Shown in pieces: positions 1 through 64,000 of a stretch of 64,000 nucleotides of DNA (within the stretch, counting starts at the first letter, position 1; every line of letters begins with the position of its first letter). A model generated the notes under the pieces. It made no database searches and was not told the DNA's origin. It saw only the letters and a list, made by a program, of their open reading frames with translations. A program made the translations under genes and the position numbers. The DNA lies in NCBI RefSeq assembly GCF_001017435.1, contig NZ_CP011371.1, forward strand, positions 3,410,001 through 3,474,000, read 5' to 3'. Origin of the DNA: Caldimonas brevitalea. GTDB lineage: Bacteria > Pseudomonadota > Gammaproteobacteria > Burkholderiales > Burkholderiaceae_C.

Positions 1-1
1 G

Positions 2-547
2 CAGGCCTCGCTGGACCGCATCTGGCGTGCGCCGGAGGCCGACGCAACGGCGGGCCTCTGGGGTTTTTTGCGCTCGCGTGTGCTGTCGTTCGGCGTGATC
101 CTGGGCATCGGCTTCCTGCTGCTGGTCTCGCTCATCATCAGCGCCGCGCTGGCCGCGCTCGGGAACTGGTGGGGCCCGATGATGGGGGCCTGGGAGGTGG
201 TGGCCACGGCGCTGAACTTCGCCTTCAGCTTTGCCATCATCACGACCGGCTTCGCGATGATCTACAAGCTGATGCCGCGGGTGCACATCCGCTGGCATGA
301 CGTCTGGATCGGCGCCGCGGTGACCGCGCTGCTGTTCACCGTCGGCAAGACGCTGATCGGGCTCTACATCGGCAAGAGCGGCGTCGCTTCGGGTTTCGGC
401 GCGGCCGCCTCGCTGGTGGTGCTGCTGGTGTGGGTGTACTACTCGGCGCAGATCTTTTTGCTGGGCGCCGAGTTCACCTCGGCCTACGCCCACACCTACG
501 GCTCGCTCAAGAACGTGCCGCGGCGCGCACCAGGCGCAACTGCGTGA
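2..547 (+). CDS. YihY/BrkB-family inner-membrane protein (5' end missing)
   Basis: The reading frame is already open at base 2, so the gene begins outside the window and about 180 C-terminal residues are present. They contain several hydrophobic helices (around bases 110-170, 180-260, 300-380 and 410-460) in the spacing usual for the BrkB/YihY family (old label ribonuclease BN), including the stretch VVLLVWVYYSAQIFLLGAEF that is characteristic of the last two helices. The molecular role of the family is not firmly known; it is an integral inner-membrane protein. Its last 41 bases overlap, tail to tail, the end of the metallophosphoesterase gene on the other strand. The family call is good; the function is open. 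Confidence 0.85.
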   Translation, partial: QASLDRIWRAPEADATAGLWGFLRSRVLSFGVILGIGFLLLVSLIISAALAALGNWWGPMMGAWEVVATALNFAFSFAIITTGFAMIYKLMPRVHIRWHDVWIGAAVTALLFTVGKTLIGLYIGKSGVASGFGAAASLVVLLVWVYYSAQIFLLGAEFTSAYAHTYGSLKNVPRRAPGATA

Positions 548-1655
548 TCTCCGACGGCGCGCCCAGTCGCTTGGGCGGGCCCCAATAGCCGGTGCCGCGG
601 CTGATGTAGACCCACAGCCCGTCATGGCGCTTCAGGCCCTCGGTGTAGGGCTGCTGCAGCGGCACGAACCACTTCCACGGCAAGAACTGCCCGCCATGGG
701 TGTGGCCGGACAGCTGCAGGTGAAAGCCAGCGCGTGCCGCGGCAGGGGCGCTGCGTGGCTGGTGTGCCAGCAACAGCTTCACGTCGACATCGTCGGGCGC
801 ACCGCGCAGGGCCAGCGCAGGGTCGCTGCGATGCGAGCGGTCGAATTGGTGCGCGGTGTAGTCGGGCACGCCCGCCAGCAGCAGACGCGCCTTGCCACGC
901 GCGATCACGACGTGCTCGTTCATCAGCACCCGCAGTCCCAGCCGGTTCAGCTCGGCAATCCAGGCGTGCCCGCCGGAGTAGTACTCATGGTTGCCGGTCA
1001 CCGCGTAGACGCCGCAGCGCGCTTGCAACTGCGCGAGCGGCGCGATGTGCTCGGCCAGTTCGGCCACGCTGCCGTCGACACTGTCGCCGGTCACCGCCAC
1101 CACATCGGCCTGCAAGCGGTTGACGGCCTGCACGACACGCGTGACGAACGGCCGGCGGATGGTGGGGCCGACGTGCAGGTCACTGATCTGCACCACGGTG
1201 AAGCCGTGCAACTCGTCGGGCAGGCCTGCGATCGGCACGTCGACCTGGCGCACCGGCGGCACCCGCCGCGCGATGAACAAGCCCAGCCCGCTGGCCGCCA
1301 GCGCCAGCACGGGCACGGCGACGGCCGACGCAAGGCGCAGCCGATCGTCCAGCGCCCTGCCCAGGCCCAGCACCTCGCCCAGCCACGCCACACCCAGCCC
1401 CAGGTCGCGCAGCAGCGTCAGCACCAGCAGGCTCGAAAAATAGCCGATCGCCGACAGCCCGATCCAGGCCCACCAGCCCTGCGTCGGACGGGGCCCGAAC
1501 ACATGGCTGAGACCGGAATACACCAGCGCGAAGACCAGCAACACGAAGGCCACCGCCGGCGCCCATCCGGCTGGGGGCAAGGCCGCCACGAGGCGGGCGC
1601 CGATGTAGCCGTGCAACAGCACGAGCAGCCCGAGGGCCAGGGGAGGATAGGTCAT
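507..1655 (-). CDS. membrane-anchored metallophosphoesterase
   Basis: A 382-residue protein with about four hydrophobic segments in the first 140 residues, then a calcineurin-type metallophosphoesterase domain. All the metal-site motifs are visible: SDLHVG (DxH), TGDSVD (GD), TGNHEYY (GNHE), LLLAHQP and SGHTHGGQF (GHTH). This layout matches the YkuE/YaeI group, which acts on phosphoesters outside the cytoplasm; YaeI-like members have been linked to lipid substrates, but the substrate here is unknown. The ATG at 1655 gives MTYPPLALGLL, directly entering the first membrane helix. An in-frame TTG at 1742 would add 29 Pro/Arg-rich residues and overlap the upstream gene, so I prefer 1655. It follows the YyaL-type gene by 76 bases on the same strand. 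Confidence 0.87.
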   Translation of the reverse strand: MTYPPLALGLLVLLHGYIGARLVAALPPAGWAPAVAFVLLVFALVYSGLSHVFGPRPTQGWWAWIGLSAIGYFSSLLVLTLLRDLGLGVAWLGEVLGLGRALDDRLRLASAVAVPVLALAASGLGLFIARRVPPVRQVDVPIAGLPDELHGFTVVQISDLHVGPTIRRPFVTRVVQAVNRLQADVVAVTGDSVDGSVAELAEHIAPLAQLQARCGVYAVTGNHEYYSGGHAWIAELNRLGLRVLMNEHVVIARGKARLLLAGVPDYTAHQFDRSHRSDPALALRGAPDDVDVKLLLAHQPRSAPAAARAGFHLQLSGHTHGGQFLPWKWFVPLQQPYTEGLKRHDGLWVYISRGTGYWGPPKRLGAPSEITQLRLVRAAARS

Positions 1656-1731
1656 GCCCGATTGTCGCGGCTGCTGCCGGGCACGTGCAGGCCGGGCGGG
1701 CGGCGCTGTCGCTGGGACGCGAGGCGGCGCC

Positions 1732-3804
1732 TCAAGGGCCAACGCCGTCGAGCAGCTGGCACAGGGCGTCCGGCTGGTCCACCGCCGGCAAGCACTGCGT
1801 GCCGCGGCACAGCCAAGCGTGCGGCCGTGCGCCGACGGGCTTGTGCAGTGATGACGGCAGGCCCTGTGTGTCCTCGGGCAGTTGCACCACGATCAGGTCG
1901 GGACGGTAGCGGGCGTCGAGCGCGCGGGTCCAGTCGGCGAGCGATGCAGCAGGCCCGCTGAGCACCACCACGCTGGGCGGGTGCGCATGCTCGTCGAGCG
2001 CCTCGGCCAGCGTCGCGAACCCGTGCGGCAGCTGGATCATTTCGGTCGCGAACCAGGTCATCGTGCGCCCGGCCGCCGCGAGGTAGCGAGGTTCGCCCAG
2101 CAAATGGCCCAGACGCTGCAGCTGCCGGGCGGCCATGCCATTGCCCGAGGGCAAGGCGCCGTCGTGTCCGGTCTTGGGCCGCACCAGCAGCCGCTCGTGA
2201 TCGTGGCTGGTGAAGTAGAAGCCACCGTCGCGGGTGTCCTCGAAGCGGGCCAGCATCGCGTCGGCCACGGCGAGCGCGAACTGAAGGTCGTCGTGGCGCA
2301 CCGGGCCATCGCTTTGCATCAGTTCGAGCACCGCGGCCAGCAGGAAGGTATGGTCGTCGAGATACGCGTTCAGGTGCGAGCGGCCGTCCTTGCTGGTCGC
2401 CAGCAGGCGGCCGTCTTGCCACAGCGCGCGACGTACGAACTCGAGGGCGCGCCGGGCCGAGGCGATCCAGTCGGGCCGCCCGAAGACACGCCCGGCGAAG
2501 GCCATGGCGTCGATCGTCAGGGCGTTCCAGCTGGTCAACACCTTGTCGTCGCGGCCCGGGCGCGGGCGCCGCTCGCGCTCCGACAGCAGGCGCCGGCGCG
2601 CCCCCGCCACGTCGGCCTCGACCTGCTCCAACGAGGCACCGGCGCGCTCGACGACCTCCTCCAGCGGCAAGGCCAGGCGCAAATGCCATGCGTGCTGTTC
2701 GAAATTAGGCAAGGTGTCCAGACCGTAACGGGCGGCGAAGGCGGCGTATTCGGCCGGCGCCAGCAGCGGCTTGACCTGCTCGGGACGCCACAGGTAGTAG
2801 CGGCCCTCCTCGCCCTCGGAATCGGCATCCATGCTAGAGAAGTAGCCGCCGTCGGGGCCTTGCATCTCGCGCATCAGCCAGGCGGCGGTTTCCTCGCAGA
2901 CCTGCCGGAACAAGGCCGAGCCGGTGAGCTGCCAACCCTGCGCGTACAGCCGCAACAACGGCCCGTTGTCGTACAGCATCTTCTCGAAGTGCGGGATTTG
3001 CCACTGCACGTCGGTGCTGTAGCGGAAGAAGCCGCCGCCGAGATGGTCGAACAAGCCGCCTTCGGCCATGCGGCGCAGCGTGAACAGCACCGCATCGCGC
3101 GCCTGGCGGTCGTTGCTGCGCCAGGCCTGCCGCAGCAAGGCCGACAGGCTCGACGACTGCGGGAACTTGGGCGCGTCGCCAAAGCCGCCATGCGCCGCGT
3201 CGAAGCCCGCCATCATCGCCTCGCGCAGGGCCGCCGGCCCTTCCGCGGCGGCACGCTCGAGTCGATCGCGCAGCGGCGCTGCGTCTTCCTCCGGGGTGGG
3301 CAGCGTGTCGCTCAGGTAGCGCACCAGCTCCTGACCCTGCGCCTCGAGCTGCTCGCGTTGCGTCTGCCAGGCCTGTGCCACCCGCTTCAGCAGGTCATCG
3401 AAGCCCGGCAAGCGATAACGGGAGCGCTTGGGAAAATAGGTGCCGCCGAAGAAGGGCTGTGCCTCGGGCGTCAGGAACATCGTCAGCGGCCAGCCGCCCG
3501 CACGCCGGGTGATCAGCTGGTGGGCCGATTGGTAGATCTGGTCGAGGTCCGGGCGCTCCTCCCGGTCGACCTTGATGTTCACGAAGCCGCGGTTCATCAA
3601 GGCCGCCGTGCCCTCGTCCTCGAAACATTCATGCGCCATCACATGGCACCAATGGCAGGCCGAGTAGCCGATCGACAGCAGGATGGGCCGCCCGGTCTCG
3701 CGGGCCAGCGCCAGTGCCTCGTCGCCCCACGGATACCACTCGACCGGGTTTTCGGCGTGTTGCTGCAGGTAGGGGCTGGTTTCCTGCGCCAGGCGGTTGG
3801 GCAT
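1732..3804 (-). CDS. YyaL-type thioredoxin-domain protein (DUF255, SPATA20 family)
   Basis: A 690-residue protein. The N-terminus has the DUF255 thioredoxin-like fold with the diagnostic block SIGYSACHWCHVMAHECF and KVDREERPDLD; the rest resembles the alpha/alpha-barrel seen in N-acylglucosamine epimerase-like enzymes (for example LTSWNALTIDAMAFAG). Length is normal for the family. The CxxC motif (CHWC) is intact. Biochemical role is not established; the family occurs from bacteria to man and is predicted cytosolic here because no signal peptide is visible. The start MPNRLAQETSPYLQQHA is the family's typical N-terminus; the open frame upstream to 3909 is Arg/Pro-rich and not conserved-looking. 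Confidence 0.9.
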   Translation of the reverse strand: MPNRLAQETSPYLQQHAENPVEWYPWGDEALALARETGRPILLSIGYSACHWCHVMAHECFEDEGTAALMNRGFVNIKVDREERPDLDQIYQSAHQLITRRAGGWPLTMFLTPEAQPFFGGTYFPKRSRYRLPGFDDLLKRVAQAWQTQREQLEAQGQELVRYLSDTLPTPEEDAAPLRDRLERAAAEGPAALREAMMAGFDAAHGGFGDAPKFPQSSSLSALLRQAWRSNDRQARDAVLFTLRRMAEGGLFDHLGGGFFRYSTDVQWQIPHFEKMLYDNGPLLRLYAQGWQLTGSALFRQVCEETAAWLMREMQGPDGGYFSSMDADSEGEEGRYYLWRPEQVKPLLAPAEYAAFAARYGLDTLPNFEQHAWHLRLALPLEEVVERAGASLEQVEADVAGARRRLLSERERRPRPGRDDKVLTSWNALTIDAMAFAGRVFGRPDWIASARRALEFVRRALWQDGRLLATSKDGRSHLNAYLDDHTFLLAAVLELMQSDGPVRHDDLQFALAVADAMLARFEDTRDGGFYFTSHDHERLLVRPKTGHDGALPSGNGMAARQLQRLGHLLGEPRYLAAAGRTMTWFATEMIQLPHGFATLAEALDEHAHPPSVVVLSGPAASLADWTRALDARYRPDLIVVQLPEDTQGLPSSLHKPVGARPHAWLCRGTQCLPAVDQPDALCQLLDGVGP

Positions 3805-4045
3805 GGGCGTGTCTCCGATGGGCCGGGTTCGTCCCCATTGCCGGCAACCGCCGGGCCTGCTCCCTGGGCGGAACAGGGCGCCGCGCGCCGGTCGGGGGCG
3901 GGGGGCCACGCGGCCGTAAAAGCGCTCTGCAGCGCCCGGCCACCACCTGCCCTATATTCGCACCTCGCCATTGGGTGGCGGACCCGTGCCGGGCGGCCTT
4001 GCGCCCGCGTGTACAGGACAGTGATGACCGTTGTGGGAGTTGTAG

Positions 4046-4492
4046 ATGGGTGAAGCAAAACGCAGGAACGCGATGGCCAAACAGGTGGCGGACGACCTGC
4101 GCCGCCGCCTCGATGCGGGCGAGTTCGGCTCGCCCGGTAAGGCCGAGCACTACTGCCTCGTGCTGGACAAATCGTCACGCGGGCGCGACCTGCTCGCGAC
4201 GCTGCGGACGCTGAGCGCGTTCGCGGGCCTGGAACCCTTGATCGAGGCGGAGGCCTTCCGGGTCTGGGAGGCGTCGAAGCTGTTCCGTTTCGTCGTGCTG
4301 TGCGCCGGCGAGGGCAAGCCCGACCAGCGCAGCTTGCTGGCCGCCGACCTCGGGCGGCTGCTGGGCGACACGCTGCCGAAGGCGCTGCGCCGCCTGCCCC
4401 CCGGCACGCCCCCTTCGGCCGTGCTGTTGGGTGTGGCCGAGGAAGACCTGCGCGCGATCGAACGGGGCGTCGCCGAAGCGCGTCCGTCCTGA
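4046..4492 (+). CDS. hypothetical protein, 148 aa
   Basis: A 148-residue soluble protein beginning MGEAKRRNAMAKQ, with GGGAG about eight bases upstream as ribosome-binding site. The basic MGEAKRR start is seen in many short proteobacterial proteins of unknown role. The remainder is alternating helix and strand in appearance without signal peptide, membrane segment or metal motif. It converges on the esterase gene, leaving only 11 bases between the stops. I do not recognise the family. Codon use is typical of the window, so it is probably a real gene. Confidence 0.7.
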   Translation: MGEAKRRNAMAKQVADDLRRRLDAGEFGSPGKAEHYCLVLDKSSRGRDLLATLRTLSAFAGLEPLIEAEAFRVWEASKLFRFVVLCAGEGKPDQRSLLAADLGRLLGDTLPKALRRLPPGTPPSAVLLGVAEEDLRAIERGVAEARPS

Positions 4493-4503
4493 ACGAGCTT
4501 CGG

Positions 4504-5652
4504 TCAGGGCCGCGGGTGTTCCGCGAAAAAGCGCCACATTTCGCGTGACGCATCGGGCCCGTGGGCCTCGGTACAGCTCGCGTGCGGGTGCCCCCCGGCC
4601 CAGGCGTGGCCTGCGCCGTGCACCACCCACTGTTCGGCGAACACGTGCTGCCGGTCGGCTTCGAGATAGCAAAACCGCGTGTAGCGGCGTCCGCCCACCG
4701 TCCCGGACTGCTCCAGGCGGGCCCCGGGTCGCGCACCGCCCTTGCCGAGCGCCGAGGCGATGATGCCGTCGGCATTGCGCGGGTGCACCATCGGGTCGCG
4801 GTCGCCATGGAAGACGATGGTGGGCACCGCGGTGGACGGCGGCATGAAGCCTGTCGGCGGCAGCACAGGGTGCCAGGCCGGGCGGGGGCCTTCACGCATC
4901 GCCGCCAGCCCGGACGCGATGTCGAAGGCCGAGCCGGGTGGCAGGCCGGAATGGACGCCGACAGCGGCATACAACTCGGGATAGGCGTGTGCGACGATGG
5001 CGGCCATCGAGCCACCCGCCGACAGGCCGGCAATGTAGACGCGCCGCCGGTCGATGCGGTAGCGGTTCATCGTTTCGGCCGTCATCGCCGCCAGCAGGGC
5101 CGGTTCGCCGCGGCCCCTTTGTTGATGGTTGTGCTTGAACCAGTTCCAGCAGCGCGACTGGTTGGCGTTTTTGGTCTGCGCCGGGTACAGCACGTAGAAG
5201 CCGTGCTCGCGCGCGACCTCGTTCATCCGCGTGCCGGCGGCGAAATCGTCCGGGTCTTGCACGCAGCCGTGCAGCATCACGACCAGCGGCAGCGGCGCCT
5301 CGGCAGCCCCCGGGGGGATGTAGAGGCGGTACTCGCGGCTGCCACTCACCTGCGTGTAGTGGCCGCTCCTGAATTCACCCGGGCCCCGTCGCACCGGCAC
5401 GTGGGCAGGACGTGTGCGGGTGCGACGGGCGCGCAGCGAGGGGGCCGGCTCGATCACCCTCGCCTCGACGTCCAGCACCAGCGGCTGTGGGGACGCGACG
5501 ACCTCTTCCAGAGGCGGCGGCGCGCTCGGCGGGGCAGGCCGGGCTGACGCCGTGGAGCTGAAGCTGCGCTGCATCACGGCGGCGGCGTCGAACAGGCTGG
5601 CGGCCTGCGCCAGCGTCGCTTGACGCATCAAGTCTTGCCAGTTGGGCTTCAT
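4504..5652 (-). CDS. PHB-depolymerase-type serine esterase (alpha/beta hydrolase)
   Basis: A 382-residue alpha/beta hydrolase of the esterase-PHB family (carbohydrate esterase 1-like). Visible motifs are the oxyanion-hole block VVMLHGCVQDPDDFAAGTR, the nucleophile elbow GLSAGGSMAA, the acid in FHGDRDPMVHP and the histidine in HGAGHAWAGG. No signal peptide is seen; the first 90 residues are a helical then Pro-rich lead-in, as in intracellular or short-chain PHB depolymerase-like esterases of polyhydroxyalkanoate-accumulating betaproteobacteria. The start MKPNWQDLMRQATLAQAAS was chosen over an Arg-rich upstream extension. The substrate could be PHB, another polyester or an esterified sugar; the sequence does not decide it. 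Confidence 0.87.
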   Translation of the reverse strand: MKPNWQDLMRQATLAQAASLFDAAAVMQRSFSSTASARPAPPSAPPPLEEVVASPQPLVLDVEARVIEPAPSLRARRTRTRPAHVPVRRGPGEFRSGHYTQVSGSREYRLYIPPGAAEAPLPLVVMLHGCVQDPDDFAAGTRMNEVAREHGFYVLYPAQTKNANQSRCWNWFKHNHQQRGRGEPALLAAMTAETMNRYRIDRRRVYIAGLSAGGSMAAIVAHAYPELYAAVGVHSGLPPGSAFDIASGLAAMREGPRPAWHPVLPPTGFMPPSTAVPTIVFHGDRDPMVHPRNADGIIASALGKGGARPGARLEQSGTVGGRRYTRFCYLEADRQHVFAEQWVVHGAGHAWAGGHPHASCTEAHGPDASREMWRFFAEHPRP

Positions 5653-5922
5653 GCATGGCTTCCGTTCAGTCAAAACGGACGCGCCGGCGCGCCGCGTCCG
5701 TCGTAGCCGAGCGAGTTCGCTTCGCCACGGCACTCGCCGCGCCGTCGCCCGATACGCCACTTACAACGACAGCCGGCCTGCTGCCAGACGTGCCGACGCC
5801 AGCCCTTCTCCATCCACCCGGATGGTGCTCGAAGAACCCGGCGGCAGCGCGGTGGCTCGTCGAGTTCTTGGCATACGGCTTGCCCGTTTTGGGTATTCCA
5901 CCACTTTGGAAAGGACCTCGCC

Positions 5923-6168
5923 ATGAACCACGACGACGCATCGGCCGACAACCAGTTGCAAGAGATTTACCGCCAGTTGAAGCGGGGCCTCGGCCATGAA
6001 CACGTGACCGACGACAACGTTTTCGGGCTGATCGAACTGGCGCAGCGCGACGGTCACCAGTTGCTCGAGCAGGAGCTGCGGGAGTGGCAGTCGCCGTGCG
6101 GCGGAGACGCCCGACCCAGCACCATCGCCCCCACCCCCGGCTTCAACCGCGAGAACGTGAAGCGCTAG
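5923..6168 (+). CDS. small hypothetical protein, 81 aa
   Basis: An acidic 81-residue protein starting MNHDDASADNQLQEIYRQL, preceded by the strong ribosome-binding site GGAAAGGA. It is helical and hydrophilic in its first 55 residues and has a Pro/Ser-rich tail. It is divergent from the esterase gene, with 270 bases between the two starts. No family recognised. The good ribosome-binding site is the main reason to call it. Confidence 0.6.
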   Translation: MNHDDASADNQLQEIYRQLKRGLGHEHVTDDNVFGLIELAQRDGHQLLEQELREWQSPCGGDARPSTIAPTPGFNRENVKR

Positions 6169-6519
6169 CGAACCGTCTCGACGCGGGGGCGGCGCGCCGG
6201 TAGCCCGGCAAGCCCCGCCCTTCGCCGCGCACATCCGATCGTCGAGCCGACGCCGGTCCCGGCAAATGCCGCGGCCGGGGGGACCTGCAGGCGACCTGGG
6301 GCCGACCGGCCCCCGGTCCGTCGGGCACCTGTACCGGCAAATGCCTCGCACAGCGTCCCCTTCTGACCAACACCACGTGCGCCGTCAATGGCGCAATACG
6401 GGCCGTCTGGCCGGCACCTTGCAGGCGGCCTTGGTCACTGTCTTCAGGGTTGAGCGAACAGGGCGCGGCCGCGACTGGCGGCCGACACCGTCGACACCGT
6501 GCGCAGCCTTGGCACGGGT
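6169..6519. other. 351-base gap without a convincing gene
   Basis: The reading frames here are Arg/Pro-rich shadows. The only structure I see is a 12-base direct repeat, CCGGCAAATGCC, at 6259-6270 and again at 6334-6345; its meaning is unknown and it may be chance. Confidence 0.4.
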
Positions 6520-6708
6520 TCAGTGCTTCGCGATGTCTTCCTCGTCGGGGTAGAGCAAGGCGTCGGCGTTGAGCACAGCTCGCCACAGGTGCGGCGGCAT
6601 CGCCCGGATCTGCTCGGGCGTCGGATGGTGCATCACGTAGCGCGTGATCTCGAGGTATTGCTCTTGCGTCAGCAGGCCCAGGCTGCGCATCTCGTCGAGT
6701 GTCTGCAT
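6520..6708 (-). CDS. small hypothetical protein, 62 aa
   Basis: A 62-residue protein starting MQTLDEMRSLGLLTQEQYLE, with AAGGG just upstream. It looks like a compact helical domain (GLLTQEQYLEI, then HPTPEQIRAMPPHLWR). Similar short proteins annotated as hypothetical are common in Burkholderiales. No catalytic or metal motif is visible. The longer in-frame start at 6780 is rejected because its extra residues are Arg/Gly/Pro-rich. Confidence 0.65.
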   Translation of the reverse strand: MQTLDEMRSLGLLTQEQYLEITRYVMHHPTPEQIRAMPPHLWRAVLNADALLYPDEEDIAKH

Positions 6709-6904
6709 GGCGGGCCCTTTCTCGACCGGACGTCCGGCCCGAGAACCATACCATGGGCGAGACCCGGTGTGCTGGGGCAAGCCGTGTGGCTCTGGCGCAG
6801 GACTGTGACGCTGCTCAACCCCTGTTTCCTTCCCGACACTTAGTGTCCTGTCTCAGAAATACGTGGCATTTCGATTCGGTCAGATGGTGATGATCGCGGG
6901 TGCG

Positions 6905-6944
6905 CCGGTCGGGGTCGATACCGGGTGGTATCGACCCCGACCGG
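6905..6944. repeat. internal 18-bp-arm hairpin of the MITE
   Basis: Perfect inverted repeat with arms 6905-6922 and 6927-6944 and loop GGGT. It resembles the second hairpin at 7015-7052 around the tip (GATACC...GGTATC), but the outer stem sequences differ. Confidence 0.85.
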
Positions 6945-7014
6945 CAAGCCTGCGAGGGCGCCATCTGGCCGAACCCCTGCGGGGCGGGCCGAAACGGGGC
7001 GATCGCCGCGTTGC

Positions 7015-7052
7015 GAAGCCGGGCAGATACCACCCGGTATCTGCCCGGCTTC
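7015..7052. repeat. internal 17-bp-arm hairpin of the MITE
   Basis: Perfect inverted repeat with arms 7015-7031 and 7036-7052 and loop ACCC, the complement of the loop in the first hairpin. No T-run follows on either strand, so it is not an obvious terminator. Confidence 0.85.
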
Positions 7053-7113
7053 TCGCCTTGCGCTCATCCCCGTTTCGGCCCGTCGAAATGCCACGTATTT
7101 CTGAGACAGGACA

Positions 7114-7728
7114 CTACCTGACGAAATACAACACCGTCACATAGTGGCAGCCGGTGCCCGCCAGCACGAACAAATGCCAGATGCCGTGTGCATGACGCCA
7201 AGCATCGCTCTTCGCATAGAACAACACGCCCGCCGTATAAAGCAGCCCGCCGCCGACGAGCCATGACAGGCCGAGTGCCGGCAAACGCTCGAGCAACGGT
7301 ATCGCCGCGACGGCACCGGCCCAACCCATCAGCATGTACAACGGCACCGACGGCAGCGTGTGCGGGCCTTTGCGCAACTCGTTGGCGATGCCGCCCACTG
7401 CGGTCAGCCACATGGCAGCGAACAAGGTCCATCCCCAGGGACCGCGCAGCGTCACCAGCGCGAAGGGCGTGTAGGTGCCCGCGATCAGCAGATAGATCGC
7501 GCAATGGTCGGCCTTGGCCAGCCACGCCTTCTTGTCGCCGCGCACGCTGTGGTAGAGCGTCGAGGCGGCATACAGCAGCACCATCGAGGCGGCGAACACG
7601 CTGAAGCTGGCCAGCTTCCAGACGTCGCCCTGATGCAGTGCGGTCTGCACCAACACGACCGATCCGCCCATGGCCAGGGCCAACCCGGCGAGGTGGGTCC
7701 AACTGTTGAAGCGTTCTCCGGGGTACAT
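7114..7728 (-). CDS. trhA: PAQR/hemolysin III-family membrane protein (TrhA type)
   Basis: A 204-residue protein with about seven membrane helices. Family signatures are FNSWTHLAGLA near the N-terminus, STLYHSVRG, DHCAIYLLIAGTYTPF and WRHAHGIWHLFVLAGTGCHY, including the conserved histidines of the PAQR fold. The family acts in the inner membrane; bacterial TrhA proteins affect membrane fluidity, and the haemolysin label is historical. The ATG at 7728 has GAGGAAG upstream and gives the normal family length; the frame open to 7875 would add 49 unlikely residues. The stop codon TAG (bases 7114-7116) lies within the terminal repeat of the adjacent MITE. Confidence 0.92.
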   Translation of the reverse strand: MYPGERFNSWTHLAGLALAMGGSVVLVQTALHQGDVWKLASFSVFAASMVLLYAASTLYHSVRGDKKAWLAKADHCAIYLLIAGTYTPFALVTLRGPWGWTLFAAMWLTAVGGIANELRKGPHTLPSVPLYMLMGWAGAVAAIPLLERLPALGLSWLVGGGLLYTAGVLFYAKSDAWRHAHGIWHLFVLAGTGCHYVTVLYFVR

Positions 7729-8272
7729 CTCGCAACTTCCTCTGTCAGGGGTCTCGAACGGCGGTGGCTGACCACGGGTCTTGCGTAACGGGTCTTGAAC
7801 GAGATCTTCCAATTGCTGCAAGACAAACCCGTGACGGGGCCGCTGCAGGTCATTGGATGCAAAGCTGCTTGCCACGTCGATCCCTCATAAGCAGGACCTG
7901 CGCCAAAACCAACTGCCAGAGGGCATGCAGCTGTGTCAGCGGCTTCCCCGACCCCCCTAAGCCTTGGGATGCAGGGCGCCGGTTTTGGTGTATCCCCTGC
8001 CTTTGGGTGGCTTGTCGCTGCACGGCTGGTGGTCTAACTTCGTGTGACAGTGGGACTGGAACAGCGAGGCACGATAGATGCATGTGCCGCCGCGACGTAT
8101 GAGGACGACGCAGCGGGCCAGTTCCCACCAAGGCAGCGACGTGGCTTGGAGCCGCGCGGCATGCCCGCCCAGCGCCTCCGATGCGCCGCGGCGACGCACT
8201 CGGTCCCCCGTTCAGCAGTCCGCCCACGGCGGCCGGGAAGCACGAGTGAGCAGGGACGGAAAGGAAATATCG
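7729..8272. other. intergenic region between divergent genes
   Basis: About 540 bases between the starts of the hemolysin III-family gene and the 180-residue hypothetical gene. Frames through it are not protein-like. I see no clear operator, hairpin or RNA gene, although promoters for both flanking genes should lie here. Confidence 0.5.
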
Positions 8273-8815
8273 ATGACACAACAGCTGAAGACAGCGTGGA
8301 TAGAACGCTGTGCGGCCCGTCTGCTGGCCTTGCGGCCCAGCATGCGGTCGGAGCATGCACTGGTGGTCGCTCGCCAGCGCTGGGAACACCAGTCGGCGCT
8401 CGACCCCGAGTCGGCGGCCGATTCAGAATTGCGCTGGGAGGACGCCACCTCGCACACGGCATCCGACGCAGACGTGATCGAAGGCCCGGCTTTCCGGTCC
8501 GCGGGGATCGGGGTGGTGCCACTGGCCATCGGGCGCGGACACGATTATTTCGCCGCTGCGCGCCTCGAGGGTGAGGCGGCCAGCGGCAACTGGACGAAAC
8601 GGCCGATCTGGACCCAACGGGCCTATCTGCACCCTTCCGAGGCGCTCGATGCTGCGCGCTGGCTCGCGCAGGCACTGATCGAGGGCGGTGTGCGGCGCGC
8701 AAGCGAGCGCGCGCGTGCCCTGCCCTCACTCGATCCCGTCACGCCGCGTCGGGACAGCAGCCCTGCCGCCGCCGCCAACGACTGCCCGCCGCTCGAGGCG
8801 GCGGCCGACCGTTAG
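8273..8815 (+). CDS. hypothetical protein with WIxRCAARL domain, 180 aa
   Basis: A 180-residue soluble protein starting MTQQLKTAWIERCAARL, with AAGGAAAT as ribosome-binding site. The first 55 residues (W9 to about W55) match the whole core of the 76-residue protein at 12700-12930: both read WIxRCAARL, then RP, a central Trp, P-x-x-AA and a closing LRW. The second half (TQRAYLHPSEALDAARWLAQ) is different and ends in a Ser/Pro/Ala-rich tail. I do not know the family; the shared block argues that it is a genuine small helical domain. The open frame upstream to 8078 is not protein-like. Confidence 0.65.
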   Translation: MTQQLKTAWIERCAARLLALRPSMRSEHALVVARQRWEHQSALDPESAADSELRWEDATSHTASDADVIEGPAFRSAGIGVVPLAIGRGHDYFAAARLEGEAASGNWTKRPIWTQRAYLHPSEALDAARWLAQALIEGGVRRASERARALPSLDPVTPRRDSSPAAAANDCPPLEAAADR

Positions 8816-8851
8816 GCCGGACAGCCGCCGCCCTCTATGCCCGGCGCCGGG

Positions 8852-9376
8852 TCAGCCGGCGAAGAAGTAGTACGTCGCGCGGTAGGGCACGCGACGTTCG
8901 GTGCCGGCCCGGGCCGCGTCGCAGGCGTCGGTCGGCGCCTTGCCGCCTACCGTGGCCACCCGCTGGATGTAGCTCGTCGACGCGAACGTGCCTTGCCCGG
9001 CGTTCGAGGTCGACTTGAGCAGCAGCCATGGAATCGCGGCGGCATCTGGCCCGTCGTCACGTGCGGCCACGGCGGCCACCACCTTGCTGCCGTCGGCGGA
9101 CTCCCAGGTCGGGCCGCCGTAGTGCTTGCCGATGCGCTTGCCGCTGGTGTCGAACAGCTCGGCCTCCGGCGCCTTGAACACCCACTCATGGCGCGCCGGG
9201 TCTGTCTTGCTCGGGCCACAGGTGTAGATCTGCACGCCCTCGGCCGGGCTCTCCAGGGTCAGTTTCGAACCCGCCGGCGGCTTCAGCTGCGGGGGCACCT
9301 GTTGGTGGGGTGCGGACGGCGTCGCACAAGCGGCGAGCAGGACCACAGGGGCCAAAGCGATCAGGGCTGATTTCAT
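8852..9376 (-). CDS. DUF3455-family lipoprotein
   Basis: A 174-residue protein with a lipoprotein signal, MKSALIALAPVVLLAAC, where the lipobox LLAAC places the acylated cysteine near residue 17. The mature part has features of the DUF3455 family: LESPAEGVQIYTC, HEWVFKAPEAELFD, GKHYGGPTWES and IPWLLLKSTSNAGQGTF, ending in an aromatic YRATYYFFAG. It should be a periplasmic, membrane-anchored protein; no function is established for the family. The ATG at 9376 gives the signal peptide directly. It converges on the upstream hypothetical gene and stands alone. Confidence 0.82.
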   Translation of the reverse strand: MKSALIALAPVVLLAACATPSAPHQQVPPQLKPPAGSKLTLESPAEGVQIYTCGPSKTDPARHEWVFKAPEAELFDTSGKRIGKHYGGPTWESADGSKVVAAVAARDDGPDAAAIPWLLLKSTSNAGQGTFASTSYIQRVATVGGKAPTDACDAARAGTERRVPYRATYYFFAG

Positions 9377-9610
9377 ACGCAAACGTCTCCTTCTTGTCTG
9401 TACAACACACGCCACTCACGAAGACGCGAGTGCGTGCCGACGTTCTCACGACAAACCGCTGTGCCAGCACCGCGGCCGTCGTCCGAACAGGCCCGAGGCT
9501 ACACCAGCGCCGGCAAAGGTCCTGTCGCGCCTGCGCCAAGGCCGCACCTGGCGGCATGGCAGGCAACACCCGGCTCGCACCCCATCGCGCCGGCCGCCTG
9601 CAGGCGCCGT

Positions 9611-10114
9611 TCATTCATAGGCATGGAGCCAGCCGGCGCCGTACACCTGCTTGTCGTCCAGCACGAACACGAGGCGGTCGTGCCGACCCCGCCAGTCATA
9701 CCACGCGATTTCCGCGGGCCGGCGCGACGCCGGAGGTCGCTCGCCCACCCACTGCAAGGCCCGCAGCGAGGCTTCGCAGTCGGCCAGGCGGCAGTCCAGC
9801 ACCTGGTCGGGCGCGCCCATCAGCGCGTGCAACTCGGTGCGCTGGGTCGGGTGGCTCACCACGTGGCGGGCCAACTGCCGCATCAGCGTGTGCTTCTCGC
9901 CGCCCCAGGCATCGACGGCGCCGTTCCAGCTCGCGCCGCCAAAGTGCCCTCCTGCCTTGCGCAGCTGCAGGTAGCGCGCCGACAGCGCGTCGGCCGAGGC
10001 TTCGGCGGATGCAGATTGCGGCGGCTGCGCTGCGGCCATCGACACCAAGCCGATAAATCCGAACAGCCCAACACCAAGCTGCATCAACCGGCAACAGCAA
10101 GGGACAAGTCGCAT
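9611..10114 (-). CDS. secreted hypothetical protein, 167 aa
   Basis: A 167-residue protein with a signal sequence (MRLVPCCCRLMQLGVGLFGF, cleavage probably after SMAAAQ). The mature region contains HALMGAPDQVLDCRLADCEA and AWYDWRGRHDRLVFVLD. The pattern of MG-P-D followed by a Tyr-Trp and a hydrophobic strand resembles the small SmpA/BamE-like fold, but this is a weak guess. There is a good ribosome-binding region (AAAGGGTGA) before the ATG at 10114. Divergent from the M14 carboxypeptidase gene, with 114 bases between starts. Confidence 0.65.
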   Translation of the reverse strand: MRLVPCCCRLMQLGVGLFGFIGLVSMAAAQPPQSASAEASADALSARYLQLRKAGGHFGGASWNGAVDAWGGEKHTLMRQLARHVVSHPTQRTELHALMGAPDQVLDCRLADCEASLRALQWVGERPPASRRPAEIAWYDWRGRHDRLVFVLDDKQVYGAGWLHAYE

Positions 10115-10228
10115 CTCGTCACCCTTTCTCAAACAGAATCGGCGCGCCACGTCGCCGGAGACCCACAAGGACCGCCGCGCCGAGGTCGATCTGCAACGAT
10201 GCAAGAAGCGTCACTGTAAGGGAACTCC

Positions 10229-12460
10229 ATGAAGGTCACTCATACGCACCTCGGCGCGGCACTGGCTGCCATCGCCCTCGGCACCGCCACCCTGCCGGCC
10301 CTGGCCGCCCCCGACTCACCACAGGCCTTGCGCGAACTGCGACAGCAGGAGAAGCAACGGGTCGACATCTACAAAGCTTTTTTCCCGGACGTCGCAACCG
10401 GTCGCAAGGCCGCCATCACCTTCGAAGCCAACGTGCTCGAAGCAGCCTACAACCGAGGCTACCTCGTCCTCGAGTTGAACGACGCCGAGATCGCCAAACT
10501 GCAACGCTTCGGCTTTCGCATCGAGCATGCGCCCGAGTACATCGCCAAGCGCGATGACTTCCTGAACGCTATCCAGTCGGCCAATGCAGCACGCCAGCGC
10601 GCCAACCCGAGCGCCACCGACATCGGCATCCAGGCCATCCCGGGCTATGCCTGCTATGAGACCGTCGAAGAGACCTTCGCCGCCGCGCAAGGCTTCACGA
10701 CCAGCCACCCCCAGCTCGCCAGCTGGATCGACATCGGCGACTCGTGGGAGAAGACGCGCGGCGTCGGCGGCCACGATTTGCGAGTGCTCAAGCTGACCAA
10801 CAACGCGGTGGGCGGCACGAACAAGCCCAAGCTCTTCATCAACAGCGCCATCCATGCGCGCGAATACACCACGGCGCCCCTGGTGCTCGATTTCGCCCGT
10901 TGGCTGGTGAACGGCCATGGCAACAACGCCGACGCCACCTGGATCCTCGACCACCACGAGGTGCACATGCTCCTGCACACCAACCCCGACGGCCGCAAGA
11001 AGGCCGAAACCGGGTTGTCGTGGCGCAAGAACACCAACACCGCCTATTGCGGCAACAGCAACAACCGCGGCGCCGACCTGAACCGCAACTTCGGCTTCAA
11101 CTGGAACTCGACCGGCGGCGAAGGCTCGAGCGGCAACCAGTGCGACCTCACCTATCGCGGCCCGTCGCGGGCCTCGGAACCGGAGGTCCAGGCGGTCGAG
11201 AACTACATCCGGCGCCTCTGGCCGGACCGCCGCGGACCCAACCGCACCGACGCAGCACCGACCGACACGAGCGGCATCCACCTCGACATCCACAGCTACA
11301 GCGAGCTGGTGTTGTGGCCGTGGGGTGACGTCTCAACGCCGGCGCCCAATGGCACCGCGCTGCAGACGCTCGGCCGGCGCTTCGCGTACTACAACAACTA
11401 TTCGCCGATGCCGTCGATCGGCCTGTACCCGACCGATGGCACCAGCGACGGGCCGAGCTATGGCGAGCTGGGCGTCGCGGCCTTCACCTTCGAGCTCGGC
11501 ACCAGCTTCTTCCAGAGCTGCGGCGACTACACCAACACCATCAAGCCCGACAACCTGCCGGCGCTGATCTATGCCGCCAAGGTCGTGCGCACGCCCTATC
11601 TGACCCCCGCCGGCCCGGACGTGACCAGCCTGAGCTTGAGCCATGACGCGAGCGGCGCCGGTGTGCCTGCCGGCACGCGCGTCACGCTGACCGCCTCGGT
11701 GACCGACACGCGCTTCAACAACAGCAATGGTGCCGAGCCGGTGCAGAACATCAGCGGGGCCGAAGCCTATGTCGACGTGCCGCCGTGGCAGACCGGTGCC
11801 CAGCCGATCGCCTTGAACGCCGGGGACGGCGCCTACAACGCCACCACCGAAGGCGTGACCGGCACCCTCGACACGTCCAGCCTGGCGACCGGCAAGCACA
11901 TCGTGTATGTGCGCGGGCGCGACGCGTCCGGGCAGTGGGGCCCGGTCACGGCCGCCTTCCTCAAGGTGGGCACCACCGGCACGCCGACGCTGAACGCCTC
12001 GTTCACCCACAGCTGCACCGCCTTGGCCTGCTCGTTCGACGCCGGCGGGTCCACCGGGGACATCACGTCCTATGCGTGGAACTTCGGCGACGCGAGCAGC
12101 GGCTCGGGCGTCACGGCGCGCCACAGCTATGCGGCGGGCGGCAGCTACAACGTGTCGCTCACGGTGTCCGACGGGCAGACCAGCAGCAGCACCACCCGCA
12201 CGGTGTCGGTGACGGCTGCGCCGTCGATCACCTTGTCGCTCAGCGCCACGCCGCGGAGCTCGAGCAGTTCCTGGGTGAACCTCGCCTGGTCGGGTGCGAG
12301 CGGCACCTGGGTCGACGTCTACCGCGACGGCCGGCTGCTCGGCTATACGCGCAACGACGGCGCTTATCGGGAGGCACGTGCCTCCGGCACCTGGCGCTAC
12401 CGCGTCTGCCAGCGCGGGTCGACCTCGGCCTGCTCGCCCGAAGCCAGCATCTCGTTCTGA
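10229..12460 (+). CDS. secreted M14 zinc carboxypeptidase with PKD domain (copy 1)
   Basis: A 743-residue exported protein: signal peptide (MKVTHTHLGAALAAIALG...ALA), a propeptide-like region to about residue 130, then an M14 peptidase domain. Zinc ligands are visible as H209 and E212 in NSAIHAREYTTA and H355 in DIHSYSELVLWPWG; the catalytic glutamate is E422 in FTFELGTSFF; substrate-binding HTNPDGRK and DLNRNF are present. About residues 585-665 are a PKD domain (YAWNFGDASSG), and the last 75 residues look like a fibronectin III-type module. It should remove C-terminal residues from peptides outside the cell. A paralog of identical length lies at 46074-48305 on the other strand. Confidence 0.9.
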   Translation: MKVTHTHLGAALAAIALGTATLPALAAPDSPQALRELRQQEKQRVDIYKAFFPDVATGRKAAITFEANVLEAAYNRGYLVLELNDAEIAKLQRFGFRIEHAPEYIAKRDDFLNAIQSANAARQRANPSATDIGIQAIPGYACYETVEETFAAAQGFTTSHPQLASWIDIGDSWEKTRGVGGHDLRVLKLTNNAVGGTNKPKLFINSAIHAREYTTAPLVLDFARWLVNGHGNNADATWILDHHEVHMLLHTNPDGRKKAETGLSWRKNTNTAYCGNSNNRGADLNRNFGFNWNSTGGEGSSGNQCDLTYRGPSRASEPEVQAVENYIRRLWPDRRGPNRTDAAPTDTSGIHLDIHSYSELVLWPWGDVSTPAPNGTALQTLGRRFAYYNNYSPMPSIGLYPTDGTSDGPSYGELGVAAFTFELGTSFFQSCGDYTNTIKPDNLPALIYAAKVVRTPYLTPAGPDVTSLSLSHDASGAGVPAGTRVTLTASVTDTRFNNSNGAEPVQNISGAEAYVDVPPWQTGAQPIALNAGDGAYNATTEGVTGTLDTSSLATGKHIVYVRGRDASGQWGPVTAAFLKVGTTGTPTLNASFTHSCTALACSFDAGGSTGDITSYAWNFGDASSGSGVTARHSYAAGGSYNVSLTVSDGQTSSSTTRTVSVTAAPSITLSLSATPRSSSSSWVNLAWSGASGTWVDVYRDGRLLGYTRNDGAYREARASGTWRYRVCQRGSTSACSPEASISF

Positions 12461-12464
12461 GCAT

Positions 12465-12498
12465 GCGGCCCCGCCCGTCCCTTGGCCGGCGGGGCCGC
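12465..12498 (+). terminator. possible terminator after the M14 gene
   Basis: An 11-bp perfect GC-rich inverted repeat (12465-12475 with 12488-12498, 12-base loop) four bases after the stop. There is no T-run, so intrinsic termination is uncertain. Confidence 0.4.
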
Positions 12499-12699
12499 CA
12501 GTTCCCGAAATTACCGAAAGACATGGCCGGAATTGCGGGTTGCGTGGGGGCTCGGGAGGCGGGCAGCTTCCGCCGTTTCGGACGGACTCCATGTCAGCAC
12601 CAGGGAATTCGGGCGTCCAGCACTCGGGGGCGTCGTGGGTCGTAAGGCGGCACAGGCTTTGCTAACGCCTGTCACCGTTGCACCGACCCCTTGCCTGCG

Positions 12700-12930
12700 A
12701 TGCCGTCGCTCGATCTCGACACCACCCCTGCTGTACTGTTCACCACCTTGTCGGAACGAGACCATTGGATCGCCCGTTGTGCGGCCCGCCTGCGGCTGGC
12801 CCGCCCGGGCATCGACCGCCTGGCGGCGATCGATTTCGCGGCCTCGGTCTGGCTCGACAGCCAGGGCGCCACCGGGCCCGATGAAGCGGCCCAACAGCAA
12901 TTGCTACGCTGGCCCGAGGTCGACCTTTGA
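12700..12930 (+). CDS. small hypothetical protein with WIxRCAARL domain, 76 aa
   Basis: A 76-residue protein starting MPSLDLDTTPAVLF; an in-frame TTG at 12691 would add three residues. Residues 23-71 (WIARCAARLRLARPG ... LLRW) match the N-terminal block of the protein at 8273-8815, so these two genes 4 kb apart share one small helical domain. The family is not recognised. The next gene starts 36 bases downstream on the same strand, suggesting possible co-transcription. Confidence 0.6.
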   Translation: MPSLDLDTTPAVLFTTLSERDHWIARCAARLRLARPGIDRLAAIDFAASVWLDSQGATGPDEAAQQQLLRWPEVDL

Positions 12931-12966
12931 CCGCAGCGGCGCCTGCCGCTGCGATAATCGCCCGCC

Positions 12967-13302
12967 ATGCCCCCTGCTTCTCCTTCTTCGCGTCATCAGG
13001 GCGCAACGCTGACGCCGTGGTTCTCTCCCGAGGCCACGCCCCATCACCGCGGCGTGTACCAGCGCGCGTTCCCGGCCGGCCCCTACAGCTGCTGGGACGG
13101 CCGCCAGTGGCGCTACGACGCCGTGTCGCCCGACATGGCGGCCTTGCAGACGGCGCCGAGCGGCGTGCAGGCCGCACGCTGGCGAGGCCTGAGCGAGCCG
13201 CCCCCGGAGCACTGCCTCACCTGTCGGGGCCATGGGGTCGTCGATCACGGCGATGACGACGCCAGCCGCGAGCCCCTGATCGATCCCTGCCCCGATTGTT
13301 GA
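12967..13302 (+). CDS. small hypothetical protein with C-terminal CxxC pair, 111 aa
   Basis: A 111-residue protein. The first 75 residues are rich in aromatic residues and Pro (AFPAGPYSCWDGRQWRYD). The C-terminus has two CxxC pairs, CLTCRGHG and CPDC, resembling one zinc-binding unit of a DnaJ-type zinc finger, so it may bind zinc. A -10-like GATAAT lies only nine bases before the ATG, so a short or absent leader is possible. No family recognised. Confidence 0.62.
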   Translation: MPPASPSSRHQGATLTPWFSPEATPHHRGVYQRAFPAGPYSCWDGRQWRYDAVSPDMAALQTAPSGVQAARWRGLSEPPPEHCLTCRGHGVVDHGDDDASREPLIDPCPDC

Positions 13303-13372
13303 GGCGGTGACTGGCCTCAGGCCGGCTCGCACCAGGACACGCTGGCGCGCCGATGCGGCACGCGCGCGGGCG

Positions 13373-18064
<4,692 letters not shown>

Positions 18065-18490
18065 AGCGTCCCTCCTCCCCGATGGGTTCGAGACTCAGCC
18101 GCCGCTGCCGCGGTAGCGAGTGGCCGGGCGACAGGCGCTCCCGAGTCGTGAGTCCTGCGCCTGAGCATGCGTCGTGCGCTGCCTCTTCTGCTTGTGGCCG
18201 GGTCGCCCCCGCAGACGGGTGACACCCCTACACCTCATTGCCGCTCCGGGGATCACCCGAGGGCTGCGACGGCGGGGCGACCGCAGCCGATGTGCAGCAA
18301 GCAGCGCACCTTACAAGGGGTTGTTTCGGGCTTTGAAGCACCGTCCTGTCAGGTCAACCAGGGGCTCATCAGCGATCCTATGGTTCGCTCGCATGTGCTT
18401 CAGACTCGACAGCTGCTAAAAATTGAAGAACCGCCGTGGGGACGCGCAGCCACGGCCGGAGGGCGGGTCCAACGTTTGCAGAAAGGTCAC
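18065..18490. other. intergenic region between divergent kinase genes
   Basis: 426 bases between the starts of two sensor-kinase genes on opposite strands. A plus-strand frame is open from 18167, but its product before the ATG at 18491 is not protein-like. Promoters for both genes probably lie here; I see no clear operator or hairpin. Confidence 0.5.
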
Positions 18491-20386
<1,896 letters not shown>

Positions 20387-20406
20387 CCGGCCATGCAAGG
20401 TGTCGA

Positions 20407-21210
20407 TCAGCGTGCCGTGTCCTTGCCCTGCAATGACTTGTTGAGTGCAGGGCACGTGACGACCGCACGCAGACGGGCGTATTCGCCCGACGCTCGCAAG
20501 GCTTTCAAGCCGTTGTCGAACGCCTCGCGCCGCGTCTCGCTCTTCGGCAGTACGGTGGGCAGCAGCAAATGGGTGGTGAACTGCAGCGTCATGGGTCGGC
20601 GATGGGCCTTCAAGACGGCAGCGTCGGCGGCGTTGAGATAGCGGCTGATCAAGTCGCACGCCACATAGCGTTCGATGGGCACCACGTCGACACGCCGCCT
20701 GATCAGTTTGCGCAAGGCGGCCAGGTCGTCGGGTGTCGGGTCGATGTGTAGCTCTCCGGCAGCCACCATCGCCTTGAGCCCCGCGTTGTAGGAGTAGTCC
20801 TGGATCATCGCAATCCGCCAAGGCTTCAGATCGTCGAGCGTGTGCCAATCGAAGTCGACGTCGCGGCGGTGCAAGAACACCCACTCCTCCTCGATCACCG
20901 TGTCGCTGAGCAGAAAACCTGCTTCCCGTTCGGGCGCCCGCCCCCAGTACGCGGTGCCGTCCCATTTGCCCTGACGTGTCTCTCGCAACGCCCGCGACCA
21001 CGGCAGGAAGGTGTAGCGAACGCTGTAGCCCGACAACTCGAACGCACGTCGCACGATGGACAGCGCAATGCCCTGGTCGTCGCGCGATTGGGTCGCGTAG
21101 GGCGGCAACTCCCCAGTGGCGATGCGCAGTGGCTGGTTATCAGCGGCGCTGCGATGAAACCCCACCGACAAGGCCAGCGACGTCGCCAGGACGAAGCAAA
21201 GTCGGACCAT
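20407..21210 (-). CDS. periplasmic solute-binding protein (SBP_bac_3 family)
   Basis: A 267-residue exported protein with a signal peptide (MVRLCFVLATSLALSVGF, cleavage near SAA-D). The mature part follows the family 3 binding-protein pattern: LRIATGELPPYA, GIALSIVRRAFELSGY, FLPWSRALRE, GKWDGTAYWGR and a late hinge region. No permease or ATPase genes are nearby, so it may be an orphan binding protein or a signalling partner of the convergent membrane kinase at 18491-20386, whose stop is 20 bases away. The ligand cannot be told, although such orphan proteins are common in Gram-negative bacteria. The start was chosen at the signal peptide. Confidence 0.8.
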   Translation of the reverse strand: MVRLCFVLATSLALSVGFHRSAADNQPLRIATGELPPYATQSRDDQGIALSIVRRAFELSGYSVRYTFLPWSRALRETRQGKWDGTAYWGRAPEREAGFLLSDTVIEEEWVFLHRRDVDFDWHTLDDLKPWRIAMIQDYSYNAGLKAMVAAGELHIDPTPDDLAALRKLIRRRVDVVPIERYVACDLISRYLNAADAAVLKAHRRPMTLQFTTHLLLPTVLPKSETRREAFDNGLKALRASGEYARLRAVVTCPALNKSLQGKDTAR

Positions 21211-21351
21211 GCTGTTTTCCGCGCTCTTGATCCAGGGTCGAACCGTCGACGATGTTAGGACCGCGACGGCGCCGGCACGGCGCAACCCCCTGCCGATGAC
21301 ACGGTGGGAGCGAGGCCACCGGCGGCGCCAAGCGGCAGGACGGCCTCGACT

Positions 21352-21531
21352 CTATTTCTGAAAACACAATGATCTGCTGTGCAACTTCTCCTTCACCGGG
21401 TCAATTTTCTTGCCGTCGCCGTCCTGGTCGGCAGGAGTTGGTGCATCCGCGCCCTGAATACTTGCCATTTTTGCAACGATCCATTGAAGCGCCGCCCGTT
21501 TTTCGCCCGTCCGTTCATCTCTAAAGTTCAT
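21352..21531 (-). CDS. possible small ORF or gene remnant, 59 aa, in lower-GC DNA
   Basis: A minus-strand frame reads MNFRDERTGEKRAALQWIVA and ends in KKIDPVKEKLHSRSLCFQK. Composition is protein-like, and codons such as AAA, ATT, GTT, TTT and AGA are unlike the window average. Upstream the same frame continues without Met and then becomes the antisense of the DUF4148 gene. It may be a short acquired gene, the 3' remnant of one, or simply AT-richer regulatory DNA of the downstream gene. No family recognised and no clear ribosome-binding site. Confidence 0.3.
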   Translation of the reverse strand: MNFRDERTGEKRAALQWIVAKMASIQGADAPTPADQDGDGKKIDPVKEKLHSRSLCFQK

Positions 21532-21636
21532 CCCATCGATGAGCACAAACGAATCACGCTTGCGACTCAGCGATGGGCCAGACGGCTTACCCGCCCGACC
21601 CGGACCTATCACCTGATTGAAGAACGGAGTAGCACC

Positions 21637-21951
21637 ATGAACGTCCAGAAGAACTTGATCGTCGCCGTGATCGCCACCTTTGCCGCCGCCGGCGCTTTCG
21701 CGCAGGAAGCCACGCCCGAAGACGACAACTTCCACGCCCAGTACGCCTCGCTGAAGACCCGCGCTCAAGTGAAGGCCGAACTGCTGCAAGCCCGCGCCGA
21801 CCAACCCCTGGTGGTCCACAGCGGTGAAGCCAGCATGTCCCCGATGACCGCTCGCAGCGCCGTCACCCGCAGCCGCGATGACGTGAAGCGCGAAACCATC
21901 AGCGCGCTGCGCAGCGATCGCGCCGAAGCCCCGATCAACATCGGCGGCTGA
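21637..21951 (+). CDS. DUF4148-type small secreted protein, 104 aa
   Basis: A 104-residue protein with signal peptide MNVQKNLIVAVIATFAAAG (cleavage after AFA). The mature part contains the DUF4148-like block TRAQVKAELLQARADQPL, followed by a Ser/Arg-rich stretch. Proteins of this family are abundant in Burkholderiales, periplasmic by prediction, and without known function. GGAG lies eleven bases before the ATG. It ends 45 bases before a strong hairpin terminator shared with the chitosanase gene. Confidence 0.78.
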   Translation: MNVQKNLIVAVIATFAAAGAFAQEATPEDDNFHAQYASLKTRAQVKAELLQARADQPLVVHSGEASMSPMTARSAVTRSRDDVKRETISALRSDRAEAPINIGG

Positions 21952-21996
21952 AGCCGGCGGCCTTCGAGCGCTGTCCCGGCCGGGCCGGCCTACAGA

Positions 21997-22028
21997 CAAC
22001 AAAAAACCCGCCAAGGCGGTTTTTGTTG
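21997..22028. terminator. bidirectional terminator
   Basis: Stem CCGCC-AA-GGCGG with A-rich left side and TTTTTG on the right, plus one bulged base. A/T runs on both sides let it serve the DUF4148 gene on the plus strand and the chitosanase gene on the minus strand. Confidence 0.85.
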
Positions 22029-22076
22029 GGCGGGGCGCCCGCAGCAGACCGGTGCCACCGCGGGCGCTCGCACCTG

Positions 22077-23780
22077 TCAGGGCGCCGGCGGCACGATCTC
22101 GCGCACCGACGGCAGGGCAAAATCGATGCGCTGCCAGCCGTCGACCCGCAAGGTGGTCAGCGGCCCGCCCCAGTGGGCGTACTTGCTGAAGTGCCCGGTG
22201 TCGGTCCCGTCGACATCGACATACTCACTGAACAAGCGCCAGCGGTTGTTGGGCTTGCCGGTGGCCCGGTCGAACGGGTCGCGGTCGAGGTAGAGCCGGT
22301 TGATCACACGCGACCGATTCGACGGGTCGGCGTAGCTGACCAGCTTCAAGCCCACCCAGGTGTTGTCGACCAGGCCCGCGTCGAACTTCGGCTCCAGCCG
22401 GACGTAGTCGTAGTCGGGGTGGGTCAGCTCCTTGGCGAAGCGCGCATTGCGGCTGCTGTCTGCCGGGCCCAGCGTCATCATCACGCAGGAGGCGGCATCC
22501 GGGTCGCTGCCGCTGTGGCGGCCGCCGCGCACCTTCAGCTGCGCCTGCGAGCGACCGGCGTCGAGCAGCTGGTGCACGCGCAGGTACACGGTGAACTCCT
22601 GGTTGCGGAAGTCCTTGGGGCTCGCCAGGTAGCCCTTCTTCTGCGTCTTCCAGGTGTAGCGCTGCTCCTCGTCGCTGGCCTTGAAATGCAGTCGCATGGT
22701 CCAGCCGGTGCCGCCGCTCGCATAGTTGAGCGGGTACGACTCGGTGCTCCAGTAGCGCAGCGCACCCTCGTCGCGGGCGTATGCCTTCTGTTTCTTCTCG
22801 AGATAGATGCGCGAGGTCTGGTTGGGGTCGTTCTCGCCCAGGCGCAGCGAGGTGCCCTTGGTGGCCGACGGCAACAGCATCTGCACACCGTCGTCGTCCA
22901 GGCCCGGCGCCGTGGGCGGCGGCGGGGCGGGCGGCGGGTTGCCGTCGACCGCGGCGATGCGGTAGCTGTCGCCGTAGACCTTCCACTCCAGCGGCGTGTT
23001 CAGGTCGAGGTTGCCCTTGCGCAGGAACACACGTTGGGCAGTGTCCACCCGGCTGGTGTCGCTGTGCGCCTCTTCGGTCTTCATCGCCGCCACACGGGCA
23101 TCGAGGAAAGCATTCAGGTAGGCCACCTCGTCGCCGCCCTGCGAAGGCGGCTTGGCCCGCCGCAAAGCCTTTTTGCGGATCCCGCCGAAGCTCACGCTGT
23201 CGCTGCCGGGGCCATGCATCACCAGCGCGTCGTAATAGATGAACTGGCCCAGCGCACGCAAGCCGTCTTGCTTGGCCTGCTGCACGGCCGGGTTGAAATA
23301 CACCTCGTCGCGCACCGCGTCCTGCGATTGCCGGAAGGCCGGGTCTTGCGCCGCACGGCGCCAGTCGGACACGAAGTTGGGGTCCAGGCCCTCATGCGAG
23401 TCGGAGCCGTCGACCCGGCGCAACGCCGGCAGGTATTTGGCCAGCACGTTGCCGGGTGCGCGCCGGTTGTACGTTTCGACCAGCTGCAGCATGTCGCCGG
23501 TGCCCGAACAAAAGCCGACGATGCCGGCCGTGTAGCCGCGGCCGTCGCCGATGTCCTCGATGTAGCGGTACTGCGCACGCCAGTCGAGCGACGAGTTCTC
23601 GGCGCTCGAGACGAGTTGCATGGCGATGTCCTTCTTCGCCGGGTCGCTCAGGTCGTTGCGGCTGCCGGCCTGGGGCGCCGCCAGGGGCTGCAGCTGGGCC
23701 TGTGCCGGCCCGACAGCGGCGGCACCCGCGGCGCAACACGCCGCGGCGAGCCAGGGAAGCAAGGTGCGGGTCAATCGCAT
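22077..23780 (-). CDS. secreted GH46 chitosanase with extra C-terminal domain
   Basis: A 567-residue exported enzyme. After a signal peptide (about 29 residues) residues 45-290 match glycoside hydrolase family 46: SSAENSSLDWRAQY and YIEDIGDGRGYTAG, with catalytic E61 and D79 spaced 18 apart as in the Streptomyces N174 enzyme (E22/D40), and FCSGTGDM. GH46 enzymes cut beta-1,4 links in chitosan. Typical GH46 enzymes are near 240-290 residues, so the extra 250 C-terminal residues (from about 305, starting with a short Pro/Ala linker) are an added module; they look like a beta-sandwich with many aromatic residues, perhaps for carbohydrate binding, but I cannot name the family. Confidence 0.88.
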   Translation of the reverse strand: MRLTRTLLPWLAAACCAAGAAAVGPAQAQLQPLAAPQAGSRNDLSDPAKKDIAMQLVSSAENSSLDWRAQYRYIEDIGDGRGYTAGIVGFCSGTGDMLQLVETYNRRAPGNVLAKYLPALRRVDGSDSHEGLDPNFVSDWRRAAQDPAFRQSQDAVRDEVYFNPAVQQAKQDGLRALGQFIYYDALVMHGPGSDSVSFGGIRKKALRRAKPPSQGGDEVAYLNAFLDARVAAMKTEEAHSDTSRVDTAQRVFLRKGNLDLNTPLEWKVYGDSYRIAAVDGNPPPAPPPPTAPGLDDDGVQMLLPSATKGTSLRLGENDPNQTSRIYLEKKQKAYARDEGALRYWSTESYPLNYASGGTGWTMRLHFKASDEEQRYTWKTQKKGYLASPKDFRNQEFTVYLRVHQLLDAGRSQAQLKVRGGRHSGSDPDAASCVMMTLGPADSSRNARFAKELTHPDYDYVRLEPKFDAGLVDNTWVGLKLVSYADPSNRSRVINRLYLDRDPFDRATGKPNNRWRLFSEYVDVDGTDTGHFSKYAHWGGPLTTLRVDGWQRIDFALPSVREIVPPAP

Positions 23781-24228
23781 CGGTGGAGACTTTCAAGGGA
23801 TGGAGGGGGACCGGCATTCGACGCGCGTGGCGGGGCCGGCTCGCGGGCACTGTGCCGCATGCCGCCGGCGAACACCACAGCCCGGGCCGAGCGGTTGCAA
23901 AAGACACCTGCATCTCACACTGCACACCGCGTGTCGCCCACCATCGCCCTGGCATCCTGGCCTCACCATCGCAGACCGGTTGCGGTGCCGGCCGCCCGAC
24001 ACGTTATGCTGCTGCCGTCGCCGGCCGCTAGGGAAGCCGGCGGCAGCCGCCTGTCCGGCCCGTCCGCACCGGTCCGGACGGACTGCTTGCGCGCGGGTAG
24101 CATGCGCGAGCGCGCGCAATGCTGTGCAGGTGCGCCAACCGGGCTCGCGGGCCGCCGGGTGCTGAGCGCCTCATCCGCCGCTCGCGCCGCCAGCCCTCAT
24201 TTGTATTACGACGAACGGATCGATCCGC
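23781..24228. other. intergenic region between divergent secreted-protein genes
   Basis: 448 bases between the chitosanase start and the start of the duplicated-domain protein. No convincing gene, operator or hairpin seen. Confidence 0.45.
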
Positions 24229-24900
24229 ATGAACACACCACTTCGCCTCACGAGCCTGCTGATGCTCTGGCTCGGCGCTTCCTGCAGCGTGCTGGCCCAG
24301 ACCGAAACGGGCGCCAGCGCGCCCAAGACCGGCGGCGGCGAAGCGGCGGCCACGCCGGCAGCACGAGCCGGCGAACGCTGCGAAGCGGCGGTGGCCGAAA
24401 CCATCAAAGCCATGCGCGGCCGCAGTGCCGACGAGGTCCAGTTCAGCGGCGCCAAACGTGCCCTGTCCCCGATGACCGATGACGAGACCGGCGTCAAGGG
24501 TGAAGGCCAGTACGCCGGCAACGGCAGCTCGCCGATGCCTTTCACCTACAGCTGCGCGTTCAACGCCAAGACCGGTGCCACCTCGGGCGTCGTGTTTCGC
24601 GACACCGGCAAGCGCCGTTCGGCGCCAGAGCAGGTGGGCGACGCCGATTTGACGCATATCTCGCCCGAAGCTTGCGAAACGGCCACCGCGTCGGCGCTCA
24701 AGCAGAAATACCCGCGTGTCGGCCGCATCGCCTTCGGCTCCGACTCACGCCGCGTCCGCTCTTCCGCCGCCACCCGTGCCAGCCTCGAAGGCCAGGGCGG
24801 CGTCGAACGCGCGCCCGGCATGAGTTCGGTGCCGTTCACGTACCGCTGCGAGTTCGAAACGCGCAGCGGCAAGCTGCTGAGCGTGCAAACGCGCGAGTGA
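24229..24900 (+). CDS. secreted protein with two tandem repeats of an unknown domain
   Basis: A 223-residue exported protein (signal peptide ending at SVLAQ). After a Gly/Ala linker it contains two similar units, about residues 50-125 and 148-222. Each begins with a Cys near ERCEAAV or EACETAT, has a central basic/Ser stretch, and ends with matching PFTYSCAFNAKTGATSGV and PFTYRCEFETRSGKLLSV. Each unit has one Cys at each end, so one disulfide per unit is likely in the periplasm. I do not recognise the domain by name. The start has no strong ribosome-binding site but fits the signal peptide. Confidence 0.72.
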   Translation: MNTPLRLTSLLMLWLGASCSVLAQTETGASAPKTGGGEAAATPAARAGERCEAAVAETIKAMRGRSADEVQFSGAKRALSPMTDDETGVKGEGQYAGNGSSPMPFTYSCAFNAKTGATSGVVFRDTGKRRSAPEQVGDADLTHISPEACETATASALKQKYPRVGRIAFGSDSRRVRSSAATRASLEGQGGVERAPGMSSVPFTYRCEFETRSGKLLSVQTRE

Positions 24901-24931
24901 GCCCCGCCGCGAGCAGGCTGGCCCGGACGGC

Positions 24932-25381
24932 TCAGGTCGCGCGACGGCGCTGGCCGTGCGGGTGCCGTGCTTGCGCCCAATGCAGGGCCAGGCATGCGCA
25001 GGCGACGAGCCCGAGCACCGTGTGCAGCAAGGCGATGCCGCTGGCGAGGGTCTCGTCGGCGAGGTAGTAGACCCCCAAGGCGGTCACGATCAGGGCCAGC
25101 GCGAGCAGTGCGAGCGTCAGCCCGGTGGTGCGATGCCGCCGCCGGCCCCAGCCGGCGCGCATGTGGACGCTCCACAAGGCCCCGAGGAACAAGGTGCAGC
25201 CGAACGCAAGTGCGGCATGCAGCGATGCGGTGGCCAGACGTGCCGCGCCGCCCAGACGCCAGCCCGGGTCCCAGTCGAGCCGCATCTCCAGCATCGTCGG
25301 CACCAGCAGCAGTCCGGTCAGCAGCAGTGCAGCCAAGGCCCACAGCAAGCAGGGCGTGAACCAGCGGGGATAGCCTTTCAT
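24932..25381 (-). CDS. four-helix His-rich membrane protein downstream of apbE
   Basis: A 149-residue protein with four hydrophobic helices (near residues 8-30, 50-70, 82-102, 110-130). Histidines sit in helix 2 (SLHAALAFG and, at its end, WSVHMRAGW) and helix 4 (ALLHTVLG and LALHWAQA). Paired in-helix His of this kind are typical of b-type haem sites, as in DUF4405-like or cytochrome b561-like proteins, so this may be a haem membrane subunit; that is an inference. Its ATG overlaps the apbE stop (ATGA), so it is the last gene of that operon and likely translated with it. Confidence 0.7.
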   Translation of the reverse strand: MKGYPRWFTPCLLWALAALLLTGLLLVPTMLEMRLDWDPGWRLGGAARLATASLHAALAFGCTLFLGALWSVHMRAGWGRRRHRTTGLTLALLALALIVTALGVYYLADETLASGIALLHTVLGLVACACLALHWAQARHPHGQRRRAT

Positions 25382-26211
25382 GATGCTGGGCCACCCGGGA
25401 CCGCGGGTGTCACCAGCCGCCCGCCCAGGCTGGCCACGGCTCGGTCGGCCGCGTCCCCAGCGTTGGCCGCCACTTTGGTCAAGGCATCGGCTCGCCATGC
25501 CGACCGTGCCAACACCGTCCAGACGCCGGCGGCGTCCGCCGCCCTGAGGTCGGGAGGTGCGACGATGCAGCCAGGGCATCGATCGTCCCCCAGCCCACCG
25601 GCCTTCCGTTGTGACGTGGCCACTGCCGCCTCGCGCAGGATGCCCAGGGCCTGCATCCGGCCGTCCGGCTCACGGCGGTGCACCGGCAGAGCCAGGTCTC
25701 CGAACACCCGCAGGTCGCCGCCCGCGTTGACCCAGCCGGCCCTCGCCCCTTGGCGCTTGAGCGTTCCGACAGCGAGGTCCACCGCATAGCCCTTGGCAAT
25801 GCCGTCCAGGGTCAGCCGCAGCGGGCGGCGCAGGCGCGCCCCGGCCGCGCCGAGTTCGAGGTCGCCGGCCTCCCCGACGTCGATGTAGTCGCCGCCGTGG
25901 TCGGGCAGCACGCCCCGGCGCACCAGCAGGCCGCCAACGGTGCAATTGAAGCGGCCGCCGCTGCGGAGCATCAGCGCGTGGGCAATGCGCAGCAAACGCA
26001 GTGTCTGGGGATGCAGTGCAAGCGGCTGCGTTCCGCTGCGGTTGAAGCGGGTCAACTCGCTGTCGGGGTCGTGGAAGCTCCATCGCGCGTGCGCCCGCTG
26101 CAGACACTCGAAGGCCGCTTCGACCGCGCGCTCCAGTCGCGGCCGGCTCCCCCTCGCGCCCACCTCGACATAGGTGCCGAGCAGCGGCCGCATGCGGCGC
26201 ACCTCAGCCAT
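25378..26211 (-). CDS. apbE: FAD:protein FMN transferase (ApbE)
   Basis: A 277-residue ApbE-family enzyme. Recognisable blocks are MRPLLGTYVEVG, SELTRFNRSG, GGRFNCTVGG, LTLDGIAKGYAVD, WVNAGGDLRVFG and WRADALTKVAAN. ApbE transfers FMN from FAD to a Thr of an acceptor protein outside the cytoplasm; the acceptor is very likely the FMN-binding-domain protein encoded just upstream, whose gene overlaps this one by 8 bases. No signal peptide or lipobox is obvious, whereas many ApbE proteins are exported, so location is uncertain. Length is slightly short for the family (about 300-350). Confidence 0.92.
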   Translation of the reverse strand: MAEVRRMRPLLGTYVEVGARGSRPRLERAVEAAFECLQRAHARWSFHDPDSELTRFNRSGTQPLALHPQTLRLLRIAHALMLRSGGRFNCTVGGLLVRRGVLPDHGGDYIDVGEAGDLELGAAGARLRRPLRLTLDGIAKGYAVDLAVGTLKRQGARAGWVNAGGDLRVFGDLALPVHRREPDGRMQALGILREAAVATSQRKAGGLGDDRCPGCIVAPPDLRAADAAGVWTVLARSAWRADALTKVAANAGDAADRAVASLGGRLVTPAVPGGPAS

Positions 26212-26749
26212 GGGACGACAGGTAGAGCTGGTGCAGCGTCAGCAATCGCTTGACGCCATCGGTGATGTTGCGGCACGACAAGGTCGCGCCGCTGATGTTG
26301 GGGACGTCCTGATCGAGCTTCAGCGGGTCAGCCAGCGTCTTGCCGGCGAAGTGCTTGCGCCATTGGGGCTCGCGCACCTGACCGCCATGGGTCTCGCGAT
26401 AGCTGAGGATCTCGACGCCCAGCACCTCGCCTTGTGGAGAGATGGCCACCGCATAGGTGATGAACTCGTGCTTGCCGATCACGTCGTCCTGGATGAACCA
26501 GCCCTGCAGCCGGCCGTCCTTCTCGGCGCGCCACACCTTTTGCTCGTCCCAACGCTGCCGCAGACCACTCACCGCCTTGACCCGGTCGCGCTGCTCGGCG
26601 CTCAGCTTGAGCGGCTGCTCCAAAAAGGCTTGTGCCTGCGGGAACAACAGCTTCTGAGCCTGAGGGACCGACAAATAGTCGGTCGCATAGACAGGCGAGA
26701 CCAGTGCCGCGGTGGGCACCAGGAACCAGCTCCAATCACGTCGGCTCAT
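26204..26749 (-). CDS. exported FMN-binding-domain protein (flavinylation acceptor)
   Basis: A 181-residue protein with a signal-like start (MSRRDWSWFLVPTAALVSP, cleavage near VYA). The C-terminal 100 residues are an FMN-binding domain like those of NqrC/RnfG: ITYAVAISPQGEVLGVEIL and NISGATLSCRNITDGVK. The SGATLS motif is the site where ApbE attaches FMN to Thr. It probably passes electrons in the periplasm between a membrane partner and a final acceptor. It lies between the outer-membrane protein gene (7-base gap) and apbE (8-base overlap). Confidence 0.88.
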   Translation of the reverse strand: MSRRDWSWFLVPTAALVSPVYATDYLSVPQAQKLLFPQAQAFLEQPLKLSAEQRDRVKAVSGLRQRWDEQKVWRAEKDGRLQGWFIQDDVIGKHEFITYAVAISPQGEVLGVEILSYRETHGGQVREPQWRKHFAGKTLADPLKLDQDVPNISGATLSCRNITDGVKRLLTLHQLYLSSHG

Positions 26750-26756
26750 GGTGCAT

Positions 26757-27653
26757 TCAGAAGTTGTAGCCCACCTTCAGCCGGACCTCGCGGCGCGTCT
26801 TCTCGATCAGGTGCAGGTCGTCCTGACGCTGGCCTTCGTACTTCTCGCCGCCGCCGCGCAGCTGCTGGAACCAGGTCAACGACGCCCACCATCTCTGACC
26901 ACCGTAGTGCAGCGTCGGGCCGCCGAACAGCGACCAGCGCTCCTTGCCGACCTCGGTCTCGTACTCGATCTCGTGCAGCAGTTCGGCGCCCACGTACCAG
27001 CTGGGGGCGAAGCGGTAGGCGAGGCCTGTGCCGATCTTGGTGCTGATCTCCATCTCGGGGTCGGTCGGCCACTCGATATCTTCCGACAGACCCTCGATGG
27101 CCTTGCGGTCTGCATATCCGGCTCGCACCCCGACATTGGCGACCCAGGTCAGCTGCCCCTCGAGAAAGTACTTCTGCGCCAGCAAGCCCGTCTCGACCTC
27201 GTATTCGCTCTTGCGCTGGCCCGAATGCCGGTCGAGCCGCCCATAACCGAGTGTCGCGTAGCCGGACAGGCCGACGTCTTCCTTTGCCGGGCTCATGAAG
27301 TTGTACTTGAACGAGGCTTCCAGGCCCGACAGCCTGAGGCCGGTGTCCTTCTCCTGCGGCAGATAACCGTCGATCAACAGGCCCGACGTGTCGACCGCCA
27401 AGGCGTTGAGTGCGATCGCCGCCTGGAAGCGGTCGGTCACGCCGTACTCGAACTCGGTCTTGGAGTCGATCGCACGGTACTCGCCAGTCCCCTTGTCATC
27501 GCGCACCGTCACCCACTGGTACAGCTCCTTGGCGCCCTTGGGCAGCGTTTCGGCACCCTTGACATAGCCGAACAGGTTTTCGTCGGCGACCGCCGGTGCC
27601 GACCAGGCGACGACGAGAGTGACCGCAGCTGCGGCGAGAACGCGAATGGACAT
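26757..27653 (-). CDS. outer-membrane beta-barrel protein, first gene of the flavin operon
   Basis: A 298-residue protein with a signal peptide (MSIRVLAAAAVTLVVAWSAP, cleavage after AVA-D). The mature part alternates polar and hydrophobic residues in many short strands (for example YATLGYGRLD, YEVETGLLAQKYF, YVGAELLHEIEYETE) and ends with KVGYNF, the terminal Phe typical of outer-membrane barrels. It looks like a small porin- or transporter-like barrel; the specific family is not certain. GGGAG precedes the ATG at 27653. It heads an operon with the FMN-binding protein, apbE and a membrane protein, and a Fur-like box lies about 120 bases upstream. Confidence 0.78.
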   Translation of the reverse strand: MSIRVLAAAAVTLVVAWSAPAVADENLFGYVKGAETLPKGAKELYQWVTVRDDKGTGEYRAIDSKTEFEYGVTDRFQAAIALNALAVDTSGLLIDGYLPQEKDTGLRLSGLEASFKYNFMSPAKEDVGLSGYATLGYGRLDRHSGQRKSEYEVETGLLAQKYFLEGQLTWVANVGVRAGYADRKAIEGLSEDIEWPTDPEMEISTKIGTGLAYRFAPSWYVGAELLHEIEYETEVGKERWSLFGGPTLHYGGQRWWASLTWFQQLRGGGEKYEGQRQDDLHLIEKTRREVRLKVGYNF

Positions 27654-27773
27654 GAGGTGCTCCCTGAAGGCAACGCTATGACTTGGTATGAGACCCAAGG
27701 CGGCCCAGACGGCGGCAGCCTCTGGACAGCGCGGTTCGGCCGCCATTGCGGCAACCGACTGTCCAAATAAAAC

Positions 27774-27788
27774 TGAGAATCGTTATTG
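27774..27788. promoter_or_regulatory. Fur-like box upstream of the flavin operon
   Basis: TGAGAATCGTTATTG matches 10 of 14 informative positions of the 7-1-7 Fur consensus TGATAATNATTATCA. It sits in an AT-richer patch 121 bases upstream of the outer-membrane protein gene, in the region shared with the divergent sugar operon. It suggests iron repression of the flavin operon. Confidence 0.6.
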
Positions 27789-27921
27789 TTCCGCACCTTT
27801 CAAGATTTGCGTGACCGCTGTTGCGCCCGCAGCACACCCTGCCGCCTCCGCTGGACCCGCCGCCCGGCCGGGATAACCCCAATCACCCTCGCCCTCTGAC
27901 ACTGGTCAAATCGAGCGCGAT

Positions 27922-27935
27922 TGGAACCGGTTCCA
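27922..27935. promoter_or_regulatory. LacI-family operator
   Basis: TGGAACCGGTTCCA is a perfect 14-bp palindrome with the central CG typical of LacI/GalR-family operators. It lies 40 bases before the beta-glucosidase start at 27976. The LacI-family regulator encoded at 33687-34703, last in the same operon, is the obvious candidate to bind it. A -35-like TTGACC begins at 27937, so binding would block polymerase. Confidence 0.75.
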
Positions 27936-27975
27936 TTTGACCGATTCCGGCCCGTCATCTGTCGGAGGCTTACCG

Positions 27976-29346
27976 TTGTTGCGCGATCTCACCCTGCCCT
28001 CGTCTCTCGCACCGCCCGAAGACTCGTCGATGTGGCGGCCCGATTTCCTGTTCGGTGCCGCGACCGCTGCCTACCAGATCGAAGGTGCCGCGGCCGAAGA
28101 TGGCCGTCTCGCGTCGATCTGGGACATTTTTTCCCGCACTCCGGGCAAGGTACTCAACGGCGACACCGGCGACCACGCCTGCGACCACTACCGGCGCTGG
28201 GCGGAAGACCTCGAGTTGGTGGCGGGCCTCGGCCTCGGTGGCTACCGGCTGTCGATCGCGTGGCCCAGGGTGATGGACGAGGCCGGCAGGCCCAACACGA
28301 AGGGGCTGGATTTCTACAAGCGGTTGCTCGACCGGCTGCAGCAGCAAGGGCTGCAAGCCTTCGTCACGCTGTACCACTGGGACCTTCCGCAGCACTTGCA
28401 AGACCGCGGCGGCTGGCTCAACCGCGACACCGTGCAACGCTTTGCCGACTACGCCGACGTGGTCAGCCGCGAATTGGCCGGGCGGGTCAACGCCTGGACG
28501 ACCTTGAACGAACCCTGGTGTTCGGCTTTCCTGGGCTACGGCAACGGGCACCACGCCCCAGGGCTGAAGAGCGTGCGCTACGCCGTCGACGCGATGCACC
28601 ATCTGCTGCTGGCCCACGGCGAGGCGGTGCGGGTGCTGCGCGGCAACGACCGCGCGCCGGTCGGCATCGTCTCCAACGTCAACGCTGTGAAGCCCGACAG
28701 CGAGCGCCCTGAAGACCTGCACGCGGCCCGGCTCGCCGAGGCCTGCGCGAACCATTGGGTGCTCGACCCGCTGCTGCTCGGCCACTACCCGGAAGCACTG
28801 CGCGAGCTGTGGCCCGGCATCGAGCCGGCGGTACGCCCGGGCGACTTGGCGCTGATCTCGACGCCGCTCGACTATCTCGGCATCAACTATTACTTCCGCG
28901 CCAACGTCGGGAGCGACGGCGCGCACGGCTACGTGGAGCGCTCGCAGCCTAACGTGGAGCGGACGCAGATGGGCTGGGAGGTCTATCCCGAGGGCCTGCG
29001 CGACCTGCTGGTCGGCTTCAAGCGACGTTACCCGGGCCTGCCGCCGATCTACATCACCGAGAACGGCATGGCCAGCGACGACCGGGTGGTCGACGGCCGG
29101 GTCGACGACCCCCAACGTATCGACTACTTGCGGCGCCACTTCGCCGCGGTCGACGAGGCGATGCGGCAAGGCGTCGAGGTCAAGGGCTATTTCGTCTGGT
29201 CCTTGCTCGACAACTTCGAATGGGCCTACGGCTACGAACGCCGCTTCGGCATCGTGCACGTCGACTACCGCACCCAGCAGCGCACCTTGAAGGACAGCGC
29301 ACTGGCGCTGCGCGAGTTCCTGGCGCAGCGCCGCTCGCGGGCGTGA
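27976..29346 (+). CDS. GH1 beta-glucosidase
   Basis: A 456-residue family 1 glycoside hydrolase. The N-terminal signature FLFGAATAAYQIEGAAAEDG, acid/base glutamate in TTLNEPW and nucleophile glutamate in YITENGMA are intact, as is WSLLDNFEWAYGYERRFG near the end. No signal peptide, so it acts in the cytosol on imported beta-glucosides such as cellobiose or gentiobiose. A GGAGG sequence at 27964-27968 is well placed for the TTG at 27976, giving LPSSLAPPEDSSMWRPDF ahead of the catalytic domain, as in related enzymes; the ATG at 28030 is the alternative. It is first in an operon with a sugar ABC transporter and a LacI regulator. Confidence 0.93.
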   Translation: MLRDLTLPSSLAPPEDSSMWRPDFLFGAATAAYQIEGAAAEDGRLASIWDIFSRTPGKVLNGDTGDHACDHYRRWAEDLELVAGLGLGGYRLSIAWPRVMDEAGRPNTKGLDFYKRLLDRLQQQGLQAFVTLYHWDLPQHLQDRGGWLNRDTVQRFADYADVVSRELAGRVNAWTTLNEPWCSAFLGYGNGHHAPGLKSVRYAVDAMHHLLLAHGEAVRVLRGNDRAPVGIVSNVNAVKPDSERPEDLHAARLAEACANHWVLDPLLLGHYPEALRELWPGIEPAVRPGDLALISTPLDYLGINYYFRANVGSDGAHGYVERSQPNVERTQMGWEVYPEGLRDLLVGFKRRYPGLPPIYITENGMASDDRVVDGRVDDPQRIDYLRRHFAAVDEAMRQGVEVKGYFVWSLLDNFEWAYGYERRFGIVHVDYRTQQRTLKDSALALREFLAQRRSRA

Positions 29347-29411
29347 GCGACGGCAGTCTGCCCGATCTAAACCACACGGGCGCCCGCAGCCCTGCACACG
29401 AGGAGACCCAC

Positions 29412-30644
29412 ATGAGCAGCACGACCCGTATCGCCATCGGCCTGTGCCTGGCCGCCACCACCGCCCTGCCCGCCGCGGCGCAAACGCGTGCAGAGGTGAT
29501 CCACTGGTGGACGTCCGGTGGCGAGTCGGCCGCCGTCAAGGAACTGGCGGCCGCCTACAAGGCCGCCGGCGGCACCTGGGTGGACAGCGCGGTGGCCGGG
29601 GGCGAGTCGGCCCGGGCAGCCGCGATCAACCGCATCGTGGGCGGCAACCCGTCGACCGCGGCGCAGTTCAACACCTCCAAACAGTTCCATGACGTGATCG
29701 ACGCCGGCCTGCTCAACCACGTTGACGACGTCGCGCAGAAGAACCACTGGGACAAGCTGCTGCCGGCGCCCATCCTGAACAGCATCAAGGTCAAGGGCCA
29801 CTACTACGCGGTGCCGGTCAACGTGCACATGCCGGCGTGGTTCTGGTACTCCAAAACGGCGTTCGACATGGCCGGTATCAAAGAGGAGCCGAAGACCGCC
29901 GAGCAGCTGTTCGCGGCGCTCGACAAACTCAAGGCCGCCGGTGTGGTGCCGCTCGCCTTCGGCGGCCAGCCGTGGCAGGAAAAGCTCACCTTCGACGCCC
30001 TGCTCGCCCACCTGGGCGGCGCCGACCTGTATTTGAAGGTCTACCGCGACCGTGACCAGAAGGCGATCCAGTCGGAGGCCTTCAAGCAGGTCCTGCTGTC
30101 GTTCAAGCGGCTGAAGGCGTACGTGGACGGGGGCGCCGCGGGCCGCAACTGGAACGACGCCACCTCGATGGTGATCGCCGGCAAGGCCGGTGTGCAGATC
30201 ATGGGCGACTGGGCCAAGGGGGAGTTCCAGGCCGCACGGCAAACCGCCGGCAAGGAGTTCGGCTGCTTCCCGGGACTGGGGCCCAGGTCGCCTTACATCA
30301 TCGCCGGCGACGTTTTCGTGTTCCCCAAGACCAGCGATCCGAACGCCATCAAGGCGCAGCATCTGCTGGCCGCCACCATCACGGCACCGGCCGCACAGGT
30401 GGCCTTCAGCAACCGAAAAGGCTCGATCCCGATCCGCACCGACGTCGATGCATCGGCGATGGATGTGTGCGCGCAGCAGGGCCTGCAGGTGATGAAAGAC
30501 GCCTCCCGCCACCTGCCCAACCCTGAAATGCTGGTGTCGCCCGACATCGCCGGCGTGCTGCAAGACATCATCACCAAGTACTGGAACACGCAGCAGCCGG
30601 TGGACGAGGTGGTCAAGGCCATCGGCGCGGCCGTGAAGGGCTGA
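29412..30644 (+). CDS. sugar ABC transporter substrate-binding protein
   Basis: A 410-residue periplasmic protein (signal peptide ending PAAAQ). It belongs to the family 1 binding proteins (COG1653); EVIHWWTSGGESAAVKEL is the N-terminal signature of the glucose-type GtsA/ThuE group. It captures the sugar for the two permeases and ATPase that follow. AGGAG lies seven bases before the ATG. The beta-glucosidase upstream suggests a beta-linked disaccharide as ligand, although GtsA-like proteins often bind glucose or mannose; the sequence alone does not settle it. Confidence 0.92.
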   Translation: MSSTTRIAIGLCLAATTALPAAAQTRAEVIHWWTSGGESAAVKELAAAYKAAGGTWVDSAVAGGESARAAAINRIVGGNPSTAAQFNTSKQFHDVIDAGLLNHVDDVAQKNHWDKLLPAPILNSIKVKGHYYAVPVNVHMPAWFWYSKTAFDMAGIKEEPKTAEQLFAALDKLKAAGVVPLAFGGQPWQEKLTFDALLAHLGGADLYLKVYRDRDQKAIQSEAFKQVLLSFKRLKAYVDGGAAGRNWNDATSMVIAGKAGVQIMGDWAKGEFQAARQTAGKEFGCFPGLGPRSPYIIAGDVFVFPKTSDPNAIKAQHLLAATITAPAAQVAFSNRKGSIPIRTDVDASAMDVCAQQGLQVMKDASRHLPNPEMLVSPDIAGVLQDIITKYWNTQQPVDEVVKAIGAAVKG

Positions 30645-30674
30645 GGCCCCCCGACCGACCCTGAAGGCGCCGTC

Positions 30675-30719
30675 ATGAGCCCCGCTCGGCCAGTGTGCGG
30701 CATGGAGGTCATCGAATGA
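30675..30719 (+). other. 14-codon micro-ORF overlapping the permease start
   Basis: ATG at 30675 (GAAGG upstream) reads MSPARPVCGMEVIE and stops in TGA at 30717-30719, overlapping the permease ATG at 30716 as ATGA. Probably a translational-coupling device or chance; it is not assumed to make a functional peptide. Confidence 0.35.
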
Positions 30720-31627
30720 ACAGAACCCGGCGCCGCCCTGTGCGACTGCATCGATGGGCCGCCTACACGGCCATGCTGCCGATGGCTGCCACCGTGCTGC
30801 TGGCCTATGTCGGCACGGTCGCCTGGTCGGTCAGGGTGTCGATGAGCAGTTCGCGCAGCCTGCCGGTCGACGATTTCGTCGGCCTTGCACAGTACAGCCG
30901 GCTGTTCGGCAGCGACCGTTGGCTGCTGTCACTGGAAAACGTCGCGCTGTTCGGCGTCCTGTTCATCGGAGCCTGTTTGGTGCTGGGTTTCCTGCTGGCC
31001 GTCTGCATCGATCAGCAGGTCGCCGGCGAAGGTGCGCTGCGCACCGTCTTCCTGTACCCCTACGCGATGTCGTTCGTCGCCACCGGCCTCATCTGGCAAT
31101 GGATGTTGAACCCGGAGCTGGGGCTGCAGGCCAGCGTGCGCAGCCTCGGCTTCGAGCACTTCCACTTCGACTGGATCGTCAGCCAGGACAAGGTGATGTA
31201 TGCCGTCGTGCTGGCCGCCGTCTGGCAGGCCTCGGGGCTGGTGATGGCGCTGATGCTCGCGGGCTTGCGCGGTATCGACGACAGCCTCTGGAAGGCGGCG
31301 CGTCTCGACGGCATCCCGACATGGCGGGTCTACCTGAACATCGTGCTGCCCCTGCTCGGTCCGTCGATCGCCACCGCGGTGGTGCTGTTGTCGGTCAGCG
31401 TCGTCAAAGTATTCGACGTGGTGGTGGCGATGACGCAAGGCGGCCCGGGGGTGGCCAGCGAGGTGCCGGCCAAGTTCATCATGGATCACTTGTTCGGCCG
31501 CTCCAACATCGGCCTGGCCTCGGCCGCGTCGACGGTGTTGCTGCTGACGGTCCTGGCCTTGCTGGCCCCGTGGCTGTATGCGCGCCAACGCGCCGCACGC
31601 CGCGAGGCACCAGGAGGGGCCCGATGA
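30716..31627 (+). CDS. sugar ABC transporter permease (MalF-like)
   Basis: A 303-residue inner-membrane protein with six predicted helices and the EAA loop of ABC permeases (SLWKAARLDGIPTWRVYLNIV). First helix near residues 18-40. It pairs with the next permease to form the channel of the sugar importer. GGAGG is seven bases before the ATG. An in-frame GTG at 30695 is less likely. The stop overlaps the next start by ATGA, so the two permeases are translationally coupled. Confidence 0.92.
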   Translation: MNRTRRRPVRLHRWAAYTAMLPMAATVLLAYVGTVAWSVRVSMSSSRSLPVDDFVGLAQYSRLFGSDRWLLSLENVALFGVLFIGACLVLGFLLAVCIDQQVAGEGALRTVFLYPYAMSFVATGLIWQWMLNPELGLQASVRSLGFEHFHFDWIVSQDKVMYAVVLAAVWQASGLVMALMLAGLRGIDDSLWKAARLDGIPTWRVYLNIVLPLLGPSIATAVVLLSVSVVKVFDVVVAMTQGGPGVASEVPAKFIMDHLFGRSNIGLASAASTVLLLTVLALLAPWLYARQRAARREAPGGAR

Positions 31628-32541
31628 GCACGCTGACGACCGGCCTGTCCGCCGCAAGACCGGCCCTGCCCAGCCGTGCCCGGCGCCGCCGCACCACCAC
31701 CCCGGCCCGCTGGGGCCTGTATGCCTTTCTGCTCGGAGCGGCGGCGTTTTTCCTGCTGCCGCTCTACGTGATGCTCATCACCTCGGTGAAACCGATGGAG
31801 GAGATCCGCCTCGGCAACTTGTTCTCGCTGCCGGTGAAGATGACGCTGGAGCCCTGGGCGGTGGCGTGGGCCGGCGCCTGCACCGGGCTGCAGTGCGAGG
31901 GCATCCGCGGCGGTTTCGTCAATTCGCTGCTGATCGTGGTGCCGAGCACCGCCGTCTCGATTTTCCTGGGCGCGCTGAACGGCTACGCGCTGTCGTTCTG
32001 GCGGCCGCGCGGCGGGCAGTGGCTGTTCGGCGTTCTGCTGCTGGGCGCCTTCGTGCCCTACCAGGTCATCATGTTCCCGCTGGTACGAGCTTTTGCCGCG
32101 TTGTCGCTGTTCGGCACACTGCCGGGCATCGTGCTGATCCACACGGTGTTCGGCATGCCGGTGATGACGCTGCTGTTCCGCAACTACTACGCGTCGATCC
32201 CGGCCGAGCTGTTCAAGGCCGCACGCATCGACGGCGGTGGCTTTTGGCGCATCTTCTTGCAACTAATGTTGCCGATGTCGCTGCCGATCATCGTGGTGGC
32301 GGTGATCATGCAGGTCACCGGCATCTGGAACGACTTCATCCTGGGCTTGGTGTTCGCCGGCCGGGACCACCTGCCGATGACGGTGCAACTCAACAACGTC
32401 ATCAACACCACCACCGGCGAACGCCTCTACAACGTCAACATGGCGGCCACCCTGCTCACCTCGCTGGTGCCGCTGGTCATTTACCTGGTGTCGGGCCGCT
32501 GGTTCGTGCGCGGCATCGCGGCCGGGGCCGTGAAAGGCTGA
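31624..32541 (+). CDS. sugar ABC transporter permease (MalG-like)
   Basis: A 305-residue inner-membrane protein with six helices and the EAA loop ELFKAARIDGGGFWRIFLQL followed by LPMSLPIIVV. The start at 31624 overlaps the previous stop by four bases. The first 30 residues are Arg/Ala-rich and cytosolic. It is the second half of the transport channel. An insert with two Cys (GACTGLQCEGIRGG) after the first periplasmic segment is typical of GtsC-type glucose permeases. The ATPase gene follows after five bases. Confidence 0.92.
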   Translation: MSTLTTGLSAARPALPSRARRRRTTTPARWGLYAFLLGAAAFFLLPLYVMLITSVKPMEEIRLGNLFSLPVKMTLEPWAVAWAGACTGLQCEGIRGGFVNSLLIVVPSTAVSIFLGALNGYALSFWRPRGGQWLFGVLLLGAFVPYQVIMFPLVRAFAALSLFGTLPGIVLIHTVFGMPVMTLLFRNYYASIPAELFKAARIDGGGFWRIFLQLMLPMSLPIIVVAVIMQVTGIWNDFILGLVFAGRDHLPMTVQLNNVINTTTGERLYNVNMAATLLTSLVPLVIYLVSGRWFVRGIAAGAVKG

Positions 32542-32546
32542 ACTGC

Positions 32547-33629
<1,083 letters not shown>

Positions 33630-33686
33630 CATCTTCCCCGCCGTAGCTTCTATCATCGCCGCCTCAGGAACACCGGCAGAGTGGTG

Positions 33687-34703
33687 ATGGCAACGATCAA
33701 GGATGTGGCACGGCTGGCAGGCGTCGGGGTGGGCACGGCGTCTCGCGTGTTGTCGGGCAAAGGCTCTTTCTCGGCCGAGGCGCAGGCGCGTGTGGAGGAA
33801 GCGATCAAGGCGCTCGACTTTCGCCCCTCCAGCACCGCGCGGGCGTTGTCGCTGCGCAGCACGGGCACGGTCGGCGTGTTCGTACCGGATTTCAAAGGGC
33901 CGTTTTACGGCCCGATGCTGCATGCCATCGACACCGAGCTGCGCCGGCACGGGCGTCACATGGTGGCGGCCAACGGCTGCGGCCACGAGGACGCGCGGCA
34001 ACAGGCGCTGGACGGCGCGCGCTTCCTGATCGACCGCGAATGCGACGGCCTCATCGTCTCCAGCAACGCCTTGCGCGACGCCGACTTTGTCGACCTGCAG
34101 CAGCGGCAGCCCCGCATCGCGGTCGTGAACCGGCAGGTCAAAGGTTTCAAGTCGACCTCGTTCAGCGTCGACCATCGCCTCGGCGGGCGTCTCGCGGCGC
34201 AGGCCTTGCTTGGGCAAGGCCACCGACACATCGCCATCATCCAGGGTCCGCAAAGCGCGCCGGACAACCGCCAGCGCGTGCAGGCCTTCCTCGATGAGGT
34301 GGGGCGGCATGGCGTGGCGCGCGACCGCGTGGCCATCGAAGATGGCGACTTCACCGCGCACAGCGGCTGGCAGGCCACCGAGCGGTTGCTCGGGCGGGGC
34401 GAGCGCTTCACCGGCCTGTTCTGCGCCAATGACCAGATGGCGATGGCCGCCATGTCGTGCCTGCAGTCGGCGGGCCGGGTGGTACCGCGAGACGTGTCGG
34501 TGGTGGGCTACGACGATGCCGACATCGCCGCCTTTCTGTCGCCACGCCTGACCACGGTCCGTATCGCCATCGGCGACATGGCGCTGAACGCCTGCCGCAT
34601 GATCATCAACCTCTGCTACCGCACCGAGCTGCCGGTGTCGCAACAGTTCATGCCTGAACTGGTGGTGCGCGAATCGCTCGGTCCCGCACCGCGCCGCCCT
34701 TGA
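33687..34703 (+). CDS. LacI-family transcriptional regulator of the sugar operon
   Basis: A 338-residue regulator: helix-turn-helix at residues 3-22 (IKDVARLAGVGVGTASRVLS), then a periplasmic-binding-protein-like sugar domain (GTVGVFVPDFKGPFYGPML, DGLIVSSNAL, FCANDQMAMAAM, VVGYDDADIAAFLSP). It is last in the sugar operon and probably represses it by binding the palindrome at 27922-27935, thus controlling itself as well. Two GTG codons lie just before the ATG at 33687 and could also serve as start. Confidence 0.93.
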   Translation: MATIKDVARLAGVGVGTASRVLSGKGSFSAEAQARVEEAIKALDFRPSSTARALSLRSTGTVGVFVPDFKGPFYGPMLHAIDTELRRHGRHMVAANGCGHEDARQQALDGARFLIDRECDGLIVSSNALRDADFVDLQQRQPRIAVVNRQVKGFKSTSFSVDHRLGGRLAAQALLGQGHRHIAIIQGPQSAPDNRQRVQAFLDEVGRHGVARDRVAIEDGDFTAHSGWQATERLLGRGERFTGLFCANDQMAMAAMSCLQSAGRVVPRDVSVVGYDDADIAAFLSPRLTTVRIAIGDMALNACRMIINLCYRTELPVSQQFMPELVVRESLGPAPRRP

Positions 34704-35009
34704 AGCGCGTACAGAAGCCGTGGTGCGGGCGGTGATGTCGGTGGCCGCCTGGCCGCAACCTACGCTGCCCTGGCCCGCACGCCATTTGATCGACGTCAAG
34801 CTCGCCTGGCGCAGCGACGCCTCGCCGATCGGCGAGGTGTAGGGACCGCGGCGGCGGGTGCCGATGCCCCCTGCGCCGACACGCCTTCCTGGTGCCGGAG
34901 CCGGCCCCCGCCCTATCCTCTTGGGCAGGATCCCGGGCCCGGGCTGTGGTCGGTGCAGCGCCCCGCTGCACTGGTGGGTACACGGCATTGCCGGCCCGGC
35001 CCGCACCCG
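34704..35009. other. 306-base gap with an 18-bp palindrome
   Basis: No gene seen. At 34820-34837 is a perfect palindrome CCTCGCCGATCGGCGAGG without a loop; it may be a protein-binding site or part of the lacI terminator. Frames here are not protein-like. Confidence 0.45.
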
Positions 35010-37886
<2,877 letters not shown>

Positions 37887-37973
37887 CCGCCCTTCTCGCG
37901 CCCATAGGGACCGGCGCAAGGTCCGGCGGCACCACGGCGCCCGGGCGTCTGAGGAAGTAAAACTTTCACATAG

Positions 37974-37992
37974 AATGCGAACGCTTCGCATT
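37974..37992. promoter_or_regulatory. Fur box upstream of the siderophore receptor
   Basis: AATGCGAACGCTTCGCATT is a perfect palindrome (8-base arms, 3-base centre) of the form common in Fur boxes before betaproteobacterial TonB receptors. It overlaps a -10-like TAGAAT and lies 20 bases before the receptor ATG at 38013, so Fur binding would block transcription in iron-replete cells. Confidence 0.8.
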
Positions 37993-38012
37993 TACAAGAA
38001 AGATTTGCACGC

Positions 38013-40136
38013 ATGCGTCCTGACGTTTCGCGCTTTCCCGCCCTCTCTGTCCTCGCCACGGCCTGTGCCGCCTTGTGCGGCCTGCCCGATACCGCCGCGG
38101 CCCAGTCCGCCTCTGCCGACACCGCGCTGCCGGAGGTCAGGGTCTCCGGGCAGCGCAGCCGCAGCTTCACGTCGAACAGCGTGCAGGTGGGAACCTTCCG
38201 CGACCAGGACCCGCTCGACGTGCCGATGACCAACAACGCGGTCACCCGCGAGGTGCTCGATGCACAAGGCGCACGCACGCTCTACGAGGCCTTGCGCAAT
38301 ACCGCCGGGGTGACGCGCTCGCAACTCAACGGCGCCACCTACGACAACATCTCGATCCGCGGCATCCTGGTCGAAAACCGCGGCAACCACCGGCTCAACG
38401 GCTCGCTGCCGATCATCAACCTGGTCGAGGTGCCGCTCGAGAACAAGGAGCGCGTCGAGGTGTTGAAAGGCGCTTCGTCGCTCTACTACGGCTTCATCCC
38501 GCCGTCGGGCATCGTCAACTACGTCACCAAGCGGCCCACGGCGCAGGCGCTGAGCAGTGTCACCACCTCGGTCAACCAGCACGGCGGGGCCGACCTGCAC
38601 ATGGATGTGAGCCGGCGTTTCGGGCCCGAGGGCACGATGGGACTACGGGTCAATGCGGCGGCGGGCAAGGTCGAGACGGGGGTGGAGAAGGTCAAGGGCG
38701 ACCGTTCGCTGGCCTCGCTCGCCTGGGATTGGAAGGTCAGCCCCAAGCTGAATCTGAAGTTCGACCTCGAGCACTATCGCAAGGACGTCAGCGAACCGCC
38801 CGCGCTGACTGCCACCACGCAGGTGCCGCCCATGCCGGCCAACGACTTCAACCTCGGCGACGAGTGGCAGCGCTACAAGGGCGCCGCCACCAACATGCTG
38901 TTGCGGGCCGACGTGGCCTTGAACGACACCTGGCTGCTGACGCTGGAGGCCGGTCGCGCGCGCACCGTGCGCGACCGGCGCTACGCGTCGTTCACGCTGC
39001 AGAACCCCGCCACCGGTGCCGGCACGCTGCAACAGAACTTCGTCGACGACCAGAGTTACGTGAACCAGAACCTGCGCGCCGAAGTGTCCGGCCGGGTGGC
39101 CACCGGCCCGCTCCAGCATGAGCTGACGGCCGGTGTCACGCGCAACCGGCGCCATGACGACGCGCTCAACTACGACAGAGTCAACCGTTCGCAGAATCTG
39201 TACCAGCCCGTGGCGCTGCCCGAATTGCCCCTGCCGGCCGCGAGCGGCGATAACGACACCGAGATCGTCGACACCGGGCTGTACCTCTCCGACCGGTTGA
39301 TCCTCAATGACCAGTGGCAGGTGCTGGCCGGCGTCCGGCACACCGACTACCGCTACGACTCGACACGCCGCGTCTTCGCCAGCGCCGCGTCGTCCGACAC
39401 CCGCTACGACACCTCGGCCACCACACCCAACGTGTCGCTGCTGTACAAGGCCACGGATGCACTGTCGGTGTATGCGAGCTACCTGGAAGGCCTGGAGGAA
39501 AGCGCCCAGCCCGGCGAGCGGAACGCCAACTACGGCGAATTCTTGCGCCCCGCGGTGAGCCGCCAGAAGGAGCTGGGCGTGAAGGCGCGGGTCGGCCGTG
39601 GCCTGTTGCTGCAGTCCGCCTATTTCGACATCGACCGCGAGCTGACGACCACCGAGGCCAGCACCATGCGTTTGCTGTTGGCCGGCCGCAGCCGCTCGCG
39701 CGGTGTGGAACTGTCGGCCGCGGGCGAGTTGAGCCCGCAGTGGTCGTTCATCGCATCGGCGCAGTGGCTGGACGCCGAGATCACCGAGTCTCGCGTCGCC
39801 GGCGAGCAAGGCAAGACGCCGGAGAACACGGCCAAACACACCGCGAGCCTGTTCGCTGAATACAAGCTTGCGGCAGTGCCGGGCTGGGCTGTGAATGCAG
39901 GCGTCTATCACGTCGGCAAGCGCGCGATCAACAACACCAACACCGGCTACGTCGGCAGCTATACCACCCTGTCGGCCGGCACGCGCTACACCACACAGTG
40001 GCAGGGCGTGCCGGTGACCTGGCAGGCCAACCTCGACAACGCCACCAACCGCGACTACTGGAGCACCGCCGGCAACGGCTTGGTGGGGGTGGGCCTGCCG
40101 CGCACCTTGCGTCTGGCGGCGAAGTTCGACTTCTGA
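38013..40136 (+). CDS. TonB-dependent siderophore receptor
   Basis: A 707-residue outer-membrane receptor. A signal peptide (about 30 residues, ending AAAQ) is followed by the plug domain (TLYEALRNTAGVTRSQL, YDNISIRGI, RVEVLKGASSLYYG, GIVNYVTKRP) and a 22-strand-type barrel ending LRLAAKFDF with terminal Phe. There is no N-terminal STN signalling domain, so it is a pure transporter. It imports a ferric siderophore; LYYGFIPPSGIVNYVTKRP is typical of the FhuA/FpvA-like group. Behind a palindromic Fur box, and followed after 3 bases by a PepSY-TM gene. Confidence 0.93.
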   Translation: MRPDVSRFPALSVLATACAALCGLPDTAAAQSASADTALPEVRVSGQRSRSFTSNSVQVGTFRDQDPLDVPMTNNAVTREVLDAQGARTLYEALRNTAGVTRSQLNGATYDNISIRGILVENRGNHRLNGSLPIINLVEVPLENKERVEVLKGASSLYYGFIPPSGIVNYVTKRPTAQALSSVTTSVNQHGGADLHMDVSRRFGPEGTMGLRVNAAAGKVETGVEKVKGDRSLASLAWDWKVSPKLNLKFDLEHYRKDVSEPPALTATTQVPPMPANDFNLGDEWQRYKGAATNMLLRADVALNDTWLLTLEAGRARTVRDRRYASFTLQNPATGAGTLQQNFVDDQSYVNQNLRAEVSGRVATGPLQHELTAGVTRNRRHDDALNYDRVNRSQNLYQPVALPELPLPAASGDNDTEIVDTGLYLSDRLILNDQWQVLAGVRHTDYRYDSTRRVFASAASSDTRYDTSATTPNVSLLYKATDALSVYASYLEGLEESAQPGERNANYGEFLRPAVSRQKELGVKARVGRGLLLQSAYFDIDRELTTTEASTMRLLLAGRSRSRGVELSAAGELSPQWSFIASAQWLDAEITESRVAGEQGKTPENTAKHTASLFAEYKLAAVPGWAVNAGVYHVGKRAINNTNTGYVGSYTTLSAGTRYTTQWQGVPVTWQANLDNATNRDYWSTAGNGLVGVGLPRTLRLAAKFDF

Positions 40137-40139
40137 ACC

Positions 40140-41267
40140 GTGGCCCGCGCAAAAGCACGCCAGGCATGGCGGCTGGCACACCGCTGGCTGGGGCTGAGCC
40201 TGGGCCTGTTGCTGCTGCTCTCGGGCCTCACGGGTGCGGCCCTCGTCGTCGCCCGGCCGCTCGACGCCTGGGCACATCCCGAGCTGTTCCGCGCCACCCC
40301 GGTGACCGGTGAGGTGCAGCTCGACGCGATCCGGCAGCGTCTGGTGCACGAGTTCGGCAGCGGCACCACCCTCACGTTCCGCCCGCCACGCGTGGCCGGC
40401 GAAGCCCTGCAGGTGTTTGTAAGAGGCGACGCCTGGCATGGCACCTTGCACCTGGACCCGGCCAGCGGCGACGAACTGGGCCGGCGTGGCGAACACGAGG
40501 GCGTGTTCAATTTCTTGTTCGAGCTGCACGCCACGCTGCTGCTGGAAGACACCGGCCGAGCAGTGCTTGCGACGGCCGTGCTCGCCTACCTGGTGCTGCT
40601 GGTGTCGGGCGTCGTGTTGTGGTGGCCGGCGCGCTGGTGCCATGCGGTACGCATCAAGCTCGATGCCGGGATGCTGCGCGCGCTGTTCGACTTGCACCGG
40701 GTCACCGGAGCGGCCCTGGGCCTCGGCATCCTGGTCAGCGTCGTGAGCGGCGCCTACATGGCGTGGCGGCCCCTGTCGGCCTGGGTCACCCAGGTCAGCG
40801 GCGGTGTCGCGCGATCCGCTCCTGCGCTGCCGGCTACCGCTGCGGCAAGCCAGCCCGTGTCGCTCGACGCAGTGGTGGCCGAGGCGCGCCGTCGCCTGCC
40901 GCAGGGGCAGCTCGGTTATGTGCAATGGCCGCCCGCAGGCAAGGCCGGGCGGGTGCGTCTGCGGCTGCCGGACGACCCGCACCCGAACGGCCTGAGTTCC
41001 GTCTACTTCGACCCACGCGACGGCGCGGTGCTGGCGGTGCACCGCTGGCACGAGCTCGACACCGGCGCGCGCGCCTACACCTGGGTCTATCCGCTGCACA
41101 TCGGCAGCCTGGGCGGGCCGTGGCAGACGGTGGTCAACCTGCTGTTCGGCGCCGCACTGGCCGGGCTCGGCGGCAGCGGGCTGGTGTTGTGGTGGCAGCG
41201 GCGCGCGCGCCCTGCCCCAGCGCGTGGACGCGCCGTCGGTGTGGAAGGAGCGCCGCCGAAAGGCTGA
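40140..41267 (+). CDS. PepSY-associated TM protein
   Basis: A 375-residue inner-membrane protein with a GTG start three bases after the receptor stop, so co-transcribed and possibly coupled. Helix 1 (LGLSLGLLLLLSGLTGAALV), helix 2 near residue 140 (LATAVLAYLVLLVSGVVLWW), helix 3 near 190 (GAALGLGILVSVVSGAYMAW) and helix 4 near 345 (LFGAALAGLGGSGLVLWWQ) enclose two periplasmic PepSY-like regions. Proteins of this type next to siderophore receptors (FpvG/FoxB-like) are thought to reduce or release iron from the siderophore in the periplasm. His residues (HRW, ELHATL, DLHRVTG) flank the helices, as in haem-binding members. Confidence 0.9.
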   Translation: MARAKARQAWRLAHRWLGLSLGLLLLLSGLTGAALVVARPLDAWAHPELFRATPVTGEVQLDAIRQRLVHEFGSGTTLTFRPPRVAGEALQVFVRGDAWHGTLHLDPASGDELGRRGEHEGVFNFLFELHATLLLEDTGRAVLATAVLAYLVLLVSGVVLWWPARWCHAVRIKLDAGMLRALFDLHRVTGAALGLGILVSVVSGAYMAWRPLSAWVTQVSGGVARSAPALPATAAASQPVSLDAVVAEARRRLPQGQLGYVQWPPAGKAGRVRLRLPDDPHPNGLSSVYFDPRDGAVLAVHRWHELDTGARAYTWVYPLHIGSLGGPWQTVVNLLFGAALAGLGGSGLVLWWQRRARPAPARGRAVGVEGAPPKG

Positions 41268-41280
41268 GAGGCTTTGCGGC

Positions 41281-42204
41281 TCAGCCCTGTCCCGCTCGCG
41301 GCGTCACGACCTGGCGCCCCTTCGCAGGCGCCACGGGCCTGGCGCCGCGTGCGGCCAGATGCAACCGGGCCCAACCGCGGCGCAACAGCAGTTGCCACAG
41401 TGCGGGCGTCAGCAGCCCCTGCGGAAACGGCCGCGGCCAGAAGAAGTTGACGTTGAGCGCATACCCGGACACCACAGTGACCTGATGGAACCACCCGACC
41501 GGGATGTAGAGCGACTCGCCCGGTTGCAACACGCACTGCCATCCGCGTGCGTTGCGCGCCAACGGAAAGCGCTCGAAATCGGGCTGGTTGGGGTCGAAGC
41601 GGCAATGGGTGCGTCCGGGCAGCTGGTACAGCCAGCGCGCCTGCGACGGCGGGTACAGCATGAAGTGCTTGCGGCCCGCCACCTGGACGTTGCAGTTGGG
41701 CGTCACGTCGGAATGCAGACCGCACGAGGTGCCCAGCACACCGCACCAGAAGATGGTGTCCACCGGCGCCTCGCGATACCACGGCGGCGTGCGCACATCG
41801 GCGAGCAGCTGCGGCAGGCATCGGTGCAGGTTGGCATCGAGGTAGTAGGAACACTCGAAGCCGGTGTCGCACACCGCCTGCGAGATGCGGCCGGGGTCGG
41901 CTGAGGCAGTGGCTTCGATGGCACGGAAATCGGGCGCCTGTGCCAGTTCCAGCACCCAGTCGAAGTACTGCGAGAAGGTGATGCGCCCGCCTTGCGACAG
42001 GTTCTGGTAGATGTTGCGCGGTGCCCCTGTCGCCTCACGGACGGCCACTGACGTGCCGCCCACGACGCGCTTGAGGTAGTCGGGCTGCCAACGTCTCAAC
42101 GCGGGCCAGTCATCGACGTTGCCCTCGACGACGCGCGGTTCTCGACTCCAGCGCGGCGGCCTGAAGCGGCGCGCATCGACCCTCGGGATGTCGATGGTGT
42201 CCAT
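41281..42204 (-). CDS. JmjC/cupin-8-like Fe(II)/2-oxoglutarate oxygenase
   Basis: A 307-residue cytosolic protein with the cupin-8/JmjC fold. The metal triad is visible as H164 and D166 in CGLHSDVTPN and H240 in VGWFHQVTVV; a Lys for 2-oxoglutarate follows in AGRKHFMLYPP, and PGESLYIPVGWFH is the classic JmjC strand. Enzymes of this family hydroxylate amino-acid side chains of proteins or peptides, or tRNA bases. It is 25 bases downstream of a 100-residue protein and divergent from a lantibiotic dehydratase, so a peptide-tailoring role is plausible but unproven. Alternative: an unrelated protein hydroxylase. Confidence 0.87.
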   Translation of the reverse strand: MDTIDIPRVDARRFRPPRWSREPRVVEGNVDDWPALRRWQPDYLKRVVGGTSVAVREATGAPRNIYQNLSQGGRITFSQYFDWVLELAQAPDFRAIEATASADPGRISQAVCDTGFECSYYLDANLHRCLPQLLADVRTPPWYREAPVDTIFWCGVLGTSCGLHSDVTPNCNVQVAGRKHFMLYPPSQARWLYQLPGRTHCRFDPNQPDFERFPLARNARGWQCVLQPGESLYIPVGWFHQVTVVSGYALNVNFFWPRPFPQGLLTPALWQLLLRRGWARLHLAARGARPVAPAKGRQVVTPRAGQG

Positions 42205-42229
42205 CTCGCGCCGCCCCTGCCTCGCCCGC

Positions 42230-42532
42230 TCAGGCCTGCGGGTTGATCACGTCCTCACCAAAGACAGGCGGCCTGTCGCAGGTCCAGAGGCTGTGTCCCT
42301 GGGTCTCGATCAATCGCTCCCAGAGGTTCAGGTCACGCACCGTCTCGCGCGTCAGCGGCAGCTTGCGCTTGCCGTCGGCCGACGTGGTGCCCTCATACAT
42401 CTTGCCCGCCAGTTCCAGCACGCCGGCCAGCAGCGTCTGCTCTTGCAGGCTCAGGCTGGACGCCGCCCATTGCGACAGTTTTTCGGTCAGGCGGGTGACG
42501 TCGTCGTCGGTGACGCACGGGTTCGGTGACAT
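42230..42532 (-). CDS. 100-residue protein next to the LanB gene, candidate RiPP substrate
   Basis: A 100-residue protein with a strong ribosome-binding site (AAGGGAGC). Residues 8-46 are predicted helical and acidic (TRLTEKLSQWAASS, then LSLQEQTLLAGVLELAG), like the leader regions of many modified peptides. The rest contains LNLWERLIETQGHSLWTCD and PPVFGEDVINPQA, with Thr61, Thr64, Thr77, Ser81, Thr84 and Cys85 as possible modification sites. There is no Gly-Gly cleavage site and only one Cys in the second half, so a lanthionine product is not obvious. Family not recognised. The position upstream of a JmjC gene and opposite a LanB is the main argument for a precursor role. Confidence 0.68.
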   Translation of the reverse strand: MSPNPCVTDDDVTRLTEKLSQWAASSLSLQEQTLLAGVLELAGKMYEGTTSADGKRKLPLTRETVRDLNLWERLIETQGHSLWTCDRPPVFGEDVINPQA

Positions 42533-42735
42533 GAGCAGCTCCCTTCGTGGTGGGCCCGAGGCAGGACGGCATCGCGTTCGGTCTCGGGTCTGGCTTCATG
42601 TTCGTTCACGCCTGTGGGCCGTCCCATCCGTGAACACCCGATGAGCACCTGCGCGCAGGGCCCCTCTGAAGGGGGATGCCGGACCAGGCAACACCGCGTA
42701 CCGTAGGCAGCGATGGCGTGAAGGAGAGCCTGCCG
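42533..42735. promoter_or_regulatory. divergent promoter region of the LanB/JmjC locus
   Basis: 203 bases between divergent starts, expected to hold both promoters. I see no clear operator. GAAGGGGG (before the ATG at 42676) and AAGGAGA (before the ATG at 42736) are two ribosome-binding sites in front of the dehydratase. Confidence 0.5.
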
Positions 42736-45700
42736 ATGCAGCACCCGTCGAAGCCCAAGGATGTGCAGCGCGCCAAGCCGGGGCTGCGCTGCGCCGGCTT
42801 TTTCGTCCTGCGCACCCCGGCGCTGCCGTGGGACGAGATCCACGCGTGGAGCGCGGAGCTGTCGGCCCGCCGGACCTGGGATACCGACGGGGCGTTGGCT
42901 GACGCGCTGGCGCTGGACCGACAGCGGTTGCGACAGCGCTTGCGCAGCATCATCCAACGCGCCGAGGTGCAGGCCGCGCTCGAGGTCGCTTCCCCCGGCC
43001 TGTGCCACCGACTCGGGCCGTGGCTTGCCGGCTCCCCCGGCCGCGCCGCCCTGCAACTCGAGGCGACGTTGGTGCGCTACCTGATGCGCATGGCGGGACG
43101 TGCGACACCTTTCGGCCTCTTCGCCGGCACCAGCACCGGCCGCCTTTCCGACCGTGTGCACCTTGTGGTGCCGCCCCGGCGACACCACGTACGCCACACA
43201 CGGCTCGACCTCGAGCACGTGCTGCAGCTGGCCGCGCACTTGTCGCAAGACCCCAGCTTGCGCTCGCAGCTGCGCTTTATCGCCGCCTCCTCTGTCTACG
43301 AGGTGGCAGGACGCTGGCGTTACCACGAACTCCGATTGCAAGGCCGCACCCGCAGCTGCCACCTGGTCGACGTCGAGCCCACCGGCTATCTGCGCGTGGT
43401 GCTGCAGCGTGCGGGTGATGCCCCAGGGGCGACGCTGGACGAGTTGGCGCAAGCCTTGTGCGCGCAGTTCGACGACGTCGACCTGACGCAGGCGCACGAC
43501 TACCTGCTCGAGCTGGTCGACGCCGGCTTGCTGCGCTCGCCCCTGGACCTCGTCTTGACCGGCCCTGACCCGGTGCAGGCCCTGGCGGACCGCCTGCGCG
43601 AGCTGCCCGACGGCCGGGTGCCGGCCGCCACGCTGGACGAGGTGCAAGACGCGCTGGGTGAACTCGACCGCAGCCGCGACGACGACGATACGCGCCGCCG
43701 ACGGCTGGCGCACGTCGAGGCCCGCTTGCGCAGCCTGCCAGGCGTCACCGACCCGGCCCGTTTGCTCCGCATCGACCTGCACAAACCGGGCGGTGACCCA
43801 CAGCTGTCGCACCGGGTGGCTGACGAGGTGGCCGCGGGTGCCGAACTGCTGGCCCGGCTCGCCGTCGACGGTCATGAGCGGGCGCTGGACGACTTCGTGC
43901 ATCGTTTCGAACAGCGCTATGGCGACCGCGAGGTGCCACTGCTGGAAGCGCTCGACGAAGACGGCGGGCTCGGCTTCGGCGACGACGGTGTGTCGGCCAC
44001 CGCGGACACGGCGCCCTTGCTCGACGGCTGGGCTTTCGCGCCACAGGTTCCGGCAGCCCCGGCCTGGACACGGCGCGACGCGGTGTTGCTGCGTCGGCTG
44101 GGTGAGACGCTACAGCAGCAGGCCCTCGAGATGGAGCTGACCGAGGACGACCTGCACGACCTGACCGAGGGACAGCGGCCGCAACTGCCGCCGGGCATGG
44201 GCGTGCTGGTCACGCTGGCACCGCGCCCCGGGGCGGCCCTCGCCGAACCGGACTACACGCTCCACCTGCGCCGCTGTCTCGGCCCCAGTTCCGTGCGCTT
44301 GTTGGGCCGCTTCTGTCAGGGGGACGCCGAACTGGAGCGCCTTGTGCGCGCCGCGCTGCGCGCCGAAGAGGCCTGCGACCCGGATGCCGTGCATGCCGAG
44401 GTAGTGCACCTGCCGCAGGGCCGGGCCGGCAACGTGATGGCCCGACCGGTCTTGCGCGAATACGAGATCCCGGTGCTCGACCCGTCGGGCGCGCCGCAGG
44501 ACCGGCAGCTACCGCTGTCCGATCTGCTTGTTTCGGTCGACCGCGGCCGCATCCAATTGCGCTCGGCGCGCCTGGACCGGCGCGTGTTGCCCCACTTGTC
44601 CTGCGCCCATGCCTGGCGCCGCAGCAGTTGCAGCGCTTATCGATTTCTGGTCAGCCTGGCGGCACACGGCAGCGTGGAGGACGCCGGCTTTTCATGGGGC
44701 GCGCTTGCCGACGCGCCCTTTTTGCCGCGTGTGGTGCAAGGCCGGTTGGTGCTGTCGCTGGCCACCTGGAACCTGGCCGGACGCGAGATGCCGCCGGAGC
44801 CGGGGCCAGACGATGCCGCGCACTATGCCGCGCTGCAAATGTGGCGCGCGCGCCTGAAGCTGCCCCGCTTCGTCTGCCTCGAGGACGGTGACCTCACGCT
44901 GCCCGTCGATCTGGACAACTGCTTGTCGCTCGACAGCCTGGTGCAACAGGCTCGACGACGCGCTAGCGTCCGGCTCTGCGAGATGTTCCCGCCCCCGTCG
45001 GACCTCGTCGCCGAAGGTGAACAGGGGCACTACGTGCACGAGCTGGTGGTTCCCTGTGTCCGGGCAGCCGCGGTGGCAGCACCCGCGTTCGCGACGTCAG
45101 CGCCCCGCTGGCGGCATGAAGAGGCCGGCGACGACGAGGCGGCCACCGGCTGGCTCTATCTGAAGCTGTACTGCAGCGTGGCGGCACAGGACCGGCTGCT
45201 GTGCGAAGTGCTGCGACCGGCGATCGCGGCGTTGCGCCGCGAACCGGGTTTCGATCGCTGGTTTTTCGTTCGGTATGCCGACCCTGCGCCGCACCTGAGG
45301 CTGCGGCTGCGCGGCACCCCGGCATGGCTGTGGCGCGAAGCCGCGCCCCGGTTGTTTGCCGCATGTGGCGCCGCCGGCGACTGCATCCGCAGCATTGCGA
45401 CCGATCGCTACGTGCCGGAGCTGGTGCGCTACGGCGGCCCGGCGGGGCTCGATCTGTGCGAACAGCTGTTCGAAGCCGACAGCGATGCGACGGTGGCCCT
45501 CATCGCGGGCGAGCGCAACACCGGGGATCGCTGGCGGCTCGCACTGCTCGGCATCGCGGCCTGGTTGGAGGCGTTTCGGTTCGACCCCGTGCAGCGACGT
45601 GACGTGGCCCGGGCCTGCCGCGATACGCAGCTGACGCACTTCGCCGGCCTGCCGGATCTGCAGCGTCGGCTCGGCGCCACCTGCCGGCGCCACCGGGCGG

Positions 45701-45996
45701 AGGTGCAGGCGCTGCTCGACACACCACCGCCGCACATGCGGCGCGCCGCGCAGACGCTGAGCCTGCGCACGCAAGCAGCCACGGCGGCGATCGCGGGGCT
45801 GCAACAGCTGGCAGCAGCAGGACGGCTTTCGTCTTCCCTCCCGACGCTGGCCGGCCACCTCGTGCACATGTCGGCCCACCGCATGTTCCGGCACGCCGCC
45901 AATCTGCAGGAGTTGGTGCTCTACGACCTGCTATGCCGGGCCTGGGATGCGCGCCTGCAACAACGGCAGCAGGCCGAGGCGACCGACCTCGGTTGA
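42736..45996 (+). CDS. LanB-type lantibiotic dehydratase, full length
   Basis: A 1086-residue class I lantibiotic dehydratase. The N-terminal glutamylation domain (about residues 1-800) starts with AGFFVLRTPALPWDEI and includes YLMRMAGRATPFGLFAGTS, the most recognisable LanB signature, and FLPRVVQGRLVLSLATWNL. The C-terminal 280 residues are the elimination or thiopeptide-type biosynthesis domain (GWLYLKLYCSVAAQDRLLCE, WFFVRYADPAPHLRLRL, YVPELVRYGG). LanB uses glutamyl-tRNA to dehydrate Ser/Thr of a precursor peptide. The ATG at 42736 has AAGGAGA well spaced; the in-frame ATG at 42676 is an alternative. No LanC, protease or exporter gene lies within 15 kb on either side, so the product may not be a classical lantibiotic. 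Confidence 0.93.
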   Translation: MQHPSKPKDVQRAKPGLRCAGFFVLRTPALPWDEIHAWSAELSARRTWDTDGALADALALDRQRLRQRLRSIIQRAEVQAALEVASPGLCHRLGPWLAGSPGRAALQLEATLVRYLMRMAGRATPFGLFAGTSTGRLSDRVHLVVPPRRHHVRHTRLDLEHVLQLAAHLSQDPSLRSQLRFIAASSVYEVAGRWRYHELRLQGRTRSCHLVDVEPTGYLRVVLQRAGDAPGATLDELAQALCAQFDDVDLTQAHDYLLELVDAGLLRSPLDLVLTGPDPVQALADRLRELPDGRVPAATLDEVQDALGELDRSRDDDDTRRRRLAHVEARLRSLPGVTDPARLLRIDLHKPGGDPQLSHRVADEVAAGAELLARLAVDGHERALDDFVHRFEQRYGDREVPLLEALDEDGGLGFGDDGVSATADTAPLLDGWAFAPQVPAAPAWTRRDAVLLRRLGETLQQQALEMELTEDDLHDLTEGQRPQLPPGMGVLVTLAPRPGAALAEPDYTLHLRRCLGPSSVRLLGRFCQGDAELERLVRAALRAEEACDPDAVHAEVVHLPQGRAGNVMARPVLREYEIPVLDPSGAPQDRQLPLSDLLVSVDRGRIQLRSARLDRRVLPHLSCAHAWRRSSCSAYRFLVSLAAHGSVEDAGFSWGALADAPFLPRVVQGRLVLSLATWNLAGREMPPEPGPDDAAHYAALQMWRARLKLPRFVCLEDGDLTLPVDLDNCLSLDSLVQQARRRASVRLCEMFPPPSDLVAEGEQGHYVHELVVPCVRAAAVAAPAFATSAPRWRHEEAGDDEAATGWLYLKLYCSVAAQDRLLCEVLRPAIAALRREPGFDRWFFVRYADPAPHLRLRLRGTPAWLWREAAPRLFAACGAAGDCIRSIATDRYVPELVRYGGPAGLDLCEQLFEADSDATVALIAGERNTGDRWRLALLGIAAWLEAFRFDPVQRRDVARACRDTQLTHFAGLPDLQRRLGATCRRHRAEVQALLDTPPPHMRRAAQTLSLRTQAATAAIAGLQQLAAAGRLSSSLPTLAGHLVHMSAHRMFRHAANLQELVLYDLLCRAWDARLQQRQQAEATDLG

Positions 45997-46022
45997 GGGC
46001 GTCGGCGACCGACGAAACGACA

Positions 46023-46052
46023 AGGGGCGGGCGCCTCACGGCGCCCGCCCCT
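46023..46052. terminator. hairpin between convergent LanB and M14 genes
   Basis: A 13-bp perfect inverted repeat (46023-46035 with 46040-46052, TCAC loop), very GC-rich, between two convergent stops. The T-run is weak on both sides; it is probably a shared terminator. Confidence 0.7.
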
Positions 46053-46073
46053 GTTAGGTCTAGCCTCGGAAGG

Positions 46074-48305
46074 TCAGAAGCTCACGGTCTGTTCCGCCGA
46101 GCACACCGCGGTCGAGCCGGCCTGGCACACCTTATAGGTCCAGGTGCCGGCCGGTTGCAGGTCGTTGAAGCTGCCGTCGTTGCGCACCGTCCGCAGCAGG
46201 CTGCCGTTGCGGTACACATCCACACGGTCCCCGGTGGCGCCGGTCCATTGCAGCTGGACCCAGCCGAACAACCACAGCTTCTTGACGTTGGCGGTCAGCC
46301 CGATGGTGGCCGGGCGCTTGACGGTCAGGTCCTGGCTGACCGTACGCGTCGCGGTGTTGTCCGAGACCGTCAGGGTCACCTTGTAGCTGCCGGGGCCGCT
46401 GAAGGTGTGGCCGGTCTTGACGCCGCTGGCATGGCCGCCGTCACCGAAGTTCCAGGCATAGGCCACGATGTTGCCGGTCGAGGCGCTGGCGTCGAACTGG
46501 CAGGTCAGCGCCGTGCAGTCGGCCGTGAAGGCGGCCTTCAGCGGCACCGGCGGCACCGCCTGGCTGACGTTCAGGAAGGCGGCGGACACCGGGCCGTATT
46601 GACCGGAAGCGTCGCGCGAGCGCACATAGACCAGATGGCGTCCGGTCTTCAGGCCCTTGGTGTTGAGCACCCCCTGGAAGCGTTCGGACTTGGCGTCGTA
46701 GCGCCCGTCCACCGGCTGCAGCGGCACCGCCACGGCGCCCGGCACCCACGGCGGCACGTCGATGTAGGCCTCGACGGCCGTGATCGGGTGCGTCGGCTCG
46801 GTGCCGTTGCTGTTGTTGTAGCGCTCGTCGGTCGCAGCACCTTCGATCCACGCCTCGGTGCCGGCCGGCACGCCGCCCTCGTCATAGATCAGCAGCGCGT
46901 TGACGTCCGGGCCACCGGGCAACAGGTACGGCGCGCGCGACACCTTGGCGGCGTAGACCAGCGCCGGCAGGTTGTCCGGCCGGATGGTGTTCTGGTAGGC
47001 GGTGCAGTCCTGGAAGAAGCTGGTGCCCAGCTCGAAGGTGTAGGCCGCCACCCCCAGCTCGCCATAGCTCGGGCCGTCGCTGGTGCCGTCGGTCGGGTAC
47101 AGGCCGATCGACTGGGTCGGCGTGTACTTGTTGAAGAAGGCGAAACGCCGCCCCAGTGTTTGCAGGGCATCGCCATTCGGCGCCGGCTCGGTGCCGGTGC
47201 CCCACGGCCACAGCACCAGCTGGCTGTAGCTGTGGATGTCGAGGTGGATGCCGCTGGTGTCGGGCGGTGCCGCGTCGGTGCGCGCCGGGCCGCGCCGGTC
47301 CGGCCAGATCTTGCGGATGTAGTTCTCCAGCGCCGCGACCTCAGGCTCGGACGAGGGGCTGGGCCCGCGGTAGACCATCGAGCATTGCTCGCCGCTCGAC
47401 CCTTCGTCGTTGGTGACGTTCCAGTCGAAGGTGAAGTTGCGGTTCAGGTCCGCCCCCGGCCAGTCGCCGGTCGGGCAGTAGTTCGTGTTGACGTTCTTGC
47501 GCCAGAGGATGCCCGCCTCGGCCTTCTTGCGGCCGTCGGGGTTGGTGTGCAGCAGGAAGTGCACCTCATGGTGATCGACCAGCCAGGTGGCGTCGGCGTC
47601 CTTGCCGTAGCCGTCGATCAGCCAGCGGGCGAAGTCCAGCGCGAGCGGCGCAGTGGCGTACTCACGCGCATGGATGGCGGAGTTGATCAGCAGCTTGGGC
47701 TTGTCGCCGGTCACCGCCTTGTTGGTCACCTTCAGCACGCGCAGGTCGTAACCGCCCTGCCCCTGTAGCTTCTGCCAGGATTGGCCGATCGAGAACCACT
47801 CGGCGAGGTTGGGGTGCCGGGTCACGATGTCTTCGGCGGCCGCAAAGGTCTCCTCGACCGTCTGATAGCAGGCATAGCCGGGAATGGCCTGAATGCCGAC
47901 GTCGGTCGCCGCCGCCGATGCGCTCTTGTTGCGCTGCCGGGCCGCATTGGCCGACTCGATGTCGGCGAGGAACTGGTCGCGCTTGGCGATGAACTCGGGC
48001 GCCGGCTCGATGCGGAAGCCGAAGCGCTGCAGCTTGGCGATCTCGTTGCGGCGCAGTTCCAGCACCAAATAGCCCTGGGCGTAATCGGCCTGCAGCAGGT
48101 TGGCGTGGAAGCTGATGGCCGCCTTGCGGCCGGTCGCGGCGTCGGGGAAGTAGGCCTTGTAGATCTCGGTGCGCTGGCGCTCCTGCGCGCGCAACTGGCT
48201 CGGTGCGCTGCTGTGCTCGGGCCCGGCAGAGGCCAGCGGCGCCGCGAGCGCGAAGCCGGCGGAAACCAGCAGCGTCGCACCTCTCGAAAGCATCGTCTTC
48301 TTCAT
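46074..48305 (-). CDS. secreted M14 zinc carboxypeptidase with PKD domain (copy 2)
   Basis: A 743-residue paralog of the enzyme at 10229-12460, same length and same layout: signal peptide (MKKTMLSRGATLLVSAGFAL), N-terminal propeptide-like region (AQERQRTEIYKAYFPDAATG), M14 domain with NSAIHAREYATA, HTNPDGRKKAE, DIHSYSQLVLWPWG and YTFELGTSFFQ, PKD domain (YAWNFGDGGH) and a C-terminal fibronectin-like module. All zinc and catalytic residues are kept. The two copies differ widely at silent positions and are in opposite orientation, so this is an old duplication. GAGGA precedes the ATG at 48305. Secreted peptidase, perhaps for nutrient use. Confidence 0.9.
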   Translation of the reverse strand: MKKTMLSRGATLLVSAGFALAAPLASAGPEHSSAPSQLRAQERQRTEIYKAYFPDAATGRKAAISFHANLLQADYAQGYLVLELRRNEIAKLQRFGFRIEPAPEFIAKRDQFLADIESANAARQRNKSASAAATDVGIQAIPGYACYQTVEETFAAAEDIVTRHPNLAEWFSIGQSWQKLQGQGGYDLRVLKVTNKAVTGDKPKLLINSAIHAREYATAPLALDFARWLIDGYGKDADATWLVDHHEVHFLLHTNPDGRKKAEAGILWRKNVNTNYCPTGDWPGADLNRNFTFDWNVTNDEGSSGEQCSMVYRGPSPSSEPEVAALENYIRKIWPDRRGPARTDAAPPDTSGIHLDIHSYSQLVLWPWGTGTEPAPNGDALQTLGRRFAFFNKYTPTQSIGLYPTDGTSDGPSYGELGVAAYTFELGTSFFQDCTAYQNTIRPDNLPALVYAAKVSRAPYLLPGGPDVNALLIYDEGGVPAGTEAWIEGAATDERYNNSNGTEPTHPITAVEAYIDVPPWVPGAVAVPLQPVDGRYDAKSERFQGVLNTKGLKTGRHLVYVRSRDASGQYGPVSAAFLNVSQAVPPVPLKAAFTADCTALTCQFDASASTGNIVAYAWNFGDGGHASGVKTGHTFSGPGSYKVTLTVSDNTATRTVSQDLTVKRPATIGLTANVKKLWLFGWVQLQWTGATGDRVDVYRNGSLLRTVRNDGSFNDLQPAGTWTYKVCQAGSTAVCSAEQTVSF

Positions 48306-48571
48306 GGTGTCCTCGATACGAATGTGCACGATGGAATGAAACGGTTGCGGGGCGCGGTGCAACCCAAAAACCGCTGATCCCGCAGGGAACGCCGATCGTC
48401 CTCATCGAACATGACTTGGGGACCGTAATGTCCCTTCGAGGGGTGCGGCACAGCTGTAGTGAATTAGTAAGAATGGCTGCGAATTGCATGGTTACGAAGA
48501 GCGCTGCGATGCTTGACATCGCCAGGGCTCGCGTCAACAGTGGGTGGCCCGTGCCTGCGAGGTAAGTGCAG

Positions 48572-49195
48572 ATGCAACCACCTGACGGCGAGGTCGACCC
48601 CGTCGTTCCTCCGCTGCAAGACGACCTCGACACACTCGACGCTCACCGCCTGCTCGTCGTGTGCCTGTTCATCTCGTCGTTCGCGATCGGCACGCTCTAC
48701 CTGGCGGTGGGCTTGTTCTTCGCGGCGACCGGTGAAGGTGGGCGGGTCGTGACGCCCCTCACCGCCACCATCGTGGCAGGCGCCGGCGGTGGTTTCGTCA
48801 GCTGTTTGCGCCGGCTGTACGCCTTTCAGGACGTGTTTCCCCGCAAGGGATACGAGCGCTTGTTCCGCCGCATGAACTTCTATGTGCTGGCGTATTCCAG
48901 CGTGCCGGCCCTGGTCGGCATGATCGGCGCGGTCGTCGTCTACCTGGTGTTCGCCGCCGGCTTGCTGCAGGGCGATCTGTTTCCGGCCTTCGAGTGTGTC
49001 CATGGCACCTGTCAGAGTTTCCAGGACTTCATCCAGTACTGGAGTCCTACCGATGCCCAGGCGTATGCCAAAGCGATCGTCTGGGGGTTCATCGCCGGCT
49101 TCTCCGAGCGCCTCGTGCCGGACATCCTGAACCGCATCGGCAGTGGTCAGAGCGCGGGCCATGCGACCAAGGTCGACAAGCGGCAAGTGGAGTGA
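48572..49195 (+). CDS. membrane protein, 207 aa
   Basis: A 207-residue protein with four hydrophobic segments (about residues 28-52, 63-80, 106-135 and 165-180) and a soluble N-terminal tail rich in Asp/Pro. The segment GFIAGFSERLVPDILNRI near the C-terminus is a motif found in a group of uncharacterised bacterial membrane proteins. Two Cys lie in a loop between segments 3 and 4 (ECVHGTC). GAGGTAAG precedes the ATG at 48572; a GTG two codons earlier is possible. Function unknown. Confidence 0.72.
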   Translation: MQPPDGEVDPVVPPLQDDLDTLDAHRLLVVCLFISSFAIGTLYLAVGLFFAATGEGGRVVTPLTATIVAGAGGGFVSCLRRLYAFQDVFPRKGYERLFRRMNFYVLAYSSVPALVGMIGAVVVYLVFAAGLLQGDLFPAFECVHGTCQSFQDFIQYWSPTDAQAYAKAIVWGFIAGFSERLVPDILNRIGSGQSAGHATKVDKRQVE

Positions 49196-49487
49196 GCCCC
49201 TAGGGTTAACCCTCAACATCCGGCGGCTCTCAACTGCCTTAACTTTGCCCCGGCAGGGTCAAGCGCTAGATGCCGCCATCGTGTGCGTCTTTGAGACACG
49301 TCAGAGGCCCCGCCGCACCCCCCTGAACGAGTGGGCAAAGCAGCGTGAACTTGTCGCCACTTCGTTCGTTTCTTTCTGTAACCTGGCGCCCCTGGGACAC
49401 AGTACCACGCGAGCGATCGCTAGCATCGGCCCATACCAAGTGACCAGTCCAGGTCATCTCAACGACAACAACCAAGGGGGCACCTCG

Positions 49488-50459
49488 ATGGGTGATCTCA
49501 AGCGACGCGCGTTCCGCATCGCCGTGATGCTTTCGGCCATGGCGGCCGGTTCCGCGCAAGCGCAAACGCCGACCGGCGAACCGATTTCGCCGCTGCCCGC
49601 CAAACCCGCGGCGGATCCGCGCAAGGTAGCCCTCGGCTCCCGACTGTTCCGTGACGTGCGTTTCGCGAAGGACAACTCGGTGTCCTGCGTGAGCTGCCAC
49701 AGCTTCCAGCATGGCGGCGCCGATCCGCGGCCGCTGTCGGTCGGGGCCGGCGGCAAGACCCATGTCTTCAACACCCCGACGGTCTGGAACTCGGGCCTGA
49801 ACTTCCGGCAGCAGTGGACCGGCGGCGCGGCCTCGCTCGAAGAGCTGACGGGCCTGGTGGTCAAGAGCCCCCGGGTGTTCAACTCGAGCTGGGAAGAGGT
49901 GCTGGGCAAGCTGAACCAGGACGCACAGCTGACGCGCGATTTCAAAGACTTGTATCCCGAGGGCATGACCGCGCGCAGCATCTCCGACGCGCTGGCCGTG
50001 TACCAGCGCTCGTTGCTGACGCCCTCGCGCTTCGACCGCTACCTGCAGGGCGATGCGAATGCCATCACCGCCATCGAGAAGCGCGGCTACGAGCGCTTCA
50101 AGGCGTATGGATGTGTCGGCTGCCACCAGGGCGTCAACATCGGCGGCAACATGTTCCAGCGTTTCGGCGCGATGGGCGACTACTTCAAGTCGCGCAGCGC
50201 CGCCGGCAAGCCGCTGACCGACGCCGACCAGGGCCGCTACAACGTCACCAAGAAACCCGAAGACCGCTATGTCTTCAAGGTGCCGAGCCTGCGCAACGTG
50301 GCGCTCACGCCGCCCTATTTCCACGATGCCTCGGCGAAGACGCTCGAGGAAGCCGTCGAGGTGATGTTCCGCTTCCAGTTGGGCCGCACCGCGCCGCGAG
50401 ACGACAAGGACGCGATCGTCAAGTTTCTCGGCAGCCTGAACGGCGAAATCAAGGAGTGA
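49488..50459 (+). CDS. di-haem cytochrome c peroxidase
   Basis: A 323-residue periplasmic protein (signal peptide ending AQAQ). Two haem c sites are present: CVSCH near residue 65 (NSVSCVSCHSFQHGG) and CVGCH near residue 210 (YGCVGCHQG). LGSRLFRDVRFAKD and PSLRNVALTPPYFHDAS are family signatures of the CcpA/MauG group, which reduces hydrogen peroxide using cytochrome c. Length is normal. The ribosome-binding region CAAGGGGG is seven bases from the ATG. A sensor kinase starts four bases after its stop, so the three genes 49488-53517 are probably one operon. Confidence 0.92.
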   Translation: MGDLKRRAFRIAVMLSAMAAGSAQAQTPTGEPISPLPAKPAADPRKVALGSRLFRDVRFAKDNSVSCVSCHSFQHGGADPRPLSVGAGGKTHVFNTPTVWNSGLNFRQQWTGGAASLEELTGLVVKSPRVFNSSWEEVLGKLNQDAQLTRDFKDLYPEGMTARSISDALAVYQRSLLTPSRFDRYLQGDANAITAIEKRGYERFKAYGCVGCHQGVNIGGNMFQRFGAMGDYFKSRSAAGKPLTDADQGRYNVTKKPEDRYVFKVPSLRNVALTPPYFHDASAKTLEEAVEVMFRFQLGRTAPRDDKDAIVKFLGSLNGEIKE

Positions 50460-50463
50460 GGAC

Positions 50464-52437
50464 ATGAAAGCCTGGCTCCGAGGGGCGTCGACCGCCGCCG
50501 TGCTCGTGCTGCTGGCCGGCGGCTGGGCCTATCTCTATACGCACAGCCGCACCGTCGACGCGCATCAACAAAATGCGACGCTGGCGATGCTGAAAGACCT
50601 GAAGCAGATCGACACCGACTGGGGCGCCGACGTGCTGCGCTCGCAAGCCGACCTGCACAAGTCGTACGACGCATTGGTCCGTCCGCTGCAACTGTTCGCC
50701 ACCCTCACCGCCCGCCTCGACGAAGAAGCGGCGGCCTGGGAGGACGCGGCGTTGCGCGACGCCTTGCTCGACATCAAAACCACCCTTGCCGAAAAGTCGG
50801 AACTGATCGACCGCTTCAAGGCCCAGAACTCGCTGCTGAAGAACTCGCTGCATTACCTGCCCACTGCACACCGCGACATCCAGTCGGCGATGCGGACTGA
50901 ACGCGACCGCAGCTTCTCGAGCACCCAACGGCTGCTGGGCACGCTGCCGGCGGAGCCGAAACGTGCGCAGGCGCCGGACGCGGAGATCAGCAGCGCCGTG
51001 GTGCAGGCCGACCTTGAAGCGCTGCGCCGCCGCATGGACGAGCAGGCGCGCCAGGCCCGGGCACTGAACCGCGAGGCCGTGGCGCTGGTGCAATGGGAAA
51101 ACGCTGTCACGCAGGTGGTGGGTGAGGCACTGCGCTACTACGCGGTGCCCGACGACGCCGAGGGCGAGAACCTGAAGCGCGAGCTCGATGCCCTGCGGGC
51201 CAGCCTGCCGGGCTACCCGGCAGCCCTGCAAGAGCCGATCGGCAACCTGGTCGCCCACGTCGAGGCTTTGCTGCAGTTGCGCAGCCGCCAGACTGCGCTG
51301 CTGCGGGACATTGCAGCGGTGCCGGTGCCGGCCAAGATCGACGCGCTGAGCAACGGCTTGATCGCCCGCTTCGATGCCGAGCTGGCGCAGCAAGGCCGCT
51401 ACAACGGTCTGCTGCTGTTCTACAGCGCAGCGGTGCTCACGCTGGTGTTCGGCGCCGCCGGCTTCATCACCTACCGCAACGCCACCGAGCGCCGCCGCCT
51501 GGCGGAACTGGTCGACCGCCAGACGCAGGAGCTGAAGGACAACGAGGCACAGCTGATCCACGCGCAGAAGATGAATGCGCTGGGCGAGATGGTGGCCGGC
51601 ATCACGCACGAAGTGAACACGCCGCTGGCGGCCGTGAAGAGCGGGCTGCAAAGCACGCGCGAGGTGATGACCACCATTGCCGAAGTCATCGACGGGGCCG
51701 GCCATCTCAGCGGCGCATTGCTGCAGCCGACGCCCAAGGAAGAGGCGCAGCGGCGCGAACGCAATGCGGCCTTGTCGGCGCGGGTGCGCCGGCTGGTCGA
51801 GTTGCGCGACGAACTGGCGTCGTTCCAGGCCGTCGAGACGGTCAACCAGCTGCTCGACGACGGCATCCGCAGCGTCGAGCACATCAGCCGCGTCATCTCC
51901 AACATGCTCAACTTCTCGCGCCTGGACCGCAGCCGTATCGCGCTGAGCCGGGTGGAAGACGGCCTGGAGAGCACGCTCGCGATGGCGGCCCACTTCCTCG
52001 GCAAGTACAAGGTGGTGAAGGAGTACGGCACCACCGAGCCGGTGCATTGCGACCTGGCCCAGATCAACCAGGTGCTGCTCAACCTGATCCGCAACGCCGC
52101 CCAGGCGCTGCCGGCCAGTGGCGGCACCATCACCTTGCGCACGGGCATGCGCGGACCCGGGCAGGTGTGCATCGAGGTGATCGACAACGGCCAGGGCATC
52201 ACGCCCGACGTGCTGCCCAAGATCTGGCAGCCGTTCTTCACCACCAAGAAGGAAGGCGCCGGCACGGGCCTGGGCCTGAGCACCAGCAAGAAGATCGTGG
52301 AAGCCCATGGCGGCACGATCGAAGTCAGCACCGAGGTGGGCGTCGGCACGCAGTTCACGATCGTGCTGCCGGTGCAGCCGCCCGCCGAGTTGTATGAACA
52401 GCAAGACCGGCTGGCGCTGGCGAGTGCTGGGGCATGA
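50464..52437 (+). CDS. membrane sensor histidine kinase with helical periplasmic sensor
   Basis: A 657-residue kinase. Helix 1 (residues 8-25) and helix 2 (about 315-335, LLLFYSAAVLTLVFGAAGF) enclose a sensor of nearly 290 residues, almost all helical (KDLKQIDTDWGADVLRSQAD, LDALRASLPGY), like the DAHL-type all-alpha sensor domains. A short coiled coil leads to HisKA (MVAGITHEVNTPLAAVKSG) and HATPase (DNGQGITPD, GTGLGLSTSKKIVEAHGG). A response regulator follows. Its stop codon is overlapped by the start of a micro-ORF. Because it follows a cytochrome c peroxidase, peroxide or redox stress is a possible signal. Confidence 0.9.
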   Translation: MKAWLRGASTAAVLVLLAGGWAYLYTHSRTVDAHQQNATLAMLKDLKQIDTDWGADVLRSQADLHKSYDALVRPLQLFATLTARLDEEAAAWEDAALRDALLDIKTTLAEKSELIDRFKAQNSLLKNSLHYLPTAHRDIQSAMRTERDRSFSSTQRLLGTLPAEPKRAQAPDAEISSAVVQADLEALRRRMDEQARQARALNREAVALVQWENAVTQVVGEALRYYAVPDDAEGENLKRELDALRASLPGYPAALQEPIGNLVAHVEALLQLRSRQTALLRDIAAVPVPAKIDALSNGLIARFDAELAQQGRYNGLLLFYSAAVLTLVFGAAGFITYRNATERRRLAELVDRQTQELKDNEAQLIHAQKMNALGEMVAGITHEVNTPLAAVKSGLQSTREVMTTIAEVIDGAGHLSGALLQPTPKEEAQRRERNAALSARVRRLVELRDELASFQAVETVNQLLDDGIRSVEHISRVISNMLNFSRLDRSRIALSRVEDGLESTLAMAAHFLGKYKVVKEYGTTEPVHCDLAQINQVLLNLIRNAAQALPASGGTITLRTGMRGPGQVCIEVIDNGQGITPDVLPKIWQPFFTTKKEGAGTGLGLSTSKKIVEAHGGTIEVSTEVGVGTQFTIVLPVQPPAELYEQQDRLALASAGA

Positions 52438-52516
52438 GCATGACCCGCCCGAAAGTGCCCGCACGCAGTGCGACGCACGGAGGTACCGAATGACCGCCAC
52501 TGAAAGCGAGCCATGA
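52434..52516 (+). other. two chained micro-ORFs linking kinase and regulator
   Basis: ATG at 52434 overlaps the kinase stop (ATGA) and reads 19 codons to TGA at 52491-52493. ATG at 52490 overlaps that stop (ATGA), has GGAGGT at 52479-52484, and reads MTATESEP to TGA at 52514-52516, which overlaps the regulator ATG at 52513 (ATGA). The regulator itself has only a weak ribosome-binding site, so it may depend on ribosomes re-initiating down this chain. Confidence 0.5.
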
Positions 52517-53517
52517 ACAAACCTTCCCTGCTGTTTGTCGACGACGAGCCGTCGATCCTGGTGGCGTTGCGGGTCGTGTTCCGCACCGGCTACGACGTCG
52601 TGACCACCACCGATGCCCATCAGGCGGTCGAGCTGCTGAAACAGAAGCGCTTCGACGTGATCGTCAGCGACCAGCGCATGCCCGAGATGACGGGGGTGCA
52701 ATTGCTGCGGCACGCCTGCGAGCTGTCGCCCGACACCACGCGCATCTTGCTGACCGGGTATTCCGATGCCGACGCCATCGTCGGCGCGATCAACGAAGGT
52801 GAGGTCTACCGCTACGCTCAGAAGCCCTGGGACAACGCGACGCTCAAGGCCCTGGTCGACGAGGCCGTGGTCGTGGCGCGGCGGGTGCGCGAGCCCGAGT
52901 CGGGCGTGGGCGAACTCGCCGAAGCGCTGGCGCCTCCGGAGCAGGAGGTCGCCGCGCCGGTGGCGGGCGACCGCGAAGTGGTGTTGGTGGTCGACCCGAA
53001 GTCGGCGCTGTACCCGCGCGCCCGCCACGAGATTGCCGCCGATTTCGAACTGGTCGCCGCCGCCCGCCTGGACGAGGTGTTCAAGTTCATGGACCGCTCT
53101 CCGGTGGGCATCATGATCTGCGCCTTCGACGTGCAGAACGAAGCCGACTGCCGCTTCCTGCAGGCCTTGAAGCAGCAGTACCCGCATCTGCTCGTGATCG
53201 CCGTGTGCGATTCGATGGACTCGGCGCGGCTGATCGAACTCATCAACCGCGCCAAGATCTTCCGCTTTGTCAAAAACCCCGTGCCGTGGGCACTGCTCGG
53301 GCGATATCTCGGCAGTGCCGTGTCGCACCTGCGTGAGCTGAAGCAGAACCCGGCCTTGCTGTATCGCCAGGCAGCCGACCCGCTGCCCGGGGTGGCTGCC
53401 CTCGTCGCGCCCGCCGCCGGCGCGCCCGCTGCACCGGCCGCCGTGCCCTTGGCCGGGGGCGCACGGTCGCTGAGCGGGTATTTCGCGAAGATGTTCGGCT
53501 TCTCGAAACGCCGCTGA
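52513..53517 (+). CDS. response regulator with receiver and pseudo-receiver
   Basis: A 334-residue protein. Residues 4-125 are an active-looking receiver (LLFVDDEPSI, VIVSDQRMPEMTG, LLTGYSD, YAQKPWDN) of the RpfG/RcsC-like group. Residues 155-275 repeat the fold, but the phospho-acceptor Asp is replaced: the strand reads VGIMICAFDVQN instead of a D-x-x-M-P site, so it is a pseudo-receiver. The tail is Ala/Pro-rich with no DNA-binding or enzymatic domain. It is the likely partner of the upstream kinase, acting through protein interaction. Confidence 0.85.
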   Translation: MNKPSLLFVDDEPSILVALRVVFRTGYDVVTTTDAHQAVELLKQKRFDVIVSDQRMPEMTGVQLLRHACELSPDTTRILLTGYSDADAIVGAINEGEVYRYAQKPWDNATLKALVDEAVVVARRVREPESGVGELAEALAPPEQEVAAPVAGDREVVLVVDPKSALYPRARHEIAADFELVAAARLDEVFKFMDRSPVGIMICAFDVQNEADCRFLQALKQQYPHLLVIAVCDSMDSARLIELINRAKIFRFVKNPVPWALLGRYLGSAVSHLRELKQNPALLYRQAADPLPGVAALVAPAAGAPAAPAAVPLAGGARSLSGYFAKMFGFSKRR

Positions 53518-53535
53518 CAGCGCGGTGCGGCGCGC

Positions 53536-54138
53536 TCAACAGAACCACAGCGGGCGCTGTGGCGGTGTTCTGGGACGCGCGGCGCCGCGCCCGCTGCCGC
53601 TTCCGCTCGGCCACAGACTGTTGCGGCCGCCCGGGTGCAGGGCTCGCAACCTGGCATAGCGCCGCTGCAGATAGTCGTTCCAGGTCAACTCGTACGCGGC
53701 CTGCAACATCAGCGCGCGATCCAGCTGCGCTTGCGGCCACGGGTTCTCGTCGAAATGACAAAGGGTGGCGAACAATTCGCCCTGCGGATCGAACAGAGGC
53801 ACGCCGGCATACGCCCGGTACTGTTCTCGCTTGGGATGCCCGGCGACTCGTGTGTCGAGCAACGAGTCGAGCGTCGTGAAGCAGTCGCGGCGCTGGCGCA
53901 CCAACTTGCAGTAGGAGCTGTCCACCGGCACGTCGAGCGGCGCCCGCGCGTGCGCATCGAGGCGGTCGACGAAGTAGAGGCAGTGCAGGATGTCGCCGCC
54001 GCCGAATTCGAAGATCCCGGTGTAGCGGAACGGGGTGCGCGAGTTCAAATAGGTCAAGGCCTCCTGCACCCCGCGTGCGGTCAGCAGCAGGAGGAAGGTG
54101 GCGAGCTCGACCGAAGTAGCGGCGTGCAGCATGGGCAT
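53536..54138 (-). CDS. GAF-domain protein, 200 aa
   Basis: A 200-residue cytosolic protein. Residues 15-155 are a GAF-type domain (YTGIFEFGGGDILHCLYFVD, SSYCKLVRQRRDCFTTLDS, YAGVPLFDPQGELFATLCHF). The C-terminus is Arg/Pro/Gly-rich and unstructured. No output domain is fused. ATG at 54138 has GGAAGGA upstream; the second Met two codons on is an alternative. It converges on the response regulator, 18 bases from its stop. GAF domains bind small ligands or haem; the ligand here is unknown. Confidence 0.78.
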   Translation of the reverse strand: MPMLHAATSVELATFLLLLTARGVQEALTYLNSRTPFRYTGIFEFGGGDILHCLYFVDRLDAHARAPLDVPVDSSYCKLVRQRRDCFTTLDSLLDTRVAGHPKREQYRAYAGVPLFDPQGELFATLCHFDENPWPQAQLDRALMLQAAYELTWNDYLQRRYARLRALHPGGRNSLWPSGSGSGRGAARPRTPPQRPLWFC

Positions 54139-54427
54139 CGTCCTTCCGTCCCCGCCCGCAATCGCCATGCCCGGCTGCCACGGTGGGCCACGCCCCGAAG
54201 AGAGGCCGCACACGGGCCGGCGCCTGCCCGCCTGTGAAGAATCTTCCGACCCATGACACCCGGAAGGCGCTGTCGAGCAGGCTGTTGACGGCCTCAGTCA
54301 AGAGGGGTTTGCTGCAGCCCGCCTGGGGTCAGGGCTCGGTGCTCAGGGGCACGCCAGTTGCCCGGATTCCAATGCAAGGCGCGCGACGGCCGCGCGCCGC
54401 AGGCACTGGACACAGCAAGGAGCAGTG

Positions 54428-54949
54428 ATGAAGAAGATCTGGGTGGTCGTGGCCGACGAGGCCATCGCACGAATACTGCAATGGCCCGAAGACGGGCACG
54501 AACTGGAAAGCGTCGATGAATTGACCGATGCGGCCACTCATGCCAGTGGTGCTGACCTGCACCGCGACGCTTACGGCCGCCGTGCCGCCGGCGTGACGCA
54601 CGGCGCCCGGCAGAACACACCGCACCGGTTGAACAGCGTTTCCAACATCACGGCTTCGGCCGGCGAGGACGAACAACACCTCGAAGCCGAAGGTTTCGCG
54701 CGGCGCGTTGCAGCGCATCTGCTCGACGCCCTGCATCGCCACCGCTACGAAGAACTGCGCATCGTCGCGGCGCCGCGCTTCCTCGGCATGCTGCGCAAGG
54801 CGATGAGCGACGAGGTGAGCCGCCTGGTGACCGACGAGGTCGACAAGGAGCTGGTGCATCTGGACACGCGCGAACTGACCGACCGGTTGTTCCCGCGCCC
54901 GCCTGCTTCGGGCGCAGGCGGCACCACCGGTGCCGGCGCCCACCGCTGA
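54428..54949 (+). CDS. host-attachment-family protein
   Basis: A 173-residue protein of the host-attachment family (first described in plant-associated Rhizobium/Agrobacterium). Signatures are WVVVADEAIARIL at the N-terminus, the loss-prone middle loop (GAGEDEQ region), FARRVAAHLLDALHRHRYEEL, IVAAPRFLGMLRKAMS and VDKELVHLDTREL. The fold resembles release-factor eRF1 domain 2. Despite the name, many free-living betaproteobacteria carry it and the biochemical role is unclear. AAGGAGC lies ahead of the ATG; a GTG directly before it is possible. Confidence 0.87.
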   Translation: MKKIWVVVADEAIARILQWPEDGHELESVDELTDAATHASGADLHRDAYGRRAAGVTHGARQNTPHRLNSVSNITASAGEDEQHLEAEGFARRVAAHLLDALHRHRYEELRIVAAPRFLGMLRKAMSDEVSRLVTDEVDKELVHLDTRELTDRLFPRPPASGAGGTTGAGAHR

Positions 54950-55065
54950 GCACCGATGCCCGGCGGGCACGCGTCCGAGTGCGCTCGGCGCGTGCCGTCT
55001 TCATGCACCGTGGAGGGGTCCCCGCCACTCGTGCCAGCGGAACCTTCTGCCGCAGCCAACGCGGG

Positions 55066-55362
55066 TCACTCCCTCACGGGGCCCCGCACAGGGCGACGGA
55101 ACTTGAACTCGCATTTCAGCGACCCCACCGACTCGCCCTGGCGCACGGTCCCGTCCACGCAGAGTCTCGAGTTCCCGAGGTCGAGGCACTCCGCCTCGCC
55201 CTTGCACTGACACAACCCTGTTTTCGAGTTGCAGGTGAAGTTGCTGAGCTCACCGCCGCCGGGCACCGGGCTGATCGGGTCCTGTGCCGGCGCTTGCGCG
55301 AGCGCGGGTTGGAAAGCGGCGACCGCGGCGGCGGTCACGAGGCAGCGGGTCCAAGCGTTCAT
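55066..55362 (-). CDS. small secreted Cys-containing protein, 98 aa
   Basis: A 98-residue protein with a signal peptide (MNAWTRCLVTAAAVAAFQPA, cleavage after LAQ). The mature part has five Cys residues within about 40 residues (FTCNSKTGLCQCKGEAECL and later RLCVDG), followed by GSLKCEFKFRRP. Pattern suggests two or three disulfides in the periplasm. GGAGA lies upstream of the ATG. I do not recognise the family. It is divergent from the next secreted protein (164 bases between starts), which is also Cys-containing. Confidence 0.68.
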   Translation of the reverse strand: MNAWTRCLVTAAAVAAFQPALAQAPAQDPISPVPGGGELSNFTCNSKTGLCQCKGEAECLDLGNSRLCVDGTVRQGESVGSLKCEFKFRRPVRGPVRE

Positions 55363-55526
55363 GATGTGATCTCCAAGTGAAGCATGACAGGTGAAGGAAG
55401 GAGGGACGGGCCCTCCTGCCGGATTACGCAAGGTGCGGCGGGTCGGATGCACCCCGCCCTGCCGACCCGCGACCTGCCTTACCATCGCCGCGCCGCCACT
55501 ACAGGACGTCGACCGCGCATTCCCCG

Positions 55527-56282
55527 ATGAAACGAACTGCCTCGCTCGCGGGTGCCTTGCTGCTGCTCGCACTACCCCTCGTTTGCCACCCCCAGCAGCG
55601 TGCCTTGAAACCCGGCGAGTACGTCACCGAAAAGGGCTGGGGTCACCTGAGCCTGCAGCGGAGTCGCAACGGCCAACTCAACTTCTCGCTCACGGCGGTG
55701 GGTGCCAACGCCCACACCTGCGACCTCGACGGCGAAATCGGCAGCCGGGGGCAGACCGTGCTGGTCGACGACAGCGGGGCGACCGACGGTGCCTGTGTGA
55801 TTGACTTTCGTGCGCGTGGCCGAGATGTCGAGGTGCGCCACAACAACGCGCCCAGTTGCGCGAGCCATTGCGGCGCCAGGGCCAGGTTCGAGGGCCTCTA
55901 CCTGAGGCCCTCCCCGTCCTGCCATCCGGCGCGGCGCGACAAGACCCGAGCCGCTTTCAAGCGCCTTTACGATGCCGGCGAATACGCCCGCGCGGCAGCC
56001 TTGTTGCAGCCGGTCATCGAACAGTGCGCGCCGCTGCTCTCCTGGACGGAAGCGGGCTGGCTGCGCAATGACCTGGCGCTGGCGAAGTACCGCAAGGGCG
56101 ATCGAGCGGGTTGCCAGGCGATGCTGGCCCCGCTGGCCGGCGACGCGGGCAAAACCGACACCGAGCTACGTGAGCAGTGGGCGGCCGAGCCGATGCTGGA
56201 AGACACCTATTTCGGCGTGGTGCGCGCGACCCGTACCAACCTCGGCTTGTGCCAGGCAGAGGGCCGGCCCGCGCCGCCGTGA
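55527..56282 (+). CDS. secreted hypothetical protein, 251 aa
   Basis: A 251-residue exported protein (signal peptide MKRTASLAGALLLLALPLVC). Residues 28-125 form a beta-rich part with paired Cys (AHTCDLDGEIGS, GACVIDFRAR, PSCASHCGAR). Residues 135-240 look helical and TPR-like (AAFKRLYDAGEYARAAALLQ, then NDLALAKYRKGDRAGCQAML). A Cys in the signal peptide region (LVCHPQ) could be a lipobox, making it a lipoprotein, but the spacing is not ideal. Family not recognised. It may act as a scaffold or binding protein in the cell envelope. Confidence 0.7.
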   Translation: MKRTASLAGALLLLALPLVCHPQQRALKPGEYVTEKGWGHLSLQRSRNGQLNFSLTAVGANAHTCDLDGEIGSRGQTVLVDDSGATDGACVIDFRARGRDVEVRHNNAPSCASHCGARARFEGLYLRPSPSCHPARRDKTRAAFKRLYDAGEYARAAALLQPVIEQCAPLLSWTEAGWLRNDLALAKYRKGDRAGCQAMLAPLAGDAGKTDTELREQWAAEPMLEDTYFGVVRATRTNLGLCQAEGRPAPP

Positions 56283-56343
56283 CCGGAGCCGGCACGGTGG
56301 AGCGGCTGGATCGGGGGTGCGAGGCGCGACGCGCCGCCGCCCC

Positions 56344-56985
56344 TCAGGCGAACGCGATCGCGGTCTTTTGGTCGACGCTGGCGGTCGCGGCCTCGTACAA
56401 CGACAGCCACACCAGGCCCTCGACCCAGTGCCCCTCCCGGCGGTCTGCCAGCGCGTTGAGCCGGGCCGCCTCTTCGTCGCTCAACACACCGCCCTGCAGC
56501 TCCACGCCGATATAGGGCGCCACCAGCACCAGCTCGCCGAGCAGGCGGTAGCTGGAGCCCAGCATGCCGCCGGCCAGGCGACCCGAGGCGTCGAAGATCA
56601 AGTCGCCGAAGTCGACCGGCACGTAAAAGCCTTCGCAATCGGAGTGGCACAGCAGATGGCTTTCCAGCCGTTCGGTCTCGGCATGCAGCACGGCATCGTC
56701 GACCGGCTCGTCCCCTGCATCCGTCGCCGGCGCCAGCACCACATCCGGGTCGGCAGCGGCATACGCGTAGGCGCGCCGCAGGTGGTGGAGCCAAGCGTAC
56801 GGATAAACGGCCCGCGCGCACCGCGAAGGGCGTGCCGCAAGCCGTTGCGGCTCCTGGTGCAAGGGCCAGCCGTGTGCCCCCAGCAATTCGTTGACGACGT
56901 CGAGCTGCCGCTCCAGCCAGGCGCTGCCCTCCGCGTCATGACGACGCAGGTCTGCCAGCAAACCAGTTCTGACGGCCAATCCCAT
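56344..56985 (-). CDS. hypothetical protein, 213 aa
   Basis: A 213-residue soluble protein with a good ribosome-binding site (GGGGGAG) before MGLAVRTGLLADLRRHDAEG. The central part has YPYAWLHHLRRAYAYAA, ESHLLCHSDCEGFYVPVDF and GGMLGSSYRLLGELVLVAP, which suggests a compact alpha/beta fold; aromatic residues and acidic stretches are frequent. No signal peptide or known active-site motif. Convergent with the secreted protein upstream. The open frame beyond 56985 is Arg/Pro/Ala-rich and rejected. Confidence 0.68.
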   Translation of the reverse strand: MGLAVRTGLLADLRRHDAEGSAWLERQLDVVNELLGAHGWPLHQEPQRLAARPSRCARAVYPYAWLHHLRRAYAYAAADPDVVLAPATDAGDEPVDDAVLHAETERLESHLLCHSDCEGFYVPVDFGDLIFDASGRLAGGMLGSSYRLLGELVLVAPYIGVELQGGVLSDEEAARLNALADRREGHWVEGLVWLSLYEAATASVDQKTAIAFA

Positions 56986-57358
56986 GTGGTACTCCCCCGC
57001 AGATGACGTCCCGTGGCCAAGGCACGGTATCGGCGAAAGCGTAAGGCAAGCCGCCGCTCGCGCCGCACCCTGACCGCTGAAAAAGGGCCGGGGCGAGAAA
57101 TATCCGTCAGCCGCGGCGATGCCGCCGGCCGGCACAGAGCGAGCCGAAGGCGCCGCTACCCCTCGCATCGCGCGGGCATCACGGCCGGTGGGCAACCCGG
57201 CCGGAATAATCGCCGCCGCAGTTCTCCGCCCCTGCGTCGCCGACGCACGGTGGAGCCCCACAACCGGGGCCATGGAGTGCGGCAAGGCGTTCGCGCCGGA
57301 GCCCGCCGGCGGAGGTGCCGAGCCGCGCACGGGTCCGCACTTCCCCACGGTGGTCGCC
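56986..57358. other. 373-base intergenic region
   Basis: Lies between divergent genes. No gene, hairpin terminator or recognisable operator seen. Confidence 0.45.
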
Positions 57359-58123
57359 ATGATGCGCACTCTGTCTTCCGCAACCGTCGCACTGTCTCTC
57401 ATGACACTGGCTGCCCCGACGGCCAGCGCCACCCCGCCCGACGCGGCACCCCACTGGCATTACACCGGGCCTGCGGGGCCGGCGGCGTGGGCCCAGCTCG
57501 ACCCCCAATTCGCCGCCTGTTCCACCGGGCGTTTGCAGTCGCCCATCGACATCCGGGACGCCACGCCGGCGCCGCTGCCACCGCTCGAGTTCGGCTACGG
57601 CTCGATCAGCCCGGCCATCGTCAACAACGGCCACACGGTGCAGGTGAACGTGCCGCCGGGGCATGTGCTGAAGGTGGGCGAGCGGCGCTACGAGCTGCAG
57701 CAATTCCACTTCCACACGCCGAGTGAAGAACGCATACAAGGTCGTGCGAGTGCGATGGTCGCCCACCTGGTGCACCGCGACGCCGAGGGCCACCTGGGCG
57801 TGGTGGCCGTGCTGCTGCAGCCGGGAGAACAGCGCTCGGGCTTCGACGCCGTGTTCGAACATCTGCCGCAGCGGGCCGGCGAGACCCTCACGGTCGAAAA
57901 CCTCTCGCTCGACCTGCCCAGCCTGCTGCCCGCGACCTCGCGCTACTTCGACTACGAAGGCTCGCTGACGACGCCGCCGTGCTCGGAGGGCGTGCATTGG
58001 ATGGTGCTGCGCGAGCCGGTCCGCCTGTCGCCCCGCCACATCAAGGCATTCCGCCGCTTGTATGGGTCGAATGCACGGCCGGTGCAACCGTTGAACGGCC
58101 GGCCGATCAAGGTCTCGCCATAG
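57359..58123 (+). CDS. periplasmic alpha-class carbonic anhydrase
   Basis: A 254-residue exported enzyme (signal peptide about 25 residues, cleavage after TASA). Family signatures are RLQSPIDIRD, QQFHFHTPSEE, where two of the three zinc His lie, MVAHLVHRD with the third, and GSLTTPPCSEGVHWMVL. It interconverts CO2 and bicarbonate in the periplasm. Length is normal for the bacterial alpha class. Two ATGs in a row (57359, 57362) are both possible starts; the open frame upstream from 57119 is not protein-like. It is followed in the same direction by the M32 carboxypeptidase gene. Confidence 0.93.
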   Translation: MMRTLSSATVALSLMTLAAPTASATPPDAAPHWHYTGPAGPAAWAQLDPQFAACSTGRLQSPIDIRDATPAPLPPLEFGYGSISPAIVNNGHTVQVNVPPGHVLKVGERRYELQQFHFHTPSEERIQGRASAMVAHLVHRDAEGHLGVVAVLLQPGEQRSGFDAVFEHLPQRAGETLTVENLSLDLPSLLPATSRYFDYEGSLTTPPCSEGVHWMVLREPVRLSPRHIKAFRRLYGSNARPVQPLNGRPIKVSP

Positions 58124-58266
58124 AGGGGCGTCGCCGCGGCCGGGCCGGTACGGCACCCCGCCAACCGACGGCGCACAATGAGAGGCAGAACGCGGTGCCA
58201 GACCACGCCGCGACCTGCCCTCACCGCCCAGCCGTGCCGCTCAGGACGGCACAAGGAGCTGCCCTG

Positions 58267-59769
58267 ATGACCTCAGCCCCCGCCACGCCCGCTTACGACA
58301 CGCTGGTACAGCTGCACCGGCGCTTGCACCGGTTCGAACACCTGCAGTCCATCGCCTGGTGGGACCAGGCGAGCAACATGCCGCCCAAAGGCAACGAGGC
58401 GCGTGCGGCGGCGCTGGGAGAAATGGCGGCGCTGTTGCATCGCATGCGGACCGCCCCCGGCTTGAGGGACGACATCGCCCGCGCCGAACAGGAGCCGCTG
58501 GACGACTTGCAGCGGGCCAATCTGCGTGAGATCCGCCGCGAGTGGCAACGCGCCAACGCGCTGCCGGAGGCACTGGTGGAGGCCAAGTCGCTGGCCGCTT
58601 CCAAGTGCGAGCATGCCTGGCGCGTGCAACGCCCGACCGAGGACTGGCCCGGCTTTCTCGAGAACTTCCGCCCGGTGCTGGCGCTGGCGCGTGAGGAAGC
58701 GACCCTGCTGTCACAGCAGAGCGGTCTGTCGCGCTACGACACCCTGCTCGACCGGTTCGAGCCCGACATGCGCAGCGCAACCGTCGAACGGCTGTTTGCC
58801 GATGTGCGGGGGTGGCTGCCGGGGCTGATCGAGCAGGTCACCCAGCGCCAGGCCCGGGCAGCGGTGACGCAGCCGAGCGGACCGTTCCCGCGCGCCCAGC
58901 AGCGCGCCTTGTGCCATGAGGTCATGCAGCTGCTCGGCTTCGATTTCGACGCCGGCCGCCTCGACGAGAGCACCCATCCCTTCTCGGGTGGTGTGCCGGA
59001 AGACGTGCGCCTCACGACGCGCTACCGCGAAGACGATCTGCTGCAAGCCCTGATGGGCACGATCCACGAGACAGGCCACGCGCGCTACGAGCAGAATCTG
59101 CCGCGGGCACTGCTCGGGCAGCCGGTGGCCCAGGCCCGCTCGATGGGCCTTCATGAAAGCCAGAGCCTGGCGTTCGAGATGCAGCTGGCGTGCGGCCGGC
59201 CGTTCGCGGCACAACTGGCGCCTTTGCTCGTGCGTCATTTCGGGCCACAGCCGGCTTTCGAGCCCGACAACCTGCACCGGCTGCTGACACGCGTGCAGCC
59301 GGGTTTGATCCGCGTGGATGCCGACGAGGTGACGTACCCCGCCCACGTCATCCTGCGCTTCGAGATCGAACGGGCCTTGATCGAAGGAGAGATCGAGGCC
59401 GAGGACATTCCGGCCCTGTGGGACGAGAAGATGATGACGCTGCTCGGCGTCGACACGCGCGGCAACTACCGCGACGGCTGCCTGCAGGACGTGCATTGGC
59501 CCGAGGGCATGTTCGGCTACTTCCCCTGCTACACCTTGGGCGCGATGTACGCGGCGCAATGGTTTGCGGCGATTCGCCGGGCGACCCCCGATCTGGATGT
59601 GAGGGTGGCGAGCGGGGATCTGGCGCCGGTGTTCGACTGGTTGCGCGAGCAGATCTGGCTGCAGGGCAGCCGGTGGAGCGCGGATGAACTGGCGGTTCGG
59701 GCCAGTGGAGAGGTGCTCAACCCGGCGCATTTCCGGGCGCATCTCGAAGACCGCTACCTGGGGGACTGA
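58267..59769 (+). CDS. M32-family metallocarboxypeptidase
   Basis: A 500-residue cytosolic enzyme of the Taq carboxypeptidase family. The zinc motif is HETGHARYEQ (HExxH form), with GLHESQS downstream carrying the third ligand, and VRLTTRY, RVDADEVTYPAHVILRFEIE and MFGYFPCYTLGAMYAAQWF as further family blocks. It releases C-terminal amino acids from peptides. AAGGAG is 13 bases before the ATG, rather far; no better start is visible. Length is normal. Third carboxypeptidase gene of the window, but unlike the two M14 enzymes it has no signal peptide. Confidence 0.93.
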   Translation: MTSAPATPAYDTLVQLHRRLHRFEHLQSIAWWDQASNMPPKGNEARAAALGEMAALLHRMRTAPGLRDDIARAEQEPLDDLQRANLREIRREWQRANALPEALVEAKSLAASKCEHAWRVQRPTEDWPGFLENFRPVLALAREEATLLSQQSGLSRYDTLLDRFEPDMRSATVERLFADVRGWLPGLIEQVTQRQARAAVTQPSGPFPRAQQRALCHEVMQLLGFDFDAGRLDESTHPFSGGVPEDVRLTTRYREDDLLQALMGTIHETGHARYEQNLPRALLGQPVAQARSMGLHESQSLAFEMQLACGRPFAAQLAPLLVRHFGPQPAFEPDNLHRLLTRVQPGLIRVDADEVTYPAHVILRFEIERALIEGEIEAEDIPALWDEKMMTLLGVDTRGNYRDGCLQDVHWPEGMFGYFPCYTLGAMYAAQWFAAIRRATPDLDVRVASGDLAPVFDWLREQIWLQGSRWSADELAVRASGEVLNPAHFRAHLEDRYLGD

Positions 59770-59960
59770 AGAAGCGGCAGCCCTGTTCCACCCGAACGTC
59801 TACCAGTTCGCAGTCGGACTCATTGCGGGGCTTTGCCTGGTTGTGGTGTTGCCTCGGGCACGCCGCAGGCGCGGCTGCCGCAGATCCGGTTCAGCGCTGA
59901 TCGACATCGCGCCGAGCCAGCCCTCTATACGAGGCCTCCGCGGCCGCACCAGAAAGACAA

Positions 59961-59992
59961 AAGGGTCAGTAGGAACTAACCTACTGACCCTT
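59961..59992 (-). terminator. intrinsic terminator of the tRNA-Pro transcript
   Basis: A 13-bp perfect stem (59961-59973 with 59980-59992, six-base loop). Read on the minus strand it is followed by a T-rich stretch (TTTTGTCTTTCT), so it ends transcripts coming from tRNA-Pro. Confidence 0.85.
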
Positions 59993-60000
59993 GTCAACTT

Positions 60001-60077
60001 TGGTCGGGGTGGCGGGATTCGAACTCGCGACCCCTTGCACCCCATGCAAGTGCGCTACCAGGCTGCGCTACACCCCG
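60001..60077 (-). tRNA. tRNA-Pro (anticodon GGG)
   Basis: A 77-base tRNA with the encoded CCA end. Acceptor stem CGGGGTG pairs with the 3' CACCCCG; the anticodon arm is CTTGC-ATGGGGT-GCAAG, placing GGG at positions 34-36; the T arm contains GTTCGAATC. It reads proline codons CCC and CCU. It lies downstream of merR on the same strand, the usual place of tRNA-Pro after pheST-ihfA-merR in Burkholderiales, and is followed by a terminator. Confidence 0.97.
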
Positions 60078-60107
60078 ACGAAGCCTTAGATTATACGGTG
60101 GTTTTTC

Positions 60108-60677
60108 TCAGATTGCCAACAGTGTTCTGATCGATATCAGTTCTTGACGCACCTGGTGCACGGTGTAAGGCGTGCGAGCCGTGGCGGCCGTCGCAGACGG
60201 CGGTTCGACAGCCGACGCGGCCGACACCACGACCGCTGCAGTCGCGGGCGCATCGACCGGAGCCAACAACCCATTGCCCCCCTGCCCCACGCCCACCTCG
60301 CCGAGCGATTCGGCGACCACCACTTCTTCGGCCACCAACTCTTCGACGTCGACGCCGGCCGACGGGGCGACCGATGCCGCCAGTTCGAGCGCCGGGGCCA
60401 GCGACTCGGCTTTCGCATGGCCCCCCATCTCGGCGAGGCGGTTGCGGGCACCGCTGATCGTGAAGCCTTGCTCGTACAGCAGTTCGCGGATGCGCCGGAT
60501 CAGCAGCACCTCGTGGTGCTGGTAGTAGCGCCGGTTGCCGCGGCGCTTCATCGGTTTGAGCTGCGTGAATTCCTGCTCCCAATAGCGCAGCACATACGGC
60601 TTGACGCCACACAGCTCGCTCACTTCACCGATGGTGAAGTAGCGTTTGGCAGGAATGGCGGGAAGCGCTTTCTCCAT
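60108..60677 (-). CDS. MerR-family regulator downstream of ihfA
   Basis: A 189-residue protein. Residues 14-80 are a MerR-type winged helix ([34 protein letters not shown]) with the extended helix [20 protein letters not shown]. The rest is Ala/Val/Glu-rich and unstructured, ending [13 protein letters not shown]. It has no metal-binding Cys like those of MerR or CueR. A MerR-like gene at this site, between ihfA and tRNA-Pro, is typical of betaproteobacteria; its regulon is not established. ATG at 60677 was chosen over an in-frame TTG four codons upstream. Confidence 0.9.
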
Positions 60678-60711
60678 TGAAATCAACAAGATTGGGAGAG
60701 AAACTCAGACT

Positions 60712-61053
60712 TTACTCGAACTCCTCCCCGGCGGGTATGTCTCCTTGCACGACACCCTTCAACTTGTGACTTGCGTGAAAGGTGACAACGTTGCGCGCTT
60801 TGATCGGGATCGCCTCGCCGGTGCGCGGATTGCGCCCGGGCCGCGGCGCCTTGCGACGGATCTGGAAGTTGCCGTAGCCGGACAACTTCACGTCTTCACC
60901 GTTCACCAGGCTGGCGTGGATGATCTCGAAAAAGGCCTCGACCATGTCTTTCGACTCGCGCTTGTTCAGCCCGAGGCGTTCAAACAGCAGATCGGCCAGT
61001 TCGGCCTTGGTCAGGGTGGGCGTCTCGATCGACGGCAGGATGGCTCGCTCCAT
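60712..61053 (-). CDS. ihfA: integration host factor alpha subunit
   Basis: A 113-residue DNA-bending protein. [60 protein letters not shown] and [11 protein letters not shown] are characteristic of IHF-alpha; the Pro that intercalates in DNA is in GRNPRTGE. It works as a heterodimer with IhfB (not in this window). It lies 14 bases after pheT, as usual, and is probably co-transcribed with pheS-pheT. An in-frame ATG at 61071 would overlap pheT; the family start [14 protein letters not shown] fits better. Confidence 0.96.
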
Positions 61054-61067
61054 GGATGCTCCCGATC

Positions 61068-63485
61068 TCAACCGCGCAGACGCGCGCCGACGCGCGCCGC
61101 CAAGTTGTCCACGACGGCCTTGACCGCAGCGTCGATGCGCTCGTCGGTCAGCGTGCTGTCGTCCGCCAACAGCTCGAGGCGGACCGCCACGCTGCGCTCA
61201 TGCTCCGCGATGTCGGCGCTGGCGGTCTTAGGCTTGTAAATGTCGAACACGCGGGCGTCGCGCACGAGGCCGTCTGTCGGCGCGGATGCGATGGCCGCCA
61301 TCAAGGCGTCATGGCCCACCTGGTCGTGCACGATGGCTGCAATGTCGCGCAGCACCGGCTGCTGGCGCGAGATCGGCTTGTAGTTCGGCAGCGGGCGTTG
61401 CTGTAGCAGGTCCGCGTCGAGCTCGAACACGACCGGTGCGAGCGGCAGTTCATAGCGCTGGCGCCAGCGCGGGTGAAGTTCACCGACGTGGCCCACCAGC
61501 TGCTCGCCCAGCATCACACGGGCCGCGCGGCCGGGGTGCAAGGCCCGGTGATCGGCTGGCTCGAAGCGCAAGGACAGCGGCGTCAGCAAGGCTTCGAGGT
61601 CGCCCTTGACGTCGTAGAAGTCCACCGCCTGATCGCCCTGCCCCCATTGCAGCTCGGCCGCCGAGCCATAGGCCAGGCCTGCCACGCGCAAAGGTTGGCG
61701 CAACCCGGCGACGGTCGTGTCGCTTTCGGCCACGCCCGGGTCACGCAGGAACACCCGACCGATCTCGAACACACGCACGCGGCCCGCCTTGCGCGCCAGA
61801 TTGAAACGCAGCACCTGCACCAGGCTGCCGATCAGCGACGAACGCATCACGCTCAGCGTGCTGGCGATGGGGTTCAACAGCTGCAGCGGCTGGGCATTGC
61901 CCGCGAAATCGCGTTCCCAGGCTTCTTCGACGAAGCTGAAATTGACGGTTTCCTGGTAGTCCAGCGCGGCCAACGCATGCCGCACCGCATGCAGGCTGCG
62001 CCGCGCCTCGGGTTGTATCCGGGGCACGACCGGGCCGAGCGGCGGCGTGTCGGGCAGCTGCGGATAGCCCACCACCCGGATCACCTCTTCGATCAGATCT
62101 TCTTCGATCTGCAGGTCGAAGCGCCAGCTGGGCGGCGTGACGGTCAGCACGCCAGGCGCCTCGGTGAAGGCCAGCCCGAGGCGGCGGAACACCTCCGCGC
62201 ACTGGGCCTGCGTGACGGGCATGCCGATGACCTTGGCGGCACGCTCGACCCGCAGCGACACCGGCGGCCGCTGCGGAAGGCGCACCACCTGGTCGTCCAT
62301 CGGGCCCGCTTCACCGCCGCAGATCTCCAGCACCAGCTGCGAAATGCGTTCGATGTGCTCGACGGTCAACGCCGGGTCGACGCCGCGCTCGAAGCGATGC
62401 CCGGCGTCGGTCGAGAAGTTGTAGCGTCGCGAACGGCCGGCCACCGCCTGGGGCCACCAGAACGCAGCTTCGACATAGATGTTGCGGGTGGCGTCCGAGA
62501 CGGCCGTGGCGTCGCCGCCCATGATGCCGGCGAGCGACTCGACCGCCTGGTCGTCGGCGATCACGCCGACCTTGTCGTCGACTTCGATGGTGTTGCCGTT
62601 CAGCAATTGCAAACGCTCGCCCGCACGGCCCCAGCGCACCGTCAGCCCGCCATGAATTTTGTCCAAGTCGAAGATGTGCGACGGACGGCCGAACTCGAAC
62701 ATCACATAGTTGGAGATGTCGACGAGCGCCGTCACCGACCGTTGGCCGCAGCGCTCGAGCCGCTCGACCATCCACGCCGGCGTCTTGGCCTGCGTGTTCA
62801 CGTTGCGGATCACACGACCGGAGAAGCGGCCGCACAGGTCGGGCGCTTCGATGCGCACGGGCAGACGCGTGTCGTGCTGCACCGGCACCGGCGGGAACTC
62901 GGGCTGCCGCAGCGGCGCCCCGGTCAGCGCCGAGACTTCGCGGGCGATGCCGTAAACGCTCAGGCAGTGCGCCAGGTTGGGCGTGAGCTTGAGCGTGAAC
63001 AGCGTGTCGTCGAGGCGCAGGTGTTCGCGGATGTCGCGGCCGACCGGCGCATCGTCGTCGAGGATCAGCAGACCGCCGTGGTCCTCGGACAGTTTCAGCT
63101 CGCGCGCGGAGCACAGCATGCCTTGGCTCTCGACGCCGCGCAGCTTGCCCAGCTTGATCTGAAACGGCTTGCCGTCATCACCCGGCGGCAACTCTGCACC
63201 GACGAGTGCACAAGGCACCTTGATACCGGGGCGCACGTTGGGCGCACCGCAGACGATGTTGAGCGTCTCGCCGGTGCCGGCGTCGACCTGGCACACGTTC
63301 AGGCGGTCGGCGTTGGGGTGCTTGGCGACTTCGACCACCCGCGCCACGACGATGCGGCTGAACGGCGGCGCGACCGGGCGCAGTTCTTCGACCTCCAGGC
63401 CGGCCATCGTCAGCAGTTCGGCCAACGCTTGGGTGCCGAGCGGCGGATTGCAGAATTCGCGCAACCACGATTCTGGGAATTGCAT
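61068..63485 (-). CDS. pheT: phenylalanyl-tRNA synthetase beta subunit
   Basis: An 805-residue beta chain. N-terminal [17 protein letters not shown], tRNA-binding OB-like domain (residues 40-150, [20 protein letters not shown]), B3/B4 editing domain (residues 210-390), B5 domain and C-terminal FDX-ACB anticodon-binding domain ([20 protein letters not shown]) are all present. With PheS it charges tRNA-Phe and edits misacylated Tyr-tRNA. Length is normal. It follows pheS by 15 bases. Confidence 0.97.
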
Positions 63486-63500
63486 GGATCGGACCTCTTA

Positions 63501-64000
<500 letters not shown>

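Follow-up and report, generated by a model that had tools for sequence, protein, structure and literature searches.

What does a full-length LanB dehydratase make when it lies beside the genes for a small protein and a JmjC-type oxygenase, in a genome without a match to LanC? We addressed this question for a locus of Caldimonas brevitalea, within a window that is the whole 64,000-base stretch of DNA analysed. The host genome is a single contig of 6,476,147 bases, with a completeness of 100, and carries one LanB only.

Organization of the locus

The three genes and the parts of the small one are the following.

41281–42204, minus strand: JmjC/Cupin_8 putative 2-oxoglutarate-dependent hydroxylase, 307 aa (Cupin_8, 145 bits)
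42230–42532, minus strand: putative precursor peptide gene, 100 aa (open reading frame; relatives in protein searches; conserved leader and core)
42377–42532, minus strand: N-terminal extension of the precursor, residues 1–52 (alignments)
42329–42370, minus strand: candidate leader motif KRKLPLTRETVRDL, residues 55–68, LxLxRE...L (alignment)
42278–42292, minus strand: core pentapeptide SLWTC, residues 81–85 (sequence comparison)
42233–42277, minus strand: C-terminal follower DRPPVFGEDVINPQA (sequence comparison)
42736–45996, plus strand: LanB, class I lanthipeptide dehydratase, full-length, 1086 aa (Pfam domains, catalytic positions, start-site evidence)

The precursor and JmjC open reading frames (ORFs) are separated by 25 bases on the minus strand, and LanB runs divergently from them on the plus strand. 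An earlier note on this DNA had described a full-length LanB divergent from such a pair, 25 bases apart, and both the ORFs and the Pfam domains confirm it. The longest LanB ORF starts at 42676 and encodes 1106 residues; the ATG at 42736 is the likelier start, because it is preceded by GGAG and because the resulting 1086 residues equal the length of the database protein P0023. The GC content of the cassette (about 0.67–0.73) is close to that of its flanks (0.63–0.72), and a horizontal-island signal was therefore set aside.

Beyond the cassette, we read the following genes.

29220–33629: ABC sugar-type importer (solute-binding protein, permease, MalK-like ATPase)
38013–41267: TonB receptor/PepSY pair, convergent with the JmjC gene
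46074–48362, minus strand: M14 zinc carboxypeptidase, convergent with LanB and ending 77 bases past its stop
48566–49195: ABC2_membrane_3 match, sub-threshold (E 0.02)
57979–59769: M32 carboxypeptidase
G000:C1 182911–183273: C39 peptidase-type protein, far from the cassette

No lantibiotic-type exporter was found among the 34 window ORFs scanned (the larger ones, from 27.9 to 63.5 kb), and no lantibiotic-type protease among the same ORFs, where the M14 and M32 enzymes do not look like one. The earlier claim that LanC, protease and transporter are all missing within 15 kb thus holds for LanC and goes too far for proteases and transporters, since M14, M32 and the sugar-type importer are encoded here. 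Export by a protein encoded elsewhere, for example of the C39 type, is possible. Two neighbours were considered as partners and rejected. The TonB receptor/PepSY pair, a candidate metallophore component, runs convergently to the JmjC gene, was unseen in the other loci described below and is also matched in four of eight congeners without the cassette (G002, G003, G004, G008). For the M14 carboxypeptidase in the role of maturation protease, DNA resembling its gene is found at another place in the host genome and in cassette-less congeners, and the gene was unseen among those read in the other loci.

A rare cassette that recurs in two phyla

The three genes are a real, recurring cassette. They lie adjacent in five other named loci, two of which are near-copies of each other, and with the window in six of six loci from two phyla.

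L002, Streptomyces violaceus: LanB broken by runs of N
L003, S. cinerochromogenes: cassette on contig C8
L005, Rhizobium johnstonii plasmid: near-identical to L007
L006, Cupriavidus oxalaticus plasmid
L007, R. beringeri plasmid: near-identical to L005

The genes are divergent in the window and in Rhizobium, and tandem in Streptomyces and Cupriavidus. At the tandem loci they overlap or nearly touch, except for a gap of 87 bases between the precursor end and the JmjC gene in L006: in L003 the precursor gene, ending at 10159, runs into the JmjC gene, which starts at 10122, and the JmjC stop at 11018 is followed by the LanB ATG at 11020, while in L006 base 13320 is common to the JmjC stop and the LanB start. 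Such a varied gene order, combined with tight packing, points to function and not to descent alone.

The cassette is rare. In the genome contigs of 84,980 species, the patterns ELAGKMYE and QG[HW]SLWTC, which would miss cores such as the Cupriavidus RSESLWTC, gave 17 stretches, two of them relatives; in viral contigs, pattern matching gave 26 stretches and no relative. We also searched genome draws that overlap one another, scoring at most five candidates per genome for JmjC and at most 16 in the Streptomyces precursor draw: a precursor profile found one of 100 relatives' genomes (the window genome itself) and one of 392 Streptomyces genomes (that of L003), and the JmjC search found only the window genome among 399 of the same order (E<=1e-40) and 398 of the same phylum (E<=1e-50), and only L003's own among 394 genomes of its class (E<=1e-50). 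Comparison of the cassette DNA with eight congeners left two short weak matches alone, of 97 bases in G008 and 49 in G001.

Accessory genes vary between the loci. DUF6895 is present in L003 and L006 (Pfam) and apparently in L002 (ORF reading); as an obligatory part of the cassette it was rejected on zero matches in the host genome, a count to be read beside the control genomes, none of which matched either. The title of a 2026 paper, cited in PMC13352647, links lasso peptide modification to an epimerase of the DUF6895 family. L003 has a methyltransferase gene next after LanB, on the other strand; none was seen beside the window LanB.

The small protein as a probable precursor peptide

A first search of 5.8 billion proteins returned 22 relatives of the 100-residue protein at E<=1e-3, itself included, and a profile of 14 diverse precursors returned 49 proteins at E<=0.01, including all of the earlier 22. 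We counted cores in these 49 proteins together with the S. violaceus peptide (n=50). One sequence is a fragment that stops ahead of the core; the other 49 carry SLWTC (48 sequences) or SLWAC (one, P0155), a conservation that is partly selected, as search candidates must share five-residue words with the query. Ser81 and Cys85 show no variation in these 49 sequences, and the next residue, 86, is Asp in 36, Pro in 7, Asn in 5 and Glu in 1. The spacing between LxLxR and the core is equally regular: in 47 of the 48 core-bearing database proteins it is 23 residues (37 proteins) or 21 (10 proteins), the sole exception being P0161, which is without the leader Arg, and in the S. violaceus peptide LxLxR stands 21 residues ahead of the core. 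In an alignment of 35 precursors, L58 and L60 never vary, and at least 90% of the rows keep each of R62, L68, S81, L82, W83, T84 and C85. Residues 55–68 would fit the leader pattern of class I lanthipeptides. The NCBIfam model lant_leader_L1a touches seven of the 35 precursors, with a best E of 0.0014 (18.8 bits, under the curated cut-off of 22), and gave no match to the window precursor; three Spirosoma lanthipeptide precursors used as positive controls scored 40.4–51.5 bits.

Two types of precursor can be distinguished. The long type, which includes those of Rhizobium, Sinorhizobium and Cupriavidus, carries the N-terminal extension, for which no convincing Pfam or NCBIfam match was found. 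The Streptomyces type, of about 60 residues, consists of just leader, core and tail. Many long-type members share an INP-type tail in the follower, which differs in the Streptomyces type, and one precursor terminates two residues past the core. This anatomy makes a RiPP precursor, with leader and core, the best reading of the 100-residue protein. The earlier note had taken the three genes for a peptide-modifying system with the small protein as its likely substrate, which gains support from the conserved leader and core and from the recurrence in Rhizobium, Cupriavidus and Streptomyces; its further idea, that the small protein is modified as such, is disfavoured by the same leader and core.

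The two enzymes

The window LanB matches Lant_dehydr_N (PF04738, 507 bits), Lant_dehydr_C (PF14028, 191 bits) and the thiopeptide-type C-domain model TIGR03891 (179 bits), and its solved relatives are 5ehk (presumably MibB), 9g04 and NisB. It has R138, R142, T144, D178, D367, R545, R875, R877, E915, R918, Y919 and H1064 (numbering of the 1106-residue ORF), positions that we take to be catalytic with roles transferred from NisB. Each of them is kept in at least 116 of 124–125 aligned LanBs, the alignment comprising 119 LanBs listed of 273 search matches, the window's own excepted, and six locus proteins. The elimination domain, to which E915, R918, Y919 and H1064 belong, is full-length. Weak PqqD-like scores at about residues 241–287 (E 0.19 and 0.075) coincide with the expected position of the RRE of a LanB, a coincidence that is suggestive only.

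The JmjC protein aligned to TYW5 and JMJD5, with FIH matched too, and its cupin-type domain has the HxD...H iron triad in the alignment; the putative Fe ligands H164, D166 and H240, together with K179, are invariant in all six loci. The JmjC proteins of the five other loci are 56–60% identical to that of the window. Among 40 of 41 plasmid matches listed, only three reach 59% identity or more, those of L005, L006 and L007, and the remaining ones are at most 35.8% identical. Every one of the six named loci carrying this JmjC subfamily also has the precursor and LanB. LanB homologues occurring apart from the two partner genes, which the earlier note had named as evidence against a system, exist among LanBs generally and were found in none of the six loci of this JmjC subfamily. 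As for the target of the hydroxylase, Leu82 or Trp83 would be better candidates than Asp86, because the former are invariant; Asp86 would not be obligatory, since some members have Pro, Asn or Glu at this position.

LanB itself is more divergent, with 41% identity between window and Cupriavidus. On a quick tree, for which support is SH-aLRT only, the window LanB groups with that of Rhizobium (98), which sits on a long branch. A group of 12 rows (99) includes these two kinds along with the Cupriavidus LanB, three LanBs from metagenomes and five further ones. The three metagenome LanBs (P0024, P0026 and P0027) probably share their contigs with the precursors P0155, P0153 and P0156, since the contigs are of equal size (18627, 14803 and 8523, respectively). 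Both Streptomyces LanBs are placed elsewhere, beside the Sphaerisporangium LanB P0132, and the cassette label requires at least five changes on the tree. On this topology the cassette LanBs of Streptomyces and of proteobacteria are not one clade; hence the family would be better characterized by JmjC and the core than by the descent of its LanBs. JmjC and precursor may have joined a LanB on more than one occasion; if not, intermediate cassettes are unseen.

The LanC question

No LANC_like match was found in the complete 6.48 Mb host genome, in a search whose control matched in one of 14 genomes. On this evidence the cassette may do without an encoded LanC, ring formation still being possible. 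Four of the five other loci have a LanC-domain gene no more than about 8 kb from the cassette, so that a borrowed cyclase is possible there. In Rhizobium (L005), a HopA1-LanC gene at 14215–16548 (Pfam), 1.0 kb from JmjC, is accompanied by an APH kinase and a 101-residue protein with a Cys-rich end (P0170); the L007 record also contains a LanC match, and its ORFs are apparently arranged as in L005. In Cupriavidus a kinase-LanC gene, with a 2OG-Fe(II) oxygenase as its neighbour, lies 2.6 kb past LanB, and the S. violaceus contig that carries the cassette also has a HopA1-LanC gene, some 8 kb past LanB, together with an APH-type gene. The single LanC match of S. cinerochromogenes is on contig C13, away from the cassette. 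The earlier note had named a LanC gene that always tracks with this LanB as evidence against its reading: none was matched in the host genome and none is linked in S. cinerochromogenes, while the other four loci do have a LanC-domain gene nearby.

The HopA1-LanC and APH genes of Rhizobium and S. violaceus, physically near the cassette, probably form a separate system, presumably of a class V-like kind. Such systems use other dehydration enzymes, and in Rhizobium the Cys-rich P0170 looks like the HopA1-LanC/kinase pair's own precursor. By contrast, three other plasmid LanB loci (L016–L018) all have LanC, and L017 and L018 also have an ABC transporter.

A proposed pathway and its alternatives

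From the enzyme families, we infer a route in which the cassette makes a small RiPP by leader binding to an RRE, LanB dehydration and JmjC hydroxylation, independently of LanC, and we give it a probability of about 0.6. The RRE within LanB would bind the LxLxRE...L leader of the 100-residue precursor. LanB, using glutamyl-tRNA, would glutamylate Ser81 and Thr84 and eliminate them to Dha and Dhb; dehydration of Thr84 may be dispensable, because the SLWAC member P0155 exists. The JmjC enzyme would then hydroxylate the side chain of a residue within the core or next to it. Cys85 may stay free, be otherwise modified or add to Dha81 without a dedicated cyclase, giving a five-residue lanthionine ring that would enclose Leu, Trp and a dehydro residue. 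The unvarying Ser81 and Cys85 would fit a thioether ring that closes spontaneously between them; they would also fit a Dha accompanied by a free thiol. Ring A of nisin and NAI-107 is a Ser-x-x-x-Cys five-residue ring, the same size as the ring considered here. Finally, an unlinked protease would cut off both leader and follower, with its site probably close to the QG|x-SLWTC junction. On the best reading, the product would be a LanC-independent, hydroxylated, dehydroamino acid RiPP, perhaps spontaneously lanthionine-ringed.

The LanC-domain genes bear directly on a different reading, in which the cassette makes an ordinary class I lanthipeptide, the SLWTC ring being closed by a LanC that acts in trans or has been lost, and the window strain holds a degenerate or borrowed copy. 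LanC-domain proteins near four of five other loci would agree with this, as would the presence of LanC at all of L016–L018 and of ABC transporters at two of them. Against it, the reading frames of LanB, JmjC and precursor are all open in a host genome without a LanC match, the S. cinerochromogenes LanC match sits on a different contig, and the HopA1-LanC proteins of Rhizobium and S. violaceus probably serve their separate systems; we hold it to be improbable. The LanB could also act as a transferase only, by glutamylation or aminoacyl transfer without elimination, with a glutamylated and hydroxylated peptide as the product or as a consumed scaffold. PEARLs, relatives of LanB that serve as peptide aminoacyl-tRNA ligases, provide a model for this, but to our knowledge they are without the elimination domain, which in the window LanB is complete with its residues kept, making this reading decidedly unlikely.

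A stable intracellular role for the 100-residue protein, its SLWTC segment being hydroxylated and dehydrated for a structural or regulatory purpose, would account for the conserved N-terminal extension of the long type. No lantibiotic-type exporter was noticed at the six loci, on a scan that outside the window covered a minority of the flanking ORFs, which also agrees with a protein kept in the cell. The Streptomyces members, reduced to leader, core and tail, argue against such a role, and we consider it very unlikely. Chance adjacency would be in keeping with the window flanks, where the TonB receptor/PepSY pair and the M14 peptidase seem to be unrelated neighbours, but it is hardly credible for three genes found side by side at every named locus in two phyla.

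Relation to known systems

The LanC-independent RiPP pathway that we favour shares with class I lanthipeptides (NisA/NisB) a full-length LanB with its catalytic residues, a candidate leader of the LxLx(K/R)E type and a core with Ser/Thr...Cys. It differs from them in that the host has no LanC match and the cassette a JmjC hydroxylase instead, in that no exporter or lantibiotic protease was found adjacent to the window genes, and in the near-invariant five-residue core and the N-terminal extension of the precursor. With PEARL pathways, such as those to 3-thiaglutamate and ammosamides, it has in common a LanB-family enzyme and a peptide; we know of no LanC in those pathways. Their pairing of a LanB-family enzyme with a scaffold peptide is described in the consulted parts of PMC9016710 and PMC10979984.

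Cupin-like hydroxylation of a RiPP residue has a precedent in PbsQ, which according to the consulted parts of PMC12257519 is a cupin-like enzyme that hydroxylates ornithine made in the RiPP core of biphenomycin-type clusters. PbsQ and BpmG resemble the cassette JmjC in being cupin-like/JmjC hydroxylases of RiPP pathways; their partners are an MNIO, a B12-radical SAM enzyme and an arginase, and those parts of the paper contain no mention of LanB. The RRE-fused JmjC_2 proteins (PF08007) of PMC12710340 are JmjC enzymes too, but they are fish and algal fusions of another JmjC family; bacterial homologues (~30% identity) occur in RiPP-like contexts, and the parts consulted describe no LanB cassette. 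These two papers (PMC12710340 and PMC12257519), which contain both 'lantibiotic dehydratase' and 'JmjC', concern other systems as far as those parts go. In a literature search over mostly non-subscription papers, with broad results judged by title and start of abstract, no description of a LanB-JmjC-SLWTC cassette was found, 'SLWTC' was absent and 'lantibiotic dehydratase' never occurred together with 'cupin_8'.

We regard the cassette as a real and rare variation on RiPP biosynthesis by LanB: support for the three genes as a system is good, and we infer the chemistry and the role. The core is near-invariant across Proteobacteria and Streptomyces, which leads us to suggest, tentatively and with more doubt than confidence, a new RiPP family of LanB without LanC, with a near-fixed, JmjC-hydroxylated SLWTC core, whose product might be one conserved small molecule with a fixed target (a signal, cofactor or metal ligand) and not a diversifying antibiotic. 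If our reading of the pathway is true, these three genes would be an easily reconstituted system showing full LanB action without an encoded LanC, in which JmjC hydroxylation joins LanB chemistry and the core of the product hardly varies between phyla. With a five-residue SLWTC target, known partners and few genes, it would be directly testable by co-expression.

Genes adjoining the cassette

Beyond LanB of the cassette (precursor with an SLWTC core, JmjC hydroxylase and LanB), two genes of the window were considered:
46074-48362, M14 zinc carboxypeptidase gene, beside LanB
49143-50459, MauG-type di-haem cytochrome c peroxidase gene (CCP_MauG, 143 bits)
The M14 gene has a relative within the window at 10345-12172 (74% DNA identity over 1.8 kb) and more matches in congeners. 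The tryptophans on which MauG acts belong to a protein from its own pathway; the MauG-type gene lies ∼3 kb past LanB, and no observation in this analysis ties it to the cassette.

Both the Streptomyces cinerochromogenes locus (L003) and the Cupriavidus oxalaticus plasmid locus (L006) carry small genes with the accessory DUF6895 gene, and two further genes adjoin the DUF6895 gene in L003:
L003 15013-15948, two small genes
L006 10198-11076, two small genes
L003 16894-20087, LodA-type gene and FAD-dependent halogenase/monooxygenase-like gene
A Pfam scan at E<=0.1 gave no family for any of the four small genes; one pair among them (107 and 125 aa) appears similar by eye. The LodA-type gene possesses both the N and C domains of L-lysine epsilon-oxidase.

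Possible further RiPP-like units beside the plasmid-borne cassettes

Two plasmid regions adjoin cassettes, the second in Rhizobium johnstonii (L005):
L006 17041-21588, 394-aa unknown protein, 2OG-Fe(II) oxygenase and kinase-LanC fusion
L005 14215-17959, HopA1-LanC fusion, APH-type kinase and 101-aa protein
In Cupriavidus, the oxygenase and the adjoining kinase-LanC fusion have an N-terminal stretch in common. The three genes of this region suggest that another RiPP-like unit lies next to the cassette. The near-identical R. beringeri locus (L007) apparently contains the same region as L005. The 101-aa protein of L005 ends C-terminally in a Cys/Ser/Thr-rich stretch, and the region looks like a class V-like lanthipeptide system carried by a conjugative plasmid.
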